Source: Thermanaeromonas toyohensis ToBE (GTDB lineage: Bacteria > Bacillota > DSM-521 > Neomoorellales > Neomoorellaceae). Taken from it: a stretch of 64,000 nt of DNA. The position numbers and the translations under genes were made by a program. The stretch is from assembly GCF_900176005.1 (NCBI RefSeq), contig NZ_LT838272.1, forward strand, positions 825,587-889,586, given 5' to 3'. The notes beneath the pieces were generated by a model. The model was not told the origin of the DNA, made no database searches, and saw nothing but the letters and a program-made list of their open reading frames with translations. Each line of letters opens with the position of its first letter. Within the stretch, counting starts at the first letter, position 1. This document shows positions 1-64,000 of the stretch, piece after piece.

Positions 1-2811
1 GGGATTGCCGGAATACAGGCTACCCTTAAGCTGGCAGAAGCGGGCCACAAGGTATATCTGGTGGAACGGGAACCAAGCCTAGGTGGCAATATGGCACGGT
101 TTGACCGGACTTTCCCCACCATGGACTGCGCTGCATGTACCTTAAGTGCGCTCATGGCGAGGGTAGCTGCCAATCCCAATGTCCATCTCCTAACCCTCAG
201 TGAAGTAACGAAAGTAGAGGGGCATTTTGGCGCCTTTCGGGTAGAAGTGAAACAAAAACCGCGACGTGTAAAGGATGGATGTACTGGCTGCGGCGATTGT
301 GAGCAGGTGTGTCCGGTAAAGGTACCAGATCCCTATAACGAAGGTCTTAGCACCACCAAGGCTATAACAAGACCGTTTGCTTATGCTGTACCTCCAACGT
401 TTTACGTTTCCCACAGGGGTGAGGCCCCCTGCCAAAAGGTATGCCCGGCAGGGGTCAATATTCCGGGGCTTCTTGCTTTAATCCGTGCCGGGCGGCGAGA
501 TAAGGCCCAGGAGTTACTAGAAAAAGCACTTGTACTGCCCTCTTTAACGGCAGCTTTTTGCCGCGCCCCCTGTCGCCTTGCCTGTGGGGAGCATACGGGG
601 GAAACAGGGATTAACCTTCCTTTGATAGAAAAGTCGTTGGCCCAGGAGAGGGAGGTAAAGAGGCTGAAAAGAGAGGGCCTTCGCTCCGGGCCCGCCCTAC
701 GAGTAGCTGTAATTGGCTCAGGACCTACCGGCCTAGCGGCTGCTTACCGCCTGGCAACTTATGGGTATAGCGTGACCATACTGGAGCGACGATCTGAACC
801 TGGCGGTATGTTGCTGTTAGCGAAAGTCCTTAACCCACCCTCGTTTGCTGCCCTTGAACAGGAGATCCACCATTTACAAGAACTGGGGGTGGAGATAATC
901 ACCAATGTAGAGGTGGATGATGGTAGTCTATCCCTTAAGCGTTTGGCTCGAGAATATGATGCCATCATTGTGGCTCAAGGAGCGTGGCATCCCCGTTCTT
1001 TAGGTGTCCCGGGTGAGGGAATGGAAGGTATTTGGCCGGCCCTATCTTTCTTGGAGGCAATATGCGAGGAGAAGATCTGCTTACAAAAACAGCGCGTTGG
1101 CATAGTTGGTGCCGGAGATACGGGAAAAGAATTAGCTTTGCTGGCCGCCCGGGAGGGAGCCTCCTTGATAGTGGTAATGGAGCAACGGGAGGAGCCCCCT
1201 GGCTTCCGGTGGCCTCCAGTACCCGTTGCGGTTCCTATTTACTTTTATTGGCAATTCCGAGTTACTGGTTTTACCAAGAAACAAGGCGCAATAATCGTCA
1301 AAGGGCCGCAGGAGGTAGAAGTCGATTTAGTAATTATCGCTGCCGGTCAGGATGTGGAATATCAACATCTGCGGTCGCAAGGGCTAATGGTAGATGAAGC
1401 AGGATATCTCGTGGTCGATAATTTCGGGCGTACGTCATATCCTGGTGTTTTTGCTGCCGGGGATGTTGTGGGAAATTGCGGCAGCGTTCCTGCTGCCCTT
1501 GCTGCAGGTGGCCGAGTAGCCGAAGCGGTGCACCGCTTTTTGCGTACAGCCCCAGAAGTCCGGTGGCAGTTTAATGGTCGAGCAGAAAGGGAAGCCAGCC
1601 TGGCAGCTACTGAACCCGAACAAAAACAGTGCGCTTATAGAGTGCAACCCTTTGACACCGGAGAAAGAGATAACTTTGATGCGGCAGTTGATCCTCTCCT
1701 CCAGGAAGCCCTTCGTTGTCGCCATTGCGGGGGTTGCGCCCTGTGTGGCCTCTGTGCTGAAGCCTGCCCGGTAGGTGCTGTTGATCTAGGGGAACCAGCG
1801 CGGTTCTTTAACTTTGAGGTTGGAGCCATTATTCTGGCTACGGGTTACCAAACCTTTGACCCTGCGAAAGAGCCAGCTTTTGGCTATGGGATTTACCCCA
1901 ATATTCTTACTGGTTTAGAGTTTGAGCGCCTTTCCAGCCCCCTAGGGCCCACCGGAGGCCGCATCATAACTTGCGAAGGTTACGAACCAGAGGCAGTAGC
2001 CATTATTCACTGTGTGGGAAGCCGCGATCGCCGTTACAATTCTTATTGTTCCCGGGTATGCTGTATGGCGGCTTTGAAGTTTGCCCAAACATTAAGGGAA
2101 AGGACCAAAGCAAAGGTGTTTGAGCTATACGTGGATTTATGCACGACAGGAAAAGGGCATGAGAATTTTCTTCGGAGAGTTCGCCAAGAAGGAGTTATCT
2201 TTCTTCGCGGCCGCTTACAAGGAGTCCACCAAAAAGGAAATCGATTGGTATTGAGGGTAGAGGATACTCTTTTAGGGGCGATACGGGAGCTAGAAGTAGA
2301 TATGGTGATATTAGCCACAGCTTTTGAGCCGCGTGCGGATGCTGGAGAGGTAGCTCGGCTATTTGGTATTCAGCGAGATGCTGATGGGTTCTTCCTGGAA
2401 GTTCATCCTAAAATGGCCCCTGTAGAGTCGGGTAATCCGGGTATATTCTTGGCCGGCGGGTGTCAGGGACCAAAGGATATTACGGAGACCCTTGCCCATG
2501 CCGGGGCGGCAGCCGCGGAAGCCCTTACTCGTTTAGCTTCTGGGGGACAACTTCTCTCCCCTGAAATGGCCTATGTGATGGAGGAACGCTGTTCCGGCTG
2601 CCACCTCTGCGTGAAGGTTTGCCCTGCCGAAGCACTCCTTCCAGCGGGCCAAAAAGTTTTAGTACATGAGCCTGCGTGCCGAGGGTGTGGTAACTGCGTA
2701 GCTGCCTGCCCTACCGGTGCTTTGGGGCTTTTCGGCAGTGAAAGCAAGGCCCTGCTAGCGCAAGTAAGTGCTGTGTTGCAGGAGGAGGTATCGTGGGCAA
2801 GCCGCTCATAG
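1..2811 (+). CDS. hdrA: HdrA-like flavoprotein fused to a GltD-type NAD(P)/FAD module (5'-truncated by window)
   Basis: The reading frame is open from base 1, so the start lies upstream; 936 residues are visible. Order: the end of an HdrA FAD-binding Rossmann fold (GIAGIQATLKLAEAG at bases 1-45, then ERE..LGGN), a cysteine-rich 4Fe-4S motif CTGCGDCEQVCP near base 280, a GltD-like N-terminal iron-sulfur helical domain (about 420-690), a second Rossmann motif VAVIGSGPTG at about 703, a 4Fe-4S motif CRHCGGCALCGLCAEACP near 1714, the HdrA C-terminal half with the SYCSRVCC motif near 2040, and two C-terminal ferredoxin motifs at about 2590-2720. HdrA carries the electron-bifurcating flavin of heterodisulfide-reductase-type complexes. 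The inserted GltD/NfnB-like module suggests that NAD(P)H is also a partner. The gene overlaps mvhD by 19 nt, and hydrogenase subunits follow, so it is likely the flavin hub of a soluble H2-oxidising complex. No HdrB or HdrC is visible in the window. Confidence 0.9.
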   Translation, partial: GIAGIQATLKLAEAGHKVYLVEREPSLGGNMARFDRTFPTMDCAACTLSALMARVAANPNVHLLTLSEVTKVEGHFGAFRVEVKQKPRRVKDGCTGCGDCEQVCPVKVPDPYNEGLSTTKAITRPFAYAVPPTFYVSHRGEAPCQKVCPAGVNIPGLLALIRAGRRDKAQELLEKALVLPSLTAAFCRAPCRLACGEHTGETGINLPLIEKSLAQEREVKRLKREGLRSGPALRVAVIGSGPTGLAAAYRLATYGYSVTILERRSEPGGMLLLAKVLNPPSFAALEQEIHHLQELGVEIITNVEVDDGSLSLKRLAREYDAIIVAQGAWHPRSLGVPGEGMEGIWPALSFLEAICEEKICLQKQRVGIVGAGDTGKELALLAAREGASLIVVMEQREEPPGFRWPPVPVAVPIYFYWQFRVTGFTKKQGAIIVKGPQEVEVDLVIIAAGQDVEYQHLRSQGLMVDEAGYLVVDNFGRTSYPGVFAAGDVVGNCGSVPAALAAGGRVAEAVHRFLRTAPEVRWQFNGRAEREASLAATEPEQKQCAYRVQPFDTGERDNFDAAVDPLLQEALRCRHCGGCALCGLCAEACPVGAVDLGEPARFFNFEVGAIILATGYQTFDPAKEPAFGYGIYPNILTGLEFERLSSPLGPTGGRIITCEGYEPEAVAIIHCVGSRDRRYNSYCSRVCCMAALKFAQTLRERTKAKVFELYVDLCTTGKGHENFLRRVRQEGVIFLRGRLQGVHQKGNRLVLRVEDTLLGAIRELEVDMVILATAFEPRADAGEVARLFGIQRDADGFFLEVHPKMAPVESGNPGIFLAGGCQGPKDITETLAHAGAAAAEALTRLASGGQLLSPEMAYVMEERCSGCHLCVKVCPAEALLPAGQKVLVHEPACRGCGNCVAACPTGALGLFGSESKALLAQVSAVLQEEVSWASRS

Positions 2812-3176
2812 GTTTTTTCTGCCGTTGGTGTGGGTGCACAGCCGCCGATCTGGTGGCCATGAGCCGTCGGGCCTTACCTAAGGAGCTTGTTATAATACCC
2901 GTACCCTGTAGCGGCAGGGTAGAACCCGAACTGATCCTCTCTGCATTACGCCAAGGAGCTGCTGGAGTCCTGGTGGTGGGCTGCCCCAGAGGGGATTGCC
3001 ATTATGGTAATGGTAATCGCCAGGCCGAAAAGCGGGCTGCCCTGCTGAAGTCTCTTTTGCGTGAGCTTAACTGGGAGCGGCGCTTCCGCCTAGAACTTAT
3101 CGGTCCCCAGGAGGCAGACCGTCTTTTAGAGATAACCTGGGAAATGGTGGCCTCTTTGAAAGAGACTGGTATCTAA
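2793..3176 (+). CDS. mvhD: MvhD-family iron-sulfur protein linking hydrogenase to HdrA
   Basis: A 127-residue protein of the F420-non-reducing hydrogenase delta subunit family. It has the expected FFCRWCGC motif at the N terminus, a mid-protein VPCSGR cysteine and the GCPRGDCHY motif around residues 66-75. These cysteines bind the 2Fe-2S cluster that passes electrons from the [NiFe] hydrogenase to HdrA. The GTG start at 2793 has a GGAGGAGG ribosome-binding site 5-10 nt upstream inside the end of hdrA, and the overlap suggests translational coupling. Length and motif order fit the family fully. Confidence 0.92.
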   Translation: MGKPLIGFFCRWCGCTAADLVAMSRRALPKELVIIPVPCSGRVEPELILSALRQGAAGVLVVGCPRGDCHYGNGNRQAEKRAALLKSLLRELNWERRFRLELIGPQEADRLLEITWEMVASLKETGI

Positions 3177-3189
3177 GGAGGAAAGATTT

Positions 3190-4038
3190 GTGTCTAAGGT
3201 AAGGCTGGCCGTTTACGGTGCAGCAGGTTGCGGGGGCTGTGAACTATCGCTTTTGGAGAACCCCGAAGCTTTTATGACACTTTTTCGTCACGTAGAGGTA
3301 TCATTTTGGCCCCTCATTACGGATAGCCGCCTGGATGACCTTGCTGGCTTACCAGATAACAGCGTAGAACTTGGTGTTCTCTGTGGAGGGGTAAGGACAG
3401 AACTCGATTACCGGGTTGCCTTGCTTTTGGCTGCCAAATGTCGCTCCCTTGTTGCCGTGGGCTCCTGTGCCCTCTGGGGAGGAATTGCCGCCCTTGCTGA
3501 CTTACCCCCGGCCGGTTGTTCCCAGGTACAGGCGCAACCGCCGTTACCACCGCTCCTGCCCAGGCTGTTCCCCCTTACCAAACTAATCAAAGGGGTCTAT
3601 CCTATTCCAGGCTGTCCGCCGAAGCCGGACCAGCTGGGCACCACTCTTCTGGCCTTAATTGGCGGGCAGGAACTACAGGCAGATTTCAAGCAGCTTGAAC
3701 CAGCTGTTTGCTCTTCTTGCCCTCGCTCAAGGGGTGAAGAGGGGCCTAGGCGCTGGTACCGTTACCAAGAGATAACAGTAAATGACCGCTGCTTTTTAAC
3801 TCTGGGCTTGATTTGTAGCGGCCCAGCCACCCGCGGAGGTTGCGGTGCTCGCTGCCCTAAAGTGGGGCTCCCTTGCCGTGGATGTTATGGTCCGCCTGCG
3901 GAAGTAAACGATCAGGGGGCAAGGCTTATTGGTGCCCTTGCTGCCCTAGAGGTTGCTGAGACATATCAGGACGCATCCCTTCTAGATGCTATAGGTACCT
4001 TGTATCGCTACACCTGGGCAGCAACTTTTGCCCAGTGA
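3190..4038 (+). CDS. mvhG: [NiFe] hydrogenase small subunit, Mvh/F420-non-reducing type
   Basis: A 282-residue cytoplasmic small subunit; no Tat signal is present. The proximal-cluster motif GCGGCELSLLE lies near residues 12-22, followed by VGSCALWGG and IPGCPPKPDQL, which complete the proximal site. The C-terminal half is cysteine-rich (CSSCPRSRG, GGCGARCPKVGLPCRGCYG), which would bind the medial and distal 4Fe-4S clusters. It sits between mvhD and the large subunit and its stop overlaps the next GTG start by 4 nt. A GTG start at 3190 follows an AAGGAGGAAAG Shine-Dalgarno. Role: electron relay from the NiFe site to MvhD/HdrA. Confidence 0.92.
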   Translation: MSKVRLAVYGAAGCGGCELSLLENPEAFMTLFRHVEVSFWPLITDSRLDDLAGLPDNSVELGVLCGGVRTELDYRVALLLAAKCRSLVAVGSCALWGGIAALADLPPAGCSQVQAQPPLPPLLPRLFPLTKLIKGVYPIPGCPPKPDQLGTTLLALIGGQELQADFKQLEPAVCSSCPRSRGEEGPRRWYRYQEITVNDRCFLTLGLICSGPATRGGCGARCPKVGLPCRGCYGPPAEVNDQGARLIGALAALEVAETYQDASLLDAIGTLYRYTWAATFAQ

Positions 4039-5450
4039 CAGGGGCGATAACCTTGCACCGCGTGGTCTTGGATCCTGTAACCCAAATCGAGGGTCACGGC
4101 GTACTCGAAATAGATTTTAGCGGCGGACATAACGTTACCGTTCGCTTGATGGCTACGGAGCTGCGAGGCTTTGAAAAGATATGCGTGGGACGCCCCATTG
4201 AAGAAATGCCGCGCCTTGTGTCGCGCATCTGTGGGATGTGCCCCGCGGCCCACCATGTTGCTGCGGCCAAGGCCGCAGACGATATCTTTGAGATAGAGCC
4301 CCCATCTTTAGCTCATCGGCTTAGAGAATTGGCCCTGTGCCTTCAGCTGATACAAAGCCACCTAACCCATTTTTATTTGCTGGCCCTGCCGGAACTTATT
4401 TATCGGTCTGAACCGACTGAGCGCAACTTCTTCCGGGTGATGGAGGAGCTGGGGCCGGAGGCTAGCCGTTATATTCTAGAGCAGCGCAGCTATCCCGGGA
4501 AAATTCTCGCTCTATTGGGCGGAAAGGGAATACACCCCGAATTCGCCGTACCCGGGGGAGTTTCCAGCGCTCTACCCGCGGCAGAGTTGTACAAGGTGCA
4601 GGCCATACTTCGCTCCCTGCTTTCTTTTGGATTGTATACCTTGGACCTTTTTCGGGAAAGGGTGCTAAACAAATCCCCTGATGTGGTATCTGCGAATGCG
4701 GCATCTGATTTTAAAACTTATTATTTAGCTCGCGTGCTAGAGGGCTGCCCTAACCTATATGAAGGAGAGCTAGTCCTAGTCAGCCCGGAGGGTTACCCCG
4801 TGGAACGTCTTACTGAAGCGGAGTACGCTGAACGCCTGGAGGGCGGGCGTGAAGCAGGAAATTATGCGGAGTCCTTTTCCTTCCTTGGCCGTGACGGACA
4901 GAGGATTCTCGTTCAGGTGGGTCCTTTAGCCAGGGCCAACGCAGCCCATGGCTTTAGCACCCCCAAGGCAGCAAAGGCTTACGAAGAAATGCTCAGGACC
5001 CTTGGTCCAAAGCCTATACGGGGCGAGATCGCTTATCACTGGGCCCGCTTAGTGGAGGTAATTTACGCGGCAGAGAGGGCGTTAGAACTGACCGCGAAAG
5101 ACCAACCCGATGCTGAAGAAATGAGGGTACTCCTTCCTGCCGCCCGTGGTGGCAGTGGCTTGGGGGTGGTAGAGGCTCCCCGAGGTCTCCTTTTACACAG
5201 ATACGAAGTTGATGATTCGGGTATAGTGCAACAGGTACGCATCATAACTCCTACGGCAGTTAACCTCCGAGCCATTGACCAGGCGGCCACCGCTGCAGCC
5301 AGGGAAGCTTTGGCCTCTGGAGGCGAACAGCAAGCTATTTTCCGGGCTGAGAACGCTGTGCGGGCCTTTGACCCGTGCCTTAGCTGTGCCACCCATATAA
5401 TTCGGAATGTACAGGCCAACAAAGGAGGTGAGGCGGTCGATAGCGAGTGA
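4035..5450 (+). CDS. mvhA: [NiFe] hydrogenase large subunit, Mvh/F420-non-reducing type
   Basis: A 471-residue large subunit with both nickel-ligand motifs. The N-terminal L1 motif RICGMCPAAHH is at about residues 62-72, and the C-terminal L2 motif DPCLSCATH is about 26 residues from the end. The N terminus has the family signature LDPVTQIEGHG. After the last histidine there is a short extension (IIRNVQANKGG...) that would be removed by a maturation protease. A GTG start overlaps the small-subunit stop (GTGA). With mvhD, mvhG and the HdrA fusion this forms a group 3c-like soluble H2-activating module. Confidence 0.93.
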   Translation: MTGAITLHRVVLDPVTQIEGHGVLEIDFSGGHNVTVRLMATELRGFEKICVGRPIEEMPRLVSRICGMCPAAHHVAAAKAADDIFEIEPPSLAHRLRELALCLQLIQSHLTHFYLLALPELIYRSEPTERNFFRVMEELGPEASRYILEQRSYPGKILALLGGKGIHPEFAVPGGVSSALPAAELYKVQAILRSLLSFGLYTLDLFRERVLNKSPDVVSANAASDFKTYYLARVLEGCPNLYEGELVLVSPEGYPVERLTEAEYAERLEGGREAGNYAESFSFLGRDGQRILVQVGPLARANAAHGFSTPKAAKAYEEMLRTLGPKPIRGEIAYHWARLVEVIYAAERALELTAKDQPDAEEMRVLLPAARGGSGLGVVEAPRGLLLHRYEVDDSGIVQQVRIITPTAVNLRAIDQAATAAAREALASGGEQQAIFRAENAVRAFDPCLSCATHIIRNVQANKGGEAVDSE

Positions 5451-5480
5451 GTAGGTCTTTAGGTTAGGAGGTGATAAGCT

Positions 5481-5891
5481 CTGCCTAAGGAAAAAGAAGA
5501 AAGCCCTTCTATGACTAGAGGACAATTCTTAAACTTTACGTGGCGATCGTTTCTGCAAACTGGCCTGGTTCTGTTTAAGGTGCTGGTAGAGGCAGAAGAA
5601 GGTGGATGGGAGAGCTTGGGTACAGTAAAGGACTTTCCCAAGCCACGCCTGACTGCCATAAGGGGTACTTACATCCTAGTAACGCAGCGAGAAGATAAAG
5701 TTTGGACTTATGTTGCCCTTTGCCCTAAAGATAGGGGTCCACTGCAGTGGGCTCGGGGTGATATGTTGTCCTGTGCGTGGTGTTCAAGCCAATATAGTAC
5801 GTTAACAGGGCAGAACGAAGATGGTGGGCCAGGCTTGGAACCTCTGCCGGTCAAGATTGCTGACGGGAGAATTTGGGTGAAACTTGGATGA
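5481..5891 (+). CDS. Rieske-fold protein with substituted cluster ligands; probable CTG start
   Basis: The C-terminal two thirds have the Rieske-ferredoxin layout (LTAIRGTYILV, then a C-rich loop, then LPVKIADGRIWVKL). The usual C-x-H ... C-x-x-H ligand pattern reads C-P-K ... C-A-W-C, so both histidines are replaced, by Lys and Cys. Whether a cluster is bound is therefore unclear. A textbook AGGAGGTGAT ribosome-binding site at 5465-5474 is correctly placed for a CTG codon at 5481. The first in-frame ATG is at 5511 with a much weaker site, so I prefer the CTG start (136 residues). The gene lies between two hydrogenase modules and could be an electron carrier between them. That role is inferred from position only. 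Confidence 0.7.
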   Translation: MPKEKEESPSMTRGQFLNFTWRSFLQTGLVLFKVLVEAEEGGWESLGTVKDFPKPRLTAIRGTYILVTQREDKVWTYVALCPKDRGPLQWARGDMLSCAWCSSQYSTLTGQNEDGGPGLEPLPVKIADGRIWVKLG

Positions 5892-5946
5892 AGAAGGGAG
5901 AGCTGCAAAACTTAGACAGAGTAAGCTAAAGAAAGGAGCGGTTTAA

Positions 5947-7029
5947 ATGGTAATGGAGGATATAGCAGAAGGCCTCGCTTCTTTAGCTAGGCGAGGCATA
6001 TCACGCCGTAGTTTTCTTAAGCTGTGTTCGGCAACCGCTCTGGCCATGGGCCTAGATTTTAAAGTCGGGCGGCGCATGGCGCGGGTGGCAGCAGCAGCTA
6101 TAAGCAAGAAGCCAGTGGTGTGGATGCAGGGACAGGGCTGTACCGGGTGCAGCGAGTCTCTTCTTTCCTCCCTTGATCCCGATCCTGCTGCTATCGTCCT
6201 TGATCTCTTATCGGTGCGTTACCACCCGACTATTATGGCGGGTGCGGGTAAAGTAGCCCAGCGAGCCTGGGAAGAAGCCGTACGCCAGGGTGGCTACATC
6301 CTGGTACTGGAAGGGGCTATCCCTTTGGCAGATCCCCGCTTCTGTTTGGTCGAAGGTCGACCTTTTAGCGAACTTTTTATCGAAGCGGCCAAAAGGGCAG
6401 AGGTAGTCGTAGCGGCTGGCTCCTGTGCATCTTACGGCGGCATTCCTGCTGCTGGCCCAACTCAAGCCGCAGGGGCACAAGCAGTAGTAAAAGATAAGAC
6501 TGTAATCAACCTGCCCAGCTGCCCAGCGAAGCCCAGCCGCTTGTTAGGTACCCTGCTCTATTACCTCTCCTTCAGGGAAGCTCCTCCGTTGGACGATTTC
6601 GGGCGCCCGATACCTTATTACCAGAGATTTCTGCAACACGACAGTTGCCCGCGTAGGGGCCACTATGAGAGAGGGGAATTTTTAAAGGATTGGAACGATC
6701 CCAAGACCGTGGATTGGTGCTTGTTATACAAGGGCTGCAAAGGACCCCTTACTTACACTGACTGTCCTCGTATTTGGTGGAACGATGGGGCTAACTATTG
6801 CATCCGGGCGGGCTCTCCCTGTTCCGGTTGTACCCAGCCGGAGTTTTACGCTAAATTAACTCCGTTATATGCTAAACAAGAAATTATACCGGAACCCAAT
6901 GTATTTGGTCTCAGCATCACTACCGCAGCAAAAGGTATAACCGGCCTAGCTGCTGTGGGCGTAGCTGCCCATGCTGCCGCTCGCTTTATAGCCGGAAGGC
7001 AACAAGAAGGAAAGGAGGTTAAAAAGTGA
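5947..7029 (+). CDS. hyaA: Tat-exported [NiFe] hydrogenase small subunit
   Basis: A 360-residue group 1-type small subunit. The N terminus carries a twin-arginine signal, SRRSFLK at residues 20-26, followed by a hydrophobic stretch, so the folded heterodimer is exported across the membrane. Cluster-ligand motifs: GCTGCSESLL (proximal), AGSCASYGG, NLPSCPAKP, then HDSCPRRGHYERG and the C-terminal CLLYKGCKGP, TDCPRIWW and SPCSGC motifs that bind the medial and distal clusters. A hydrophobic alanine-rich C-terminal tail resembles the membrane anchor of HyaA-type subunits. ATG start at 5947 after AAAGGAGCGG. It overlaps the large subunit by 4 nt. Confidence 0.94.
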   Translation: MVMEDIAEGLASLARRGISRRSFLKLCSATALAMGLDFKVGRRMARVAAAAISKKPVVWMQGQGCTGCSESLLSSLDPDPAAIVLDLLSVRYHPTIMAGAGKVAQRAWEEAVRQGGYILVLEGAIPLADPRFCLVEGRPFSELFIEAAKRAEVVVAAGSCASYGGIPAAGPTQAAGAQAVVKDKTVINLPSCPAKPSRLLGTLLYYLSFREAPPLDDFGRPIPYYQRFLQHDSCPRRGHYERGEFLKDWNDPKTVDWCLLYKGCKGPLTYTDCPRIWWNDGANYCIRAGSPCSGCTQPEFYAKLTPLYAKQEIIPEPNVFGLSITTAAKGITGLAAVGVAAHAAARFIAGRQQEGKEVKK

Positions 7030-8606
7030 GCCAGCGGGTAGTTGTGGACCCGGTCACCCGCATTGAGGGGCATTTAAGGGTAGAGGTCGAAGTCGACGGC
7101 GGCCGGGTAGTAGATGCCTGGTGCATGGGGACCATGTTCCGTGGCTTTGAGGAGATAATACGTGGTAAAGACCCGCGCGACGCCACCTACGTTGCCGAGC
7201 GTATTTGTGGTGTATGTATGGGATCGCATGGCTGGACGGCTGCCCTGGCCGTAGAAAAGGCTTTTGGCGCGCAAGTACCTACAGCCGGACGTTTGATCCG
7301 GAATCTTCTAGTAGGATCCCTTTGGCTCCACGATCATCCGCTTCATTTCTATCATCTTTCAGCCTTGGATTATTTGGATATTACTGCTATAGGGAAATAC
7401 CAAGGGAATGATCCGGGATTACAGCATGTAAAAGCAAAGGTAATGGCTCTAGTGGAAGCGGGAGATGCTTATCCTTTGCTACCACGGTATGAACCCGATG
7501 AATACTCGGTCAAGGATCCGGAAATCGTAACTACCGCTGTGGCTCACTATCTTAAGGCTTTGGAGATCCAGGCCAAAGCTAAGAAAATGTCGGCTATTTT
7601 GGGAGGGAAACAGCCCCATCAGTCCAGCATCATAGTAGGAGGGGTGACTAGTTATCCTAATCTGGAACAATTGCGCCAGTTTGAAGAACTTTTACAAGAA
7701 GTCATAGATTTTGTCAAAAATGTTTATGTACCCGATGTGCTAGCCTTTGCCACCGGCCCCCTTTTACCCCTAGCACAGGCAAGCTTAGGTGCTGGCCCGG
7801 GTAATTATCTGGCCTATGGCGCCTTCCCCCTGGACGATGCCGGCAACAAAAAATTGTTTGAAGGCGGGGTTATTCTGGATAATAACCTCAATCAGGTACA
7901 TCCCTTAGATCATGAGCAAATAACCGAAGCAGTAACTCACTCCTGGTATAAAGAAGGAACAGGAGGGTATCCGGGGAAGGCGGTCACAGAGGTGGACTTA
8001 GATAAATCAGGGGCTTATAGCTTCATCAAAGCACCGCGTTATGCCGGCCGCCCCATGGAAGTAGGGCCACTCGCCAGGATGCTGGTCAAGCAACATGCCC
8101 CGCTGCTACAGGTTATGGCCAAATATAATATTCGCCCAGGAGCGGTAGCCAGGCACGTGGCACGGGCTCTAGAAACCCTTCTTATTGCTGATGCTATGCC
8201 GGTCTGGCTGGAAGAACTGATTAAAGTGCTAGATAGTGGTAAAGCATTCCACGATAATGGTTCGGCTCGCATCCACGATGCAGAGCACTGGGAGCCGCCA
8301 GAAAGGGGAGAAGGTATGGGCTTAAACGAAGCACCGCGGGGTGCCCTGGGCCACTGGGTGCGAGTGGCAAACCGGAAAGTAGAGCACTACCAGATTATAG
8401 TGCCGACAACGTGGAATGCTTCGCCCCGGGATGAGCAGGGCCAGCGGGGCCCCATCGAGCACGCCCTTGTGGGGACGCCGGTGCCCGATCCCGAGAACCC
8501 TATTAATATTGTCAGGGTAATCCGCTCCTTCGACCCGTGCCTTGCTTGCGCCGTTCACGTGGTTGAGCCAAGTTCCGGTCGCGAAGGGCTAATTTCCATC
8601 ATGTAA
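7026..8606 (+). CDS. hyaB: [NiFe] hydrogenase large subunit, membrane-bound uptake type
   Basis: A 526-residue catalytic subunit. Motifs: VDPVTRIEGHLRVEVEV at the N terminus, L1 RICGVCMGSHG near residue 59, and L2 DPCLACAVH near the C terminus. The tail after the last histidine is 15 residues (VVEPSSGREGLISIM), the expected peptide removed by the endopeptidase encoded at 9205. A GTG start with AGGAGGTTAAAA upstream overlaps the small-subunit stop. It splits H2 on the outer face; electrons leave through the small subunit to the adjacent cytochrome b. Confidence 0.95.
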   Translation: MSQRVVVDPVTRIEGHLRVEVEVDGGRVVDAWCMGTMFRGFEEIIRGKDPRDATYVAERICGVCMGSHGWTAALAVEKAFGAQVPTAGRLIRNLLVGSLWLHDHPLHFYHLSALDYLDITAIGKYQGNDPGLQHVKAKVMALVEAGDAYPLLPRYEPDEYSVKDPEIVTTAVAHYLKALEIQAKAKKMSAILGGKQPHQSSIIVGGVTSYPNLEQLRQFEELLQEVIDFVKNVYVPDVLAFATGPLLPLAQASLGAGPGNYLAYGAFPLDDAGNKKLFEGGVILDNNLNQVHPLDHEQITEAVTHSWYKEGTGGYPGKAVTEVDLDKSGAYSFIKAPRYAGRPMEVGPLARMLVKQHAPLLQVMAKYNIRPGAVARHVARALETLLIADAMPVWLEELIKVLDSGKAFHDNGSARIHDAEHWEPPERGEGMGLNEAPRGALGHWVRVANRKVEHYQIIVPTTWNASPRDEQGQRGPIEHALVGTPVPDPENPINIVRVIRSFDPCLACAVHVVEPSSGREGLISIM

Positions 8607-8621
8607 AGGGGGTAAATAAAG

Positions 8622-9236
8622 ATGGAGGCCACAAAAAGGTTTCAAGGTCCGCGGTCTATTTTCCATCTACTACACGCCTGGAGTATGGTCTTCTTAATTA
8701 TCACCGGCTTCATACTCCACTGGCCGCCAGCGGGGGTTAACCTGTCTCCTATCCGCTTTTTACATGTTACCGTAGGTATAGCAAATTTGGTAGGCTTGAT
8801 CCCGCGCATCTATTATGCCTTTGTCGGACCCCAACGTGATTGGCGTGAATTTATCCTTAGTAAAGACGATTGGCGGAGGCTGCTGTGTACCGTAAAATAC
8901 TATTTCTTCCTCCCCGGGGGCTGCTCTCCACCGGAGGGGACTTATAATCCATTGCAGAAATTGACTTATCTATTAATTGTTGTTTTCCTCGTGGTAGTAC
9001 AAAGCTGGTATGGTTTAAAGTTGGCTTGGCCTGCTACTTTTGCGCAAAACGAAAGCTTACTACTAGTTCGCAGTCTCCATTATGCAGGAACCTGGCTTAT
9101 ACTCGCTTTTCTGGTGATACACATATATTTGGCCTTGAGCGAATCGCGGGAACACCTGATTACCATGCTGTTAGGTATAACGAAGAAGTTTGGAGAGGTA
9201 AAAGGTGCCCAGGATATTGGTTTTGGGAATAGGTAA
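8622..9236 (+). CDS. hyaC: Hydrogenase cytochrome b subunit
   Basis: A 204-residue integral membrane protein with four clear hydrophobic helices. Histidines lie where heme ligands of the HyaC/cytochrome b561 family occur: HLLHAWSMVFLI in helix 1, RFLHVTVG before helix 2, and RSLHYAGTW and VIHIYLAL around helix 4. It would pass electrons from the exported hydrogenase dimer to menaquinone. It follows hyaB by 15 nt with a GGGGG ribosome-binding site, and its end overlaps the protease gene by 32 nt. Confidence 0.92.
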   Translation: MEATKRFQGPRSIFHLLHAWSMVFLIITGFILHWPPAGVNLSPIRFLHVTVGIANLVGLIPRIYYAFVGPQRDWREFILSKDDWRRLLCTVKYYFFLPGGCSPPEGTYNPLQKLTYLLIVVFLVVVQSWYGLKLAWPATFAQNESLLLVRSLHYAGTWLILAFLVIHIYLALSESREHLITMLLGITKKFGEVKGAQDIGFGNR

Positions 9237-9732
9237 TTTACTTCTTGGTGATGATGGTATTGGTCCTAGGGTAGTACAGAACCTATCCCAACGGATCTGC
9301 CGTAGTGATGTGGATTTCCTGGACGGCGGCACCGGTGGCCTGTATTTACTGGGGTATCTGGAGGGTTATTCGCATTTATTGGTGATCGACGCCCTGGACG
9401 CCGGGCTACGTCCAGGAACAATCTGCCGCCTTTCACCTGAGGGTATTGGCTACGGAAATATTAAACTTTCTTTTCACCAAACAGGCTTGGGGGACCTCCT
9501 GGCTCTGGCCAAGCTAACCGGTCTTCTTCCCCAAACAGTGATTTTCGGGATACAAATAGAACGGCTTGACTGGGGGATGAACTTAAGCCCATCGGTGGCC
9601 GCCCAACTTCCCCTATTAGAGGGACTCGTCTTACAAGAAATTGAGGATATATGTAATGGTGGAAAACAGGGCGACCTGTACAGGAAAGAAAAGGCTGAAG
9701 GGATGGTTAGGCGGTGCACGAGCTTAGTTTAA
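9205..9732 (+). CDS. hyaD: [NiFe] hydrogenase maturation endopeptidase
   Basis: A 175-residue member of the HyaD/HycI/HybD protease family, which trims the C-terminal peptide of the large subunit after nickel insertion. It starts MPRILVLGIGNLLLGDDGIG, the hallmark of the family. A DALDAG motif and a histidine in LSFHQTGLGD supply the remaining nickel-sensing ligands. The GTG start at 9205 lies inside hyaC, preceded by GGAGAGG. Its likely substrates are the hyaB product and possibly the Mvh-type large subunit. Confidence 0.93.
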   Translation: MPRILVLGIGNLLLGDDGIGPRVVQNLSQRICRSDVDFLDGGTGGLYLLGYLEGYSHLLVIDALDAGLRPGTICRLSPEGIGYGNIKLSFHQTGLGDLLALAKLTGLLPQTVIFGIQIERLDWGMNLSPSVAAQLPLLEGLVLQEIEDICNGGKQGDLYRKEKAEGMVRRCTSLV

Positions 9733-10064
9733 TGCAATCGGTAATTAACCTAGTAGAAGAAAAAGCTAAGGCCTACGGCCTAGTGAAGGTCACCAAGATT
9801 AAATTAGTAGTAGGGAAGATGACTATGGCCTTCCCTGAGGCGCTGGAAATGGCCTTTAGCGCTCTGAGCCGCGGTACCGTGGCTCAGAGCGCTAAACTCG
9901 AAATTGAACAACGAGAAGTGCGGCTACGTTGCCCCAACTGTGAATTAGAATTCGTCCCGGAACTGCCATACTTTACGTGCCTTCGCTGCGGCCATGTGGC
10001 ATACCAATTTATTCAAGGACGGGAACTTTATCTTGAATATTTCGAGGGGGAGGGCGAAGGGTGA
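9714..10064 (+). CDS. hypA: HypA nickel metallochaperone
   Basis: A 116-residue protein that starts MHELSLMQS, where the N-terminal His and Glu belong to the nickel site. The zinc-binding pair CPNC and CLRC lies in the C-terminal third. HypA delivers nickel to the hydrogenase large-subunit precursor together with HypB. The GTG start at 9714 overlaps the protease gene and the end overlaps hypB by 4 nt, so the maturation genes appear translationally coupled to the structural genes. Confidence 0.95.
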   Translation: MHELSLMQSVINLVEEKAKAYGLVKVTKIKLVVGKMTMAFPEALEMAFSALSRGTVAQSAKLEIEQREVRLRCPNCELEFVPELPYFTCLRCGHVAYQFIQGRELYLEYFEGEGEG

Positions 10065-10735
10065 AGGTTTTCCTAGTTAAAGATTTGCTGGCGGCCAACG
10101 AAGAGATGGCTAGAGAAAACCGCAGCCTTTTAAAACAGTATGGCCTGATAGCCTTAAACCTTATCGGGGGACCAGGGGCAGGTAAGACTACCCTTTTGGA
10201 AAAAACCGTTACTGCCCTAAGTAATCGCTTACGTTTTGGTATTATTGAAGGAGATATTTGTACTAGCCGGGATGCTGAGAGGCTTGCAAGACTTGGCGTA
10301 GAGGTGATTCAGATCAACACTGGTGGAGCCTGCCACCTAGATGCGGCCATGGTCGGCAGAGTATTGCGCGAGCTTTCACTGGCAGAACTGGATCTTATAA
10401 TAGTGGAGAACGTGGGGAACCTAGTCTGCCCAGCGGAGTTTGACTTAGGTGAAGATATTAAGGTAGCTGTCTTCAGCGTAACCGAAGGGAGCGATAAGCC
10501 GGCCAAATACCCGCTCGTTTTCCAACAAGCCAAGGCCTGCGTCCTCACCAAGCTGGACCTCCTTCCCTACACCGACTTCGACCTAGATGGAGTTCTTAAG
10601 GAAATCGCTCAGATTAACCCCGCCCTTAAAGTTTTTCCTCTATCAGCCCGTACGGGTGAGGGGATGGGAGCGTGGTATGAGTGGTTGAGGTGCCAAGCTC
10701 ATGCCCATAGAGAATTGGCGCCGGCTTTTAGCTAA
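10061..10735 (+). CDS. hypB: HypB GTPase for nickel insertion
   Basis: A 224-residue SIMIBI-class GTPase. The P-loop is GGPGAGKTTLLEKT near residue 36, the switch region is EGDICTSRD, the metal-binding GGACHLDAAMV motif follows, and the G4 motif reads TKLDLLPY. The N terminus lacks a histidine-rich or CxxCGC nickel-storage segment, so it probably acts only in delivery with HypA. Only 7 nt separate its stop from the hypF remnant, showing that the operon once continued into the other hyp genes. Confidence 0.95.
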   Translation: MKVFLVKDLLAANEEMARENRSLLKQYGLIALNLIGGPGAGKTTLLEKTVTALSNRLRFGIIEGDICTSRDAERLARLGVEVIQINTGGACHLDAAMVGRVLRELSLAELDLIIVENVGNLVCPAEFDLGEDIKVAVFSVTEGSDKPAKYPLVFQQAKACVLTKLDLLPYTDFDLDGVLKEIAQINPALKVFPLSARTGEGMGAWYEWLRCQAHAHRELAPAFS

Positions 10736-10742
10736 GGGAACA

Positions 10743-10870
10743 ATGCAGGGGGTTGGCTTTCGCCCCCTTCATTTATTACTTGGCGAAAAAATATCGCCTC
10801 ACCGGGCAAGTACTTAACACTAGCCTGGGCGTCGTTATTGAAGTTGAAGGGTCGTGCGCCCCAATCCTCC
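10743..10870 (+). pseudogene. hypF: hypF remnant (acylphosphatase-domain start, frameshifted and truncated)
   Basis: Directly after hypB the sequence encodes MQGVGFRP in one frame. After a run of five C at about 10762 it continues in another frame with FIYYLAKKYRLTGQV and LNTSLGVVIEVEG. Joined, this matches the universal start of HypF (acylphosphatase motif VQGVGFRPF.Y.LA...L.G.V.N...GV.I..EG). Removing one C from the run would restore the frame. Homology ends at about 10870, and the remaining 700 or so residues of HypF and any hypCDE are absent here. A functional HypF must be encoded elsewhere if the hydrogenases mature. Confidence 0.8.
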
Positions 10871-11060
10871 GCGCCTGGCCTGTATTGATGACTTCTGCTC
10901 CTTTCTTTTCCCGGGCTTCGCTTATTTTTTCCTAGTAGACGGCAGAAGCCTTCCCTGCTATTATGAAAAGAGGGGGGCTTTCCTGTCCCGATAATAATTG
11001 TGTACCAAGTAGCATAAAACGGCATATACCAATCCGCAGGATACATTTCTGGAGGAATTA

Positions 11061-11789
11061 GTGGTGGAGCCTGTTTCACGCTTGCGCTTGTCGCTCCGCC
11101 TACAGGCCGTAGCAAACATGGTTTCTCGTGGGAAAACCTTGGCTGATATAGGTACCGACCACGCTTATCTACCCATTTACCTGGTAGGACAGGGGTGGAT
11201 TCCGCGGGCGATAGGGATAGAAGCGCAGGAGGAACCTTGGCGGAGAGCCCGCGCCAACGTGGCTGCTGCGGGCTTAAGCCACCTCATTGATATCCGTCTA
11301 GGTTGGGGGCTTAAGCCTCTGCGGCCAGGTGAGGTGGGAGTAGTCACTATTGCTGGTCTTGGCGGGAAGACTATTCAGGATATACTTTCTGCTTCGCCGG
11401 AAATACTAGAAAATATAGAGTGCCTAGTGTTACAACCCCAAGGGGCGGAAGTTCTTTTGCGGCGCTGGCTAGCAAGTTCTGGTTGGCGCCTGGGGCAAGA
11501 GGAGCTGGTTTGCGAGAAGGAGCAGTATTACCTTATCTATGCCTGGGAGCGCGGGTCTAACCCTGAATATAGTGTGTGGGAGTGGGAGTTTGGTCCTTTG
11601 CTCCTACAAAGACGACACCCTTTATTAGGTGGATACCTGAAGAAAAGACTAAAAAAGCTAGAGCGTATCCAACAGGGTTTGGCTAGAAGCCGGAGGCCAG
11701 AAGCACTGGCCCGCCTTCGAAAACTAAACCTGGAGAGGCAAGCTATACAGGAGGTATTGGCATGCCTGCCAAATGCCGGGAGATCATGA
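11061..11789 (+). CDS. trmK: tRNA (adenine-22-N1)-methyltransferase
   Basis: A 242-residue SAM-dependent methyltransferase of the TrmK/YqfN family. The SAM-binding motif LADIGTDHAYLPIYL is at about residues 27-41, and the family-typical VTIAGLGGKTI lies near residue 92. The C-terminal helical tail with LKKRLKKLERI matches the coiled-coil domain of the family. A GTG start follows GGAGGA at 11051-11056. It overlaps the Nif3-family gene by 28 nt, the conserved arrangement in Firmicutes (normally after rpoD, which is not in view). Confidence 0.92.
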   Translation: MVEPVSRLRLSLRLQAVANMVSRGKTLADIGTDHAYLPIYLVGQGWIPRAIGIEAQEEPWRRARANVAAAGLSHLIDIRLGWGLKPLRPGEVGVVTIAGLGGKTIQDILSASPEILENIECLVLQPQGAEVLLRRWLASSGWRLGQEELVCEKEQYYLIYAWERGSNPEYSVWEWEFGPLLLQRRHPLLGGYLKKRLKKLERIQQGLARSRRPEALARLRKLNLERQAIQEVLACLPNAGRS

Positions 11790-12874
11790 ACATTATGGAG
11801 ACCCTCGCACCCTCTAAACTGGCGGCTGATTGGGATAACGTAGGGCTGCTTCTGGGTGACCCGGAAAAGGAAGTGCGGCGGATCCTGGTTAGCCTGGATA
11901 TCACCCCTGAGGTAGTAGAAGAGGCTGTAGCTCGGGGAGCAGGTCTTATAATCAGCCACCATCCTCTGTTCTTACGCCCCTGGAAGCATCTCCGGTTTGA
12001 CCGCGGGCAGGGGGCTTTAGTCCGTCGTTTGGTGCAGGAAGATATCATGGTGTATAGCGCTCATACTAATTTGGACTATGCTACTTTAGGAATTAGCTAT
12101 CACTTAGCTATTAAACTGGGGTTAGAGGATATTGAAGTTCTGGTGCCTACTTATCAGGAAAAATATTATAAACTGATCACTTTTGTCCCCGAGGAGGCAG
12201 AGGCTAAGGTCCGGGAGGCCATATGTGAGGCTGGTGCGGGTTGGATTGGCAACTATTCCCATTGCACTTTCCGTACCCAGGGCATAGGAACGTTCCTTCC
12301 CCTCGCTGGTACCAGTCCTTACATTGGCGAAGAAGGTAAATTAGAGGAAGTTAAAGAATACCGGTTAGAAACAATTGTTCCTCAGGAACGGCTACCGGAA
12401 GTTTTAAAAGCTCTTCTCCAAGCACATCCTTACGAAGAGGTGGCCTACGATATTTATCCCTTGGCTAACGAAGGTCAGAATCATGGGGCTGGAAGAATAG
12501 GTAGCCTTTCCCAGCCATCGACTCTTCAGGAGTTTGCTTTCATGGTTAAGAAGGAATTGGGTGCTGAAAAAGTAACTGTAGTAGGGGACAAGGAACGGAA
12601 AATAAAACGGGTGGCTGTATGTGGTGGTGCCGGCAGCAGTATTATGGACCAGGCCAAAAACCAAGGAGCTGATGTATTGGTAACTGGAGATCTCAAGTAT
12701 CATGAAGCGCGTAGGGCCTTAGAGGAAGGTCTGGCTATTATTGATGCCGGCCATTTTGCCACCGAAAGGGTTATTGTACCTGCGTTAGTAGAGTACCTGC
12801 AAGAAGAACTTAAAAGTCGCGAAGTTATGGTCCTGGCAGCCCAAAAGGAAAGGGAACCGTGGTGGCTATTGTAA
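11762..12874 (+). CDS. yqfO: Nif3/YqfO family dinuclear-metal protein
   Basis: A 370-residue protein of the NIF3/YqfO family (GTP cyclohydrolase I type 2 homologue in some databases). It has the DNVGLLLG motif near residue 27, the metal ligands in ISHHPLFL and YSAHTNLD, and the C-terminal GGAGSSIMDQA, TGDLKYHEA and DAGHFATE motifs. The central insert (about residues 125-230) matches the PII-like domain of the long Firmicute form. The biochemical role of the family is unsettled. The pairing with trmK and the ATG start at 11762 are typical. Confidence 0.92.
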   Translation: MPAKCREIMNIMETLAPSKLAADWDNVGLLLGDPEKEVRRILVSLDITPEVVEEAVARGAGLIISHHPLFLRPWKHLRFDRGQGALVRRLVQEDIMVYSAHTNLDYATLGISYHLAIKLGLEDIEVLVPTYQEKYYKLITFVPEEAEAKVREAICEAGAGWIGNYSHCTFRTQGIGTFLPLAGTSPYIGEEGKLEEVKEYRLETIVPQERLPEVLKALLQAHPYEEVAYDIYPLANEGQNHGAGRIGSLSQPSTLQEFAFMVKKELGAEKVTVVGDKERKIKRVAVCGGAGSSIMDQAKNQGADVLVTGDLKYHEARRALEEGLAIIDAGHFATERVIVPALVEYLQEELKSREVMVLAAQKEREPWWLL

Positions 12875-12921
12875 TATGTCATTGTTTGTGGTAAGATAAA
12901 ATATGCAGACCTAAATAAATA

Positions 12922-13331
12922 GAAGCCCTTGAGTAAACTGGATGGTCGCGGGAGAAGAATCTCTCCTGAGGAAAGTCCGAGCTCCACAGGGCAGGGTGCT
13001 GGGTAACACCCAGTGGGGGCGACCCCAAGGAAAGTGCCACAGAAACAGACCGCCCGGCCTTATAGGGGCGCGGAGGATAGTCCTGCCAAGGCAGGCGAAG
13101 GCTCCGGCCCTACATTACGCCGGGCAAGGGTGGAAAGGTGAGGTAAGAGCTCACCAGCGGTTAGGTGACTAACCGGCTAGGTAAACCCCACCCGGAGCAA
13201 GACCGAATAGGGGGACAATGGAGTGGCCCGCTCCGTCCCCGGGTAAGGTCGCTGGAGGTACTAGGCAACTGGTACCCTAGATAGATGACCATCCTCGACA
13301 GAACTCGGCTTACAGGTTTGCTCAAGGGTTC
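12922..13331 (+). ncRNA. rnpB: RNase P RNA, bacterial class A
   Basis: The catalytic RNA that trims tRNA 5' leaders. Conserved elements in order: GAGGAAAGTCCGAGCTCC near 12967, ACAGAAACAGACCGCC near 13038, AAGGGTGGAAAGGTGAGGTA near 13128, AAACCCCACCCGGAGCAAG near 13184, ATAGATGACCATCC near 13280 and CTCGGCTTACAG near 13304. The ends pair as helix P1 (CCCTTGAGTAAAC at the 5' end with GTTTGCTCAAGGG at the 3' end). The last 30 nt lie inside a 98-bp repeat that is found again 12,357 bp downstream, so the 3' end appears to be the attachment site of an integrated element. Confidence 0.96.
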
Positions 13332-13399
13332 TATTTTTTGGATTACAGTTGATCTTACGGAGTTATGGCTCACTGAGTGGAGTTATGTCTCACTCAGTG
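13302..13399 (+). repeat. attL-like direct repeat (98 bp, overlaps rnpB 3' end)
   Basis: Identical base for base to 25659-25756. It begins AACTCGGCTTACAGG inside rnpB, runs through the RNA 3' end and T-rich tail, and ends in a pair of near-identical 20-bp units that start GAGTTATG. This is the arrangement expected when a site-specific recombinase inserts an element at the 3' end of an RNA gene and regenerates that end. The copy at this side keeps rnpB intact. Confidence 0.88.
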
Positions 13400-13825
13400 G
13401 GCTGTACTCATTATAGGACCCATTTTAATGCCATAGTATTTTAGGTTATCCCGTTATGCAAGCCTGAGAATATATTTGAGTTGACAGTACTTCCCCATGG
13501 GATAATTGATACCCCAATTTTCCTTTCCGGATCGCAAGTTTACGCCTGGATGGTTAAGCCTGGATGAATAAAGCCGGGGCTAAAAGGGGAAATATATAAG
13601 ACAAAAAGCTATGCCGAGGGATGTTCGCCTTGCGCTGGCAGTTCCTTAAGGAGAAAAGGGAAGCTAGGTTAGAAGATCACATGGGAATAAAGCCCATAAG
13701 ATGGGCTCTCTACAGAAAGGCACCCCGAAAGCCAAAGGGGTGCCTTAAATTTTGGTTTATGCCTACAGGCATAACTTAGCCGTTTTTAACTACTTCAGTC
13801 AAAAGGCGGTGGAGGGACTTAACTT
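13332..13825 (+). other. Intergenic stretch inside the left end of the integrated element
   Basis: About 490 bp without a convincing gene. It contains the attL tail, a stretch that resembles the sequence right of attR only loosely, and a terminator-like hairpin at 13719-13754. A TTGACA at 13481 and GATAAT at 13501 are only 14 bp apart, so I do not call a promoter. Confidence 0.5.
13719..13754 (+). terminator. Terminator-like hairpin (GGCACCCC stem)
   Basis: GGCACCCC at 13719-13726 pairs perfectly with GGGGTGCC at 13737-13744 and is followed by TTAAATTTTG. The right arm and tail recur at 26063-26080 (with a wobble-paired left arm) and at 30417-30430 (without a left arm). It is therefore a repeated motif of this accessory region. 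Confidence 0.6.
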
Positions 13826-14746
13826 ATGGATAGAAAAAGGCGGGACGAATACAATCCTGTAGCTTTTAGACTTACAAAAGCCCGGGAGGAGTTCACTATC
13901 TGGGACGGCTTTGAGCTGTGGGCCCGACATCACCTGGCGGACAGAGGCGGAAGCCAGGAAACCGTAGGTAATTACCGTAGCGATTTTAAGAAGCTCCAGG
14001 AAAGGTTATATCCCCTCTGACCCGACCCAGGAGATCAGACTTCCCCGGGCTGGCAGAAAGGTTATACGTGTTTCGAGGACGATTCCTCTCGAAGTAAGGG
14101 AAAGGTTGGCCAGGGATGCCTGGAAGATGGGTTTTAGAGAATATGGCCCTCTCAGCTTCGTTTATTACGCTGGACGGATATTGACTTTGCCAACAGGACA
14201 ATCCGCTTCCCTAAGGTTAAGAACAGCGGCAGCGGCGGGGGGCCCATTTCCGATGAACTGCTGGAACTTTTAAAGGAATTTAAGGAGGGGGGTTAGGGAG
14301 GCCAAATATATGTATTTCGCAGCCGCCAAAGCGAGCCTATTAGTGTAGCCCGTAGGAAGGCTATAGTAGCCAGGCTGCTCAAGGGCAGTTTCCCAGTTAA
14401 AGAATACAATTCCCATGATATGCGGACCACGGTGGCTACCGAGATATCCCAGAAGCCGGGATGCAATACCAGGGTCGTACAGGGAATCCTGGGCCATAAG
14501 CGGCCGGAAACCACGGTAGGCTATAAGCGAGCAGATTCCGAAATCATGAAAGAAGTGGTAAGGGAACGTTTTGATATGATAGATGTAAGGCCAAAAGTTA
14601 AGGATGATATCGCTGCTACCGCACCACCGGCGGGCAAAACGGAAAACCGGAAGGAGAACAAGAACCCTAACTTAAAACCGACCTTTACGTTGTCCCCTGA
14701 GATATATGTATTTGTCAATCGAAAAGTTGACCACTTGATCTCTTAA
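13826..14746 (+). pseudogene. Tyrosine recombinase (phage-type integrase), decayed
   Basis: Three pieces of one integrase are visible in different frames. An intact ATG-started N-terminal SAM-like DNA-binding domain (13826-14017) contains HHLADRGGSQETVGNYRSDF. A middle piece (about 14085-14285) reads DIDFANRTIRFPKVKNS and SDELLELLKEFKEGG. A C-terminal catalytic piece (about 14408-14600) has HDMRTTVATEI and VQGILGHKRPETTVGYKRAD, equivalent to the HxxR and LGH active-site boxes. Stops and frame changes near 14018 and 14290 separate the pieces. The last codons run into IS21-type terminal sequence at 14722, so the C terminus was also replaced by an insertion. Confidence 0.82.
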
Positions 14747-14757
14747 AAGTTGACCAC
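14722..14757. repeat. Terminal direct repeats of an IS21-family element
   Basis: AAAAGTTGACCAC occurs at 14722-14734 and again at 14745-14757. IS21-family insertion sequences carry several such short repeats at their ends, and an istB remnant on the minus strand lies just inside. This marks the surviving end of the element. The opposite end is not identifiable. Confidence 0.6.
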
Positions 14758-14921
14758 CTGTATAGTTTAGTTTCGCTACGGCTATGTTGGTTTATTTTAG
14801 AACGGGAACCATCTCCTGGTTTTGCTTGATTAGTTTGTTGGTCGGGTAATGTTAACCAAGGTTGGCCGGGCTGTGGTCGGGACGCCGTCTAGCTTACTAA
14901 CAAGTGAAATGCTTTTAACTA

Positions 14922-15380
14922 CTATGCAGAGACAGAGCTAACCAATCCTTCCTCTTGGCGTCGCCTTAAACTCTGACGGAAGCGATAGCTTTCCCCGTTC
15001 ATGACCAGGATATGGGCATGATGGGTGAGCCTGTCCAGGAGGGCAGCGGTCATCCTTTCATCTCCAAATACTTGTACCCATTCGCTGAATTCGAGATTAG
15101 AGGTAATGAGCACAACTCCCCCTTTCATACCGGCCAGCCAAGAAGAGGAAGAGGAGCTGGGGTCCTTCAGTGGTGTAGGGTACATAACCCAGCTCGTCTA
15201 CCACTACCAGGTCTTGCTTTAGCCACTGCTTTTCCAAAGAAAGTAATTTATGTTCCCGGGCAGCTGCTAAGAGTTCTGTAACCAGGCTGGGGGCAGTATA
15301 AAAGCGTACACGGTAACCCTGCCGGCAGGCACATAAAGCCAGGACAATGGCCAAATGGGTTACCGTTGTCACAAGACTTA
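14922..15380 (-). pseudogene. istB: IstB-like ATP-binding helper of an IS21-family element, truncated and frameshifted
   Basis: The minus strand encodes [30 protein letters not shown] and then, after a one-base shift near 15110, [18 protein letters not shown] and [18 protein letters not shown]. These are the Walker B and sensor regions of IstB. The P-loop (GxxGxGKTH) is gone: the sequence before THLA reads SLVTTV and earlier residues do not match. No istA partner is present, so the element cannot move on its own. Confidence 0.82.
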
Positions 15381-15401
15381 TACCCTTCGTCCTCCGGGTA
15401 C

Positions 15402-15614
15402 TAGTCCCTGGGCCAGATTTACAAAATTAGGTGTGCAGACAGTAGTTTATTATACCCAGAGGATGAGCTTAAGCTCGCGGCCCAAATATTGAACCTTACT
15501 CCTTCTAGGGTTATAAGATTAGTGGACAAGTATATCCGGCCAAAAAATGTTCCTAGGATGTTGCCCCCAAAATCTGATCCCATAACTATTGACATAGAGC
15601 CTACTAAATCTTAA
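15402..15614 (+). other. Open reading fragment of unknown origin
   Basis: Between two in-frame stops the plus strand reads about 70 codons that look protein-like (for example YPEDELKLAAQILNL and PSRVIRLVDKYIRPK), ending at TAA 15612. There is no usable start codon, so it is probably the tail of a deleted gene. I do not recognise the family. Confidence 0.3.
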
Positions 15615-15639
15615 CACGGACCCAGGATAAACATTATTA

Positions 15640-15668
15640 TTGATTTTGGTAGAATTTTGGGGTAATAT
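15640..15668 (+). promoter_or_regulatory. Sigma-A type promoter for cbiM
   Basis: TTGATT at 15640-15645 and TAATAT at 15663-15668 are separated by 17 bp. Transcription would start near 15675, giving a leader of about 180 nt before cbiM. Confidence 0.55.
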
Positions 15669-15674
15669 ACATAA

Positions 15675-15820
15675 TGTAAAAGTAAACAGGAGTGGTGCCA
15701 GAAAGGCACACGGGTGCTTTTGCACCTGGCTGTCAGACAACGGTTTCATATTTTAACGGACAGCGGTGACCACGGAGGTCTCCAGTTAAGCGGGCCGAAG
15801 TGGTCACTTTTAATTTCCTC
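15675..15820 (+). promoter_or_regulatory. Structured leader of cbiM with terminator, candidate metal-responsive riboswitch
   Basis: The leader contains successive hairpins: GTGCC-agaaa-GGCAC, GGGTGC-tttt-GCACC, and CTGTC pairing with GGACAG near 15757. The last is GTGACCAC (15766-15773) pairing with GTGGTCAC (15800-15807), followed directly by TTTTAATTT. This last hairpin looks like an intrinsic terminator placed between promoter and gene, the usual expression platform of a riboswitch. No cobalamin-riboswitch core (GCCACTG box) is present. A NiCo-type sensor is possible but not demonstrated by sequence. Confidence 0.45.
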
Positions 15821-15854
15821 GACCTCACACAAATTCCAAAAGGGGGCGGTTTTG

Positions 15855-16511
15855 GTGCATATACCCGATGGCTTTTTAGATCCGAAGGTATGGGTAGGTG
15901 CCAGCGCGGTAAGTGCTGGTGCGCTGGCCGGGGCGCTGGCCCAGACCAGGAAGGCGCTGGAGGAGCGCCAGGTACCGCTGTTGGGGATGATGGGTGCTTT
16001 CATTTTTGCAGCCCAAATGGTTAACTTCCCCGTGGCCGGGGGCACTTCAGGCCATCTCCTGGGGGCAGCTTTGGCGGCTCTGTTGTTGGGTCCATGGAGC
16101 GCCATGCTTATCATGACTGCTGTGCTGGTCATCCAGATGCTCTTCTTTTATGACGGCGGCCTCACCGCCCTGGGGGCCAACGTGCTAAACATGGCCGTCA
16201 TCGCGCCGTGGGTGGCTTATGGTGTTTACCGCTTAATTACGGGCCTTTTCGGGGGAAATGCCAGTCGCGTGGTGGCTATTTTCTTGGCCTCTTGGGTTTC
16301 GGTGGTAGCCGCAGCGCTGGGATGCAGCTTGGAGCTTGCTCTTTCCGGCACGGTGCCCTTGGGAGTAGTCCTGCCGGCCATGATGGGCTGGCATGCACTT
16401 ATTGGTATTGGTGAGGGGGTAATTACCGGTATGGCGGTTTCCTTTGTGTTCCGGCCCCTTGGGGTGGAGCAGCCTGGACAGGTGCATTTCTTGGCGGGTG
16501 AGAAAAAATGA
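15855..16511 (+). CDS. cbiM: CbiM/NikM-type cobalt or nickel ECF transporter component
   Basis: A 218-residue membrane protein. The GTG start at 15855 is chosen because it gives the obligatory N terminus MHIPDGFLDP, whose His2 is part of the metal site in this family, and because AGGGGGCGG lies just upstream. Longer in-frame starts would bury this motif. The family signature NFPVAGGTSGHLLGAALAALLLGPW is visible in two pieces at residues 56-80, and at least six hydrophobic helices follow. It overlaps the PDGLE gene by 4 nt. No CbiQ/CbiO (T and A) genes follow, so the energising module must be supplied from elsewhere. Given the hydrogenases nearby, nickel or cobalt are both plausible substrates. 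Confidence 0.9.
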   Translation: MHIPDGFLDPKVWVGASAVSAGALAGALAQTRKALEERQVPLLGMMGAFIFAAQMVNFPVAGGTSGHLLGAALAALLLGPWSAMLIMTAVLVIQMLFFYDGGLTALGANVLNMAVIAPWVAYGVYRLITGLFGGNASRVVAIFLASWVSVVAAALGCSLELALSGTVPLGVVLPAMMGWHALIGIGEGVITGMAVSFVFRPLGVEQPGQVHFLAGEKK

Positions 16512-16840
16512 GAATGGGTATTCTTCTGGGGCTTCTAATTGCTCTTGTGGTGGCGGCATTACTTTCACCATTTGCCTGTCCTTATCCTGACGGGCTGGAG
16601 AGGGTAGCTGAGGATAAGGGGTTTCTTGACCTAGCGGAGGGTAAGGAACTAATTCACGTTCCGATACCCGACTACAAGTTTCCGGGGATTTCTAACGAAG
16701 GCCTGGCCACATCTATTGCTGGCATAATTGGTACTGTTTTAGTTTTTGGAGTTGTGTACTTTCTGGGGTGGGCTTTGGCAGGAACCCGTAGGGTAGCTTC
16801 GTCTTTCTCCATGGACGGAAAAGAAGAAAAGCGGGAATGA
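16508..16840 (+). CDS. PDGLE-domain (CbiN/NikN-like) small membrane subunit
   Basis: A 110-residue protein with a transmembrane segment at each end and the diagnostic PYPDGLERVAEDKGF motif at about residues 25-39. PDGLE proteins accompany CbiM/NikM and help metal loading of the transporter core. The ATG overlaps cbiM by 4 nt. The C terminus is charged and cytoplasmic. Confidence 0.88.
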   Translation: MRMGILLGLLIALVVAALLSPFACPYPDGLERVAEDKGFLDLAEGKELIHVPIPDYKFPGISNEGLATSIAGIIGTVLVFGVVYFLGWALAGTRRVASSFSMDGKEEKRE

Positions 16841-17029
16841 CTTTAAAAGGCTGTTGCGGACATTATTGGTGACTGGAGAGCGGGTTGTAAGGCTGTCGTA
16901 AATAGGTTTCCAGCGAAGCTCTTTCCAGGTTGTGGTGCTTAGTGTGGAAGTAAAGGGTTTTGCTGTATCTGCCCTGTGCCCCCGTACCTCGGAGAGAAAA
17001 AGGGTTTTGCAAGCGGTAATTAGGAAAAA

Positions 17030-17078
17030 GGCCACGAAGGTTAGCTCTCCAGCCTCATGAAGGGGAGCCTTCGTGGCC
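17030..17078 (+). promoter_or_regulatory. Large hairpin upstream of the HD-GYP gene
   Basis: GGCCACGAAGG (17030-17040) pairs perfectly with CCTTCGTGGCC (17068-17078), with an inner partial stem GCTCTCC/GGGGAGC. No T-tract follows. It lies 13 nt before the ribosome-binding site of the HD-GYP gene and could be a terminator of the cbiM unit, an attenuator or an RNA-processing site. It does not match the c-di-GMP riboswitch consensus that I know. Confidence 0.45.
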
Positions 17079-17104
17079 CAAATTGTCTTTGGAGGAATTT
17101 ACAT

Positions 17105-17746
17105 ATGGGTGTTTTTGTGGCCAGCAAAGCCACTCTTTTACCCCTAGCCTGCTCTTTTCTGAAACGGTATTTTCCCGAACTTTCCGCTTTCCCGGAATTA
17201 CTTGAGCACAGCGTGCGTACGGCAAAGTATGCCTTTCAGTTGAGTAGCTTCCTTGGATTCGGCAAGCCCCGGCTTCTTTTTTGGGCTGGTGCCTTACATG
17301 ACGTGGGCAAACTTTTGGTGCCGCGTCATGTTTTAGAAAAACCCGGCCCTTTGCTGGAAAGCGAATGGGAGATAATCAGGCAACACCCATTGTGGAGCTT
17401 TGAACTGGTAGAGAGCAGGTGTTATAAAATGCGGGGCCTGGAGAATATCCTGGCCGCAGTTAAAGCGCATCATGAGTCCTGGGATGGCACAGGCTATCCC
17501 GAGGGACTGGAAGGTAACGGTATCCCCCTGGAGGCAAGGATTTTGGCCCTGGCCGATATATTTGACGCCCTGACCTCTCCCCGGCCCTACCGCCCTTCTC
17601 TAAGTTTAGGGGAAGCCCTTAAGGTAATGGCAGATATGGGAGGCAAAAAGCTGGACACCTCTCTGTTTCAGAAAGCGCGGGCTTTTCTTCCTTGCCTGGG
17701 GGTGAAGAGAATTAGATGCCAGGAGACAAAAGGACGCGCAGTATAA
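17105..17746 (+). CDS. HD-GYP domain phosphodiesterase-like protein
   Basis: A 213-residue stand-alone HD-GYP protein. It has the HD motif in GALHDVGKLLVP (about residues 66-77), then HPLWSFEL, then HHESWDGTGYPEGL, the complete GYP signature, and DIFDALTSPRPYRP. Active members hydrolyse c-di-GMP. The ATG at 17105 is preferred over the upstream ATG at 17057 because GGAGGA sits 8 nt before it, while the upstream codon lies in a hairpin loop. It overlaps the GGDEF gene by 31 nt, so the two opposing activities are co-expressed. Confidence 0.9.
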   Translation: MGVFVASKATLLPLACSFLKRYFPELSAFPELLEHSVRTAKYAFQLSSFLGFGKPRLLFWAGALHDVGKLLVPRHVLEKPGPLLESEWEIIRQHPLWSFELVESRCYKMRGLENILAAVKAHHESWDGTGYPEGLEGNGIPLEARILALADIFDALTSPRPYRPSLSLGEALKVMADMGGKKLDTSLFQKARAFLPCLGVKRIRCQETKGRAV

Positions 17747-19146
17747 TTGAAATATTTACCCTGTGGTTTTTTGGCCTTGCTTTGGTTCCTACTCTTCTGG
17801 TTATTTATGCTACGGCCAAGTACCTGGCCATACAAACCGTTGCCTGGGCAAACAGGTACCTGACTCAGGTGGCTTTTGACGAGAGCAGGGTTATTTCTCT
17901 TTACTTGAAGGATACCCTTGGGGACGGCAGATTTTTCTTCTCAATTCAGGGGAACGCGATTATAGCAGCCCAGAACGGACTGGTAAGGGAAATAGACCTG
18001 TCCCGGCTTGTGCCGGTGTGGACTGTGGAACCCGAGCCGGCGCAAATTTTTGCTCCTAAGCTTCTTTTTGGCTTTGGCTACCAGCCCAGACTAAAAATCA
18101 GGGAAAAGCCGTTTATTTGTCTGGAAGATAGTTATGGAAATACTCTTTATCTGGCCGGGAGAGAAGAAAAAATTTCTGCCAGGGAAACGTTTTTACTCAA
18201 GGCCTTTGGGTTGAAAGAAAGCATTGAGGTTAGCGCGCCGGTGCCTGAAACCGATCTCAAGGTAAAGGTTCGTGCCTCGGCAGGGGGGATTGTGAGGGAA
18301 CCCTTGCAACAATTGTGTGTTCCTTTAGGTGGTACGCTCATCCTGGTTGCCTTGCTGTCAGTCGTTCTTTACTCCCTTGCTGCAAGGCAGGTAGTGTATC
18401 CTTTAAAAGACCTAGCTGAGCGCTTATCCGGCTTCGACCCTGCAAATGGTGTAGATTTGTGTTCCAGAGACTCTTACGGGGTACGCGAACTGGCTGAGAT
18501 TGCCTCTTCATTTGGTAAGATGGTTTTGCGGGTGCGCGAAGCTCTGTCCGAGCTGGAGCAGAAGGTAAAAGAACTGGAGGAAAAGAATAAGCTTCTCCAC
18601 CAGGCCCGACAGCGTTTGGAATGGCTTGCCAGCCACGATGCCCTTACGGGCGTTTTAAACCGGCGGTCGTTTATGGAACGGTGCTTGTATTTGCTTAGAC
18701 AAGTAAGGGGAGAATTTCCTTATGTAGGCATTTTGATGATGGACGTGGATAATTTCAAGACCATAAATGACACTTACGGACACCTGGCAGGCGACATGGT
18801 TTTGAAGAAGGTAGGGGAGTTACTGAGGCACCAGGTGAGGAAGGGTGATCTTGTGGGGCGGTACGGGGGTGACGAGTTTGTACTTTCCTTTTTCCTCAGT
18901 CGGCCAGAAGAATTTGAAGCTCTTGCCCGCCGGATTTTTTCCTCCCTCTGTGCTACGCTGGGCTCTCTTCCCGAATTAGAAGTAGGTGTTTCTCTCAGCA
19001 TGGGTGGAACGGTTACCAGCTGCTTTTTAATAAGAGATGGGCGCGATTTGGAGCAGCTGATTGGCCTTTCTGACCGACTTCTCTTAGAGGGCAAGCGTGG
19101 TGGTAAAAAGAGGGTCGTAATCCAATATATAGAAAACATACCTTAA
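17716..19146 (+). CDS. Membrane diguanylate cyclase with periplasmic sensor, HAMP and GGDEF domains
   Basis: A 476-residue protein. A transmembrane helix at residues 10-30, an extracytoplasmic sensor region to about 195, a second helix at about 198-220, a HAMP-like segment (VVYPLKDLAERL), a coiled coil (about 270-300) and a C-terminal GGDEF domain. The active-site motif is GRYGGDEFVLSF, intact for diguanylate cyclase activity, and RKGD five residues before GGDEF fits the product-inhibition I-site (RxxD). The ligand of the sensor region is unknown. Being inside the integrated element, the pair may alter host c-di-GMP levels. Confidence 0.9.
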   Translation: MPGDKRTRSIIEIFTLWFFGLALVPTLLVIYATAKYLAIQTVAWANRYLTQVAFDESRVISLYLKDTLGDGRFFFSIQGNAIIAAQNGLVREIDLSRLVPVWTVEPEPAQIFAPKLLFGFGYQPRLKIREKPFICLEDSYGNTLYLAGREEKISARETFLLKAFGLKESIEVSAPVPETDLKVKVRASAGGIVREPLQQLCVPLGGTLILVALLSVVLYSLAARQVVYPLKDLAERLSGFDPANGVDLCSRDSYGVRELAEIASSFGKMVLRVREALSELEQKVKELEEKNKLLHQARQRLEWLASHDALTGVLNRRSFMERCLYLLRQVRGEFPYVGILMMDVDNFKTINDTYGHLAGDMVLKKVGELLRHQVRKGDLVGRYGGDEFVLSFFLSRPEEFEALARRIFSSLCATLGSLPELEVGVSLSMGGTVTSCFLIRDGRDLEQLIGLSDRLLLEGKRGGKKRVVIQYIENIP

Positions 19147-19914
19147 ATGTGTTAAGATTACTAGTTTTGGCGGCTATGAAAGGTAAGGACATGGTTATGC
19201 CTGTGGTGTATATCGGGTAAGTGCTGGCGGTTGGCTGGTACTCCACGAACCCTAACCATTCACAGTCGTAACGGTACGAGCCCTCGTCGACGCCGGGAGG
19301 GCACTTCTACAGAATCCCTATCCTTTCAAGATGGCAGACGACTTCTGCCGCTGACCCGCCCTCTTCCTGTGCTTGTTGTAAGCTCTCGTGTAGCATATCC
19401 AGTTTTACCACTTTCGGTCCTCGCATTGTCAGTCACCCCTTATCTGTTAAACTCAATTTAGGTGGAGGAAACCACTAAGTTTGTCAAATTAAAGTTTGAA
19501 GGTTATCGGGAAAGGATTTCACCTCCTGGCAGTTCGACTGCTTGGGAAACAACCATCTTCCCTGGATAAGATATTTGCAGACTGCGGTTCATAGAAGGGT
19601 TGTGCTTCGAGCACCGCGTTAGATAAGGCACACTGCCAGCCTGCAGTTGTCAAGCGTCACTGAAAATGTCAGGGAAAACTCGTCTGTCATTCTGTCAGGG
19701 TAGAAGTAGTATAATTAGGCCTGCGGGGTTTCCGTGGCTTACGCCATGGATGGTCTTGAGCGGGCCTACGGATTAAAGTGGTGCCCAGATTTTCTTTAGT
19801 GACGATTTACCTGGTGGTAATTTAGCCCTTCTAGAGCCTGTTCTGAGACTTAGATGCGGTTTGGTTCCGTCTCTGACAAAGTGATCCTCTCCTTGCTCAT
19901 ACCGACACCTATGA
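19147..19914. other. Long intergenic region between the GGDEF gene and the IS110 element
   Basis: About 770 bp with no recognised gene except a possible 39-codon ORF on the minus strand (19307-19426). A TATAAT at about 19708 could be part of a promoter, but no convincing partner is seen. The rest shows no recognisable RNA or repeat. Confidence 0.4.
19307..19426 (-). CDS. Possible small protein, 39 residues, unknown
   Basis: On the minus strand an ATG at 19426 follows AAGGGGTGAC at a good distance. It encodes a short, helix-prone, glutamate-rich peptide (LQQAQEEGGSAAEVV, then HLERIGIL) that ends at TAG. The same frame stays open for a further 60 or so codons after the TAG, so it may instead be the broken start of a longer gene. 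I do not recognise it. Confidence 0.3.
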   Translation of the reverse strand: MRGPKVVKLDMLHESLQQAQEEGGSAAEVVCHLERIGIL

Positions 19915-19941
19915 AAAACCGCAACCCTGATTTTAGATGAT

Positions 19942-21081
19942 TTAGGCTGCAGGAGAGGGTATTTCTGTCATCGTTTGCTCTTCTCCTATGAGAGACGTAA
20001 TTTTTTGCGGCAAATCGTTGTCAACTTTGTACGGCAGCGCTCTTTTGTGCATGCGGCGTATTTTCTTTTGCCGCAAGTCCTCCTTGAGGTAGCGATACTC
20101 CGTGTTCTTCGTCAGCATGGCCCAGATGATGGTGAGTAGCTTCCTTGCCGCTGCTACGATAGCAATCTTATGGCCTTTGCGCTTTTTGAGCCTTAAGTAG
20201 AAGTCTCGCAGAGCGCCGGGCTGCCTCACCGCCACCTGGGCAACCTGAATGAGGATCCAGCGCAGCATGCTCCGGCCCGCCTTGGTGATGTGCCCGGTGT
20301 ACCTGGTCTTGCCCGACTGGTGCACCGAAGGAACCAGGCCGGAGAAACTGGCAAGCTTCTTCGCCGAGGCAAAGCGCTTGATATCGCCGATCTCGGCCAA
20401 TATGGTCAGGGCGGCCAAAACGTCTATCCCGGGTATGCCCAAAAAGGTCTCCACCCCGGGCAGGTCAATAGCCCTTAGGTTCAACTCTTTCTCAATGGCC
20501 GCGATTTCCTCCTCCAGGGCTTCAAGGATTTTAAGGTTCGAGGTGAGGACTATTTTCTCCACCCCAGGAAGTTCCTCGAGTTCCCGGAGGAACTGCCTGC
20601 CCTTTACTCCGAACAAGTCGCTTACCGGCACCTTTATGGCGTGACTGGCTAAAACCGCGTGGATCCTATTTTTAACGCCCACGACCTCCTTCTTTAAGGC
20701 CGCCCGGTGGTGGAGTAGAGTTCTTAGCTCTCGCTCTTCCTTGGAGGCCACCCACGAGGCACAGACAAAGTCCGCGGCCAAGAGCCTGACCAAAATCTCG
20801 GCATCTACCTTGTCCGTCTTGATCCTGGCCTCGGCGATAGCTCTGGTCCTTATGGGGTTGACGACCACCACTTGTGCCCCGCGCGCTGTTAAGATATCAT
20901 AAATCATGGAAGCATTGCCGGTGGCTTCAAGGGCCACCTTGCAGTTGCCGTCAAGTTCCTTGGCGAACCGCTTCCATTCCTTCTTCTCGTTGGAGAAACG
21001 GAACCGCCTGACGGTGTTATCCGATAACAGTTCTGCTCCCTCACAGTAAGACTTGTGCACGTCAAGGCCAAAGTACCGCAA
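19942..21081 (-). CDS. IS110-family transposase (DEDD, RuvC-like)
   Basis: A 379-residue recombinase. The N-terminal RuvC-like domain starts RYFGLDVHKSYCEGA and carries LEATGN, VVVNPIRTRAIAEA and RIKTDKVDAEILVRLL, which supply the acidic DEDD residues. The C-terminal Tnp20 domain has the family motif FLGIPGIDVLAALTILAEIG, then FASAKKLASFSGLVPS and the serine in ITKAGRSMLRWIL. A TTG start at 21081 with GGAGGTG 8 nt upstream is preferred over the upstream ATG at 21129. The frame is intact, so the element may be active. Confidence 0.93.
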   Translation of the reverse strand: MRYFGLDVHKSYCEGAELLSDNTVRRFRFSNEKKEWKRFAKELDGNCKVALEATGNASMIYDILTARGAQVVVVNPIRTRAIAEARIKTDKVDAEILVRLLAADFVCASWVASKEERELRTLLHHRAALKKEVVGVKNRIHAVLASHAIKVPVSDLFGVKGRQFLRELEELPGVEKIVLTSNLKILEALEEEIAAIEKELNLRAIDLPGVETFLGIPGIDVLAALTILAEIGDIKRFASAKKLASFSGLVPSVHQSGKTRYTGHITKAGRSMLRWILIQVAQVAVRQPGALRDFYLRLKKRKGHKIAIVAAARKLLTIIWAMLTKNTEYRYLKEDLRQKKIRRMHKRALPYKVDNDLPQKITSLIGEEQTMTEIPSPAA

Positions 21082-21275
21082 TCCTGGTGCACCTCCATTT
21101 TGTGGGGCGAGCAAAGGTAAGCGCGACACTCACCTATCCGGGCTTTCTAGCCCACTTGGGCGGGTCGAGGGGCGGCCAAACATTTTCTCGGGCTTTTATC
21201 GCCCATTTCAGTAGACGGCCGCCCTTGCCTGCGCCCCACCTTTGCTTGTATCCCACCCTAATTAGATTAATTCGC
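21082..21275 (-). ncRNA. Candidate bridge RNA region of the IS110 element
   Basis: The non-coding end upstream of the transposase contains nested complementarity: GGGCGGCC (about 21171) with GGCCGCCC (about 21218), enclosing GGGC-ttttat-CGCCC, and a second hairpin GGGCT-ttc-TAGCCC. The outer parts contain related segments GCAAAGGTAAGCGC and GCGCCCCACCTTTGC in inverted orientation. Several IS110-group elements express a bridge RNA of about 180 nt from this end, with two loops that select target and donor DNA. Assignment here rests on position and structure, not on a model match. Confidence 0.5.
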
Positions 21276-21403
21276 CAGGGTTGCGGTTTTATCATGCCAA
21301 CATTTTCAGTAAAGGATTTCACCGAAAAGATGCTTAAGTATTGCTCTGGTTATGAAGATAAAGTAAAATTAAGCTAAATAACGAAAAACAGGAGAAACCG
21401 AAG

Positions 21404-22330
21404 GTGCCCATAGACCACGACGCTATATTTAAAGAGCTCATCACCAACTTCTTTAAAGAATTCATGGAGCTCTTCTTCCCCGAAGCCCACGCCCTAATCG
21501 ATTATTCCGAACTAACCTTCTTATCCCAAGAGATCATCACCGACATCACCGCCGGAGAAAAACACTACGTAGATATACTGGCCAGTGTTAAAATAAAAGG
21601 AGAAGAGGGCTATGTCCTTATTCACATAGAACCTCAGGCTTATAAAGAAGCAGACTTTGCCCGGCGCATGTTCATATACTTTAGCAGGCTTTACGAGAAG
21701 CATAAGAAGAAGGTATTGCCTATAGCTATATTCTCCTATGACAGCAAAGCAGAAGAGCCAGACAAGCACGAAGTAGCTTTCCCCTTCTTTAAAGTGCTAG
21801 AGTTTAACTTTTACAAGGTGCAGCTTAAGAAACTGCCCTGGAGGAAGTACATAAATAGTGACAATCCAGTTGCGGCAGCTCTTCTTAGTAAAATGGACTA
21901 CAGCCCTAAGGAGAGACGGCAGCTAAAGATAGAATTTTTGAGAATGATAACGCGGATGCAGCTGGATCCGGCTAAGCTAGGGCTTATAACAGCGATATTT
22001 GAGACCTATTTAGGTTTAAGCCCGGAAGAGGAGAGGGAAGTAGAGGAGATGCTACATAGGGAATTAAGCGCGGAGGAGGTAAAGAAGGTAATGGAACTTA
22101 GGACTTCGTGGCATATAAAGGGATGGCAAGAAGGCCTAGAGGAAGGGCGGAGAGAAAAGGCACAAGAGTTGGTGCTAAGGTTATTAAATAAGCGTTTAGG
22201 TTTTCTTCCCCCTGAGGTAGAGGAGAGGATAAAGTCTCTTTCCTTGAAGGAGCTTGATGAGCTGGCGGAGAAGATATTTGAGGTGACCAGTGAAAGTGAC
22301 CTAAGGAAATTCCTGGGCATGGAGCATTGA
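21404..22330 (+). CDS. Rpn-like PD-(D/E)XK nuclease with DUF4351 tail, copy 1
   Basis: A 308-residue protein of the Rpn/YhgA-like transposase-derived nuclease family. It starts MPIDHDAIFKELITNFF. The PD-(D/E)XK core shows VDILASVKIK followed by YVLIHIEPQ. The C-terminal 50 residues (LNKRLGFLPPEVEERI, LDELAEKIF) match DUF4351. Rpn proteins in E. coli promote recombination and some act as phage defence. The GTG start follows GGAGAAACC. It is nearly identical to 28624-29562, and both copies are followed by the same spacer and an epimerase gene. The main protein-level difference is the charged linker before DUF4351. Confidence 0.85.
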   Translation: MPIDHDAIFKELITNFFKEFMELFFPEAHALIDYSELTFLSQEIITDITAGEKHYVDILASVKIKGEEGYVLIHIEPQAYKEADFARRMFIYFSRLYEKHKKKVLPIAIFSYDSKAEEPDKHEVAFPFFKVLEFNFYKVQLKKLPWRKYINSDNPVAAALLSKMDYSPKERRQLKIEFLRMITRMQLDPAKLGLITAIFETYLGLSPEEEREVEEMLHRELSAEEVKKVMELRTSWHIKGWQEGLEEGRREKAQELVLRLLNKRLGFLPPEVEERIKSLSLKELDELAEKIFEVTSESDLRKFLGMEH

Positions 22331-22433
22331 AAAAGCCTTTGCTAAAGGCGCTATCTTGTGACGTAAGCTAATTAATTGAGCTAAAAATGTGAGCACAATA
22401 TGTACTAACTTTTTGCTTGGAGGAGGCTATCCT

Positions 22434-23468
22434 TTGCGCATACTCGTGACCGGCGGGGCCGGCTTTATCGGCCCCCATGTGGTGGACGCTTTGCTAGAAG
22501 AAGGGCACGAGGTAATAGTAGTCGACGACTTGAGCAGCGGTAAGGAAGAAAACCTTAATCCTGCCTGCCGGTTTTACCGGATGGACATTTGTTCGCCGGA
22601 ATTGGAAAGGGTCTTCCGGGAAGAAAGGATAGAGCTGGTGAACCACCATGCAGCTCAAATTGATGTGCGCCGTTCCGTGGCCAGCCCGGAAGAAGACGCC
22701 CGGGTAAACATCCAAGGGCTGTTAAACCTCTTATCCAATTGCCTGCGCTATGGGGTAAAGGGGTTTATTTTTGCTTCTTCGGGCGGGGTAGTGTACGGCG
22801 AGCCGGATGAGCTTCCGGTGAAGGAGGAACACCCCAAGGGGCCGCTATCGCCCTATGGGGTGAGCAAGCTGGCCTCAGAATATTACCTCTACTACTTTGC
22901 CCGGGTGCACGGCCTGCCTTACATAGCCCTGCGGTACGGCAACGTGTACGGCCCCCGGCAGGACCCGCATGGTGAGGCCGGGGTGGTGGCCATCTTCGGG
23001 CAGAAAATGCTAAAGGGAGGCGTTCCCACCATCTACGGCGATGGGGAGCAACTGCGGGATTATGTCTACGTGGGAGATGTGGTGCGGGCTAATCTTTTGG
23101 CCATGAAGAAGCTACTAAAGGGCCTAGACCTCTCTGCCGTAAGCAGCATTGACACCCTGGCGTACAACATAGGTACGGGCCGGGGCACTTCCGTGAACGA
23201 GCTCTTCCGGCTGCTTATGGAAGCGACCAGCTATAAAGGTGAGGCGGTATATGGGCCAGAGCGTGCAGGAGAATTAAGGAAGATATATCTTGACGCAGGG
23301 AAGGCGGCGCGGGAGCTGGGCTGGCAACCGCAAGTGAGCTTGGAGGAAGGGCTGAAGCGAACGGTGGAGCATCTGAGAAAGGCCGGAGATTCGAAGGAAG
23401 ACCTGAAACTTGCTCGGGAAATAATCGAAGGATACCTACCGGCATTAGAGGAACTTAGCAAGAAATAA
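22434..23468 (+). CDS. NAD-dependent sugar-nucleotide epimerase/dehydratase, full-length copy
   Basis: A 344-residue extended SDR protein of the UDP-glucose 4-epimerase type. Motifs: TGGAGFIGPHVVDALL (NAD binding), VVVDDLSSG, the catalytic serine region FASSGGVVYGE and YGVSK near residue 143, then LRYGNVYGPRQDP and YNIGTGRGTSVNEL. A TTG start at 22434 is supported by GGAGGAGG 8 nt upstream. The substrate cannot be deduced. It follows the Rpn-like gene by 103 nt and forms a duplicated module with it. A C-terminal extension of about 30 residues (EDLKLAREIIEGYLPALE) is unusual for the family. Confidence 0.88.
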   Translation: MRILVTGGAGFIGPHVVDALLEEGHEVIVVDDLSSGKEENLNPACRFYRMDICSPELERVFREERIELVNHHAAQIDVRRSVASPEEDARVNIQGLLNLLSNCLRYGVKGFIFASSGGVVYGEPDELPVKEEHPKGPLSPYGVSKLASEYYLYYFARVHGLPYIALRYGNVYGPRQDPHGEAGVVAIFGQKMLKGGVPTIYGDGEQLRDYVYVGDVVRANLLAMKKLLKGLDLSAVSSIDTLAYNIGTGRGTSVNELFRLLMEATSYKGEAVYGPERAGELRKIYLDAGKAARELGWQPQVSLEEGLKRTVEHLRKAGDSKEDLKLAREIIEGYLPALEELSKK

Positions 23469-23565
23469 CTTTTGGCAGACAAAAGTGCTTCCATCGGTGT
23501 TTTGAAGCTCTCTTAATCCTTTTGCGCCAAGAGGCCGCCTCAAAAAACAATTGCGGGAAATAATG

Positions 23566-23625
23566 GCGGGCAGGAGCCCAATGGGTAAACTGCTATTGGA
23601 CCCAGCTATCTGCCCGCTTATAATT
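23566..23625. terminator. Bidirectional terminator between epimerase and recombinase genes
   Basis: GCGGGCAG (23566-23573) pairs with CTGCCCGC (23610-23617), with a long loop, followed by TTATAATTTC. It separates the plus-strand epimerase from the convergent minus-strand recombinase. The second module copy has an equivalent hairpin at 30345-30397 with a changed loop but conserved stem. Confidence 0.6.
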
Positions 23626-24628
23626 TCTTTCTATTATCTGCCGTCATGAATTGCCTGCTCCAGAAATTCCCCACGATTTTTGCCAGCGGGTTGTCATAGA
23701 TCACCTTCCGTAGATCTCGCCGCGGCAACGTGTGCACGTAAAGTTGTGTGGTAGTGATGGAGGCATGGTTAAGGAGTTCCTTGATCTCGGCTATATCGGC
23801 ACCGTTTTTCCAGAGGTTGGTGGCGAAGCTGTGCCGCAGGCAGTGGGAGGTGATCCTTTTTTGTATTCCTGCCTTCGCACATAAAGACTTTAACAGCTTA
23901 TTCACCCACTGCCCGCTAAGTTTCCTGCCTTTAGGCGTAAGGAACAATAAAGACTCTGTTTCCGGCCTCGCAGGTACCAGCCTCCTTTCGCCCCTTATAT
24001 ACGTTAAGATACTGTCCATAACCTGGGGAAGTAGGGGTAAGAGGTACTCCTTCCTGGTCTTAGGCGAGGGTACCAGCAAGGCCCGCAAGTGTTCCACATC
24101 TTCCACAAGGGGCAGATTGATAAGCTCGCTTATCCGGAGGCCCGTCCCGTAGAGTGTAGTTACCACCGCCCGGGAAAGCTGTGGATGCTCCGAAGCTCCG
24201 GCACAAGCAATCATTTTAGAGAACTCATCGGGGGTTATTACGTCTCTCACAACTATTCGCTCAGGCACCTTGACCTGTATACCTTCAGCCGGGTTGGGTA
24301 AGCCCTCCAGGGGGCCACCACTGCTGCAAAGCACCCGGAAAAAGGTTCGTAGTTGGCTTAAGACTTGCCTCTTGTAGTAGGGCTGGGGTATGGTCTTGAG
24401 GAACTCCTCGATAAAGGCAGTATCTACCGGGGATACGCTCAAGAACTCACCCCGCTCATTATAGTTTTCATAGAAGTTGCGGAAAGAAACTTTAGCAGGA
24501 TGTTCCCCGATAAAGCGGAAGAGTTTGCGCAGGGTAATGGCATAATACCTGGCGGTGCTGGCGGCCATCTTATAGTGCTGGAAAAAGTATCGGCACTCTT
24601 CATTGGCCATGATGTCCAAATCCGTCAT
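23618..24628 (-). CDS. Tyrosine recombinase A of the integrated element
   Basis: A 336-residue XerC/D-like integrase. An N-terminal SAM-like core-binding domain (about residues 1-130) precedes the catalytic domain with all active-site boxes: GTGLRISELI (Arg), SPKTRKE (Lys), SHCLRHSFATNLW (His-x-x-Arg), LLNHASITTTQLYVH (His and Tyr). It lies at the right end of the element and its ATG overlaps the stop of the upstream recombinase by 4 nt, so the two are translationally coupled and probably act together at the 98-bp repeats. Confidence 0.92.
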   Translation of the reverse strand: MTDLDIMANEECRYFFQHYKMAASTARYYAITLRKLFRFIGEHPAKVSFRNFYENYNERGEFLSVSPVDTAFIEEFLKTIPQPYYKRQVLSQLRTFFRVLCSSGGPLEGLPNPAEGIQVKVPERIVVRDVITPDEFSKMIACAGASEHPQLSRAVVTTLYGTGLRISELINLPLVEDVEHLRALLVPSPKTRKEYLLPLLPQVMDSILTYIRGERRLVPARPETESLLFLTPKGRKLSGQWVNKLLKSLCAKAGIQKRITSHCLRHSFATNLWKNGADIAEIKELLNHASITTTQLYVHTLPRRDLRKVIYDNPLAKIVGNFWSRQFMTADNRKKL

Positions 24629-25434
24629 GGTAATGCCTCCTTTGTAACCTCTGATTCCGGTATCTCAAAGGTAAAGTGCTTGCTAAGAATATCCTGCTTT
24701 TGTTTCAGGTTTAGGCGGGTGTAGACCTGGGTTGTGGTCAGGAATTCATGGCCGAGCAACTGGCGGATCACTTCTATACCAATGCCGTTAAGGAGGCAGG
24801 TAACGGCAAAGGTATGGCGCAGGACATGGGGGGTAACATTTTTATTTCCAGGTACGGCGATACCGAGTTTATTTATCAAGCTCTCCACCAATTGCTGGAC
24901 TCTCCTTACCCCCACATTGAAGAGCAATTTTTCGGGACAATCTTTAAGGCCATATTTTCGCAGGTAGCGTACCAGGTAAGGGTAGAGCTCCCGGTGGATG
25001 GGAACCTCCCGTTCCTTGCTACCTTTGCCGTAAAAGCGGATGGTGCCCTGTCTAAAGTTTATATCCCCAACCTTGAGGGCCACCAGCTCACTCACACGGC
25101 ATCCGGTATAGAGCATGGTGGCGATCATGGCCTGGTCACGCTCGCCATTCCTGGTGCGACCGGCGATCTCAATCAGTTGCAGGGCTTCCTTGGGAGTGAG
25201 GGCTACCGGGAGAAGTTGTTGCAATGCTCTTGTTTTTATCTCATGGGCGGGAGATACCTGGATAAAGCCCCGCATCCGCAGAAACTTAAACAGGGACTTG
25301 AGGGTGGCCAGTTTGCGCATGGCCGTCCTTTCAGTGATACCGGCACCCCCATGCTGGAGTTCGGCTATAAAACGGGCAATGTTTGAAGCCTTGATCTCCG
25401 CCAAGAGAGGTTCATAACCGAACTGGTGCACCAT
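24625..25434 (-). CDS. Tyrosine recombinase B of the integrated element, N-terminus uncertain
   Basis: At least 269 residues from the ATG at 25434. The catalytic boxes are complete: YTGCRVSELVAL, GKGSKEREVPI, PHVLRHTFAVTCLL and LLGHEFLTTTQVYTR. The frame stays open upstream for 26 more codons that look like the missing first part of the core-binding domain (HPATTQESYAITLRQFYES), back to a TGA near 25520, but no ATG, GTG or TTG is found there. Either an unusual start codon is used or the 5' end was damaged near the element boundary. Two overlapping recombinases recall Tn554-type and related tandem systems. Confidence 0.85.
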   Translation of the reverse strand: MVHQFGYEPLLAEIKASNIARFIAELQHGGAGITERTAMRKLATLKSLFKFLRMRGFIQVSPAHEIKTRALQQLLPVALTPKEALQLIEIAGRTRNGERDQAMIATMLYTGCRVSELVALKVGDINFRQGTIRFYGKGSKEREVPIHRELYPYLVRYLRKYGLKDCPEKLLFNVGVRRVQQLVESLINKLGIAVPGNKNVTPHVLRHTFAVTCLLNGIGIEVIRQLLGHEFLTTTQVYTRLNLKQKQDILSKHFTFEIPESEVTKEALP

Positions 25435-25658
25435 GGATTCATAAAACTGGCGTAAGGTTATAGCATAAGATTCCTGGGTCGTTGCCGGGTGAAAGCGGAG
25501 CTGTGTTAATTGAAAGGGTCAAAAGATAAAAGAATGGAGATCTGGCTTACTGAGCAGTACTGGCCCAGTTAAAATAGAAGTTATGTCGCTTTGAGAAATT
25601 CATAACCTGCAAACCGTTGAGAGACAAGGATGCCGAAAAAGTTATCAGAATAATCTGT

Positions 25659-25756
25659 AACTCGGCTTACAGGTTTGCTCAAGGGTTCTATTTTTTGGAT
25701 TACAGTTGATCTTACGGAGTTATGGCTCACTGAGTGGAGTTATGTCTCACTCAGTG
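25659..25756 (+). repeat. attR-like direct repeat (98 bp, rnpB 3'-end fragment)
   Basis: A perfect copy of 13302-13399. Its first 30 bp are the 3' end of rnpB without the rest of the gene. It lies 225 bp outside the start of recombinase B, the position expected for the att site next to an integrase gene. Here the terminal hairpin is perfect: GCTCACTGAGTG and CACTCAGTGAGC around an 11-bp loop, the last arm reaching 25759. Confidence 0.88.
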
Positions 25757-26045
25757 AGCTATATTCCCTTAAGCGTCTCATTTTACGGCCATAATATTGT
25801 ATCCGCCGCAGTGTTGTGCAAGCTGGAAGATAACCTCCAATGTTGGAAAATTTCCTATGAACCAGTAATAGTAGCGGTGTTGCTAGACCAATCGCAATTT
25901 TGCACAGCGGTGGATAAAAGTGGAAATAGAGAGCAATAAATAACAGTGAACAAAAATATAAGGAATGCGCGGAGGGAAGTCTCCGTGTATTTGCCGTCCA
26001 GGAAGGAAAGGATTAAGCTGGTATGTGGGAGCAGCGCTTATAAGA

Positions 26046-26079
26046 GGCATCCCTGAATGTGAGGGGTGCCTTAAATTTT
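26046..26079 (+). terminator. Terminator-like hairpin preceding the intron fragment
   Basis: GGCATCCC (26046-26053) pairs with GGGGTGCC (26063-26070) including a wobble, followed by TTAAATTTT. It is the sister of the hairpin at 13719. Group IIC introns insert just downstream of such hairpins, which fits the fragment that begins at 26080. Confidence 0.6.
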
Positions 26080-26165
26080 GTGCGCCCGGCATGGGCGAAG
26101 GCTTACGGGTGGAAGTCCCGAACGGCGAAGGTAGCAGTAGTCGTTAGCTTAAGGCAAGGGTGAAG
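26080..26165 (+). mobile_element. Group II intron 5' fragment (probable class C)
   Basis: The sequence begins GTGCGCCCGGCATGGGCG, the conserved group II intron 5' end, and continues with GGTGGAAGTCCCGAAC and GGTAGCAGTAGTCGTTAGC, typical of domain I in bacterial introns. It fades at about 26165. There is no reverse-transcriptase gene and no domain V, so only the start of the ribozyme survives. Its position right after a terminator hairpin supports class C. Confidence 0.6.
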
Positions 26166-26463
26166 TCTTTGCAGGCCTAATAAGAAATTGGTGGGTTTAT
26201 TCTAAACAGGAAACAAATGCCCAGCCGCAGGGATAACCCATGGCCTCGGGTTTAAATATTACTTTATGGGCAAATGGTTGAATAAGCGGAGTGGAAGTGG
26301 AGTAAAAGCGGAAATGGTTATTATTTTCCAGTTAAGTAAGATTTAATTGGGGCCAGGTACTTGTTTGTAATCTTTCGGGAATACGCTTCGAGAGCTACCT
26401 TCTTAAAAACTGGCCTATCAGGCCCTAAAACGTTTGTTGTTTTTTCCATAAATGGGTGTTACA

Positions 26464-26775
26464 ATGAAAAAGGTGATAACTATGATCGAGGCAACAATTA
26501 ATGCCCAGACAGCCGACTATTTGCCGGAGGAAAAGTTAGCCCGGATGTTAAAAAATATGGAGTTTAGCCCCAAATATATGGTCCATATTTTTAACTTTTT
26601 CACCGATGTGCCCCTCCAGGACATAGCCAAATTCATAGCTAAGCATAACATCCCGGAGGCCACCTTGCTAGAGTATTACAAAACCTACGTCCAGGAATTT
26701 TATCGCAATGTAGAACTTGAGGAGATGCTAGAACATGTGGGAAGAACTTTTGGCAAAGGCCATTCATCTTCTTGA
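26464..26775 (+). CDS. Probable antitoxin partner of an AbiEii-type nucleotidyltransferase
   Basis: A 103-residue protein that I do not recognise by family. It overlaps the downstream nucleotidyltransferase by 41 nt, the usual layout of two-gene toxin-antitoxin loci. Three in-frame ATG codons (26452, 26464, 26482) are possible. AAAGGTGAT lies upstream of 26482, and the choice between 26464 and 26482 is open. The role is inferred from gene order. Confidence 0.6.
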   Translation: MKKVITMIEATINAQTADYLPEEKLARMLKNMEFSPKYMVHIFNFFTDVPLQDIAKFIAKHNIPEATLLEYYKTYVQEFYRNVELEEMLEHVGRTFGKGHSSS

Positions 26776-27352
26776 AGGTTCAAACATCCCCAAAGAAGAA
26801 TGGACGTGGGGCGGGGGTACCGCCCTTGCCTTTTATTTCCGGCATCGGGAAAGCCGAGATATAGATATTTTCTTAACCGATGCTCAATATCTCACCATTC
26901 TTACCCCCCGATTAAACCCTATTGCCCAAGATATGACAGGCGATTATGTAGAAAGCTCAAACTTCCTTAAGCTAAAGTTTCCAGGAGGCGACGTGGATTT
27001 TATAATAGCACCTCATCTTACCGCAAATTATTTTAGGCTAGAACGATTTGGGGGGAAGAACATACGCGTGGAGACGCCGGAAGAGATTGTGCTTAAGAAG
27101 CTTTTTTACAGGGCTGAGAGTTTGAAGGCGAGGGATATAATAGACATTGCGGTGGTCTACGAAAGAAGAAAAGACCTTTTACTTAAACATGCTCCCTTAT
27201 TTATAACAAGGCTAGACGCTTTAAAGTCTCGCTGGAAAAACCTAGCCGAAATCTTCCCTCAAGAAGCCTCTGGTCTTCGGATCTTAGAAGCAGGATTAAA
27301 AGAGAAAGCCCCTTGCCTCTTTAGAGACTTCTTACAAGAAATCCAACGTTAA
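26735..27352 (+). CDS. AbiEii/AbiGii-family nucleotidyltransferase, putative toxin
   Basis: A 205-residue nucleotidyltransferase-fold protein. It shows GGGTALAFYFRHRESRDIDIF, split here as GGGTALAFYF and SRDIDIF, which is the GG..S/T-x9-DxD signature with metal-binding aspartates. VDFIIAP supplies the third acidic residue, and ETPEEIVLKKLFYRAESLKARD is the DUF1814/AbiEii core motif. Members act as type IV-like toxins or abortive-infection factors by modifying nucleotides or tRNA. Stand-alone function here is not established. Confidence 0.82.
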   Translation: MWEELLAKAIHLLEGSNIPKEEWTWGGGTALAFYFRHRESRDIDIFLTDAQYLTILTPRLNPIAQDMTGDYVESSNFLKLKFPGGDVDFIIAPHLTANYFRLERFGGKNIRVETPEEIVLKKLFYRAESLKARDIIDIAVVYERRKDLLLKHAPLFITRLDALKSRWKNLAEIFPQEASGLRILEAGLKEKAPCLFRDFLQEIQR

Positions 27353-27820
27353 CTTCTGCCCTTTCCGTCCCAAAAGAATAGGGCTGTATGATGCGGCTTT
27401 CAGTGCGAGTACTGGACGGCTGATGAAAAGCTTGTTAGCGCCATCGCAGGGCAGAAAATACGTGAAGTATTTGGAGTTCCATTGAAGTCCCTTTCCTTGG
27501 AGAGCATAGCGAATGGAGACCATCGAAGCCAAACGGCTTTGTGTATTTAGGGGTACATAACAGCCTTTCTTATTTCTTTAGCCAAAAGATGATTGCCGAT
27601 GCTGTTGACCAGAGCAAGCCATTGGGAGAAAACTGGCACCAAGCCTTGCTACAGCAAATGGCTTCGGAAGCTCTATTTGTGGAGAATTTGCCAGAAACTT
27701 TTTCGGCGTCTTTAGGTGGATACTGCGTACCAACCTCTTACTGGGAATCATCTTTACTACTTTCGGTTCCTTGTAGTATATTCTGCTTAAAGTAAGATTT
27801 ATAATCGGAGGTAAGTTTCT
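27353..27820. other. Intergenic region with an unrecognised ORF
   Basis: About 470 bp. An ORF at 27541-27795 (84 codons, MYLGVHNSLSYFF start, GENWHQALLQQMA inside) is the only candidate. It has no good ribosome-binding site and ends in a hydrophobic, cysteine-containing tail, so it is more likely a gene remnant than a working gene. Confidence 0.35.
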
Positions 27821-28066
27821 GTGTATAAAGTTACTATTTCAGAAAAGGGCCAAATTTCTATTCCTGTTGCCTTGCGCAGGCGGTATGGGTTGAAAAAAGG
27901 AGATAAATTAGTCCTCGAAGAAATAGAGGGGGCCATTGTTATACGCCCTTTGCCGCGACACCCTCTGTTGGCCCTTAGAGGCAAATTAAAAGGGGGAGAA
28001 GGGGAAAAACTGACAGATCTTCTTCTTAAGGAACGTGCCGCGGACAGGGAGAGGGAGTCAACTTGA
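27821..28066 (+). CDS. vapB: AbrB/MazE-type (VapB) antitoxin
   Basis: An 81-residue protein with an N-terminal SpoVT/AbrB swapped-hairpin domain: VTISEKGQISIPVALRRRYG and KKGDKLVLEE. The C-terminal half is charged and probably binds the toxin. A GTG start at 27821 follows GGAGGTAAG. It overlaps the PIN toxin by 4 nt. Such antitoxins repress their own operon and neutralise the toxin. Confidence 0.9.
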   Translation: MYKVTISEKGQISIPVALRRRYGLKKGDKLVLEEIEGAIVIRPLPRHPLLALRGKLKGGEGEKLTDLLLKERAADREREST

Positions 28067-28473
28067 GACACAAAAAATTTGTTTTGGACAGCTACGCTAT
28101 TCTCGCACTGGTAGAGGATGAGCCGGGTGCGCAGGTAGTCGCAGATATTCTTTCTGACGAGGACACTGAGCTGTACCTCAGCGTGGTCAATTTGGGAGAG
28201 GTCTACTACATTATTTCACGAAAACAAGGAGAACGGGCGGCTGAAGAGGTTGTGCGAGCCATTATGGAGGAGGAGACGGTAGCTATAGTAGAAGTTTCTT
28301 GGCCAAGGGCTCGGGAAGCAGCCCGCATTAAGGCTAAAGGAGGGCTTTCGTACGCTGATGCTTTTGTCTTAGGGCTGGCTGTGGAACTTAAGGCACCTGT
28401 AGTTACTGGCGACCCCGAGATTAAGGCTATAGCCGAGAGCTTAGGAGCGAAAATAGTGTGGGTTGGTGGATAA
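28063..28473 (+). CDS. vapC: PIN-domain toxin (VapC family)
   Basis: A 136-residue PIN ribonuclease. It has the acidic active-site residues in FVLDSYAILALVEDE (Asp), VVNLGEVYYII (Glu) and LSYADAFVLGLA (Asp), with a C-terminal VTGDPEIKAI. VapC toxins cleave structured RNA such as tRNA or rRNA. The TTG start overlaps vapB, confirming a coupled operon. Confidence 0.9.
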   Translation: MRHKKFVLDSYAILALVEDEPGAQVVADILSDEDTELYLSVVNLGEVYYIISRKQGERAAEEVVRAIMEEETVAIVEVSWPRAREAARIKAKGGLSYADAFVLGLAVELKAPVVTGDPEIKAIAESLGAKIVWVGG

Positions 28474-28623
28474 AAATGCCCACTCTCTTCCTCGCTCCTG
28501 AGCTACATCATGACCCAGAAACACGTTGACGGCTATGCCGGTTACAATGAGCTTACGCATGTCACCTTGGTAGGCTTATGCCCGACACGCCAAACTAAAC
28601 AAAAGAAATAGGAGAAGCTGGAC

Positions 28624-29562
28624 ATGCCTATAGACCACGACGCCATATTTAAAGAGCTCATTACCAACTTCTTTAAAGAATTCATGGAGCTCTTCTTCCC
28701 CGAAGCCCACGCCCTAATAGATTATTCCGAGCTAACCTTCTTAGCCCAGGAGATCATTACCGACATTACAGCCGGAGAAAAACATTACGTAGATATCCTG
28801 GCCAGTGTTAAAATAAAAAGAGAAGAAGGTTACGTCCTTATCCATGTAGAACCCCAAGCTTATAAGGAAGCAGACTTTGCCCGGCGCATGTTTATATACT
28901 TTAGCCGGCTTTACGAAAAGCATAAGAAGAAGGTATTGCCTATAGCTGTATTTTCCTATGACAGCAAGGTAGAAAAGCTAGACAGACACGAAGTAACCTT
29001 TCCTTTTCTTAAGGTGCTAGAGTTTAACTTTTACAAAGTGCAGCTAAAGAAGCTGCCCTGGAGGAAGTACATAAGGAGCAACAATCCAGTTGCGGCGGCG
29101 CTTTTAAGTAAGATGGACTATAGCCCTAAGGAGAGGCTTAAGTTGAAGCTGGAATTCTTAAGGATGATAACCAGGATGCAACTGGACCCCGCGAAGCTGG
29201 GGCTTATAACTGCGATATTTGATACTTACTTAGGTTTAAGCCCGGAAGAGGAGAAGGAAGTAGAGGAGATGTTACATAGGGAATTAAGTGCGGAGGAGGT
29301 TAAGAAGGTAATGGAACTTAGGACTTCGTGGCATACAAAGGGATGGCAAGAAGGATGGCAAAAAGGCCTGGAAGCAGGCCTTGAAGAAGGCCGGAAAGAA
29401 ATTCTGCTAAAGCAGTTAAAGAAGCGTTTAGGTTTTCTTCCCCCTGAGGTAGAGGAGAGGATAAAGTCTCTTTCCTTGAAGGAGCTTGATGAGCTGGCGG
29501 AGAAGATATTTGAGGTGACCAGTGAAAGTGACCTAAGGAAATTCCTGGGCATGGAGCATTGA
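28624..29562 (+). CDS. Rpn-like PD-(D/E)XK nuclease with DUF4351 tail, copy 2
   Basis: A 312-residue paralogue of the protein at 21404, nearly identical for most of its length. It has the same core (VDILASVKIK, YVLIHVEPQ) and the same DUF4351 end. The region before the tail differs: here it is WQEGWQKGLEAGLEEGRKE, a short repeated linker. ATG start at 28624 after AGGAGAAGC. DNA identity begins at the start codon and continues through the following spacer into the epimerase fragment, so the whole module was duplicated. Confidence 0.85.
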   Translation: MPIDHDAIFKELITNFFKEFMELFFPEAHALIDYSELTFLAQEIITDITAGEKHYVDILASVKIKREEGYVLIHVEPQAYKEADFARRMFIYFSRLYEKHKKKVLPIAVFSYDSKVEKLDRHEVTFPFLKVLEFNFYKVQLKKLPWRKYIRSNNPVAAALLSKMDYSPKERLKLKLEFLRMITRMQLDPAKLGLITAIFDTYLGLSPEEEKEVEEMLHRELSAEEVKKVMELRTSWHTKGWQEGWQKGLEAGLEEGRKEILLKQLKKRLGFLPPEVEERIKSLSLKELDELAEKIFEVTSESDLRKFLGMEH

Positions 29563-29665
29563 AAAAGCCTTTGCTAAAGGCGCTATCTTGTGACGTAGGC
29601 TAATTAATTGAGCTAAAAATGTGAGCACAATATGTACTAACTTTTTGCTTGGAGGAGGCTATCCT

Positions 29666-30262
29666 TTGCACATACTGGTGACCGGCGGGGCCGGCTTTAT
29701 CGGCTCCCATGTGGTGGACGCTTTGCTAGAAGAAGGGCACGAGGTAGTAGTAGTCGATGACTTGAGCAGCGGTAAGGAAGAAAACCTTAATCCTGCCTGC
29801 CGGTTTTACCGGATGGACATTTGTTCGCCGGAATTGGAAAGGGTCTTCCGGGAAGAAAGGATAGAGCTGGTGAACCACCATGCAGCTCAAATTGATGTGC
29901 GCCGTTCCGTGGCCAGCCCGGAAGAAGACGCCCGGGTAAACATCCAAGGGCTGTTAAACCTCTTATCCAATTGCCTGCGCTATGGGGTAAAGGGGTTTAT
30001 TTTTGCTTCTTCGGGCGGGGTAGTGTACGGCGAGCCGGATGAGCTTCCGGTGAAGGAGGAACACCCCAAGGGGCCGCTATCGCCCTATGGAGTGAGCAAG
30101 CTGGCTTCGGAATATTATCTCTACTACTTTGCCCGTGTGCACGGCCTTAGGTGCACAGTGGAGCACCTGAGGAGGACAGGAAATCCAAAGAAGGCCCTAG
30201 AAGTTGCCCGGGAAATAATTGAACAGTATCTACCAGCTCTGAAGGAACTGAGCAGGAAATAA
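29666..30262 (+). pseudogene. Sugar-nucleotide epimerase copy 2, internally deleted
   Basis: The first 150 residues match the copy at 22434, including TGGAGFIGSHVVDALL and YGVSK. The frame then jumps from ARVHGL directly to RCTVEHLRRTG, which in the intact copy lies some 145 residues further on. The deletion is in frame and removes the substrate-binding half (NVYGPRQDP, the GTGRG region), leaving 198 residues. NAD binding could survive, but catalysis on a sugar nucleotide is unlikely. The TTG start and GGAGGAGG site are the same as in copy 1. Confidence 0.82.
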
Positions 30263-30344
30263 CTTTGGCAGACAAGAGCGCTTTGGACGATGCTTTGAAG
30301 CTCTTAATCCTTGTTGCGCCGAGAGGCCGCCTCAAAAAATAATG

Positions 30345-30404
30345 GCGGGCAGGAGGCCCCTGGGCAACCGGTACACCGGCTCCAGCCGCCTGCCCGCTTA
30401 TAAT
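30345..30404 (+). terminator. Terminator hairpin after epimerase copy 2
   Basis: GCGGGCAGG (30345-30353) pairs with CCTGCCCGC (30389-30397), followed by TTATAATTTG. The stem is the same as after copy 1, extended by one pair, while the loop sequence has changed. Confidence 0.6.
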
Positions 30405-30694
30405 TTGTCTCTGTCAGGGTGCCTTAAATTATGTCCTTGGCATGGACGTTGAACCACCGGATGAGGCAGTAAACGGCCAGGGATGGGTTTGGTGGAACGT
30501 TTCTGGCTGCAGCAGCCTACTGATGGTGTGGGCGTGCCGCGGGGGAAGAAAAAGGCCGTGCTGGGTAAACTTACTGAGCGGGTATGTGGCTAGCGCGGCT
30601 TTTTCGTTTTTGCAGTGCTTTCCTTGGTGCTGTTAGGTATAATATATGTGACAGGTAGAAACTAACAGGTAGAAAAAGGTAGGGAAACCAAAAG
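30405..30694 (+). other. Intergenic region after the duplicated module
   Basis: About 290 bp. Just after the end of homology with copy 1 comes GGGTGCCTTAAATT, the right arm of the recurring hairpin without its left arm. A second terminator-like structure, GCCGTGCT/AGCGCGGC with TTTTT, lies at about 30557-30607. TATAAT at about 30637 may be a -10 element for the next operon. Confidence 0.4.
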
Positions 30695-30919
30695 ATGGTC
30701 AGGGTAAATTATGATGAGTACATTAGCCGACTAAAAAAGAAATCATCGCATTTTTATACCGCCTGGGTGGCTCATCTGGGTAAGAGTCCACGTTCTGGCA
30801 GGCACCGAGCTATGGAAGAAGATATTGTCTTGTTTTTGTTGGACTATAAGCGATGGCAGAAGAGTTTAGTTAATGGTAGTATAGAAAAGGTCGGTCCCCG
30901 GAGGTATCGTATGAAATGA
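30695..30919 (+). CDS. Small putative antitoxin-like protein
   Basis: A 74-residue basic protein (SRLKKKSSHFYTAWVAHLG, GPRRYRMK) that I do not recognise. It overlaps the following nucleotidyltransferase gene by 4 nt, giving the standard two-gene toxin-antitoxin layout. Start ATG at 30695. Function is inferred only from position. Confidence 0.6.
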   Translation: MVRVNYDEYISRLKKKSSHFYTAWVAHLGKSPRSGRHRAMEEDIVLFLLDYKRWQKSLVNGSIEKVGPRRYRMK

Positions 30920-31515
30920 ACGAGCGGTTAGGAGATATTCTTACTAGCTTGACCCAAGAAAAGGACTCGCTTAGAAAGGCTTTGGGGGTACTAGCGGTAT
31001 TAACCGAGGCCCTTAAACCTAAGGGGATTAGACCTATTTTAGTAGGAGGCCGGGCTCTAGAGTTTTATACCTTAGGTGGATATGCCACAAAAGATATAGA
31101 CCTGGTAGTTAACGGAAGAGAGCAGGCTAAACTTATTTTGGAAGAAATGGGCTTCTTACGCCGGCCTGGTGAACGGCACTGGTATCATGAAGAGCTTGAC
31201 CTGGCTATAGAAATACCCGATGAGTTTTTAGCAGGTTCCCTAGAAAAAGTGGTTACCGTAGAAATAAACGGTATGGAAGCTTTTATAATTGGGATTGAGG
31301 ATCTGGTAGTAGACAGGTTGGCTGCAGCGAAGTTTTGGAAGAGCCAAGCGGATGCTCAGTGGGCAGCCAAGCTTCTTGCACTTCATGCTGGCGAGATTGA
31401 TTTAGAATACCTTAAGGAGGCAGCTCGAGAGCAGCAAGTAGAGGACGTTTTAACTGAGGCCTTGAGACAGAGTGAGGCTTATATTAACGCTGTTAAAGAT
31501 CAAGGGCTATCTTAG
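30916..31515 (+). CDS. Nucleotidyltransferase-fold protein, putative toxin
   Basis: A 199-residue protein with a minimal nucleotidyltransferase core: PILVGGRALEFYTLGG, then ATKDIDLVV (GG and DxD motifs), and DLAIEIPDEF as a third acidic position. The C-terminal helices resemble DUF6036/AbiEii-like proteins. With the preceding small gene it resembles the locus at 26464-27352 in plan, although sequence similarity between the two is low. Confidence 0.75.
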   Translation: MNERLGDILTSLTQEKDSLRKALGVLAVLTEALKPKGIRPILVGGRALEFYTLGGYATKDIDLVVNGREQAKLILEEMGFLRRPGERHWYHEELDLAIEIPDEFLAGSLEKVVTVEINGMEAFIIGIEDLVVDRLAAAKFWKSQADAQWAAKLLALHAGEIDLEYLKEAAREQQVEDVLTEALRQSEAYINAVKDQGLS

Positions 31516-31669
31516 GCTAAACATTGATTTTTGGGACATCGCGCTCGTAAGAAGCAAACAGTTAGTCAATTTTGACACTAACCAGCAGGAAAAAAATGAA
31601 GTGACAGCGAATAGTAAGTAACACAGTCGAGTAAAAATCACGAGTAAAAATCAAAAATTAAAGGTTTAT
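31516..31669 (+). other. Promoter-containing spacer upstream of the cobalamin riboswitch
   Basis: AT-rich spacer of about 150 bp. Short repeated phrases such as GAGTAAAAATCA occur near 31630-31650. I see no unambiguous -35/-10 pair, but transcription of the riboswitch operon must start here. Confidence 0.4.
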
Positions 31670-31848
31670 CCAGGTACGGGTGCTTTTACCCGGAAGGGGT
31701 AAAAGTTAAAAGGGAAGCCGGTGGGAATCCGGCGCGGTCCCGCCACTGTGAGGGGGAGGAACCCTACATATAGGTCACTGGGGCTTTTAAGCCCTGGGAA
31801 GACGTAGGGAACCGATGAACCTGAGCCAGGAAACCTGCCCGTTACCGT
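31670..31848 (+). promoter_or_regulatory. Cobalamin (B12) riboswitch
   Basis: All landmarks of the cobalamin riboswitch are present. The outer stem pairs GGTACGGG (31673) with CCCGTTACC (31838). The core runs AAGGGAAGCCGGTG, AATCCGGCGCGGTCCCGCC and ACTGTGA, and the B12 box reads GAGCCAGGAAACCTGCC. Binding of adenosyl- or methylcobalamin represses the downstream genes in such systems. It precedes the SLH/intrinsic-factor-like gene by about 125 nt, so the whole downstream operon should be induced when corrinoid is scarce. Confidence 0.95.
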
Positions 31849-31972
31849 AAACTTAACCGACCTACGCGGATAGGGAGGTGATTATTTATTTTACGTATCG
31901 CTTCTTTATAGACTACTAAAGCCTCGTCTGGGGAAAGCAGAGGGCAAATTTAAAGGAATGGGGGAATAAAGA

Positions 31973-33526
31973 TTGTCTGCTTATAGAAATAAGTGGAAAA
32001 AGATGAGCTTGATTTGGATTATCTTGACGTCTCTAATTCTTTCTCTGCCTATAGCTAAAGGTTGGACGAGTGAAGTATCTTCACCGGCCGACTATGCTAT
32101 TAAGTTTCTACGAGATGAGTATACAAAAAATGGCTTCCAGAATCATGATGCTGGGGTAGGTTCCTATGGTTTCTATATTCTAACTCAAGCTGGTGTTGAC
32201 GTCAGCGGCTGGGTATACAATGGGGAAAGCCTTAAAGACGCTGTAACAAACGCAGTCTACAGTGATATTTCCAACAGTAGTCAAATCAGAGCTAAGGTTT
32301 TGGCCCAGGATTTGGTGGCCGCACAGTCGTTGGGGCGAAACGATCTGGTAGATAGTTTGGTCCAGATATTAAAAGCCAGACAGACAGGTTATGGATTCGA
32401 CACTGGGGATTACAGTATTTTTAGCAACATGCCAGCCTTCGACCTTTTAGGCCGAGCAGGATTAATTTCGGTGATTAATAAAGTGTATGCCAAAGACTAT
32501 ATCTTGGGAACCCAGAACACAAAAGTTGGCGATCGTGGTTACGGAGCCTGGGGGTTCACTTGGGAGGGTAACTTCTATGCTGATTTCATGACCACGGCCC
32601 AGGCAGTAAGGGCACTCCATTATCTGGATCCAGCAGGACAAGATAGCCAGATCCAAACCGCTATTAATAACGGGCTTAACTGGATGAAGAACCAGCAAAA
32701 GGACGACGGCAGCTTTGTGGCTGGCATGGATGATCCAGTGATCGATACTGCAGAAGTAATTGTGACCCTAAAGGTGTTGGGATTGGATCCTGCTGAATGG
32801 AAGAGCAGTACGGGAAAAACAGCCATCGACTACCTGATGAATAAGGCCCTTAATCCAGACGGGAGCTTTGGGACGTCCCAGAACGCTATGGACGCCACCT
32901 GGGCCCTTAGTGCCTATAATCTATTAAACACTCAGTTTTACATTGACCCTTCCGTCGTAACCTTTAATGATATCTCTTCTCACTGGGCAAAAAATGATAT
33001 TGAATTTATGGCTAAAAGGCTTATTGCCCGAGGCATAAGCAGAGACCTTTTTGCTCCTGATGCTAGCATAACAAGGGCACAGTTTGTTGCCTTCCTTATC
33101 AGGTCGTTGAACATAGATGAACAGAAATCTGGAGCAGAGGTATTTAGTGATGTGCCGGCGGGCTACTGGGCTTATGGCGCAATACAGGCAGCATATAAGG
33201 AAGGGCTGGTGAGGGGCGTTGGCAACGGGAAATACGAGCCGGAAAGGAGTATTACCCGGGAAGAGATGGCAGCTATGATTGCCAGGGCCCTGAGCAAGAA
33301 AGGGTTTGAAATAAAATTAACAGAGCAACAGAAAAAAGAGGTATATAGTAAATACACGGATAGCGATCACGTTTCGGGCTGGGCAAAAGATGTACTCGCG
33401 GCCTGTGCAGAGCTGGGACTGATTAAAGGGAGGCCGGGGAACTCGTTGGCTCCCCAGGATGAGGCCACGAGGGCAGAGGCGATAGTCATTTTAAGAAGAA
33501 TGTTGGAGGTGCTTAAGAGAGGATAG
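31973..33526 (+). CDS. S-layer-anchored protein with intrinsic-factor/terpenoid-cyclase-like alpha/alpha domain
   Basis: A 517-residue exported protein: an N-terminal signal segment (KKMSLIWIILTSLILSLP), then about 310 residues of an alpha/alpha-barrel with repeated phrases such as TTAQAVRALHYLD, GLNWMKNQQKDDGSF, TAEVIVTLKVLGLDP and AMDATWALSAYNLL, as in transcobalamin/intrinsic factor and prenyltransferase folds. Three SLH repeats (NDISSHWAKNDIEFM, SDVPAGYWAYGAI, TDSDHVSGWAKDVL) anchor it to the cell wall. A TTG start at 31973 follows GGAATGGGGG. Immediately downstream of a B12 riboswitch, it is best read as a surface corrinoid-binding protein. Direct binding is not proven. Confidence 0.82.
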   Translation: MSAYRNKWKKMSLIWIILTSLILSLPIAKGWTSEVSSPADYAIKFLRDEYTKNGFQNHDAGVGSYGFYILTQAGVDVSGWVYNGESLKDAVTNAVYSDISNSSQIRAKVLAQDLVAAQSLGRNDLVDSLVQILKARQTGYGFDTGDYSIFSNMPAFDLLGRAGLISVINKVYAKDYILGTQNTKVGDRGYGAWGFTWEGNFYADFMTTAQAVRALHYLDPAGQDSQIQTAINNGLNWMKNQQKDDGSFVAGMDDPVIDTAEVIVTLKVLGLDPAEWKSSTGKTAIDYLMNKALNPDGSFGTSQNAMDATWALSAYNLLNTQFYIDPSVVTFNDISSHWAKNDIEFMAKRLIARGISRDLFAPDASITRAQFVAFLIRSLNIDEQKSGAEVFSDVPAGYWAYGAIQAAYKEGLVRGVGNGKYEPERSITREEMAAMIARALSKKGFEIKLTEQQKKEVYSKYTDSDHVSGWAKDVLAACAELGLIKGRPGNSLAPQDEATRAEAIVILRRMLEVLKRG

Positions 33527-33547
33527 GCTTTGCCTATCCTCTCTTAA
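33513..33547 (+). promoter_or_regulatory. Perfect 16-bp hairpin overlapping the SLH gene stop
   Basis: TTAAGAGAGGATAGGC (33513-33528) pairs without mismatch with GCCTATCCTCTCTTAA (33532-33547) around a TTT loop. No T-run follows, so full termination is unlikely. It may stabilise the upstream transcript or set the ratio between the abundant surface protein and the transporter genes. Confidence 0.6.
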
Positions 33548-33572
33548 AGGTATATCCTGATGGGGGGATTTG

Positions 33573-34286
33573 ATGAAACGAAGGCTGTTTTACCTTATTT
33601 CTATGCTAATACTTCTGGCCGGGGCGGTGGGACCAGCCCTTTATATGCACAAAGTTTTCGATTCCCAACAGCAATATAGGCAGGCGGAGAGCGGCGAAAT
33701 AATTAGGTACAGCACATCGGAGCAGAGCAATGCTAGTGGACAGACTCGTGCTGCTCCCACTATGGGCCAACCTTCTTCTGAAGCAAATAAAGATCAGCCT
33801 AAACAAAGTACAACCGAGGTAAAAACGGTTGCCCCGACACTAGGTCAGAAAACTTCTACGCCAAACCCTCCTTCCAAGGGGAACATGGTCCCTCCGCAGA
33901 CAGTAAGCAGTGCATCGGAGGTTACGTCAAGTGAAAACGGGTGTAGAGTATGGATAGCCGTTGTGGGGAAAGATGGTGTATTTCTTTTTAAACCGGCTCA
34001 AGTTGTTATAAAAAAGGATAACAAATGGGGGATTACTGCCCTGGGTGCTCTGGATGCCACTGGTCTTCCTTATGCCACTAAACCCGCCTGGCCTGACTTT
34101 GTGGATTCTATCGCTGGGCAGGCCAACAGTGCAATGGCTGGATGGATGTACTCAGTAAACGGTGAGGTTCCTATGCATATGGCCAGCAAGCATCCAGTAA
34201 AAACGGGAGATAAAGTGATCTGGTGGTATAGCAAAAGTATGGACCAACCTCCTCCCCGGTGGGAAGACTTGATCCAGAAAGAATAA
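33573..34286 (+). CDS. Membrane-anchored DUF4430 (transcobalamin C-terminal-like) protein
   Basis: A 237-residue protein with an uncleaved-type N-terminal helix (LFYLISMLILLAGAVGPAL), a low-complexity Ser/Thr/Pro/Gln linker (about residues 35-120) and a C-terminal DUF4430 domain: WGITALGALDATGLPY, AGWMYSVNGEVPMHMAS and KTGDKVIWWY. In animal intrinsic factor and transcobalamin a domain of this fold closes over the corrinoid held by the alpha/alpha-barrel. Here the two halves are separate neighbouring genes. ATG at 33573 is preferred over TTG 33570. The tether suggests that it hands ligand from the wall to the membrane transporter. Confidence 0.8.
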   Translation: MKRRLFYLISMLILLAGAVGPALYMHKVFDSQQQYRQAESGEIIRYSTSEQSNASGQTRAAPTMGQPSSEANKDQPKQSTTEVKTVAPTLGQKTSTPNPPSKGNMVPPQTVSSASEVTSSENGCRVWIAVVGKDGVFLFKPAQVVIKKDNKWGITALGALDATGLPYATKPAWPDFVDSIAGQANSAMAGWMYSVNGEVPMHMASKHPVKTGDKVIWWYSKSMDQPPPRWEDLIQKE

Positions 34287-34298
34287 AGGGGTGTCGGG

Positions 34299-35228
34299 GT
34301 GTTCAATAAGCTTTTTTACCACGATAAGGGTCTCTTTTTGCAGAGCTTTCACCCGGTTACAGTCCTGATATATCTCTTTGTACTCCTTTTGTTCAGTTTA
34401 GCCTATGAAAATCCCCTCTATCTTTTAGCCTTATTTTTTCTCCTTGCCCTTTTAATAAAAGAAGTAGATGGAGTGGAGGCGTGGGAGGGGTTTTTAAAGG
34501 CAGGCATCTTTTTAATGCTTGTGGTAATGATTGTAAACCCTTTGGTAATCAGGACTGGCCATACCATCATCTGGTACGGTCCGGAGGTGCCCTGTTTAGG
34601 AAGAGTTAACATCTCTCTAGAAGCGCTGTATTATGGAGTTGCTTCCAGCATTAGGCTTTTGGTCATCATTAGCATTTTCTGTCTTTATAACCTGATGATA
34701 AACCCGGATAAAGTTTTAAATCTTTTTTCCCGCATAGCCGGCAAATCGGTTTTGGTAATTACCCTGGCTACATGTATGTTTCCTACTATGGTCAGGAATT
34801 TGGAAAGGATAAAAGAAGTATACCAGCTGCGCGGTATTGATTTCGATACGGGAAGTTTGTGGGAGAGAGTAAAGAAATACTCTTACCTTTATAATGTGTT
34901 GCTTTTCTCTTCCCTGGAAGATGCCATAGAGATTGCTGCATCTATGCAGGCTAGAGCCTTTGGTAGTGGTAAGCGTTCTGTTTACAGCCGGAACTTGATC
35001 CGGCCCAGGGATACCCTTTGTATAGGGAGCGTTTTGCTGGCCCTGATTGCTGGCATTTGGGGTTTGTATTATGGGTACGGCCGGTATACGTTTTACCCGG
35101 AGGCAGACTTTTTAATCAAAGATAGGGCCACAGTTGTTGTCTTGTTTATCGTGTTTTTTTACTTATCTGTGCCGCTTATTTTAAGCAAGGGGTGGAAGTA
35201 TTGCCGCTTTTTAAAATCGAAAATTTAA
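34299..35228 (+). CDS. ecfT: ECF transporter T component (EcfT)
   Basis: A 309-residue transmembrane protein of the EcfT/CbiQ family with about six helices. The two coupling-helix motifs of the family are present in variant form near the middle: QARAFGSGKRS corresponds to the second A-R-G/A motif and QLRGID to the first. It links the S component to the ATPases. The GTG start at 34299 is preceded by AAGGGGTG. The end overlaps the ATPase gene by about 28 nt. Confidence 0.88.
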   Translation: MFNKLFYHDKGLFLQSFHPVTVLIYLFVLLLFSLAYENPLYLLALFFLLALLIKEVDGVEAWEGFLKAGIFLMLVVMIVNPLVIRTGHTIIWYGPEVPCLGRVNISLEALYYGVASSIRLLVIISIFCLYNLMINPDKVLNLFSRIAGKSVLVITLATCMFPTMVRNLERIKEVYQLRGIDFDTGSLWERVKKYSYLYNVLLFSSLEDAIEIAASMQARAFGSGKRSVYSRNLIRPRDTLCIGSVLLALIAGIWGLYYGYGRYTFYPEADFLIKDRATVVVLFIVFFYLSVPLILSKGWKYCRFLKSKI

Positions 35229-36898
35229 CCTATTATTATCCTGGAACAGAAAAACCTGCCTTGAGAGGCATAAATTTAGAAATCGAAGAAGGGGAATTTA
35301 TCCTTATTACAGGAGGTTCCGGTTCAGGTAAGTCCTCTCTGGCTAGGGTACTAGCGGGCCTGATCCCCGATTTTTATGGAGGTAAAATTGGGGGAAGGGT
35401 TTTTTTCCAAGGTAAAGAGTTAAGAACCCTAGATCGCCGGAAACTGGCCCGGGAAGTGGGCATAGTTTTCCAAGATCCAGAAAAGCAAATAGTGCAGACC
35501 TGTGTGGAAGCAGAGATCGCTTTTGGCCTGGAGAATCTAGGATTACCCCCTAAAGAGATGTTATGGCGGGTTGCCGAAATTATGAGCTTCATGGGGTTAA
35601 CCTCAATTAAGGAAGCTTTTACAGCCAATCTTTCCGGTGGGCAGAAACAGAAGCTGGCTCTGGCTTCCGTTCTAGCCATGCAGCCCCGCGTGCTTATCCT
35701 TGATGAACCCACCTCCCAACTGGATCCTGTTTCGGGAGAAGATATTTTAAACTTAATTAAACGCCTTAATGAAGAGATGAGCTTTACGGTGATCTTGATC
35801 GAGCAACGTCTGGAGAGATGTTTTCATTTAGCGGATCGGGTGGTGCTTATGGAAGGAGGAGAGATTGTCTGCCAGGGGAAGGCGCCAGAGGAAGCCCGTG
35901 AAGCTATAAAAAAGGGCTTACCTTTTGTGCCGCCGGTAACCAGATTTTTTGCTAGCCTCCCGGTTCCCTTTATTCCCCTTACAGTAAAGGAGGGAAGAAA
36001 ACTTTTATGCTCTTACATTAAGAAAGAAAACCTGCACGGTAAGAAACTATCTGATTCAGATTCAGAGAATAAAAGCGCTCAGGTCAGGGAGGCAAGTAAA
36101 AAAAGGAATATCGTTAGCGTACAAAATGTGTGGTTTAGTTATCCAGGAGGGCAGGAGGTTTTAAAAGACATTAGTTTTGATGTACATGAAGGGGAATTTG
36201 TGGCCATTATAGGTGAAAACGGTGCGGGCAAATCGACCCTCCTTAAAGTCATAATGGGGTTGCTTAAACCAAGTAGAGGTAAGGTTTATGTACAGGGCAA
36301 AGAGGTAGGTGATAAAGGGTTTAAAGAAATCAGAAAGTTTACTGCATATCTCTCCCAAAATCCCAATGATTACCTCTTCCAGGACACGGTAGAAGATGAA
36401 TTGCTTTTCACCTTGAGAAATTTTGGTTTGAAAGATATTGGCCTGATCGATGAAATGTTGGAAAAGCTTGACCTTCAAAGGTACCGTAAGACAAACCCCC
36501 GGGATTTGAGTACAGGAGAAAGGCAAAGGGTTGCTCTGGCTTCGGTCCTGGTTACCAAGCCCAGGCTAATCGTTTTGGACGAACCTACCAGGGGAATTGA
36601 TTTTCGCTTGAAAGAAAAACTGGGTGAACTTTTACGAAAAGAAATAGAAAAGGGCAACACGGTAATTCTAGTGACTCATGATGTAGAGTTTGCTGCCGAA
36701 TTTGCGACAAAAGTGATGCTGATGTTTGCTGGAAGAATAGTCTGTGATGGAGAAAAACACGCGGTACTGGGCAAATCTATATTTTATTCCCCCCAGATAG
36801 GCAAACTGTGCCGTGACCTTTGTGAAGGAGTATTAACTTTTGCTGAAGCAAGAGAAAAAATACTTCCCCTGCTAGCTAAGCGATTAGAGGTAATTTAA
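35201..36898 (+). CDS. ecfA: Fused ECF ATPase (EcfA-EcfA')
   Basis: A 565-residue protein with two ABC ATPase domains. Domain 1: Walker A GGSGSGKSSLARVLAG, signature LSGGQKQKLALASVLA, Walker B VLILDEPTSQLDP. Domain 2: [14 protein letters not shown], a modified signature LSTGERQRVALASVLV, and LIVLDEPTRGID. A poorly conserved linker covers about residues 240-310. The single fused chain replaces the usual EcfA/EcfA' pair. The TTG at 35201, 5 nt after AAGGGGTGG, is preferred to the upstream GTG at 35192. Confidence 0.92.
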   Translation: MPLFKIENLTYYYPGTEKPALRGINLEIEEGEFILITGGSGSGKSSLARVLAGLIPDFYGGKIGGRVFFQGKELRTLDRRKLAREVGIVFQDPEKQIVQTCVEAEIAFGLENLGLPPKEMLWRVAEIMSFMGLTSIKEAFTANLSGGQKQKLALASVLAMQPRVLILDEPTSQLDPVSGEDILNLIKRLNEEMSFTVILIEQRLERCFHLADRVVLMEGGEIVCQGKAPEEAREAIKKGLPFVPPVTRFFASLPVPFIPLTVKEGRKLLCSYIKKENLHGKKLSDSDSENKSAQVREASKKRNIVSVQNVWFSYPGGQEVLKDISFDVHEGEFVAIIGENGAGKSTLLKVIMGLLKPSRGKVYVQGKEVGDKGFKEIRKFTAYLSQNPNDYLFQDTVEDELLFTLRNFGLKDIGLIDEMLEKLDLQRYRKTNPRDLSTGERQRVALASVLVTKPRLIVLDEPTRGIDFRLKEKLGELLRKEIEKGNTVILVTHDVEFAAEFATKVMLMFAGRIVCDGEKHAVLGKSIFYSPQIGKLCRDLCEGVLTFAEAREKILPLLAKRLEVI

Positions 36899-36917
36899 GC
36901 TTATAGGGGAGAAAACT

Positions 36918-37544
36918 ATGAAAGCGAACTGGAGCCTTTATACTACCTTAATTGGATTTTTTTCCGTAGGGCTACTTATATGGGTTGCGGAAAAGAGAGG
37001 GGGATTTACTCCACGACAAGTATCCCTTATTGCTGTGCTGACCACCTTATGTGCGGCGGGTAGAGCGGTAACGGGTACCGGTTTGCTTTTTCTGCAGCCC
37101 ACTATGTTTTTAGTGGAAATAACGGGGTTTGTATACGGGGCGTGCGTTGGTTTCTTTGTAGGCGCTATGACACCCCTAATTTCTAACTTTTTTATGGGTC
37201 AAGGTCCCTGGACACCCTGGCAGATGCTTTGTTGGGGGATGGTGGGTGTTTCCGGAGCAGTACTTAAAGCCTTATTCCCCACCGCAGGAAACAAAACTTT
37301 AACCGTGATTTGCTTTCTCTGGGGCTATCTTTACGGGGCCTTTATGGATATCTGGCAGTGGAGCGTCTTTATGCGGCCCCTGACTATAAAAACTTATTTT
37401 CTTGTCTGGGTGGCAGGCTTTAGCTTCGATTCGCTACGGGCCATTGGCAATCTACTTTGTTGTGCCATTCTCGGTCACCAAACTTTGAAGATTTTAGAGT
37501 ACTTTCGTAAAAAGATAGATGTTCAGTATTTGGAAGAGTTATAG
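36918..37544 (+). CDS. ECF transporter S component, predicted corrinoid-specific
   Basis: A 208-residue protein with six hydrophobic helices and an internal glycine-rich region (FVYGACVGFFVGAMTPLISNF) typical of the ECF S-component fold. It lies between the fused ATPase and the beta-propeller gene in a B12-riboswitch operon, so cobalamin or a corrinoid precursor is the predicted substrate. I cannot assign it to a named S family such as CbrT or BtuM from sequence alone. ATG at 36918 after GGGGAGAAAA. Confidence 0.82.
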   Translation: MKANWSLYTTLIGFFSVGLLIWVAEKRGGFTPRQVSLIAVLTTLCAAGRAVTGTGLLFLQPTMFLVEITGFVYGACVGFFVGAMTPLISNFFMGQGPWTPWQMLCWGMVGVSGAVLKALFPTAGNKTLTVICFLWGYLYGAFMDIWQWSVFMRPLTIKTYFLVWVAGFSFDSLRAIGNLLCCAILGHQTLKILEYFRKKIDVQYLEEL

Positions 37545-37554
37545 GGGGACCAGG

Positions 37555-38760
37555 ATGTTGGGGATTAATAATAAGAAGAAAGCACAGTGGCTGCTTCTTG
37601 GTGCGTTATTGTTCTTGCTTATTGTAGAACGGATGTTCGGCCCCGGACGGGCGAAAGCAACTCCCAGTTATGCTCCGGTGTTAGAGTGGTCCCATACCTT
37701 AGGTATAGGAGAAGCCCGCTGTGTAGTGCAAACGAAGGATGGAGGATATGTTTTAACTGGGTGGACAAATTCCGGGCAAGAGGGTTCGGAAGTTTTTTTA
37801 GTTAGATGTAATGAAAAGGGGAATATATTATGGTCGAAAACGTTCAAAGGCAACGGGCATAGCTGTGGCTATTCAGTAAAAGAAGTCCGCGAAGGTGGTT
37901 TTATCATTGTTGGTGATACGAAATCTAAGGACGGGTATGATCATGATGTTTATGTAGTGAGGACCGATGAAAAAGGGGAACCCCTATGGGAGAGGAACTT
38001 CGGTGGTCAATATTGCGATTACGCCTGGTCTGTGCAGCAGACAAGGGACGGAGGTTTCATCTTTGCCGGGGGTACGGAATCCTTTGGCGCCGGCCTATAT
38101 GATATCTACCTCATTAAGTTAGATGCTGCCGGTAATAAACTCTGGGAAAGAACCTATGGCGGTAAAGGTTCTGATTGTGGGTATGCCGTGCAGGAGCTTG
38201 ATGATGGAGGCTATCTCATTGCTGGAAACTCCGAGTCTTTTAGTGCAGGTTATCCAGACGTGTATCTGATTAAGACAGACGTAAACGGACAAATCATCTG
38301 GCAAAAAACATACGGCGGCCAAGGTTCTGATTACGGATGGTCTTTGACGTTAACCTCTGATGGTGGATATGTAATAGCTGGAGAAAAGGAGATAGTTAGT
38401 GACCAGGGTAATATTCTGGCAGCTTACTTGTTCAAAGTTGATCCTGAGGGAAAGGTGCTTTGGGAAAAAACTTATGGCAATAAAACCAGTTCGTTTTATG
38501 CTATTTCTCCGGTAAAAGGTGGAGGTTATGTTTTGACGGGAAAAAAAGAGACTGCCCAGGGTGGCTATGCGGTTTATGTGGTTAGAACGAATAAAAGTGG
38601 TGATCCGGTGTGGGAAACTACGATAGAAGGTTTGGGTTACAACTGTGGGTATAGTATTTTACAATCTAGAGATCGTGGATATGTTTTGGTAGGGCGAAAG
38701 GAGCGGAAAAGAGAAGGTGGGAGCGAAATTTTATTAACTAAATTCGGGCTGGCCCCCTGA
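37555..38760 (+). CDS. Exported seven-repeat beta-propeller protein of the B12-regulated operon
   Basis: A 401-residue protein with an N-terminal membrane helix or signal (WLLLGALLFLLIVERMF) and seven repeats of about 50 residues, each with the pattern DGGYVLTG ... DVYLVRTDEKGNxLW. Clear members start at GGYVLTGW, GGFIIVGD, GGFIFAGG, GGYLIAGN, GGYVIAGE, GGYVLTGK and RGYVLVGR. The last strand set would be closed by the N-terminal APVLEWSHTLG segment, giving a seven-bladed propeller. ATG at 37555 follows AGGGGGACC, 11 nt after the S-component stop. Bacteroidetes use a beta-propeller (BtuG) to capture B12, so a similar job is suggested, not shown. Confidence 0.8.
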   Translation: MLGINNKKKAQWLLLGALLFLLIVERMFGPGRAKATPSYAPVLEWSHTLGIGEARCVVQTKDGGYVLTGWTNSGQEGSEVFLVRCNEKGNILWSKTFKGNGHSCGYSVKEVREGGFIIVGDTKSKDGYDHDVYVVRTDEKGEPLWERNFGGQYCDYAWSVQQTRDGGFIFAGGTESFGAGLYDIYLIKLDAAGNKLWERTYGGKGSDCGYAVQELDDGGYLIAGNSESFSAGYPDVYLIKTDVNGQIIWQKTYGGQGSDYGWSLTLTSDGGYVIAGEKEIVSDQGNILAAYLFKVDPEGKVLWEKTYGNKTSSFYAISPVKGGGYVLTGKKETAQGGYAVYVVRTNKSGDPVWETTIEGLGYNCGYSILQSRDRGYVLVGRKERKREGGSEILLTKFGLAP

Positions 38761-39009
38761 TTATGGAGATTATACCACAGAAGATTCCGCTTTCATTAAT
38801 TTGCCTCATAAATGCTTTATGAAACTCCTCAGGAGCCATATATTATCCCAAGCTACCATGCCTCCTTTCCCGGTTGTAATACTCTATATATATTTAGGAT
38901 ACTTCAGCATATGCCTCCATCAAGCTCTGAAACTCATGGCGACTATAGCATTCAGTCTCTAGATTGTATTGTATTATTGACTACCAGATTTAACAACCCA
39001 CTTTTTAGG
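38761..39009 (+). other. Intergenic region with no recognised feature
   Basis: About 250 bp between the propeller gene and the fumarate-reductase remnant. No coding signal, hairpin or repeat was recognised. Confidence 0.4.
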
Positions 39010-39405
39010 GGAGCACCTTAAGGAGCTTAAATCTGGAGGCGATATTGGGGCAGGTCCTTTCAGGCAGAGGCTTCAAGATCTTATGACCGGGCGGCTAGCG
39101 TGATCCGTACTGAAGAGGGCTTAGGCCGGGCTTTAGAGGAACTTAAGGAGCTTAAAAAAGTAAAATTAAGAGCCGATGACCATGGTCTAGCCTACGCCCT
39201 GGAAAACGAAAAAATGCTTTTGGTGGCCGAGATGATCGTGCGAAGTGCCCTCTTAAGGGACGAAAGCCGGGGCCCTCATTTGCGTTTTGCTACCTGGGAT
39301 TCCCCTATCCTTTACCCCGCCGGGACCCGGAGTGGCAAAAATACATTGTAATTACACGCTCTGGAGAAGAAATGAAGTTAGAGATAAGGGAGCCTGTCCG
39401 GCCTT
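39010..39405 (+). pseudogene. C-terminal remnant of a fumarate reductase/succinate dehydrogenase flavoprotein
   Basis: Three consecutive frames together encode the end of an FrdA/SdhA-type flavoprotein. GAGPFRQRLQDLMTGR is followed after a frame change near 39098 by VIRTEEGLGRALEELKEL, then ALENEKMLLVAEMIVRSALL and RDESRGPHLRF. Another frame change near 39290 leads to DPEWQKYIVITRSGEEMKL and the stop near 39405. RDESRGxHxR is the family signature near the C terminus. The FAD-binding part is missing. Confidence 0.78.
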
Positions 39406-39537
39406 AAGTAAGTTTAGACCTTTAACGTAAGGTAGTTTTTTAAAAGTCCTCTAGAAGGTCTTTAATTTAGCAGGAATAAAAATAGTTATGTCGAATAAAT
39501 TAGCACTAAAATAATTATCTTGATGGGGAGTGAATGT

Positions 39538-40656
39538 GTGAATAACCAAATAGCTAAATCTTGGTTTGTTCAAGTATTAATTCTCCTGGGGGCTTTAGTA
39601 GGGGCTTTATTGATAGGTGCTATCCTTTTGATCTTAGCTGGCTCCGACCCCATAAAAGCTTATAGTGTCATGTTTACAGGCCCTATAGGGAGCGAATTCG
39701 GCCTCACAGAAACCTTGGTACGTGCTACTCCGTTGCTTTTAGTAGGGCTTGGAATAGTTATATCCTTCCGCAGTGGTATCCTGAACATAGGTGGGGAAGG
39801 GCAAATACTCATGGGAGCTATAACAGCCTCGGCTGTAGCCCTCTCCCTTCCCGGGTGGCCTAAGGTTATACTCTTACCTCTAGTCTTGTTAGCTAGCTGT
39901 GTCGCCGGAGGCATATGGGGTGGTATCGCTGGCTGGCTAAAAGCCCGTCTGTCGGTTAACGAGATTTTAAGCACCGTCATGCTAAATCAGATCGCCCTTC
40001 AGTTTTATCTTTATTTAATAAGGGGCCCATTGATCGACCCCCAAGAGGTAGCCTATGGTACCGGGGTACCTCAGACAGCCATGGTTCCTGAGCAGGTTTG
40101 GCTAACCCGTTTGGTACCAGGTATGCGCCTGCATACAGGCTTTATCTTAGCGCTTATTTTAGCTATCGTGGTATATATATTCTTATGGCGTACTACCATT
40201 GGCTACCGTATGCGGGCCGTGGGTGCGGGACCAGAGGCCTCGCGTTATGGAGGAATTAGGGTTGAATTTTACCTTATCTTAGCTATCGCCCTGGCTGGCG
40301 CTTTTGCCGGTCTGGCGGGGGCGGTAGAAGTACTAGGGGTTCACCATCGCGCCTTGGAGTCTCTTTCGGCTGGATACGGGTTTAGCGGGATAGTAGCAGC
40401 CCTTTTCGGTCGTCTCCATCCTCTGGGCACCATACCAGCAGCTATACTGTTAGGAGCCCTTATTTTAGGGGCAGATATGATGCAGCGGGCTGTTAACGTA
40501 CCGGCGGCTATAGTTATGGCTATCCAAGGCCTCGTTATCCTATTTGTAGTATCTAGCGATCTGCTGCTCCGAAAACCCGAATTGTTAACACGGATTTTTA
40601 CCAGGTATATTTTTACTCGTATTAAACAAACAAAGGAGGCAGGAACTGGAGTATAA
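39538..40656 (+). CDS. BMP-type ABC transporter permease 1
   Basis: A 372-residue permease of the NupP/YufP branch of the BPD_transp_2 family. About nine hydrophobic helices surround the motifs SFRSGILNIGGEGQILMGA and AGLAGAVEVLG, which are typical of nucleoside and purine-related uptake systems. The GTG at 39538 with GGGGAG 8 nt upstream is preferred to TTG 39520. It overlaps the second permease by one base. The BMP-type lipoprotein and ATPase follow in the same operon. Confidence 0.9.
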   Translation: MNNQIAKSWFVQVLILLGALVGALLIGAILLILAGSDPIKAYSVMFTGPIGSEFGLTETLVRATPLLLVGLGIVISFRSGILNIGGEGQILMGAITASAVALSLPGWPKVILLPLVLLASCVAGGIWGGIAGWLKARLSVNEILSTVMLNQIALQFYLYLIRGPLIDPQEVAYGTGVPQTAMVPEQVWLTRLVPGMRLHTGFILALILAIVVYIFLWRTTIGYRMRAVGAGPEASRYGGIRVEFYLILAIALAGAFAGLAGAVEVLGVHHRALESLSAGYGFSGIVAALFGRLHPLGTIPAAILLGALILGADMMQRAVNVPAAIVMAIQGLVILFVVSSDLLLRKPELLTRIFTRYIFTRIKQTKEAGTGV

Positions 40657-41591
40657 TGGAAGACGTAATCAGTCAGGGTCTAATAGTCGGAATATTGGCT
40701 ACGGGAATCCGTTTAGCTACTCCCTTTTTATTGGCAGCCTTGGGCGAAATGTTTACCCAGCGCTCAGGAGTGTATAACCTCGGTATTGAGGGCATTATGC
40801 TCATGGGAGCCTTTATGGGGTTTTTCGTAACCTGGCGGAGCGGAAATCCTTATCTGGGCATCCTTGTAAGCTTAATCGTTGGGGCCTTAATGGGTTTACT
40901 TATGGGCATAGTTAGTATAACCTTTAAGGCCGAACAGGGTATAAGTGGAATTGGCTTATATATGTTTGGCTGGGGCCTATCCGGGCTGCTCTTTCGGCTT
41001 TATGTGGGGGCCATAACCGCCATAGAAGGCTTGCGTCCTTTAAGAATACCTGGTTTAAGCGATATTCCATATATTGGAACAATATTTTTTTCTCACAACT
41101 GGCTCGTGTATCTAGCTTATATTTTGGTCCCTATAACCTGGGTTATTCTTTATAAAACTACCTGGGGGCTTAAGGTCAGGGCGGTAGGTACTACACCGGA
41201 AGCAGCCGACACCTTAGGCGTAAGTGTAGATGGTATCCGTTACCAATGTTTGATCCTGGGAAGCATGTTAGCAGGTTTGGCAGGGGCCTATCTCACAGTA
41301 GGACAGGCCAACATGTATGCGGACTATATAACTGCTGGTAGAGGGTTTATTGCTGTGGCCCTGGTTTACTTCGGCCGCTGGAGCCCTCTGGGGATCCTTG
41401 CAGGATCGCTACTCTTCAGTATGGCGGACTCTTTCCAGCTATGGGTTCAAGTACTGGGTATTAGCGTGCCCTATGAGCTAGCAGTAATCCTGCCGTATGT
41501 AATCACTATAGTGGCACTGGCTGTATCCTTCGGCCGCGTTTGGGCGCCTGCAGCATTGGGTAGGCCTTACGAACGTGGAACCCGAGGGTAA
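40656..41591 (+). CDS. BMP-type ABC transporter permease 2
   Basis: A 311-residue partner permease with the family motif TQRSGVYNLGIEGIMLMGA near residues 35-53 and AGLAGAYLTVGQ in the C-terminal half. The start ATG overlaps the stop of permease 1 (TAATG). It forms a heterodimeric membrane channel with the preceding protein. Confidence 0.9.
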   Translation: MEDVISQGLIVGILATGIRLATPFLLAALGEMFTQRSGVYNLGIEGIMLMGAFMGFFVTWRSGNPYLGILVSLIVGALMGLLMGIVSITFKAEQGISGIGLYMFGWGLSGLLFRLYVGAITAIEGLRPLRIPGLSDIPYIGTIFFSHNWLVYLAYILVPITWVILYKTTWGLKVRAVGTTPEAADTLGVSVDGIRYQCLILGSMLAGLAGAYLTVGQANMYADYITAGRGFIAVALVYFGRWSPLGILAGSLLFSMADSFQLWVQVLGISVPYELAVILPYVITIVALAVSFGRVWAPAALGRPYERGTRG

Positions 41592-41638
41592 AAGCAATAA
41601 TTTTAATATTTGGAATGAAAGGAGGACCCAATTAAGGT

Positions 41639-42682
41639 ATGAAAGAATGGAAGAAAATTTTAACTATCCTGGTGGCTGTCACGTTTTTAGCCACGCTAGC
41701 TGCCTGTGGCGGCAAACCTGCTACCGACACCAAGAAGGGAGGGGAGACCAAACAGCCGGAAAAGATACGTATTGCCTTGGTCCTTCCCAGTACTGTAGAT
41801 GATATGGCCTGGAGCCAGTCCATGTATGAAGGTCTTAAAGCTGTACAAGAGAAAATGGGTAAAGATAAGGTAGAGATTGCTGTGAGCGAAAGGTTGGGCG
41901 ATGCTGTCAATGCTGGAGCAGCCATTAGGCAGTATGCCAGCCAGGGGTATGATATTGTGATAGCCCATGGCGCCCAGTATCAGAGCGTACTCCGGGAGAT
42001 TGCCGCTGATTTTCCCAAGACCACCTTTGCTTATGGGACCGGATTCCAGACAGCACCTAACATCTTCGCCTATGATCCCCAGGCCCAAGAAGGTGGGTAT
42101 CTTTTAGGTATACTGGCGGCTAAGATGACCAAGTCTGGTATAGTAGGTATAGTAGGCCCTGTAGAATCTGGTGATGCCATTAAATATAATAACGGTTTCC
42201 AGCAAGGAGTAGCTGCTACTAAATCCGATGTAAAGGTTCGTATTGCCTATACAGGTTCCTTTAACAATATCGTAGGAGCAGGAGAGCTGGCCAAAGTTCA
42301 TATGGATGCGGGCGCTGATATCCTTACGGGTTCTTCCCAGCAAGCTGTGGGCGCTATACGTGCGGTGGCCGAGCGCAGCGGTAAATACTGGCTATCCACT
42401 GATATGGATCAAAGCAGTATAGCGCCTAATACAGTCCTAGCTTCCCAGGTTTATCATTGGGAAAAAGTGGTTGAAAAAATGATAAGCTTGAGGAAACAAG
42501 GGGTACTCGGCGGCCAACACCTGATGCTCTCCTTTGCTGATGGCACCTTGGAGCTAAAATATAATCCCAAGCTAGCTGACAAAATACCCCAGGAAGCCAA
42601 AGATGCCGTGGAAAAAGCCCGGCAGCAGATTGTAAGTGGCAGCCTAAAGATAGAACTTCCTAAGGAGCAACCTAAAAAATAG
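41639..42682 (+). CDS. BMP-family substrate-binding lipoprotein
   Basis: A 347-residue lipoprotein. The signal peptide ends in the lipobox LAAC near residues 20-23, followed by a charged linker and a periplasmic-binding-protein fold of the Bmp/Med family ([48 protein letters not shown]). Members bind purine nucleosides or related compounds. The central tryptophan-containing DDMAW segment is typical. It follows the permeases by 47 nt with AAAGGAGG upstream. The exact ligand is unknown. Confidence 0.9.
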
Positions 42683-42726
42683 GGAGTAGTAAACTAAAAA
42701 GGATAAAAAGGAGAAATGGTAGTCTG

Positions 42727-44253
42727 ATGGCTCACGAAATTAGGCATGTTGAAATGCGGGGGATCACTAAAAGATTCCCTGGAGTATTGGCTAATGACCA
42801 TGTTGATCTGGAGATCAGAGCTGGCGAGGTACTGGCCCTTTTAGGAGAGAATGGCGCTGGTAAAAGCACTTTGATGAGCATCCTTTACGGCCTTTACCAG
42901 CCGGATGAGGGAGAAATTTTAATAAACGGGCAACCGGTAAAGATAACTTCTCCCCGGGTAGCCCTAGAACTCGGTATCGGAATGGTGCACCAGCATTTCA
43001 TGCTGGTGCCCACTTTAACTGTAGCCGAAAATGTGGCCCTAGGCCTACCTTCTCCTAAGGGGCCTTTACTGGATCTTAAGGCGGTCAGCCAGAAGATCAA
43101 AGAGATTTCCAACGCTTATGGCCTGGCCGTAAATCCAGATTCTTATGTCTGGCAGCTCAGTGTAGGCGAACAGCAGCGGGTAGAAATAGTCAAGGCCCTT
43201 TATAGAGGGGCTAGCCTACTCATATTGGATGAACCCACTGCTGTTCTTACTCCACAAGAAGCTAATGAGTTAATCGCCCTGCTTAAAAGTATGGCTAGGC
43301 AGGGCAGGCCCATAGTATTTATCAGCCATAAATTAAACGAAGTTATGGCAGTGAGCGATAGGGTAACAGTCCTGCGGGATGGCAGGGTGGTAGCTACCCT
43401 AAAAACTTCTGAAACCTCACCCCAGGAGCTGGCCAGGCTTATGGTGGGGAGGGAGATGGCCCCGCGGGTAACAAAAAGGCAACGCTCTCCAGGAAAACCT
43501 GTCCTGGAGCTTAAGGAAGTCTGGGCTCCTAGTGACAAAGGGACTCCGGCCCTTAGGGGAATATCCTTAGAAGTTAAGCAAGGGGAAATCCTCGGCATAG
43601 CAGGGGTCTCCGGTAACGGGCAAAAGGAGCTGGCTGAGGTTATAAGCGGGCTTAGAAAAGTAACTAGAGGCCAGATCCTTTTAGAGGGAAAGGATATCAC
43701 CAATTGGCCTCCAGAGAAGATTATTAAACAAGGGCTGGGATATATCCCTGAGGATAGGCTCCATGTAGGTATTATACCGTCCTTTACCGTTTGGGAAAAC
43801 CTTATACTTAAAGACCATTATCTTCCGCCTTATGCCAAGGGTATATTCCTCCATAACCCGGGCATAAGATCGCGGGCTACCTCCTTAGTAGAAAGCTTTG
43901 GAGTTAAAACCCCGAACTTAGATACCCCCACCGGTCGCCTTTCCGGCGGCAACATCCAGCGGGTGATCCTGGCCAGGGAAATTACACGCAATCCCTCGGT
44001 CCTGGTAGCGGCCTATCCCGCTCGGGGATTAGATATAGGAGCTACTGAATATGTTCACTTGAAGCTCATGGAAGCCAGGGACAAGGGTATGGGAGTACTC
44101 CTAATCTCAGAGGACCTGGAAGAAATTATGACCTTATCCGACCGTATTGCCGTAATATATGAAGGGCAAATCATGAGGGTCATGGATGCGGAGGAAGCCG
44201 ACGAACGCGCTTTAGGGCTTCTTATGGCCGGCATCAGGCAAGTAGCTTCATAG
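42727..44253 (+). CDS. BMP-type ABC transporter ATP-binding protein (double domain)
   Basis: A 508-residue protein with two ABC domains, as in NupO/YufO and RbsA. Domain 1: [17 protein letters not shown], signature [26 protein letters not shown]. Domain 2: [14 protein letters not shown], signature [15 protein letters not shown], with a degenerate Walker [15 protein letters not shown]. The loss of the Asp-Glu pair in the second domain is normal for this subfamily. It closes the operon; a terminator follows at 44318. Confidence 0.92.
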
Positions 44254-44317
44254 TAGTAAATGGCCTTAAACAACAAGAACATGAAGGGCAAATAAGGAAA
44301 CTAATCTTAATTTGTAG

Positions 44318-44354
44318 GGCTGTTGGCCGAAAGGAAAGGTCAGCAGCCTTTTTT
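44318..44354 (+). terminator. Rho-independent terminator of the BMP transporter operon
   Basis: GGCTGTTGGCC (44318-44328) pairs with GGTCAGCAGCC (44338-44348) apart from one mismatch and is followed by six T residues. Confidence 0.85.
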
Positions 44355-44511
44355 ACCTATACTTAATTGTGAACTTTAGAACGAAAACGGAGTAGAAACG
44401 GAGAGGAAGCGGAGGGATAGGGAAAAAAGGAGTTAAATGTAGTTTAAGATGTCGCCCAGCGATTTTGACACGGGCGTTCCACAAAGCATAGTTGTATTTT
44501 GAACAGGCATT

Positions 44512-44543
44512 TGTTATATTATTTTATAACAGGAGGTGTTATA
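44512..44543. promoter_or_regulatory. Probable autoregulatory operator of the VapBC pair
   Basis: TGTTATA (44512-44518) and TATAACA (44525-44531) form a perfect inverted repeat, and a third copy TGTTATA (44537-44543) overlaps the ribosome-binding site. Such spaced repeats are the usual binding sites of ribbon-helix-helix antitoxins upstream of their own gene. Confidence 0.6.
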
Positions 44544-44545
44544 CT

Positions 44546-44818
44546 ATGTCTGAAACAAAAATGCTCCATATCAGATTTCCAGCAAAAATAGTGGATCAAA
44601 TGACCGCGTATCTTAAAACCCGCGGTGTCAACCGCAACCGTTTTATTGTCGATGCTGTAGCTGAAAAACTGCGCCGCGAAATGCGAGTAAAATCATTTAA
44701 AGAAACGCAAGGAGTACTAACTCCTGAAGATGCACCTGAATGGGCCGCAACCTCAGCGACGGAATGGGTTGAAAAACTGCGCGGCAAGGACAGGGTGACC
44801 TCCTCATGGGATATTTGA
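44546..44818 (+). CDS. vapB: Ribbon-helix-helix antitoxin (VapB-like)
   Basis: A 90-residue protein. The N-terminal half, KMLHIRFPAKIVDQMTAYL then NRNRFIVDAVAEKL, is a ribbon-helix-helix DNA-binding domain. The C-terminal half is a toxin-binding tail. The ATG at 44546, preceded by AGGAGG, is the start; an upstream in-frame codon would include the operator. It overlaps the toxin gene by 13 nt. Confidence 0.85.
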   Translation: MSETKMLHIRFPAKIVDQMTAYLKTRGVNRNRFIVDAVAEKLRREMRVKSFKETQGVLTPEDAPEWAATSATEWVEKLRGKDRVTSSWDI

Positions 44819-45210
44819 TAGACACTTGCGTGTTAATCGATCATCTTACTGGAAGACTTTCACCAGCAGTCACTACCTGGCTGGAAGCGACGATATCATC
44901 GGGGAACGCATTTACAAACGTGGTAGTGTATCATGAACTTTTAACTGGGGCACGGACCGTTAAAGCCCAAGAAGCGATTGAAGTCTTGCTCGAAAACTGG
45001 GAAATCATCCCAGTCGACCGTGAAATCGCTGCTGCCGCCGCGGCGTTGAGGCGGGAATGGGCCGAGGAGGGGAAGGCCATGAGCATGGCCGACAGCCTTA
45101 TTGCTGCTACTGCTTCGGTACGAGGGATGAAAGTGGTTACTTCTAACATCAAACATTTTCCTGCTTCCTTAGCCCTTAGCCCGCAAGTAGCTGCCGGTCT
45201 GGAAGGGTAA
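44806..45210 (+). CDS. vapC: PIN-domain toxin (VapC family)
   Basis: A 134-residue PIN ribonuclease: MGYLIDTCVLIDHL (Asp), NVVVYHELLTGA (Glu), SMADSLIAATA (Asp) and VVTSNIKHF near the C terminus. It is translationally coupled to the preceding RHH antitoxin. Sequence and antitoxin type differ from the pair at 27821, so it is an independent acquisition. Confidence 0.9.
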   Translation: MGYLIDTCVLIDHLTGRLSPAVTTWLEATISSGNAFTNVVVYHELLTGARTVKAQEAIEVLLENWEIIPVDREIAAAAAALRREWAEEGKAMSMADSLIAATASVRGMKVVTSNIKHFPASLALSPQVAAGLEG

Positions 45211-45308
45211 AAGGTAGAGAAAAGATTTTGATAGAAAAGTGAAAAAAAGAACTTATTTAACCAGCAGGATTTTATCTTCAGACAGCGAATATATTACATC
45301 GAAGATTG

Positions 45309-45324
45309 TTGAAAGCGCTTCCAA
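45309..45324. promoter_or_regulatory. LacI-family operator upstream of the regulator gene
   Basis: TTGAAAGCGCTTCCAA has the centre AAGCGCTT typical of LacI/GalR-family operators. It lies 45 bp before the start of the LacI-type gene, and the core TTGAAAGCGCTT recurs at 50072, which suggests autoregulation and control of the inositol enzymes by the same repressor. Confidence 0.7.
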
Positions 45325-45368
45325 GTGCAGCAAATAGAGATGTCTGCCATTTTATGGAGTGACGAGGT

Positions 45369-46367
45369 TTGCCTACTATTTATGATGTAGCTAAAGCGGC
45401 GGGGGTATCTATTGCTACAGTTTCGCGGGTTCTAAACGGTTATCCTTTTGTAGCGGAAAAGACGCGGGAGAAAGTCCTGCGTGCCATGCAAGAGTTAAAT
45501 TATTCTCCGAATTTACTGGCGGCAGCCTTGATGAAAAAGAATACCTATACTGTAGGTTTGCTTATTCCTGATATTTCTAACCCCTTTTTTGCCGAGATCA
45601 CCCGGGGGGTAGAGGATGCCGCCAATAAATTCGGGTTTAACATTATAATTTGCAATACAGATAATGATCCGGAAAAGGAAACAAAATATGTAAACCTCCT
45701 CTTACAAAAAAGCGTCGATGGCTTAATTTTTGCCACCTCGGAAATTGCTAACCAAAACATTTTAATGCTCAAAGAAAGACAATTTCCGCTAGTATTGATT
45801 GCCAGGGAAGTAGAGGGGATAGAAGTAGATGTAGTTTTGGCAGATAACTTTCAAGGCGCCTATGAAGGGGTGAAATATTTAATCAGCCTGGGGCATCACC
45901 GCATCGCGTTCCTGGGCGAATCGTTAAATATTAAATCCACACGCGAGCGACAGGCAGGATACGAAAAAGCCTTGCAAGAAGCGGGGATCCCAGTAGAAGC
46001 GGAGCTAATCGTTACAGGGCTAAAGAGTTTAGAAGAAGCCTATCATAGAATGCGCTTATTTTACCCTAAGGCACGACCCACGGCGGTCTTTGCTGCCAAT
46101 GATGTTTTAGCTATTGGTGCTATAAGGGCCTTAAAGGAGCTAGGTTTGAGCATACCTGGAGATGTCTCGGTCTTGGGCTTTGACGATACTATTTTTGCTT
46201 CCATAGCTGAACCCCCTCTAAGTAGCGTGGCCCAGCCCATGCGCCAGATGGGGAAAATGGCTATGACAAGGTTGATAAGCAGGATCCGTAATAAAGAAGA
46301 AAAGTGTAGAAGGTTGGTATTACCAACTAAACTGGTGATTAGGGCTTCTACTAAGGCTTGCAGTTAA
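45369..46367 (+). CDS. LacI-family transcriptional regulator of the inositol locus
   Basis: A 332-residue regulator. The helix-turn-helix is TIYDVAKAAGVSIATVSRVLNG at residues 3-24, shown here in two parts: TIYDVAKAAGVS and IATVSRVLNG. The rest is a periplasmic-binding-protein-like sensor (TVGLLIPDISNPFFAEI, VFAANDVLAIGAI, LGFDDTIFASIAEPPLS). A TTG start at 45369 gives the expected N terminus. It is immediately followed by a sugar ABC transporter and inositol enzymes, so an inositol-derived compound is the likely effector. Confidence 0.9.
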   Translation: MPTIYDVAKAAGVSIATVSRVLNGYPFVAEKTREKVLRAMQELNYSPNLLAAALMKKNTYTVGLLIPDISNPFFAEITRGVEDAANKFGFNIIICNTDNDPEKETKYVNLLLQKSVDGLIFATSEIANQNILMLKERQFPLVLIAREVEGIEVDVVLADNFQGAYEGVKYLISLGHHRIAFLGESLNIKSTRERQAGYEKALQEAGIPVEAELIVTGLKSLEEAYHRMRLFYPKARPTAVFAANDVLAIGAIRALKELGLSIPGDVSVLGFDDTIFASIAEPPLSSVAQPMRQMGKMAMTRLISRIRNKEEKCRRLVLPTKLVIRASTKACS

Positions 46368-46394
46368 GTAAGGTGGGGATGGGAGTGGGTAAAA

Positions 46395-47891
46395 GTGCAG
46401 CAGCCTCTCCTAAAGCTTAGAGGAATCTGTAAGCGCTTTCCTGGTGTTGTGGCTTTGGATAATGTGGATCTCGATGTATATTCTGGAGAGATCCATGTCT
46501 TATTAGGGGAAAATGGAGCTGGAAAGTCTACTCTTATTAAAATATTAACCGGCGCCTATCAAAAGGATGCTGGGGAGATCATCATTGATGGAAAAGAAGT
46601 TCAGATTAGAACACCGCGAGAAGCATTACAACTAGGTATTTCTTGCATTTACCAAGAATTAAATTTAATCCCTCATTTAAGCGTAGCCGAAAATATTTTT
46701 TTGGGGAGGGAACCCCAAGTATTTCCTGCCTTAGGAGTTATAGATTTAAAAGAGCGCTATAAACGGAGTGCGGCTTTGTTAAAGGAACTAGGGTGTGCAG
46801 TTTCTCCTGGGGTTAAGGTTAAGGATTTGGGCCTGGGCAAGCAGCAAATGGTAGAGATAGCCAAAGCCCTTTCTTTAAATGCCCGGCTAGTTATCATGGA
46901 CGAGCCTACCTCGAGCTTAAGCGAGAAGGAAGTAGCCGAGCTTTTCCGGGTAGTCAGGCAGTTAAAAGAAAAGGGCATAGCCATAATCTTTGTATCCCAC
47001 AAGCTAGAGGAGATACGCCAAATCGCTGACCGGGTTACAGTCTTAAGGGACGGCCGGAAAGTGGCCACTTTAGCTCGAGGAGAGTTTGACATTGAAGAGT
47101 TAATAAAGTTGATGGTGGGTAGGACCCTGAAGGAGAAGTTTCCCAAGATTAGCGTCCAGCGCGGCCGAGAAGCCTTGCGTGTAGAAGATATATGGACAGA
47201 TACAGGACTAAAGGGGGTTAGCTTTTCAGCCTATGAAGGTGAAGTATTAGGGATTGCTGGGCTCGTGGGAGCGGGAAGGACGGAACTCGCGCGGGCTATT
47301 TTTGGAGCTGACCCTTTACGTAAAGGCAGTATCTTCATTTACGGGCAAAGGGTAGATATAAAATGCCCGGAGGATGCTATTCGTGCTGGACTAGCCTTTT
47401 TAACGGAGGACAGGAAGACACAAGGCCTTATCCTGGGAGAAAGTTTGGCCTTCAATATTACCTTGGCAGGAATTAAGCAGTTTAGGCGGTGGGGCTTCCT
47501 AGATATAAGACGGCAATTTAAGGCTGCTGAACAGCTAGCCCGGGATCTTAAAGTAAAGCCCCTAGATATACGGCGAAAAGCGCGAGAGTTAAGCGGGGGC
47601 AACCAGCAAAAAGTGGTCCTGGCTAAGTGGTTATGTACCCGGGCTAAAATCTTCATCTTCGATGAGCCTACACGGGGTATTGATGTAGGGGCTAAAGTAG
47701 AGGTGTACAACCTCATAAACCAGCTGCTCCAAAATGGCGCAGCCGTTATAATGATTTCCTCTGAATTGCCTGAAATACTAGGCATGAGCGACCGCATTCT
47801 GGTGATGAGTGAAGGGCGGATTACCGGGGAGTTTTTAAGGGAAGAAGCCACACAAGAAAAGATAATGAAGGCAGCAACGGGAGGTTATTAA
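46395..47891 (+). CDS. Sugar/inositol ABC transporter ATP-binding protein (RbsA-like)
   Basis: A 498-residue double-ABC protein. Domain 1: [46 protein letters not shown]. Domain 2: GLVGAGRTELARAIFG, LSGGNQQKVVLAKWL, IFIFDEPTRGIDVG. This is the CUT2 (ribose, inositol) architecture. It starts GTG at 46395 after the regulator and is followed 2 nt later by the permease. Ligand assignment to inositol rests on the adjacent catabolic genes. Confidence 0.93.
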   Translation: MQQPLLKLRGICKRFPGVVALDNVDLDVYSGEIHVLLGENGAGKSTLIKILTGAYQKDAGEIIIDGKEVQIRTPREALQLGISCIYQELNLIPHLSVAENIFLGREPQVFPALGVIDLKERYKRSAALLKELGCAVSPGVKVKDLGLGKQQMVEIAKALSLNARLVIMDEPTSSLSEKEVAELFRVVRQLKEKGIAIIFVSHKLEEIRQIADRVTVLRDGRKVATLARGEFDIEELIKLMVGRTLKEKFPKISVQRGREALRVEDIWTDTGLKGVSFSAYEGEVLGIAGLVGAGRTELARAIFGADPLRKGSIFIYGQRVDIKCPEDAIRAGLAFLTEDRKTQGLILGESLAFNITLAGIKQFRRWGFLDIRRQFKAAEQLARDLKVKPLDIRRKARELSGGNQQKVVLAKWLCTRAKIFIFDEPTRGIDVGAKVEVYNLINQLLQNGAAVIMISSELPEILGMSDRILVMSEGRITGEFLREEATQEKIMKAATGGY

Positions 47892-47893
47892 AG

Positions 47894-48907
47894 ATGCTTA
47901 AAACAGTTAGCGAAAAAGCGGCTAAGGAGCCAGATATCCAGGTAGAAGGCAAGATCAACTGGAAGGACTTACTGTATAGTCTGGGTGCCTTATTGGGGTT
48001 GATCCTTTTAAGTGTTGTATTGACCATATTATCACCTGACTTTTTAACTCTTAACAACCTGATGAACATTGCCCGTCAGTCGGCTATAAACAGTCTTATC
48101 TCTGTAGGCATGCTCCTTACAATTTTGACAGCAGGGATAGACCTTTCTGTAGGTTCGGTTCTGGCCTTGTCCACTGTGGTAATGGCTATCCTTATTATAA
48201 AGTTACATGTAAGCCCTTTCATAGGAGTACTGGCGGGCTTATGCTTGGGTGCTTTTTTAGGCTTTATGAATGGCATTTTACTTACTAAATTACATCTTCC
48301 CCATCCCTTTATCTCTACCTTGGGCACCATGAATATTGCCCGGGGATTAGCGTTAATTGTTACTGGTGCTACTCCTATATCAGGTTTTCCCTTTTCTGTT
48401 CAGTTCCTGGGAGCTGCCTTTTGGGGACCTATCCCAGTTAGCTTTATCCTGGTCCTCATAGTATTCATCATCTTTCATCTCTTCCTTACACGTACCACTA
48501 CTGGCCGCTACATTTACGCTGTAGGTGGTAATCCTGAAGCAGCAAGGTTATCAGGTGTCCCGGTAGAGAGGATTTTGGTGATAGTCTATACTTTAAGCGG
48601 TTTTATGGCAGCTGTGGCCGGGTTGGTACTGATAGGCCGGGTAAATGCGGCTTATCCCCTGGCTGGTTTGGGGTATGAGCTAGATGCTATTGCAGCAGTG
48701 ATTATTGGCGGGGCCAGTTTCTTCGGAGGGGTAGGTACTGTATGGGGTACTCTGGTGGGAGCCCTTATCATGGCAGTTCTGCGCAACGGGTTAAATCTTT
48801 TGGGGGTTTCTGCTGATCTCCAGACTGTGGCTATAGGTGCTGTTATTATCGGCGCTGTCTACGTTGATGTATTGCGCCAGCGGGCAATAAATAAAGGGAG
48901 GAGGTGA
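47894..48907 (+). CDS. Sugar/inositol ABC transporter permease (RbsC-like)
   Basis: A 337-residue CUT2 permease with about nine helices. Family motifs: LTAGIDLSVGSVLALSTVV, HPFISTLGTMNIARGLAL and AVGGNPEAARLSGVPV, and a C-terminal VIIGGASFFGGVG. ATG at 47894, nearly abutting the ATPase gene. Confidence 0.93.
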   Translation: MLKTVSEKAAKEPDIQVEGKINWKDLLYSLGALLGLILLSVVLTILSPDFLTLNNLMNIARQSAINSLISVGMLLTILTAGIDLSVGSVLALSTVVMAILIIKLHVSPFIGVLAGLCLGAFLGFMNGILLTKLHLPHPFISTLGTMNIARGLALIVTGATPISGFPFSVQFLGAAFWGPIPVSFILVLIVFIIFHLFLTRTTTGRYIYAVGGNPEAARLSGVPVERILVIVYTLSGFMAAVAGLVLIGRVNAAYPLAGLGYELDAIAAVIIGGASFFGGVGTVWGTLVGALIMAVLRNGLNLLGVSADLQTVAIGAVIIGAVYVDVLRQRAINKGRR

Positions 48908-48995
48908 GAGAGAATAATCCCAGAGCCTAAAGTCCTTAAATCAATTTTTCTCCCAGCTTAACTTTCATTAAAAATTTTAAAAGGAGGTCTGTTTG

Positions 48996-50000
48996 ATGGG
49001 CAAAAAGTTGTTGACTATTATCATTCTAGTAGTAGCCATGGCCTTCGCGTTGGCTGGCTGTGGCGGTAGCAAAGGTCAGAGTTCTCAAAGTGCCGGGAAG
49101 GAGACGGCTAAACAGGAGACGCAGGCTAGCGGCAAGATTCGAGTAGCTGTTATAGTAAAAGCCTTAAATAGCGATTACTGGCATTTGGTAGAGGCTGGGG
49201 CTAAAGATGCAGGGGCTAAATTAGGGGTAGATGTCACCGTGTTAGGGCCTGCTGCGGAAACCCAAGTAACCGAACAGGTATCTATGATTGAGGACCAGAT
49301 TACCAAGAAAGTATCTGCTCTAGCTGTAGCTCCCAGCCAGCCCAGCTCGGCTATACCTGCCTTTGAGCGGGCTAAGGCACAAAAGATACCAGTAGTTTTA
49401 ATAGATACCGATGCTCCTTGGCAGGATAAGGTTTCCTTTGTAGGTACTGGTAACTACGTAGGTGGTAAGCAAGCGGGTGAGTTTTTGGCCAAAAAGTTGG
49501 GCAAAGGCGCTAAAATAGCTATCCTGCGCGGCGCTTTGGGCGACCCGACTCATGACGAGCGGGCCAACGGTGCAGTAGAAGTTCTTAAAGCGCAAGGATT
49601 AGAAGTGGTCACCATCCAGCCGGCCAATAGCGAACGCCAGATGGGTATGTCAGTAATGGAGAATATCCTCCAGGCCCATCCGGATATCCAAGGCGTATTT
49701 GCTACCAATGATGAAATGGCTTTAGGTGCCTTAAGGGCTATTGAGGCGGCCCATAAGAACATCATAGTGGTAGGTTTTGACGGTTCACCTGATGCCTTGA
49801 AATCCATTAAAGAAGGTAAACTTACCGCTTCCATAGCGCAAAACCCGTATAATATTGGCTATATGGGTGTAGAGGCTGCAGTAAAGGCTGTTAAAGGAGA
49901 AAGTGTAGATAAGAGGATCGATACGGGTACTAAGGTTATAACTAAAGAAAATGTCCAGGAAGAGATGGACAAGTTGGCCAAGATTTTGGGCAAGAAATAA
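48996..50000 (+). CDS. Sugar/inositol-binding lipoprotein (RbsB-like)
   Basis: A 334-residue solute-binding protein. The signal peptide ends in the lipobox LAGC (residues 19-22 or so), followed by a Ser/Lys/Gln linker. The PBP type 1 fold shows IRVAVIVKALNSDYWHLVE, IPVVLIDTDAPWQDKVSFV and VFATNDEMALGALRAIE. ATG 48996 with AAGGAGGTC upstream is preferred to TTG 48993. A strong terminator follows the gene. Confidence 0.92.
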   Translation: MGKKLLTIIILVVAMAFALAGCGGSKGQSSQSAGKETAKQETQASGKIRVAVIVKALNSDYWHLVEAGAKDAGAKLGVDVTVLGPAAETQVTEQVSMIEDQITKKVSALAVAPSQPSSAIPAFERAKAQKIPVVLIDTDAPWQDKVSFVGTGNYVGGKQAGEFLAKKLGKGAKIAILRGALGDPTHDERANGAVEVLKAQGLEVVTIQPANSERQMGMSVMENILQAHPDIQGVFATNDEMALGALRAIEAAHKNIIVVGFDGSPDALKSIKEGKLTASIAQNPYNIGYMGVEAAVKAVKGESVDKRIDTGTKVITKENVQEEMDKLAKILGKK

Positions 50001-50021
50001 AAAGAGAGTTTAGCGGATTAC

Positions 50022-50060
50022 TGCCACAGTCCTGGATCTTTCCAGGATTGTGGCGGTTTT
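50022..50060 (+). terminator. Terminator between the transporter and the inositol enzymes
   Basis: TGCCACAGTCCTGG (50022-50035) pairs with CCAGGATTGTGGC (50042-50054), with one wobble pair, and is followed by GGTTTTC. It splits the locus into two transcription units. An operator follows immediately at 50072, so the enzymes have their own promoter. Confidence 0.8.
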
Positions 50061-50071
50061 CAACAATTCTT

Positions 50072-50088
50072 TTGAAAGCGCTTACCAA
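50072..50088. promoter_or_regulatory. LacI-family operator upstream of the inositol enzyme genes
   Basis: TTGAAAGCGCTTACCAA shares its first 12 bases with the operator at 45309. It lies 49 bp before the IolM-type gene and just after a terminator, the place expected for regulation of a separate promoter. Confidence 0.7.
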
Positions 50089-50136
50089 AAGGCTGAACAC
50101 TAAGCCCTAAACAATCCAAAGGAGGTAGTTACTTTC

Positions 50137-51333
50137 ATGTCCACCATGCGTTGCGTAGTTCTCCATGCCGACTGGGATCCCCGGCCAGGCTTTAAATTGG
50201 GGGCTAAAGACATTGAGGGGAAGCAGACTTACCTAGGTAGCCGAGTGTGGAGGAACCCCAGGGTAGTTATTGAAGAGAAGGAAATACCCAAGCCGGGCCC
50301 GGGTGAGGTGGTGATCGAGGTAAAGGCTTGCGGTATATGTGGCAGCGATGTGCATATGGCCCAGCCGGACGATGAGGGGTATATCCTTTATCCCGGGTTG
50401 ACCGGTTTCCCGGTAGTCCTGGGGCACGAGATTGCAGGTGTAGTCGTGGAGGCAGGGCCGGGCGCTTTAGATAAGCGGACCAACAAGCCTTTTAAAGGCG
50501 GGGAAGAAGTATGCACCGAGGAAATGGTATGGTGCGGTTCCTGCCAGCCTTGCGCCGATGGGTACCCCAATCATTGCGAGCGGCTGGATGAGCTGGGATT
50601 CAATGTAGACGGGGGATTCGCCAAATATGTGAAGGTACCTGCCCGCCTGGTCTGGAGCCTGGAGCCCTTGAAATCCCGGTACAAGGGGTTGGATCTTTTC
50701 CTGGCGGGAAGCTTGGTAGAGCCCACTTCAGTGGCTTATAACGCAGTGATCGAGCGTAGTGGCGGCGGTATAAGGCCTGGGGATAATGTGGTCATCTGCG
50801 GTGGTGGTCCGGTAGGTTTAGCGGCCTGCGCCATCCTTAAACGGCAAGGCGCGGCCAGGGTTATCTTGTCGGAGCCTGAGCCAGCCCGGGCGGAACTGGG
50901 ATTAAAGATGGGCGCTGATTATGTGATTAATCCCCTTAAAGAAGATTTTGTGCAAAGGGTACTGGAGCTAACTGACGGTTATGGTGCCGCCCTTTATTTG
51001 GAGGCCACTGGACTGCCAACAATAGTATATCCTCAGATTGAGCAGGTGATTTGGGAAGGTAGGACCCTAAACGCCAGGGTGATTGTGGTAGCTAGGGCGG
51101 ATGCCAAGATGCCGGTCACCGGCGAAGTACTCCAGGTGAGGAGGGCCCAGATCATAGGTGCCCAGGGCCACTCCGGCCACGGTACTTTCCCGCGGGTTAT
51201 AGAGAGTATGGCTGCTGGTATGGATATGACACCCATGATTACCAAGAAGATAAGGTTAGAGGAAGTGCCGGAGAACCTTGTGTTGCTTAGAACCGATAGG
51301 AAGGAAGGCAAGATTACTTGCGTCATGGACTAA
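50137..51333 (+). CDS. iolM: Zn-dependent scyllo-inosose 3-dehydrogenase (IolM-type)
   Basis: A 398-residue medium-chain alcohol dehydrogenase. Zinc ligands appear in ACGICGSDVHM and VVLGHEIAGVV, and the structural zinc motif is CGSCQPCADGYPNHC. The Rossmann motif is VVICGGGPVGLAACAIL. Within this gene set it corresponds to the Thermotoga enzyme that oxidises scyllo-inosose to 3-dehydro-scyllo-inosose. Assignment rests on family plus the conserved neighbours IolN, IolG and IolO. ATG at 50137 after AAAGGAGGTAG. Confidence 0.82.
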   Translation: MSTMRCVVLHADWDPRPGFKLGAKDIEGKQTYLGSRVWRNPRVVIEEKEIPKPGPGEVVIEVKACGICGSDVHMAQPDDEGYILYPGLTGFPVVLGHEIAGVVVEAGPGALDKRTNKPFKGGEEVCTEEMVWCGSCQPCADGYPNHCERLDELGFNVDGGFAKYVKVPARLVWSLEPLKSRYKGLDLFLAGSLVEPTSVAYNAVIERSGGGIRPGDNVVICGGGPVGLAACAILKRQGAARVILSEPEPARAELGLKMGADYVINPLKEDFVQRVLELTDGYGAALYLEATGLPTIVYPQIEQVIWEGRTLNARVIVVARADAKMPVTGEVLQVRRAQIIGAQGHSGHGTFPRVIESMAAGMDMTPMITKKIRLEEVPENLVLLRTDRKEGKITCVMD

Positions 51334-51376
51334 GCGTTTAGACTAGGTATGGGTTAGGTTACGGAAAGGGGGGAAC

Positions 51377-51409
51377 CGGGGTTGTTGGTTTATAGGCCAG
51401 CAACCCCGA
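51377..51409 (+). promoter_or_regulatory. Intercistronic hairpin between iolM and iolN
   Basis: CGGGGTTGTTGG pairs with CCAGCAACCCCG (one wobble pair) around an 8-nt loop. No T-run follows, so it is more likely an RNA-stability or processing element than a terminator. Confidence 0.5.
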
Positions 51410-51443
51410 TAATAACTGATTTAGATAAAGGAGGAATAACAGG

Positions 51444-52565
51444 ATGGAGCAGAGGATATCCAAAGGTTGGCTTTTAACTGACCACCCAGCCATCATCTTT
51501 GAAGATAACACAGTAGGCCGGCTAAAGAAACAAATTTGGGAGGCCTCAGAAGAAGAGATCGACGCTATCTTAAAGGAATATGAGATCCCTTCGGAACCCG
51601 AACTGGGCAAGCCCGGCACTTATATCCAGAACACTCCTAGGGCTAAAGTGATAGAAAAACGGAAGAAGAATGATATCGTGTTTGTACCTATAGGCTGTAC
51701 AGAAAACCACGGCCTTCACGCTAACAGCGGTTTAGATACCTTCATGGTAACCCAAATTTTGGAAGGCGTGCGCCGCTATACGGCCAAGCAAGGCCGGGAG
51801 GTAAGCCTAGCCTTCCCGCCCCTAAACTACGGCGGGCATCCCTACCATCATGTAGGTATGCCGGGCACCATCATTATGCCCAAGGAAGTGGTGGAGGAGA
51901 CCATTATCTATACTATGCTCGGGCTCTGGAATGATGGCTTTCGGAAAATAATCCTAGTAAACAACCACGGCCACCTGTGGATGTTAGAATCCGCTATCCA
52001 CGAGTTCATGAAGAGGTTCCAGTTACCAGGAATTTTCCAGGTGGTTGACTGGCACCGGGCTGTGCGGGAATTTTTCTTCCCTGTAGATCGGGAAGATAGC
52101 TTACAGACCCATTTCGTCCACGCTGATGAGGCGGAGACTTCCATAGCCCTCCTTCTGTTCCCAGGAATGATAGATATGAGCGTGGTGGAAGATGCTGAAG
52201 GGGAAAGCTTCTTGCCTGTAGGCCATTTCGATACGGCGGTGGACCCCTTCAGGCGCCCCCACCGGTGGTCAGAAGGGGAGGGCCATATGGCCATTGAACG
52301 GGCTGCCACTCCCCAGGGAGTAGTAGGTAAGCCCAGCCTGGCTTCTGCTAGAAAAGCCAAGCGGCCTGTGGCTGCTATCTTAAAGTATCTCACCTTGCTC
52401 CATGACCAGATCTTAGAGGCCTTCCCGCCTGGTACTGTACCGCCGGTAGAGAAGGTTACCTTAAGGACGGAAGAAGAGATGCGGCCCTTCTTAAAAGAAC
52501 CTTTAAGTGAAGGCTGGAAGTCAGTGTATGAACTACCCCTGATAGGGCCTTTCCATAAGCTGTAA
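51444..52565 (+). CDS. iolN: 3-dehydro-scyllo-inosose hydrolase (IolN-type, creatininase family)
   Basis: A 373-residue creatininase-family metal hydrolase. Conserved metal and catalytic segments: VFVPIGCTENHGLHANSGLD, FPPLNYGGHPYH, ILVNNHGHLWML and FVHADEAETSIALLLFPG. In the Thermotoga pathway IolN opens the ring of diketo-inositol to 5-keto-L-gluconate. The long N-terminal extension of about 75 residues before the metal site fits IolN rather than creatininase itself. ATG at 51444 with AGGAGG upstream. Confidence 0.82.
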   Translation: MEQRISKGWLLTDHPAIIFEDNTVGRLKKQIWEASEEEIDAILKEYEIPSEPELGKPGTYIQNTPRAKVIEKRKKNDIVFVPIGCTENHGLHANSGLDTFMVTQILEGVRRYTAKQGREVSLAFPPLNYGGHPYHHVGMPGTIIMPKEVVEETIIYTMLGLWNDGFRKIILVNNHGHLWMLESAIHEFMKRFQLPGIFQVVDWHRAVREFFFPVDREDSLQTHFVHADEAETSIALLLFPGMIDMSVVEDAEGESFLPVGHFDTAVDPFRRPHRWSEGEGHMAIERAATPQGVVGKPSLASARKAKRPVAAILKYLTLLHDQILEAFPPGTVPPVEKVTLRTEEEMRPFLKEPLSEGWKSVYELPLIGPFHKL

Positions 52566-52682
52566 GTGTGCTCAAAGGATAAGCGGTACCCGCTCCTTTA
52601 CCGCAGTAGAAATAGAACAAAGCTTCCTTTAAAGGAGCGGGTACGTAACCTTGCTAAGCAGTACAACTTAGGGGGAAAAACT

Positions 52683-53696
52683 ATGAGCAAGAAACTAAGG
52701 ATAGGTTTAATAGGTGCAGGCCGGATCGGGAGGGTGCATGCTGAAAATATACGCTTTAGTGTTCCTGAAGCGGAAGTGGTGGCCGTCGCCGATCTGTATA
52801 ATGATAAGATAAAGGATTGGGCCTTAAGCTTAGGGATTAAAAATGTATTTAGCGACAGCAGTAAAATTATGGAAGACGAAGATATCGATGCAGTCCTCAT
52901 CTGTTCTTCTACTGATACTCATTCTTCCTTGATAGTTGAGGCGGCCCGGGCGGGTAAACATATTTTCTGTGAAAAACCTATAGATTTTGACCTGACCAAG
53001 ATACGAGAGGCCCTTAAGGAGGTAGAAAAGGCCGGGGTTAAACTGCAGGTCGGGTTCCAGCGCCGCTTTGATCCGAGTTTCAGGAAGGCGTACGAACTTA
53101 TCGGGCAGGGTAAAATAGGGGATATTCACTTGATCAAAATTACCTCGCGGGATCCCCAGCCTCCCCCGCTGGACTATATAAAGGTATCCGGGGGGCTTTT
53201 CCTGGATATGACCATCCATGATTTCGACATGGCGAGGTATTTGTCTAGGAGCGAGGTCACGGAAGTTTACGCCTTAGGTGGTGTGCTGGTGGATGAAGCC
53301 ATTGGCGAAGCGGGCGATATAGATACCGCTATTGTCACTTTAAAATTCGCTAATGGTGCCTTGGGAGTGATAGATAACAGCCGCCGGTCTGTTTACGGGT
53401 ACGACCAGCGGGTAGAGGTCTTCGGGTCACAAGGATGTATTATGGTAGGCAACGATAAGCTAACACATACTGTACTAAGTACGGCCGAAGGATTTTTAAG
53501 CGACCGGCTCCAGCACTTTTTTATGGAAAGGTATAGGCAAGCGTATATAGAAGAAATAAAAGCCTTCGTCGAGAGCATCCTACAGGATAAAGAACCTCCC
53601 GTTACCGGGATAGATGGATTAGAACCGGTGCTTATTGGCCTCGCCGCTAAGAGGTCCTTGGTCGAAGGGAGGCCTGTACCTATAGAGCGTGTCTAG
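52683..53696 (+). CDS. iolG: myo-inositol 2-dehydrogenase (IolG-type, Gfo/Idh/MocA family)
   Basis: A 337-residue NAD-dependent dehydrogenase. The NAD motif is IGLIGAGRIGRVHAENI, the catalytic lysine motif is IFCEKPID, and GGLFLDMTIHDFDMARYL carries the family Asp/His pair. It oxidises myo-inositol to scyllo-inosose, the first step of the route. ATG 52683 is the true start; the frame is open further up, but GGGGGAAAAA supports this codon. Confidence 0.88.
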   Translation: MSKKLRIGLIGAGRIGRVHAENIRFSVPEAEVVAVADLYNDKIKDWALSLGIKNVFSDSSKIMEDEDIDAVLICSSTDTHSSLIVEAARAGKHIFCEKPIDFDLTKIREALKEVEKAGVKLQVGFQRRFDPSFRKAYELIGQGKIGDIHLIKITSRDPQPPPLDYIKVSGGLFLDMTIHDFDMARYLSRSEVTEVYALGGVLVDEAIGEAGDIDTAIVTLKFANGALGVIDNSRRSVYGYDQRVEVFGSQGCIMVGNDKLTHTVLSTAEGFLSDRLQHFFMERYRQAYIEEIKAFVESILQDKEPPVTGIDGLEPVLIGLAAKRSLVEGRPVPIERV

Positions 53697-53814
53697 ACCA
53701 CCCGCTACCTTAAAGCCCAGAAAAGCCAACTGAATACAGTCATGGCCAAACTTAAGCCCTAAAAAAGTGAAGCCTTGGATGTGCTAGGCTTCGGTTGATG
53801 GAGGTCCTTAAGAA

Positions 53815-54630
53815 ATGAAATTGAGTATATCTATAGTATGGGAAGCTAGCGATTCTGCCCCCTTCCTGCTAAGGGGGCCTTATATTACAAGCATCAAGAA
53901 AGCGGCTGCCTTGGGCTATGAGGCCGTAGAAATCCATGTCCGGGATCCCCGGGAACTTGATGTGGACCAAATTTTAAAGGCCTGCCGGGAAGAAGGGGTA
54001 GCCGTTTCTACCTTGGGAACAGGCCTGGGTTACGTAGTAGACAAACTTAGCCTTACCCATCCGGAGCCTAAAATAAGGGAACAAGCGGTAAACCGGCTCC
54101 TCCAGCATATAGAAGTGGCTTCTTACCTAGGGGCGGGAGTCATCATCGGTTCCCTTCGAGGGAGCATAACTGATAGACAAGAGGCAAAAAAGTACGAAAG
54201 GTACGCGGAGGAAGGTTTGGTCTTTTGCCTGGAGAGAGCTAAAAAGCTCGGGGTGACCCTTTTTCTTGAGGCTATTAACCGCTATGAGACCAATTTTATT
54301 AACACGGCCGCAGAAGCCTTAGGATTCCTCGCCAGGTTTGCCCCCGATTTATCTCCTTATTTTAAACTCCACCTGGATACCTTTCACATGAATATTGAGG
54401 AAGCCGATCCACTCCAAAGTATAAAAATGGCAGGGGAAAACTTAGGCCATATCCACTTTGCTGATAGCAACAGGCTTTACCCTGGCGGAGGGCATATCGA
54501 TTTTAAAAAGATAATTACTGCTTTAAAGGATATCGGGTATCAAGGTTATATCGCCTTGGAATGCCTACCCTGTCCTTCCCCAGAAGAGGCGGCAATAAGA
54601 GGATTACGATATGTCAGATCGCTTCTTTGA
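53815..54630 (+). CDS. iolO: 5-keto-L-gluconate epimerase (IolO-type)
   Basis: A 271-residue TIM-barrel sugar isomerase/epimerase of the AP endonuclease 2 fold. Metal-ligand regions are FLEAINRYETN (Glu), FKLHLDTFHMN (Asp, His), HIHFADSNR (His) and ALECLP (Glu). In the Thermotoga inositol pathway IolO converts 5-keto-L-gluconate to D-tagaturonate. No tagaturonate reductase or later enzyme is in view, so the route must be completed elsewhere. ATG at 53815 after GGAGGTCC. Confidence 0.82.
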   Translation: MKLSISIVWEASDSAPFLLRGPYITSIKKAAALGYEAVEIHVRDPRELDVDQILKACREEGVAVSTLGTGLGYVVDKLSLTHPEPKIREQAVNRLLQHIEVASYLGAGVIIGSLRGSITDRQEAKKYERYAEEGLVFCLERAKKLGVTLFLEAINRYETNFINTAAEALGFLARFAPDLSPYFKLHLDTFHMNIEEADPLQSIKMAGENLGHIHFADSNRLYPGGGHIDFKKIITALKDIGYQGYIALECLPCPSPEEAAIRGLRYVRSLL

Positions 54631-54666
54631 GGAACAAGATAAGTACGGCTGTTTTATATATGTTTC

Positions 54667-54701
54667 ATAAACAGTACAATGCATTTTAGATGAAACTTTT
54701 T
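54667..54701. promoter_or_regulatory. Possible enhancer site: GTTTCAT/ATGAAAC inverted repeat
   Basis: GTTTCAT and ATGAAAC lie about 20 bp apart, upstream of the sigma-54 promoter. Activators of sigma-54 bind such inverted repeats 60-150 bp upstream of the start site, so this is a plausible but unproven site. Confidence 0.4.
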
Positions 54702-54751
54702 CGCAACATAACTAAAATAAAAATATATGCTTATCATTTAAGTACAAGGCC

Positions 54752-54767
54752 TGGCATCATTTTTGCT
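54752..54767 (+). promoter_or_regulatory. Sigma-54 (-24/-12) promoter of the nicotinate cluster
   Basis: TGGCATCATTTTTGCT has GG and GC dinucleotides exactly 12 bp apart, with TGGCA and TTGC elements close to the consensus TGGCACG-N4-TTGC. Transcription would start near 54778, 70 bp before the MFS gene. It implies an enhancer-binding activator, which is not encoded in the window. Confidence 0.72.
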
Positions 54768-54848
54768 ATATAGTTAAGAGGAAGGAGGGAGAAAGGGTAA
54801 AAAATAAATTTTAAGTAAGGAAGACTTTTTAAAAGGAGGCGAAAAAGT

Positions 54849-56201
54849 TTGAGCGTAGCAGCGAGGTTAGAGAGGTTGCCTTTAAGTTCTTTTCATTACA
54901 AGTTACTTCTTATATGCGGTCTGGGCTGGCTATTTGATGCTATGGATGTTGGTCTTATATCTTTTGTTTTACCTGCAGTTGCCAAGTTTTGGAATCTGAC
55001 GGCCACCCAGATAGGTGCCCTGGGAAGCATCGGCATGGTAGGTTTAGGTTTGGGAGCCGTTATTGGCGGGACGCTAGGAGATATCTATGGCCGTAAGCGC
55101 GTTTTTACTATTACCTTGATAATTTATGGAATAGCCACCTTTTTATGCGGTTTATCTACCAGTTATGCTATGTTAATGTTTTGGCGGTTTATTGTGGGGC
55201 TAGGTTTAGGAGCCGAGATACCCGTTGCTTTCACCTTAGCTAGCGAGTTTTCTCCTGCTGGCCACCGGGGGCGCATGACCGTTTTACTGGAGAGCTTTTG
55301 GGCTTTTGGATGGCTTGCTGCAGCACTCATTGGATATTTAGTAGTTCCCCAGTGGGGATGGCGCGTGGCTTTCTATATAGGTAGCCTCCCTGCTCTTTAC
55401 TCGGCGGTATTGCGCCGTACGCTGCCCGAATCTCCTAGGTATTTAGAAAAAATAGGTAAAAGGGTAGAAGCAGAAGAAGTGGTAGCCCAAGTGGAAAGGG
55501 CGTGCGGCGTAGTCCCAGGGACAACTGAAGAGTATGTTCAAGTAAGTGCTGCCGCAGAGACAAGTGAGGCACCTAAAAAAGCTAGGTTCTCTGAGCTCTG
55601 GAGAGGTGGCTATGTGCGTCGTACCCTTTGCCTCTGGATACTCTGGTTTGGCATTAATATCGCTTACTATGGCATTGTGATTTGGCTACCCACCCTTATG
55701 GTAGGCAAGGGATTTGGGATTGTAAAGAGTTTTGAGTATGTGCTTATTATGTGTATAGCCCAGATCCCAGGCTACTTTAGCGCTGCCTATTTAGTTGATA
55801 AAATTGGAAGGAAACCTACCTTGACTGTCTACTTATTGTTAAGCGGTGTGGCAGCCTACATGTTCTCTTCCTCAACTACTGTAGGTCAGGTTATTGGATG
55901 GGGTTCGGCTATTTACTTCTTCAACCTAGGTGCCTGGGGTGTGCTGTACGCCTATACGCCTGAGATGTATCCCACCCACTTGAGGGCTACTGGTGCTGGC
56001 TGGGCTTCCTTCTGTGGCCGCATCGGTGCCATTATAGCACCGATGGCGGTAGGTAAAATTGTGGCTTCCCTAGGGCAACAAGCAGCTTATCCAGTAGTAT
56101 TCGCCTTGATCGGGGTTGTTTGTGTGCTCACCGCTTTGGCCATGCTGATTTTGGGTATCGAAACTAAGGGTAAGAGTTTAGAGGAGCTGGCGCGGGTATA
56201 A
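54849..56201 (+). CDS. MFS transporter, probable nicotinate uptake
   Basis: A 450-residue 12-helix major facilitator of the metabolite:proton symporter group. The loop 2-3 motif is GGTLGDIYGRKRVF, the sixth-helix-side motif is LPESPRYLEKIG, and the second half repeats LVDKIGRKPTLTV. The charged WLFDAMDVGLISF in helix 1 is typical of aromatic-acid and nicotinate carriers (NiaP/AAHS). It is the first gene after the sigma-54 promoter and precedes the nicotinate enzymes, which fixes the likely substrate. A TTG start at 54849 follows AAAGGAGGCG. Confidence 0.85.
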   Translation: MSVAARLERLPLSSFHYKLLLICGLGWLFDAMDVGLISFVLPAVAKFWNLTATQIGALGSIGMVGLGLGAVIGGTLGDIYGRKRVFTITLIIYGIATFLCGLSTSYAMLMFWRFIVGLGLGAEIPVAFTLASEFSPAGHRGRMTVLLESFWAFGWLAAALIGYLVVPQWGWRVAFYIGSLPALYSAVLRRTLPESPRYLEKIGKRVEAEEVVAQVERACGVVPGTTEEYVQVSAAAETSEAPKKARFSELWRGGYVRRTLCLWILWFGINIAYYGIVIWLPTLMVGKGFGIVKSFEYVLIMCIAQIPGYFSAAYLVDKIGRKPTLTVYLLLSGVAAYMFSSSTTVGQVIGWGSAIYFFNLGAWGVLYAYTPEMYPTHLRATGAGWASFCGRIGAIIAPMAVGKIVASLGQQAAYPVVFALIGVVCVLTALAMLILGIETKGKSLEELARV

Positions 56202-56214
56202 AAGTTGGGGGAAC

Positions 56215-56246
56215 GGGTGGGTAACATTCATATTTGTTACCCACCC
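56215..56246 (+). promoter_or_regulatory. Hairpin between transporter and ndhF
   Basis: GGGTGGGTAAC (56215-56225) pairs perfectly with GTTACCCACCC (56236-56246). It is not followed by T residues on the plus strand. It may lower read-through or protect the transporter mRNA. Confidence 0.55.
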
Positions 56247-56287
56247 TATCCTAAAAAAGAAAGCCTAAGAAGGAGATCGCTATAAAA

Positions 56288-57169
56288 ATGTTAGATTTTA
56301 AGTTTTATTACCAACCCCAGACTTTGGGTGAGGCGCTAGAACTTTTAGCAACTTTACCTGGTAAAGTCCGGCCTTTAGCTGGTGGTACTGATATTGTTCC
56401 AGCCTTACGGAGAGGTGAGCTGGAACTAGATGGCTTAGTGGATATATCTTGCCTTAAAGAGTTAAAGGGAATAGAAAAGGTAGGAGAAAGGGTCCGGATA
56501 GGAAGCCTAGTAACCTTTAGCGAATTGTCTTCTTCTCCCCTTATACGACAATATGCGCCTGTTTTATCTGAAGCAGCTTCTTCAGTGGGTTCGCCGCAAA
56601 TCCGAAATTTGGGGACGGTGGGGGGAAATATCGTTAATGCTTCGCCGGCGGCTGATTCGGTCCCTGCTCTAGTAGCTTTGGAAGCAGAAGCAAAGATTTG
56701 TTCTCAGCAAGGCGAGAGGTTTCTAAAAGTAGAAGAGATACTCTGTGGAGCAGGGAAGACCTGTCTAACCCCGGGCGAATTGATAGAAAGCATATTTTTC
56801 TCGTTACCACCACCCAATACCAAAAGTGGATTTTTAAAGTTAGGAAGGCGTAATGCTCTGGCTATTGCGCGCTTGAGCGTGGCAGCAGTTATTACTTTGG
56901 ACCCTTCTAAAAATAAAATTGCCCAAGCCAAAGTCGCTTTAGGCGCTGTAGCCCCTAATCCCTTTAGAAGCGAGGAAATAGAAAGATTATTGGTAGGGGC
57001 GGAAGTTTCTTCTAGCTTGATTGAGGAAGCAGCTGCTTTAGCCTCGCAAGTTGTAGAAAAGAGATTAGGTTCTAGGCCTACGGCTCCTTACAAGAAACAG
57101 GCGGTCAAAGGGGTTATAAGAGAGTTGCTCCAGAAACTTTTAAAACCTGTGGAGGTTAAAGCTTCATGA
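56288..57169 (+). CDS. ndhF: Nicotinate dehydrogenase FAD subunit (NdhF)
   Basis: A 293-residue FAD-binding subunit of the xanthine dehydrogenase family (CoxM/XdhB type). FAD motifs are RPLAGGTDIVPALRRGE near residue 30 and SVGSPQIRNLGTVGGNIVNA near residue 100. Length is close to E. barkeri NdhF. It takes electrons from the 2Fe-2S subunit and passes them to NADP. It overlaps ndhS by 4 nt. Confidence 0.88.
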   Translation: MLDFKFYYQPQTLGEALELLATLPGKVRPLAGGTDIVPALRRGELELDGLVDISCLKELKGIEKVGERVRIGSLVTFSELSSSPLIRQYAPVLSEAASSVGSPQIRNLGTVGGNIVNASPAADSVPALVALEAEAKICSQQGERFLKVEEILCGAGKTCLTPGELIESIFFSLPPPNTKSGFLKLGRRNALAIARLSVAAVITLDPSKNKIAQAKVALGAVAPNPFRSEEIERLLVGAEVSSSLIEEAAALASQVVEKRLGSRPTAPYKKQAVKGVIRELLQKLLKPVEVKAS

Positions 57170-57672
57170 ATACTTCTCTAAACACATTCCGCCTAGAGAT
57201 GAAGGTTAATGGACAGCTTGTTTCTTTAGATATACCGCCTACTTTACGGCTTATCGATGTACTGCGCGATGAACTCCGGCTTACAGGTACTAAAGAAGGT
57301 TGCGGCGAAGGGGAATGCGGTGCCTGTAGTGTTTTGTTGGATGGGAAATTGGTAAATTCCTGTTTGATACTGGCGCCTCAAGCTCATGGTAAAGAAGTTA
57401 TTACTATTGAAGGTTTAGCTGCCCAGGGAGAACTTCATATTTTACAGAAATCCTTTGCCGAGGCAGGAGCGATCCAGTGCGGCTTTTGTACCCCAGGTAT
57501 GATATTAGCGGCTAAGGCGCTTTTAGATAGTAATCCCTGCCCTACGCGGGAGGAGATAGCTTTAGCTATTTCTGGAAATCTTTGCCGGTGTACAGGGTAT
57601 GTGAAAATTATAGAGGCTATTGAACTAGCTGCCCGTAGGCTTAGAGAAGAAAAAGTACAGGAAGCTTGTTAA
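57166..57672 (+). CDS. ndhS: Nicotinate dehydrogenase 2Fe-2S subunit (NdhS)
   Basis: A 168-residue protein with both 2Fe-2S sites of this family. The plant-ferredoxin site is GCGEGECGACSVLLDG plus NSCLIL, and the second site is CGFCTPGMILAAKALL with GNLCRCTGYVKI. It relays electrons between the molybdenum centre (NdhLM) and NdhF. Confidence 0.92.
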   Translation: MNTSLNTFRLEMKVNGQLVSLDIPPTLRLIDVLRDELRLTGTKEGCGEGECGACSVLLDGKLVNSCLILAPQAHGKEVITIEGLAAQGELHILQKSFAEAGAIQCGFCTPGMILAAKALLDSNPCPTREEIALAISGNLCRCTGYVKIIEAIELAARRLREEKVQEAC

Positions 57673-57703
57673 AGTAAACAGGGTTTTATGGAGGGGAGAA
57701 TCT

Positions 57704-58990
57704 TTGCCTTCGGTTATTGGGCAACGAGTCACACGTGTAGATGCTTATAGTAAGGCCTTAGGCCAGGCGATTTATGCTGGAGATAAGTATTTACCAGGCA
57801 TGCTATGGCTAAAAGTAGCAAGAAGCAATGTGCCTCATGCGCTGATAAAACGGATAGACACCCAAGCAGCTTATGAGGTACCAGGGGTAGTAGCAGTTTT
57901 TACCGCCAAGGATATTCCTGGCATTAACCAAGTAGGAATTATTGTTAAAGATGAGTGCGTTCTAGCTCACGATAAAGTGCGTCAGATTGGGGATCCTATA
58001 GCATTAATCGTGGCTGAAAACGAAAAAGCTGCTCGAAAAGCGGCTGAATTAGTAAAGGTAGAGTATGAAGAACTACCCCCAGTATTTGATCCCCTGGAGG
58101 CTATGCGCGAAGGGGCCCCAAAGATCCACGAAAAAGGCAATGTCTTAACTGTTACGCGGATAAAAAGAGGAGATATAGATAAAGCCTTAAAAGAGGCAGA
58201 TATAGTAATAACAAGGACGTATAAAACACCTATGCTAGAACATTGTTATATCGAGCCAGAAGCAGGGGTCGGTTGGATAGAGGGAGACACAATAGTAGTG
58301 ATGGTTTCCACTCAAAACCCTCACTATGACCGGAAAGAAATAGCCAGGGTGCTAGGTCTACCTTTGAATAAAGTAAGGGTGATTCAAGCTTATACAGGAG
58401 GAGGATTTGGAGGAAAGCTGGACGTTTCTGTACAGTGCTATCTAGGGCTTGCCCTTTATAAGCTTAAGAAGCCTGTAAAAATGGTATACGACCGGCAAGA
58501 GTCCTTTATAGCTACTCCTAAGAGACATCCTTTTATCATGCATTATACTACAGCGGCAGATAGGACAGGAAAACTACTAGGGGTTCGGATACAAATAATC
58601 GGGGATACAGGGGCTTATGCTTCATATGGGCCCGCTACTTTAAAGAGAGCTGCTGTTCATGCTACAGGACCCTATGAGGTACCTAATGTAGATATTGAAG
58701 CCTATTGTGTATATACCAATAATCCTAAAGCTGGAGCCATGCGGGGATTCGGTGTCCCTCAAATTGCCTTTGCCCATGAATCGCAAATGGATATTTTAGC
58801 CAGGGAACTAGGTTTAAGCCCTTTAGAGATCAGATTGCGCAATGCCTTTAAGGTAGGTTCAATTACAGCTACAGGACAGGAATTAAAAGGAAGTGTAGGT
58901 ATAAAAGAAACCCTTCTTAAAGCTTGGGAAAAGGCCAAAGAAGTTATGCCAGAGGGGAAGGTAGGGACATGGCTAAAAAGCGAGGCATAG
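57704..58990 (+). CDS. ndhL: Nicotinate dehydrogenase large molybdopterin subunit (NdhL)
   Basis: A 428-residue protein equal to the N-terminal part of a xanthine-dehydrogenase-type molybdenum subunit. Motifs: QAIYAGDKYLPGMLW, TYKTPMLEHCYIEPEAGVGW, YTGGGFGGKLD (cofactor loop) and AGAMRGFGVPQIAFAHE. The chain ends at TAG 58988 where other family members continue. The rest is in the next gene, exactly as in E. barkeri, whose enzyme has separate L and M subunits and an extra labile selenium. Hydroxylation of nicotinate at C6 is the predicted reaction. TTG start at 57704 with GGAGGGGAG upstream. Confidence 0.87.
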   Translation: MPSVIGQRVTRVDAYSKALGQAIYAGDKYLPGMLWLKVARSNVPHALIKRIDTQAAYEVPGVVAVFTAKDIPGINQVGIIVKDECVLAHDKVRQIGDPIALIVAENEKAARKAAELVKVEYEELPPVFDPLEAMREGAPKIHEKGNVLTVTRIKRGDIDKALKEADIVITRTYKTPMLEHCYIEPEAGVGWIEGDTIVVMVSTQNPHYDRKEIARVLGLPLNKVRVIQAYTGGGFGGKLDVSVQCYLGLALYKLKKPVKMVYDRQESFIATPKRHPFIMHYTTAADRTGKLLGVRIQIIGDTGAYASYGPATLKRAAVHATGPYEVPNVDIEAYCVYTNNPKAGAMRGFGVPQIAFAHESQMDILARELGLSPLEIRLRNAFKVGSITATGQELKGSVGIKETLLKAWEKAKEVMPEGKVGTWLKSEA

Positions 58991-59958
58991 GGATGGCCTG
59001 CATGTGGTACGGGATAGGCAACACGGGGATGCCTAATCCTGCCTCAGCCTTTGTTGAGCTTTTAGACGATGGAAGCGCCATAGTGTTAACAGGTTGTGCC
59101 GATATCGGCCAGGGTTCAAGTACTATATTGGCTCAAATTGCAGCCGAAGCTTTAGGAATTAGCTATGAAGATATTGTAGTAGTTAGCGCAGATACTGGGG
59201 TTACGCCTGAAGCGGGCGCTACCTCCGCTTCTCGCCAGACTTATATTTCTGGTAACGCTGTTCTTGCTGCCAGCTTAGAGGCTAAGCGGAATGTGCTTAT
59301 GGCGGCGGCAGAGATGCTCGGAAATGTGCCTATATCTGATCTTTCCATAGAAAAAGGAAAGATAATTTTAGAAGGGGAAGAAACCCATCTTACTCTAAAA
59401 GAAGTGGTTGGATATTGCCGAAGCCGGGGGATATTGACTTTAGGTCATGGCTGGTTTAACCCGGAGACTACTGCTATGGATCCCGTTACAGGCGAAGGAG
59501 TCCCGTATGCTACCTATGCCTTCGCTACCCACATTGTAGAGGTAGAAGTGGATACGGAAACAGGTAAAGTGGAAGTTAAGCGCATTGTAGCAGCGCATGA
59601 TGTGGGTAAAGCTATGAATCCTGCGGCAGTAGAAGGACAAATAGAAGGCGGGTGCGTAATGGGGATCGGTTATGCCTTAATGGAAGAAGTAAAGCTTAAA
59701 GAGGGTAGAATCCTTAATCCTTCTTTAGCTGAATATTTTATCCCTACTGCTTTAGATATACCCCAGATTTATCCCATAATCGTGGAGGACCCAGAGACTA
59801 CCGGGCCTTTTGGGGCTAAAGGAGTAGGAGAACCTGCGCTGATACCTACAGCACCAGCCATCGCTAATGCGCTGGCTGATGCCTTGGATATTAGATTTTA
59901 CGAGTTACCTATAACTTTAGAGAAAATAGTAGAAGCGTATCATTATCAAAAACCTTAA
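58969..59958 (+). CDS. ndhM: Nicotinate dehydrogenase medium molybdopterin subunit (NdhM)
   Basis: A 329-residue C-terminal part of the molybdenum subunit: KRGIGMACMWYGIGNTG, VLTGCADIGQGSSTILAQ (cofactor loop), ADTGVTPEAGATSASRQTY and FGAKGVGEPALIPTAPAIAN with the catalytic glutamate. The ATG at 58969, in the -1 frame relative to ndhL and overlapping it by 22 nt, has GGGGAAGGTAGGG upstream. The size matches the E. barkeri M subunit. A natural split is therefore more likely than a sequencing frameshift. Confidence 0.87.
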   Translation: MAKKRGIGMACMWYGIGNTGMPNPASAFVELLDDGSAIVLTGCADIGQGSSTILAQIAAEALGISYEDIVVVSADTGVTPEAGATSASRQTYISGNAVLAASLEAKRNVLMAAAEMLGNVPISDLSIEKGKIILEGEETHLTLKEVVGYCRSRGILTLGHGWFNPETTAMDPVTGEGVPYATYAFATHIVEVEVDTETGKVEVKRIVAAHDVGKAMNPAAVEGQIEGGCVMGIGYALMEEVKLKEGRILNPSLAEYFIPTALDIPQIYPIIVEDPETTGPFGAKGVGEPALIPTAPAIANALADALDIRFYELPITLEKIVEAYHYQKP

Positions 59959-59995
59959 GTTCTTTTCCTAGAGTTTTGCGCGGGAGGGGTTCAAA

Positions 59996-61159
59996 ATGAA
60001 AAATATGGCCATAGTGAATATTGGGCAGATAGTAACTGGTGACATAGACCGGCCTCTGGTAGAGGGTAATACCATTCTTATTAAAGAAGGCCTGATCCAG
60101 GCGGTGGGAAGCGAAGAGGTGCTAAAAGGGGAAACAGTAGATTTGGTAATAGATGCAGGAGGGATGACAGTTACTCCTGGATTAATTGACTCCCACGTAC
60201 ATCCTGTTCTAGGAGATTTTACTCCCCGGCAGAGGATGCTGGACTTTATTAACAGCTCTCTCCATGGTGGAGTAACAACTATGATATCAGCTGGAGAAGC
60301 GCATACGCCTGGACGTCCCAAAGATCCCGCAGGCGTCAAAGCCCTGGCTATCTTAGCTTGTAAATCCTTTTATAATGCCCGCCCTAGCGGAGTTAAAGTA
60401 CACGGAGGAGCCTTGATTCTAGAGCCTGGGCTGACAGAGAAGGATTTTGCTGAGTTAGCTGAAGCGGGGGTGTGGCTTGTAGGTGAGATCGGTTTAGGAG
60501 GGGTAAGAAGCCCTGAAGAGGCAGCGCCTATGGTGGAGTGGGCCCACAAATATGGGTTTAAAGTGATGATGCATACAGGGGGAACCTCTATTCCTGGAAG
60601 CTCCACCGTCACAGCCGAACAGGTAATGGCTATCAAGCCCGATGTGGTTTCTCATCTTAATGGTGGACCCACAGCTATTCCTCCTGAAGAGGCCAAGAAG
60701 ATCTTAGAGGAGACTAACTTAGCCGTGGAAATTGTTCAATGTGGGAATCCTAAGATGGCCCAAATGATAGCTAAGACACTCAAAGAGAGAGGGGAATTAA
60801 GGCGGCTTATCCAGGGTAATGATGCCCCTTCAGGAACTGGTGTTATTCCGTTAGGGATGTTGCGTAATATCGCCTTCCTGGCTTCCATGGCCGGGCTGAC
60901 AGCAGCCGAAGCCATCGCTACTGCTACGGGCAATACAGCCAGGGTATTCGGCCTTAATACAGGCGTCATTGCCCCAGGGAAGGAAGCTGACCTGGTGCTG
61001 ATGGATGCTCCCATGGGTTCAGTAGGAGAGAATGCCCTAGAGGCCTTAGAGGCAGGAGATATCCCGGGGATTGCCATGGTAATTATCGATGGGGAAATAA
61101 AAGTAGAAAAAAGCAGGAATACTCCTCCTACCATTCGCAAAGCAGTAGTTAAAAGGTAG
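59996..61159 (+). CDS. ena: Enamidase (nicotinate fermentation)
   Basis: A 387-residue amidohydrolase. Metal-site motifs: PGLIDSHVHPVLGDF, a central WLVGEIGLGG glutamate, VMMHTGGTS, VVSHLNGGPTA and QGNDAPSGTG, followed by the C-terminal APGKEADLVLMDAP of the amidohydrolase composite domain. In E. barkeri, enamidase converts 1,4,5,6-tetrahydro-6-oxonicotinate to 2-formylglutarate and ammonia. Identification uses the close co-occurrence with Ndh and the reductase. ATG at 59996 after GGGAGGGG. Confidence 0.87.
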   Translation: MKNMAIVNIGQIVTGDIDRPLVEGNTILIKEGLIQAVGSEEVLKGETVDLVIDAGGMTVTPGLIDSHVHPVLGDFTPRQRMLDFINSSLHGGVTTMISAGEAHTPGRPKDPAGVKALAILACKSFYNARPSGVKVHGGALILEPGLTEKDFAELAEAGVWLVGEIGLGGVRSPEEAAPMVEWAHKYGFKVMMHTGGTSIPGSSTVTAEQVMAIKPDVVSHLNGGPTAIPPEEAKKILEETNLAVEIVQCGNPKMAQMIAKTLKERGELRRLIQGNDAPSGTGVIPLGMLRNIAFLASMAGLTAAEAIATATGNTARVFGLNTGVIAPGKEADLVLMDAPMGSVGENALEALEAGDIPGIAMVIIDGEIKVEKSRNTPPTIRKAVVKR

Positions 61160-61189
61160 GTTAGAATTTTATGGGGGTTGGGCTTCTTC

Positions 61190-62701
61190 ATGATTAAAAT
61201 TGAGACCTCCTTGTGTACAGGCTGTGGGCGTTGTGCGCGGGAGTGCCCGTTAAATTGTATCACTATTTCCGAAAAGATAGCTATTATTGGGCCAGGTTGT
61301 TCCTCCTGTGGGGTTTGCGCTCGCGTATGCCCTTCGGGAGCGGCTCAGAGGTTAGAGGAGAGCTTCCCCAATACTGTAACTTGTACTTCCTGCCCGGTTC
61401 AGTGCCAGATACAGGAAGGATATACCGGAGCCTGCCAACGCTATACCAATGTAGGGGGTCGGCTACTGCGTAACCGTCCCCTAGTGGCTAAAGTGGAGGA
61501 GCCTCCTGCAAGGCCCCATGAATTAGAGTGGCCTTTAATTACTGGAGTGGGAGCAGGTACCAATTACCCTTGCCCCCGGCCGGCACCTTATATAGTGCAA
61601 GGGAGGCGGGGGGATATAGAAATAGTTACTGTAGTTACCGAAGCTCCTTTAAGCTATAGCGGGATCAAAGTAAAGATAGATACCAACTTTTATATAGGTG
61701 AAGAAGGTGCTAAAGTACGGCGGGATGGCCAGGTAGTAGGCATGGTGGACACGGAAGAATACGGGGCTAAGATGTTAAGCATAGGCGGACCGAATCTACT
61801 CACCGGCAAATCAGGATTTATGGTAGCAAGAACTATCGTGGATATTGCTAATGGAGAACGGGTAGAGCTCAAAGTAGACAAAGGGGCTAAGTTAGAGATC
61901 CAGGTGGGGTGTCATCCGGTCATTAATGGACAAGAAGATACTACTATGCGGGTGGGATGCGGTAGCGCTACTATAGGACTATTTGCCCGCCATCTTAAAG
62001 GGGTGGTAGATGAAGCTATTATACTTGATCACCATATCATAGGGCTCTTCTCTGAACATCCAGCCGGTCAAGAGGTGGGCATGAAATATAGCGGGGTTAT
62101 ACCCAATGGGCGTAAAAGTACCCGGGGGAGGTACTTTGGCGAGCCGGGTGATGGATGGGGTGGCACTTCTATAAGTAATCCCCGTGATGCCATTAAGGAA
62201 ATTAATATGAAAATTGCTCGGCCAGGGATGCGGATTTTAGTAACGGAGACTACAGCCCGCAGAGCAGCCTTGTTCGAAGTGTTGCCTGATGGGGAGGTTA
62301 AAGAGATCCCGGTTACGCCGGAAGTGGCTAAGGTGATCGAGTTAATTGCTAATACCTGCGAAGAATCCCGTGTTTCGGCCCTCTATATTGGAGGGGTGGG
62401 TGGTTCAGCAAGGGCAGGAGTAACTACTTTACCGTTAGAGTTAACTAAAGCTGTGCATAGAGGCGAGATTACTTTGACCGTGGGCGGAGCCCCAACCTTT
62501 ATCCTACCGGGTGGCGGCATTAACTTTATGGTGGATGTGGAGAAAGTGGTACCCAAGGCCTTCTATTGGGTACCCACACCAGCCACAGTAGCTCCAATAG
62601 AATATACCATGGAAAAGAAAGTATACGAACGTATTGGCGGCCACGTTGAGTATTTACGCCCTGTGGAAGAAATTTGGGAGATGTACCCAAGAGGCAGTTA
62701 A
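61190..62701 (+). CDS. hnr: 6-hydroxynicotinate reductase
   Basis: A 503-residue iron-sulfur protein. Two 4Fe-4S motifs lie at the N terminus, CTGCGRCARECPLNC and CSSCGVCARVCPSGA, and a third cysteine group, CTSCPVQC, follows. The long C-terminal part has no common fold name but matches 6-hydroxynicotinate reductase in plan. The enzyme reduces 6-hydroxynicotinate with ferredoxin electrons; as I recall, the E. barkeri protein carries covalently bound flavin. The ATG 61190 is preferred to TTG 61178. It follows ena by 30 nt, one operon. Confidence 0.85.
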   Translation: MIKIETSLCTGCGRCARECPLNCITISEKIAIIGPGCSSCGVCARVCPSGAAQRLEESFPNTVTCTSCPVQCQIQEGYTGACQRYTNVGGRLLRNRPLVAKVEEPPARPHELEWPLITGVGAGTNYPCPRPAPYIVQGRRGDIEIVTVVTEAPLSYSGIKVKIDTNFYIGEEGAKVRRDGQVVGMVDTEEYGAKMLSIGGPNLLTGKSGFMVARTIVDIANGERVELKVDKGAKLEIQVGCHPVINGQEDTTMRVGCGSATIGLFARHLKGVVDEAIILDHHIIGLFSEHPAGQEVGMKYSGVIPNGRKSTRGRYFGEPGDGWGGTSISNPRDAIKEINMKIARPGMRILVTETTARRAALFEVLPDGEVKEIPVTPEVAKVIELIANTCEESRVSALYIGGVGGSARAGVTTLPLELTKAVHRGEITLTVGGAPTFILPGGGINFMVDVEKVVPKAFYWVPTPATVAPIEYTMEKKVYERIGGHVEYLRPVEEIWEMYPRGS

Positions 62702-62710
62702 GAAGAGCCA

Positions 62711-63568
62711 ATGTGGAGGCATATCGATACTTATCGCTGTTTTATAGATTGTGGGCCCGTCCAGATGTCTGTTTTAGCTGAACGCCAGGGCAGGCCATTA
62801 TCCCCCAATTTATGGGATGAGGTTGAAGGACGGATAAAAAGGTGTCTGGCCAGTTTAAAACATTATTTACCGGAAGCACGGAAGCCATGGCCTAAAGCGC
62901 AGCCTCAGAGAAAGTGGCCCAAGATTTTACAGATAATGTTCGAGGCTGTAAGAGCTACAGGAGATCCTACTCTAACTTCTATGGCAGCGGTAGCAGGCTC
63001 TTTTGCTTGGGTAGTCCGGGAGTTTTTAGTAGAAGAAGGAGCTACCAAGGTGTTGATAAATAACGGGGGAGATATTGCCCTGTATCTGGCCCAAGGGGAA
63101 AGTACCAGGGTAGGGATTGTCCCTCGCTTAGGTCTTAAGCCAACCCATTATATTGAGGTTAAAGATAGCGATGGGATAGGAGGGATAGCGACCAGCGGGT
63201 TCGGGGGTCGGAGTTTTACTTTAGGTATTGCAGACGCAGCAGTAGCTATTGCCTCTACAGCGCCCTTAGCAGATGCCCTGGCTACTATTTTAGGGAATGC
63301 AGTTAATGCAGAACACCCGGAAATAAAAAGAAAGCCGGCGCGGGAGTTAGATCCAGCTAGTGACTTGGGTTCTCTACCCGTAACAACATGGGTGGGAAAT
63401 CTACCCTTATCCATAGTAGAAGAGGCCCTCGAAAAAGGGTACCAGAAGGCAATAGAACTATACCACAAAAGTTTGTTAAAGGGTGCCGTGTTAATATTGA
63501 AAGGTATTGTCCGGCAGTTGCCCGAAGGGGTAGCTCACAGGATAAATGAGAATAGCATTTTAGCTTAA
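62711..63568 (+). CDS. UPF0280/ApbE-like protein, candidate flavin transferase
   Basis: A 285-residue protein of the UPF0280 group, distantly related to ApbE (FAD:protein FMN transferase). Visible motifs: SMAAVAGSFAWVVREFLV, KVLINNGGDIALYLA (the ApbE NxGGD motif) and GIATSGFGGRSFTLGIADA, where ApbE has the GI.TSG motif. Placed 9 nt after the reductase gene, it could attach flavin to that enzyme. That is an inference from family and neighbourhood; UPF0280 members lack a settled role. Confidence 0.7.
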   Translation: MWRHIDTYRCFIDCGPVQMSVLAERQGRPLSPNLWDEVEGRIKRCLASLKHYLPEARKPWPKAQPQRKWPKILQIMFEAVRATGDPTLTSMAAVAGSFAWVVREFLVEEGATKVLINNGGDIALYLAQGESTRVGIVPRLGLKPTHYIEVKDSDGIGGIATSGFGGRSFTLGIADAAVAIASTAPLADALATILGNAVNAEHPEIKRKPARELDPASDLGSLPVTTWVGNLPLSIVEEALEKGYQKAIELYHKSLLKGAVLILKGIVRQLPEGVAHRINENSILA

Positions 63569-63607
63569 AAAGATTTTTTAAAAGTTTAAGGGGAGGTTTG
63601 GAACTTT

Positions 63608-64000
63608 ATGGAGATCAGGAAGTTAGTAACTATTGTAGAAGAAACCCACATGGAGGGGGAGAAGAAATTAGACAAACCAGTGCGGAAAGCGGCAGCTATC
63701 GCGGTCATAAAAAACCCCTTCGCAGGTAAGTATCAAGAAGACCTAAGTGAACTTATGGATTATGGGGAACAGCTTGGCAAGTTACTAGGCGAGAGGGCTG
63801 TGGCTGCTTTGGGTATTCCTAAAGAGGCTGTAGAAAGTTACGGTAAAGCAGCTATTGTAGGAGAGAAAGGCGAACTCGAACATGCAGCAGCTATTTTGCA
63901 TCCGAAGTTTGGCAAACCCTTCCGGGAGGCTGTACAGGAGGGAAAAGCTATAATTCCTTCAGCCAAAAAGATTGGAGGTATGGGTACGCCCATAGATGTT
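63608..64000 (+). CDS. DUF1185 (amino acid synthesis) family protein, cut by window end
   Basis: 131 residues are visible from ATG 63608 (GGGGAGG upstream) and the frame continues past base 64000. The sequence starts MEIRKLVTIVEETHMEGEK and includes RKAAAIAVIKNPFAGKY and GIVGEKGE-like AIVGEKGELEHAAAILHPKFG, which mark the DUF1185/AA_synth family. Members occur in catabolic operons for cyclic amides and N-heterocycles; the reaction is unknown. Its place in the operon suggests a role in nicotinate breakdown. Confidence 0.75.
   Translation, partial: MEIRKLVTIVEETHMEGEKKLDKPVRKAAAIAVIKNPFAGKYQEDLSELMDYGEQLGKLLGERAVAALGIPKEAVESYGKAAIVGEKGELEHAAAILHPKFGKPFREAVQEGKAIIPSAKKIGGMGTPIDV

Follow-up and report, generated by a model that had tools for sequence, protein, structure and literature searches.

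A natural Rieske-fold family with a putative Cys3-Asp metal site encoded beside Tat-type [NiFe]-hydrogenase small subunits

Rieske proteins and their altered relatives

Rieske [2Fe-2S] proteins, among them the bc1/b6f-type proteins and the Rieske ferredoxins (PF00355), carry a C-x-H motif in loop 1 and a C-x-x-H motif in loop 2; those exported by the Tat pathway possess in addition an N-terminal twin arginine and a hydrophobic stretch. NirD, the small subunit of nitrite reductase, displays the same fold without the normal ligand set. Rubredoxins are recognised by two C-x-x-C knuckles, and the rubredoxin-type accessory proteins HupI and HoxR are small Cys-metal helpers of the hydrogenase small subunit.

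The step from a Rieske to a rubredoxin-like site has been made by design in Sulfolobus ARF (PMC2946596). According to the available part of that study, the positions matching the loops discussed below are Cys42, His44, Lys45, Cys61, and His64. The H64C change alone keeps a low-potential Cys3His [2Fe-2S] cluster, H44C fails, H44C/H64C is largely impaired, and the triple change H44I/K45C/H64C results in a rubredoxin-like mononuclear Fe(Cys)4 site. In the accessible portions of the open-access literature (PMC12727194, PMC10924467, PMC2946596, PMC7317946), we found no description of the family presented here or of a natural Rieske-fold Cys3-Asp site.

Sequence and fold

The gene lies at positions 5481-5891 of the window (the whole 64-kb stretch of DNA analysed), on the forward strand, as do its motifs and the HynS, HynL, and cytochrome b genes described below, and comprises 136 codons and a stop when read from a CTG start. 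A Pfam scan of its product finds no recognised domain (best E 0.09). Pfam and NCBIfam mostly miss its homologues as well: PF00355 is detected at E ≤ 0.01 in just three of 17 family members, and the best score for Pfam Rubredoxin, in one of seven members, is E 0.34.

The Rieske fold put forward by the first-pass annotation is borne out by structure prediction and profile comparison. The AlphaFold2 model (13-row alignment) has a mean pLDDT of 84.9, reaching about 96 over residues 41-136; its N-terminal helix is of low confidence (52-70, and below 50 in the model of a second member, L069). Foldseek returns 107 PDB matches at E ≤ 0.001, of which the 50 listed are Rieske-fold proteins, and VIA-align superimposes 97 residues on the Rieske ferredoxin 2qpz (Z 13.6, rmsd 3.3). 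The model of L069 (17-19% identical) also matches Rieske proteins, and a seven-row family profile finds the b6f-type Rieske chain 8hn2 as its best PDB sequence (E 1.9e-8). Besides the fold, the family has its two loops arranged in the same order and equally spaced as in PF00355 proteins, and shares with these the first Cys of each loop.

Metal-binding loops

The remaining ligands, in contrast, differ from those of PF00355 proteins. Loop 1 of the window protein reads Cys81-Pro-Lys83-Asp84 (5721-5732) and loop 2 reads Cys98-Ala-Trp-Cys101 (5772-5783), so that three Cys are present and His occupies neither Rieske position, as first noted. The family is divergent, its 17 distinct sequences being 16-33% identical to the window protein, and its alignment leaves only Arg13, Phe16, Cys81, Cys98, and Cys101 invariant. 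Position 84, three residues after the first Cys (+3), is nonetheless acidic in every member (15 Asp, 2 Glu), giving the conserved pattern C-x-x-[D/E] ... C-x-x-C, with one C-x-x-C where rubredoxins have two. Homologues with normal histidines had been named beforehand as counter-evidence; in the family, however, the second His is replaced by Cys in 17/17, and the first (+2) is kept in three members only (L059, L061, L030), each time with Asp at +3. Among ordinary Rieske motifs, none of the 25 distinct ones is acidic at +3 and 18 possess Leu there; these come from 30 loci picked by their C-x-H/C-x-x-H pattern, which fixes those residues and leaves +3 free (L034, L132, L147, and L148 are repeats, and L049 is without the motif).

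The C-x-K motif to which the first-pass annotation drew attention loses its meaning in this alignment. The +2 residue is Lys in five members, Glu in three, His in three, Gln in two, Ala in two, Arg in one, and Asp in one, and this variability rules out Lys83 as a metal ligand. The acid at position 84 is probably a ligand. Of the two roles first envisaged, a differently ligated metal site gains support from the three Cys and the acid conserved throughout, and a purely structural subunit becomes less likely because these residues are among the very few that the protein conserves. An ordinary Rieske protein altered by a sequencing error is ruled out, the substitutions recurring in 16 other sequences.

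N-terminus and translation start

The reading frame is open from 5478 to a TGA ending at 5891. Within it, the CTG at 5481-5483 is the sole start-like codon between the upstream stop and the ATG at 5511, the alternative start, from which the product would be 126 rather than 136 residues long. A Shine-Dalgarno box, AGGAGGTGAT (5466-5475), is separated from the CTG by 5 nt and from the ATG by 35 nt. This is its only exact copy in the window, where one-mismatch matches number 10 against a chance mean of 3.96. Six homologues (L050, L051, L052, L057, L059, L017) have Shine-Dalgarno-supported starts ahead of the R-x-x-F motif that they share with the window protein; L017 possesses in addition an internal ATG matching that of the window, and in L060 a start is possible only at the motif itself. 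Given the position of the ribosome site and these upstream starts, translation likely begins at the CTG, as had been proposed.

The R-x-x-F motif (Arg13, Phe16; 5517-5528), invariant in 17/17, appears as a remnant of the Tat-type Rieske N-terminus, and the family profile aligns from this motif into Tat-anchored Rieske proteins. The twin arginine of such proteins is, however, found in none of the 17 members, and the hydrophobic anchor is missing. The N-terminal helix is amphipathic, not hydrophobic: its mean best hydropathy is 0.48, against 1.67 in ten ordinary Rieske N-termini, and its hydrophobic moment is 0.42-0.77, against 0.26-0.37. Since the second Arg is gone throughout and the helix has this character, the protein is, on sequence grounds, rather unlikely to be exported by itself; it may possibly be co-exported by riding with HynS.

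Distribution and ancestry of the family

The family assembled here consists of the window protein, L050, L051, L052, L057, L058, L059, L060, L061, L062, L064, L067, L069, L004, L016, L017, and L030, a small set in which many sequences stem from metagenome assemblies. With the genome of origin counted each time, the window protein alone matches three of 61 whole genomes and 11 of 398, and the seven-row profile matches 36 of 398. A search of genome contigs with the single protein gives no match. In all 12 genomes found at E < 1e-12 the gene stands beside HynS, and the weaker-ranked matches, as read in the loci retrieved, have ordinary C-x-H/C-x-x-H motifs. In the reverse direction, a search with HynS finds the family gene in 12 of the 80 top-ranking small-subunit loci; of the 68 without it, 8 have fewer than 450 bases upstream. 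Phyla outside that of the window were sampled solely through these 80.

Most of the hosts that have a name belong to Bacillota (Dethiobacter, Thermincola, Clostridia), and one is a Candidatus Aquicultor (Actinomycetota). One member is labelled Desulfovibrio (L062), and its hydrogenase is near-identical to that of L064, labelled Dethiobacter. Within the window's own class, a family-level match occurs in one of 22 genomes, its own; two weaker matches, in G019 and G006, are ordinary Rieske genes (L033 and L038).

In a tree of Rieske sequences, the family is set apart by a branch with 99/96 support, to which the motif columns contribute, and several end branches are long; the family is probably of single origin. 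On a HynS tree of 54 rows (49 of the 80 HynS-search loci, the window, and four loci from other genomes), the gene needs five gains or losses, which could equally reflect loss, transfer, or repeated gain. Other Rieske derivatives occur on the opposite side of the branch: in L003/L005 and L011, a long NifU-like N-terminal part is fused to a Rieske domain that, unlike the family, keeps the ordinary C-x-H/C-x-x-H ligands, and L005 has a [NiFe]-hydrogenase nearby.

Hydrogenase context

The gene is followed by a Tat-type module (5947-10735) of HynS, HynL, cytochrome b, HypA, and HypB. HynS (5947-7029; PF14720, PF01058) is a [NiFe]-hydrogenase small subunit with an SRRSFLK motif, related to the small chains of 1h2a and Hyd-1; HynL (7026-8606; PF00374, E 3e-160) is the large subunit, and the next gene (8622-9236; PF01292) encodes a hydrogenase-type cytochrome b. 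Upstream lies an HdrA-MvhD-MvhG-MvhA-like module (61-5450).

The hydrogenase setting recognised at first pass holds in part. Homologues with the same substitutions, which it had advised looking for near hydrogenases, number 16, and the gene is upstream of a Tat-type HynS in 17/17 members (16 directly, one, L067, with hypC between), an adjacency true by construction for the 12 members found through HynS. In L060, a hypE-like AIRS gene stands just 5' of the family gene. The place between two hydrogenase modules, however, does not extend beyond L050/L014 and L051/L015; as both modules occur only in the window and these two loci, an obligate link of Mvh/Hdr and Hyn modules is ruled out. A cluster of this kind directly 5' of the Tat-type operon is an arrangement seen in three lineages (61-5450 in the window, 3-5453 in L050, 3-5416 in L051), and may constitute a two-sided hydrogen system.

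Many related HynS operons, among them some from Desulfosporosinus whose cytochrome b is the same, do without the family gene, which is therefore not essential to this hydrogenase class. Conversely, L057, L061, and L062 have the gene and give no match to the cytochrome b query; gene and cytochrome each occurring without the other, an obligate link between them is ruled out. A feature of the HynS tail is ruled out too, since the tail sequence does not distinguish loci that carry the gene from those that do not. Close HynS relatives (62-63%) in L053-L056 have neither a cytochrome b match nor the HynS tail; L054-L056 are without the family gene, and L053 has just 273 bases upstream.

Possible functions

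Our overall reading, a tentative one to which we give a little less than even confidence, is that of a Rieske derivative dedicated to the hydrogenase, bearing a Cys3-Asp site and probably helping HynS in assembly or redox chemistry without itself being exported. Its ancestor would have been a Tat-anchored, quinol-oxidase-type Rieske protein, whose twin arginine, membrane anchor, and histidine ligands would have disappeared as new loop motifs arose, C-x-x-D/E in loop 1 and C-x-x-C in loop 2. In the likeliest arrangement, a single metal ion, either iron or zinc, would be bound by these four side chains in a rubredoxin-like site, with a Cys3-Asp [2Fe-2S] cluster ranked second. This preference for a mononuclear site, to which we lean mildly, follows from the comparison with ARF as given in the available part of its description (PMC2946596): the +3 position corresponds to ARF Lys45, and the family combines an H64C-type change with a ligand-type residue (Asp/Glu) at the K45 position. 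The same two positions are thus changed as in the engineered H64C and H44I/K45C/H64C proteins (loop-2 His to Cys, loop-1 ligand from +2 to +3). The family differs in being natural, in using Asp/Glu where engineered ARF has Cys, and in that its ligands are read from sequence.

Devoid of an export signal, the protein would most likely stay in the cytoplasm, where its amphipathic N-terminal helix would dock on HynS, or on the HynS-HynL complex, before Tat export, and help to assemble or protect the HynS iron-sulphur clusters in the manner of HupI/HoxR, proteins of similar role but different fold. An accessory role fits better than a catalytic one, because maturation genes adjoin in L060 and L067 and the gene is absent from operons of this class; as a helper function specifically, it is a plausible suggestion that falls somewhat short of an even chance.

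An electron-transfer subunit of the hydrogenase, with a low-potential Cys3-Asp [2Fe-2S] cluster (possibly Cys3-His in three members) that would relay electrons between HynS and a partner in the cytoplasm or membrane, is the less likely of the metal-redox readings and, on balance, unlikely. The presence of the gene beside HynS in every member, and in the three loci where the cytochrome b query is unmatched, argues for it, as does E. coli SdhB, in which a Cys-x-x-Asp motif naturally supplies a [2Fe-2S] ligand. The loop-2 His-to-Cys change of ARF also yields a low-potential [2Fe-2S] cluster, but cluster assembly suffered when the loop-1 His ligand was replaced, in the available part of that work (PMC2946596). 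Moreover, an exported HynS would be served by a protein without export signal, and many homologous operons dispense with the gene.

Less probable still is a zinc-structured docking protein or chaperone, with a zinc-knuckle-like structural site and no redox function. C-x-x-D/C-x-x-C does resemble zinc knuckles, and zinc-domain matches occur in single members (Trm112p 7e-4, zf-MIZ 0.006), but these are low-scoring, one member each, and the setting is anaerobic and rich in iron-sulphur proteins. Finally, a ligand-free, NirD-like structural domain is very improbable: NirD structures are found among the Foldseek and VIA-align matches, and the second His is gone throughout and the first mostly, but three Cys and an acid persist in 17/17 of an otherwise highly divergent protein, a conserved set that NirD is not known to have.

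Returning to the mononuclear Cys3-Asp site, the family may show a Rieske protein naturally remade as a rubredoxin-like metalloprotein, with the loop-1 ligand shifted by one residue, aspartate recruited, and a dedicated [NiFe]-hydrogenase partner; we advance this with reserve, as something less than probable. Rieske and rubredoxin metal loops resemble each other, and the conversion of one into the other made by design in the ARF work, as far as its available part describes (PMC2946596), would then have an evolved counterpart, which the family looks to be. The three members that combine a +2 His with a +3 Asp, and by their motifs could hold a Cys3His cluster, may be intermediates, so that the route by which ligands are exchanged in an iron-sulphur fold could be tested directly. 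The family also suggests that a class of hydrogenases found in anaerobic Bacillota and in one lineage of Actinomycetota has a partner missing from current annotation.

Other features of the window

Two further regions of the window deserve mention. A near-duplicate gene pair at 21404-23468 and 28624-30262 consists of a 308/312-aa ORF, presumably of nuclease-like type, and an ORF for an NAD-dependent epimerase; of the two epimerases, the second (213 aa instead of 359) looks internally deleted. The stretch 12942-15700 contains few genes, among them what we take to be remnants of an IstB-type transposition gene (15097-15372, minus strand) and of an integrase (14420-14746).
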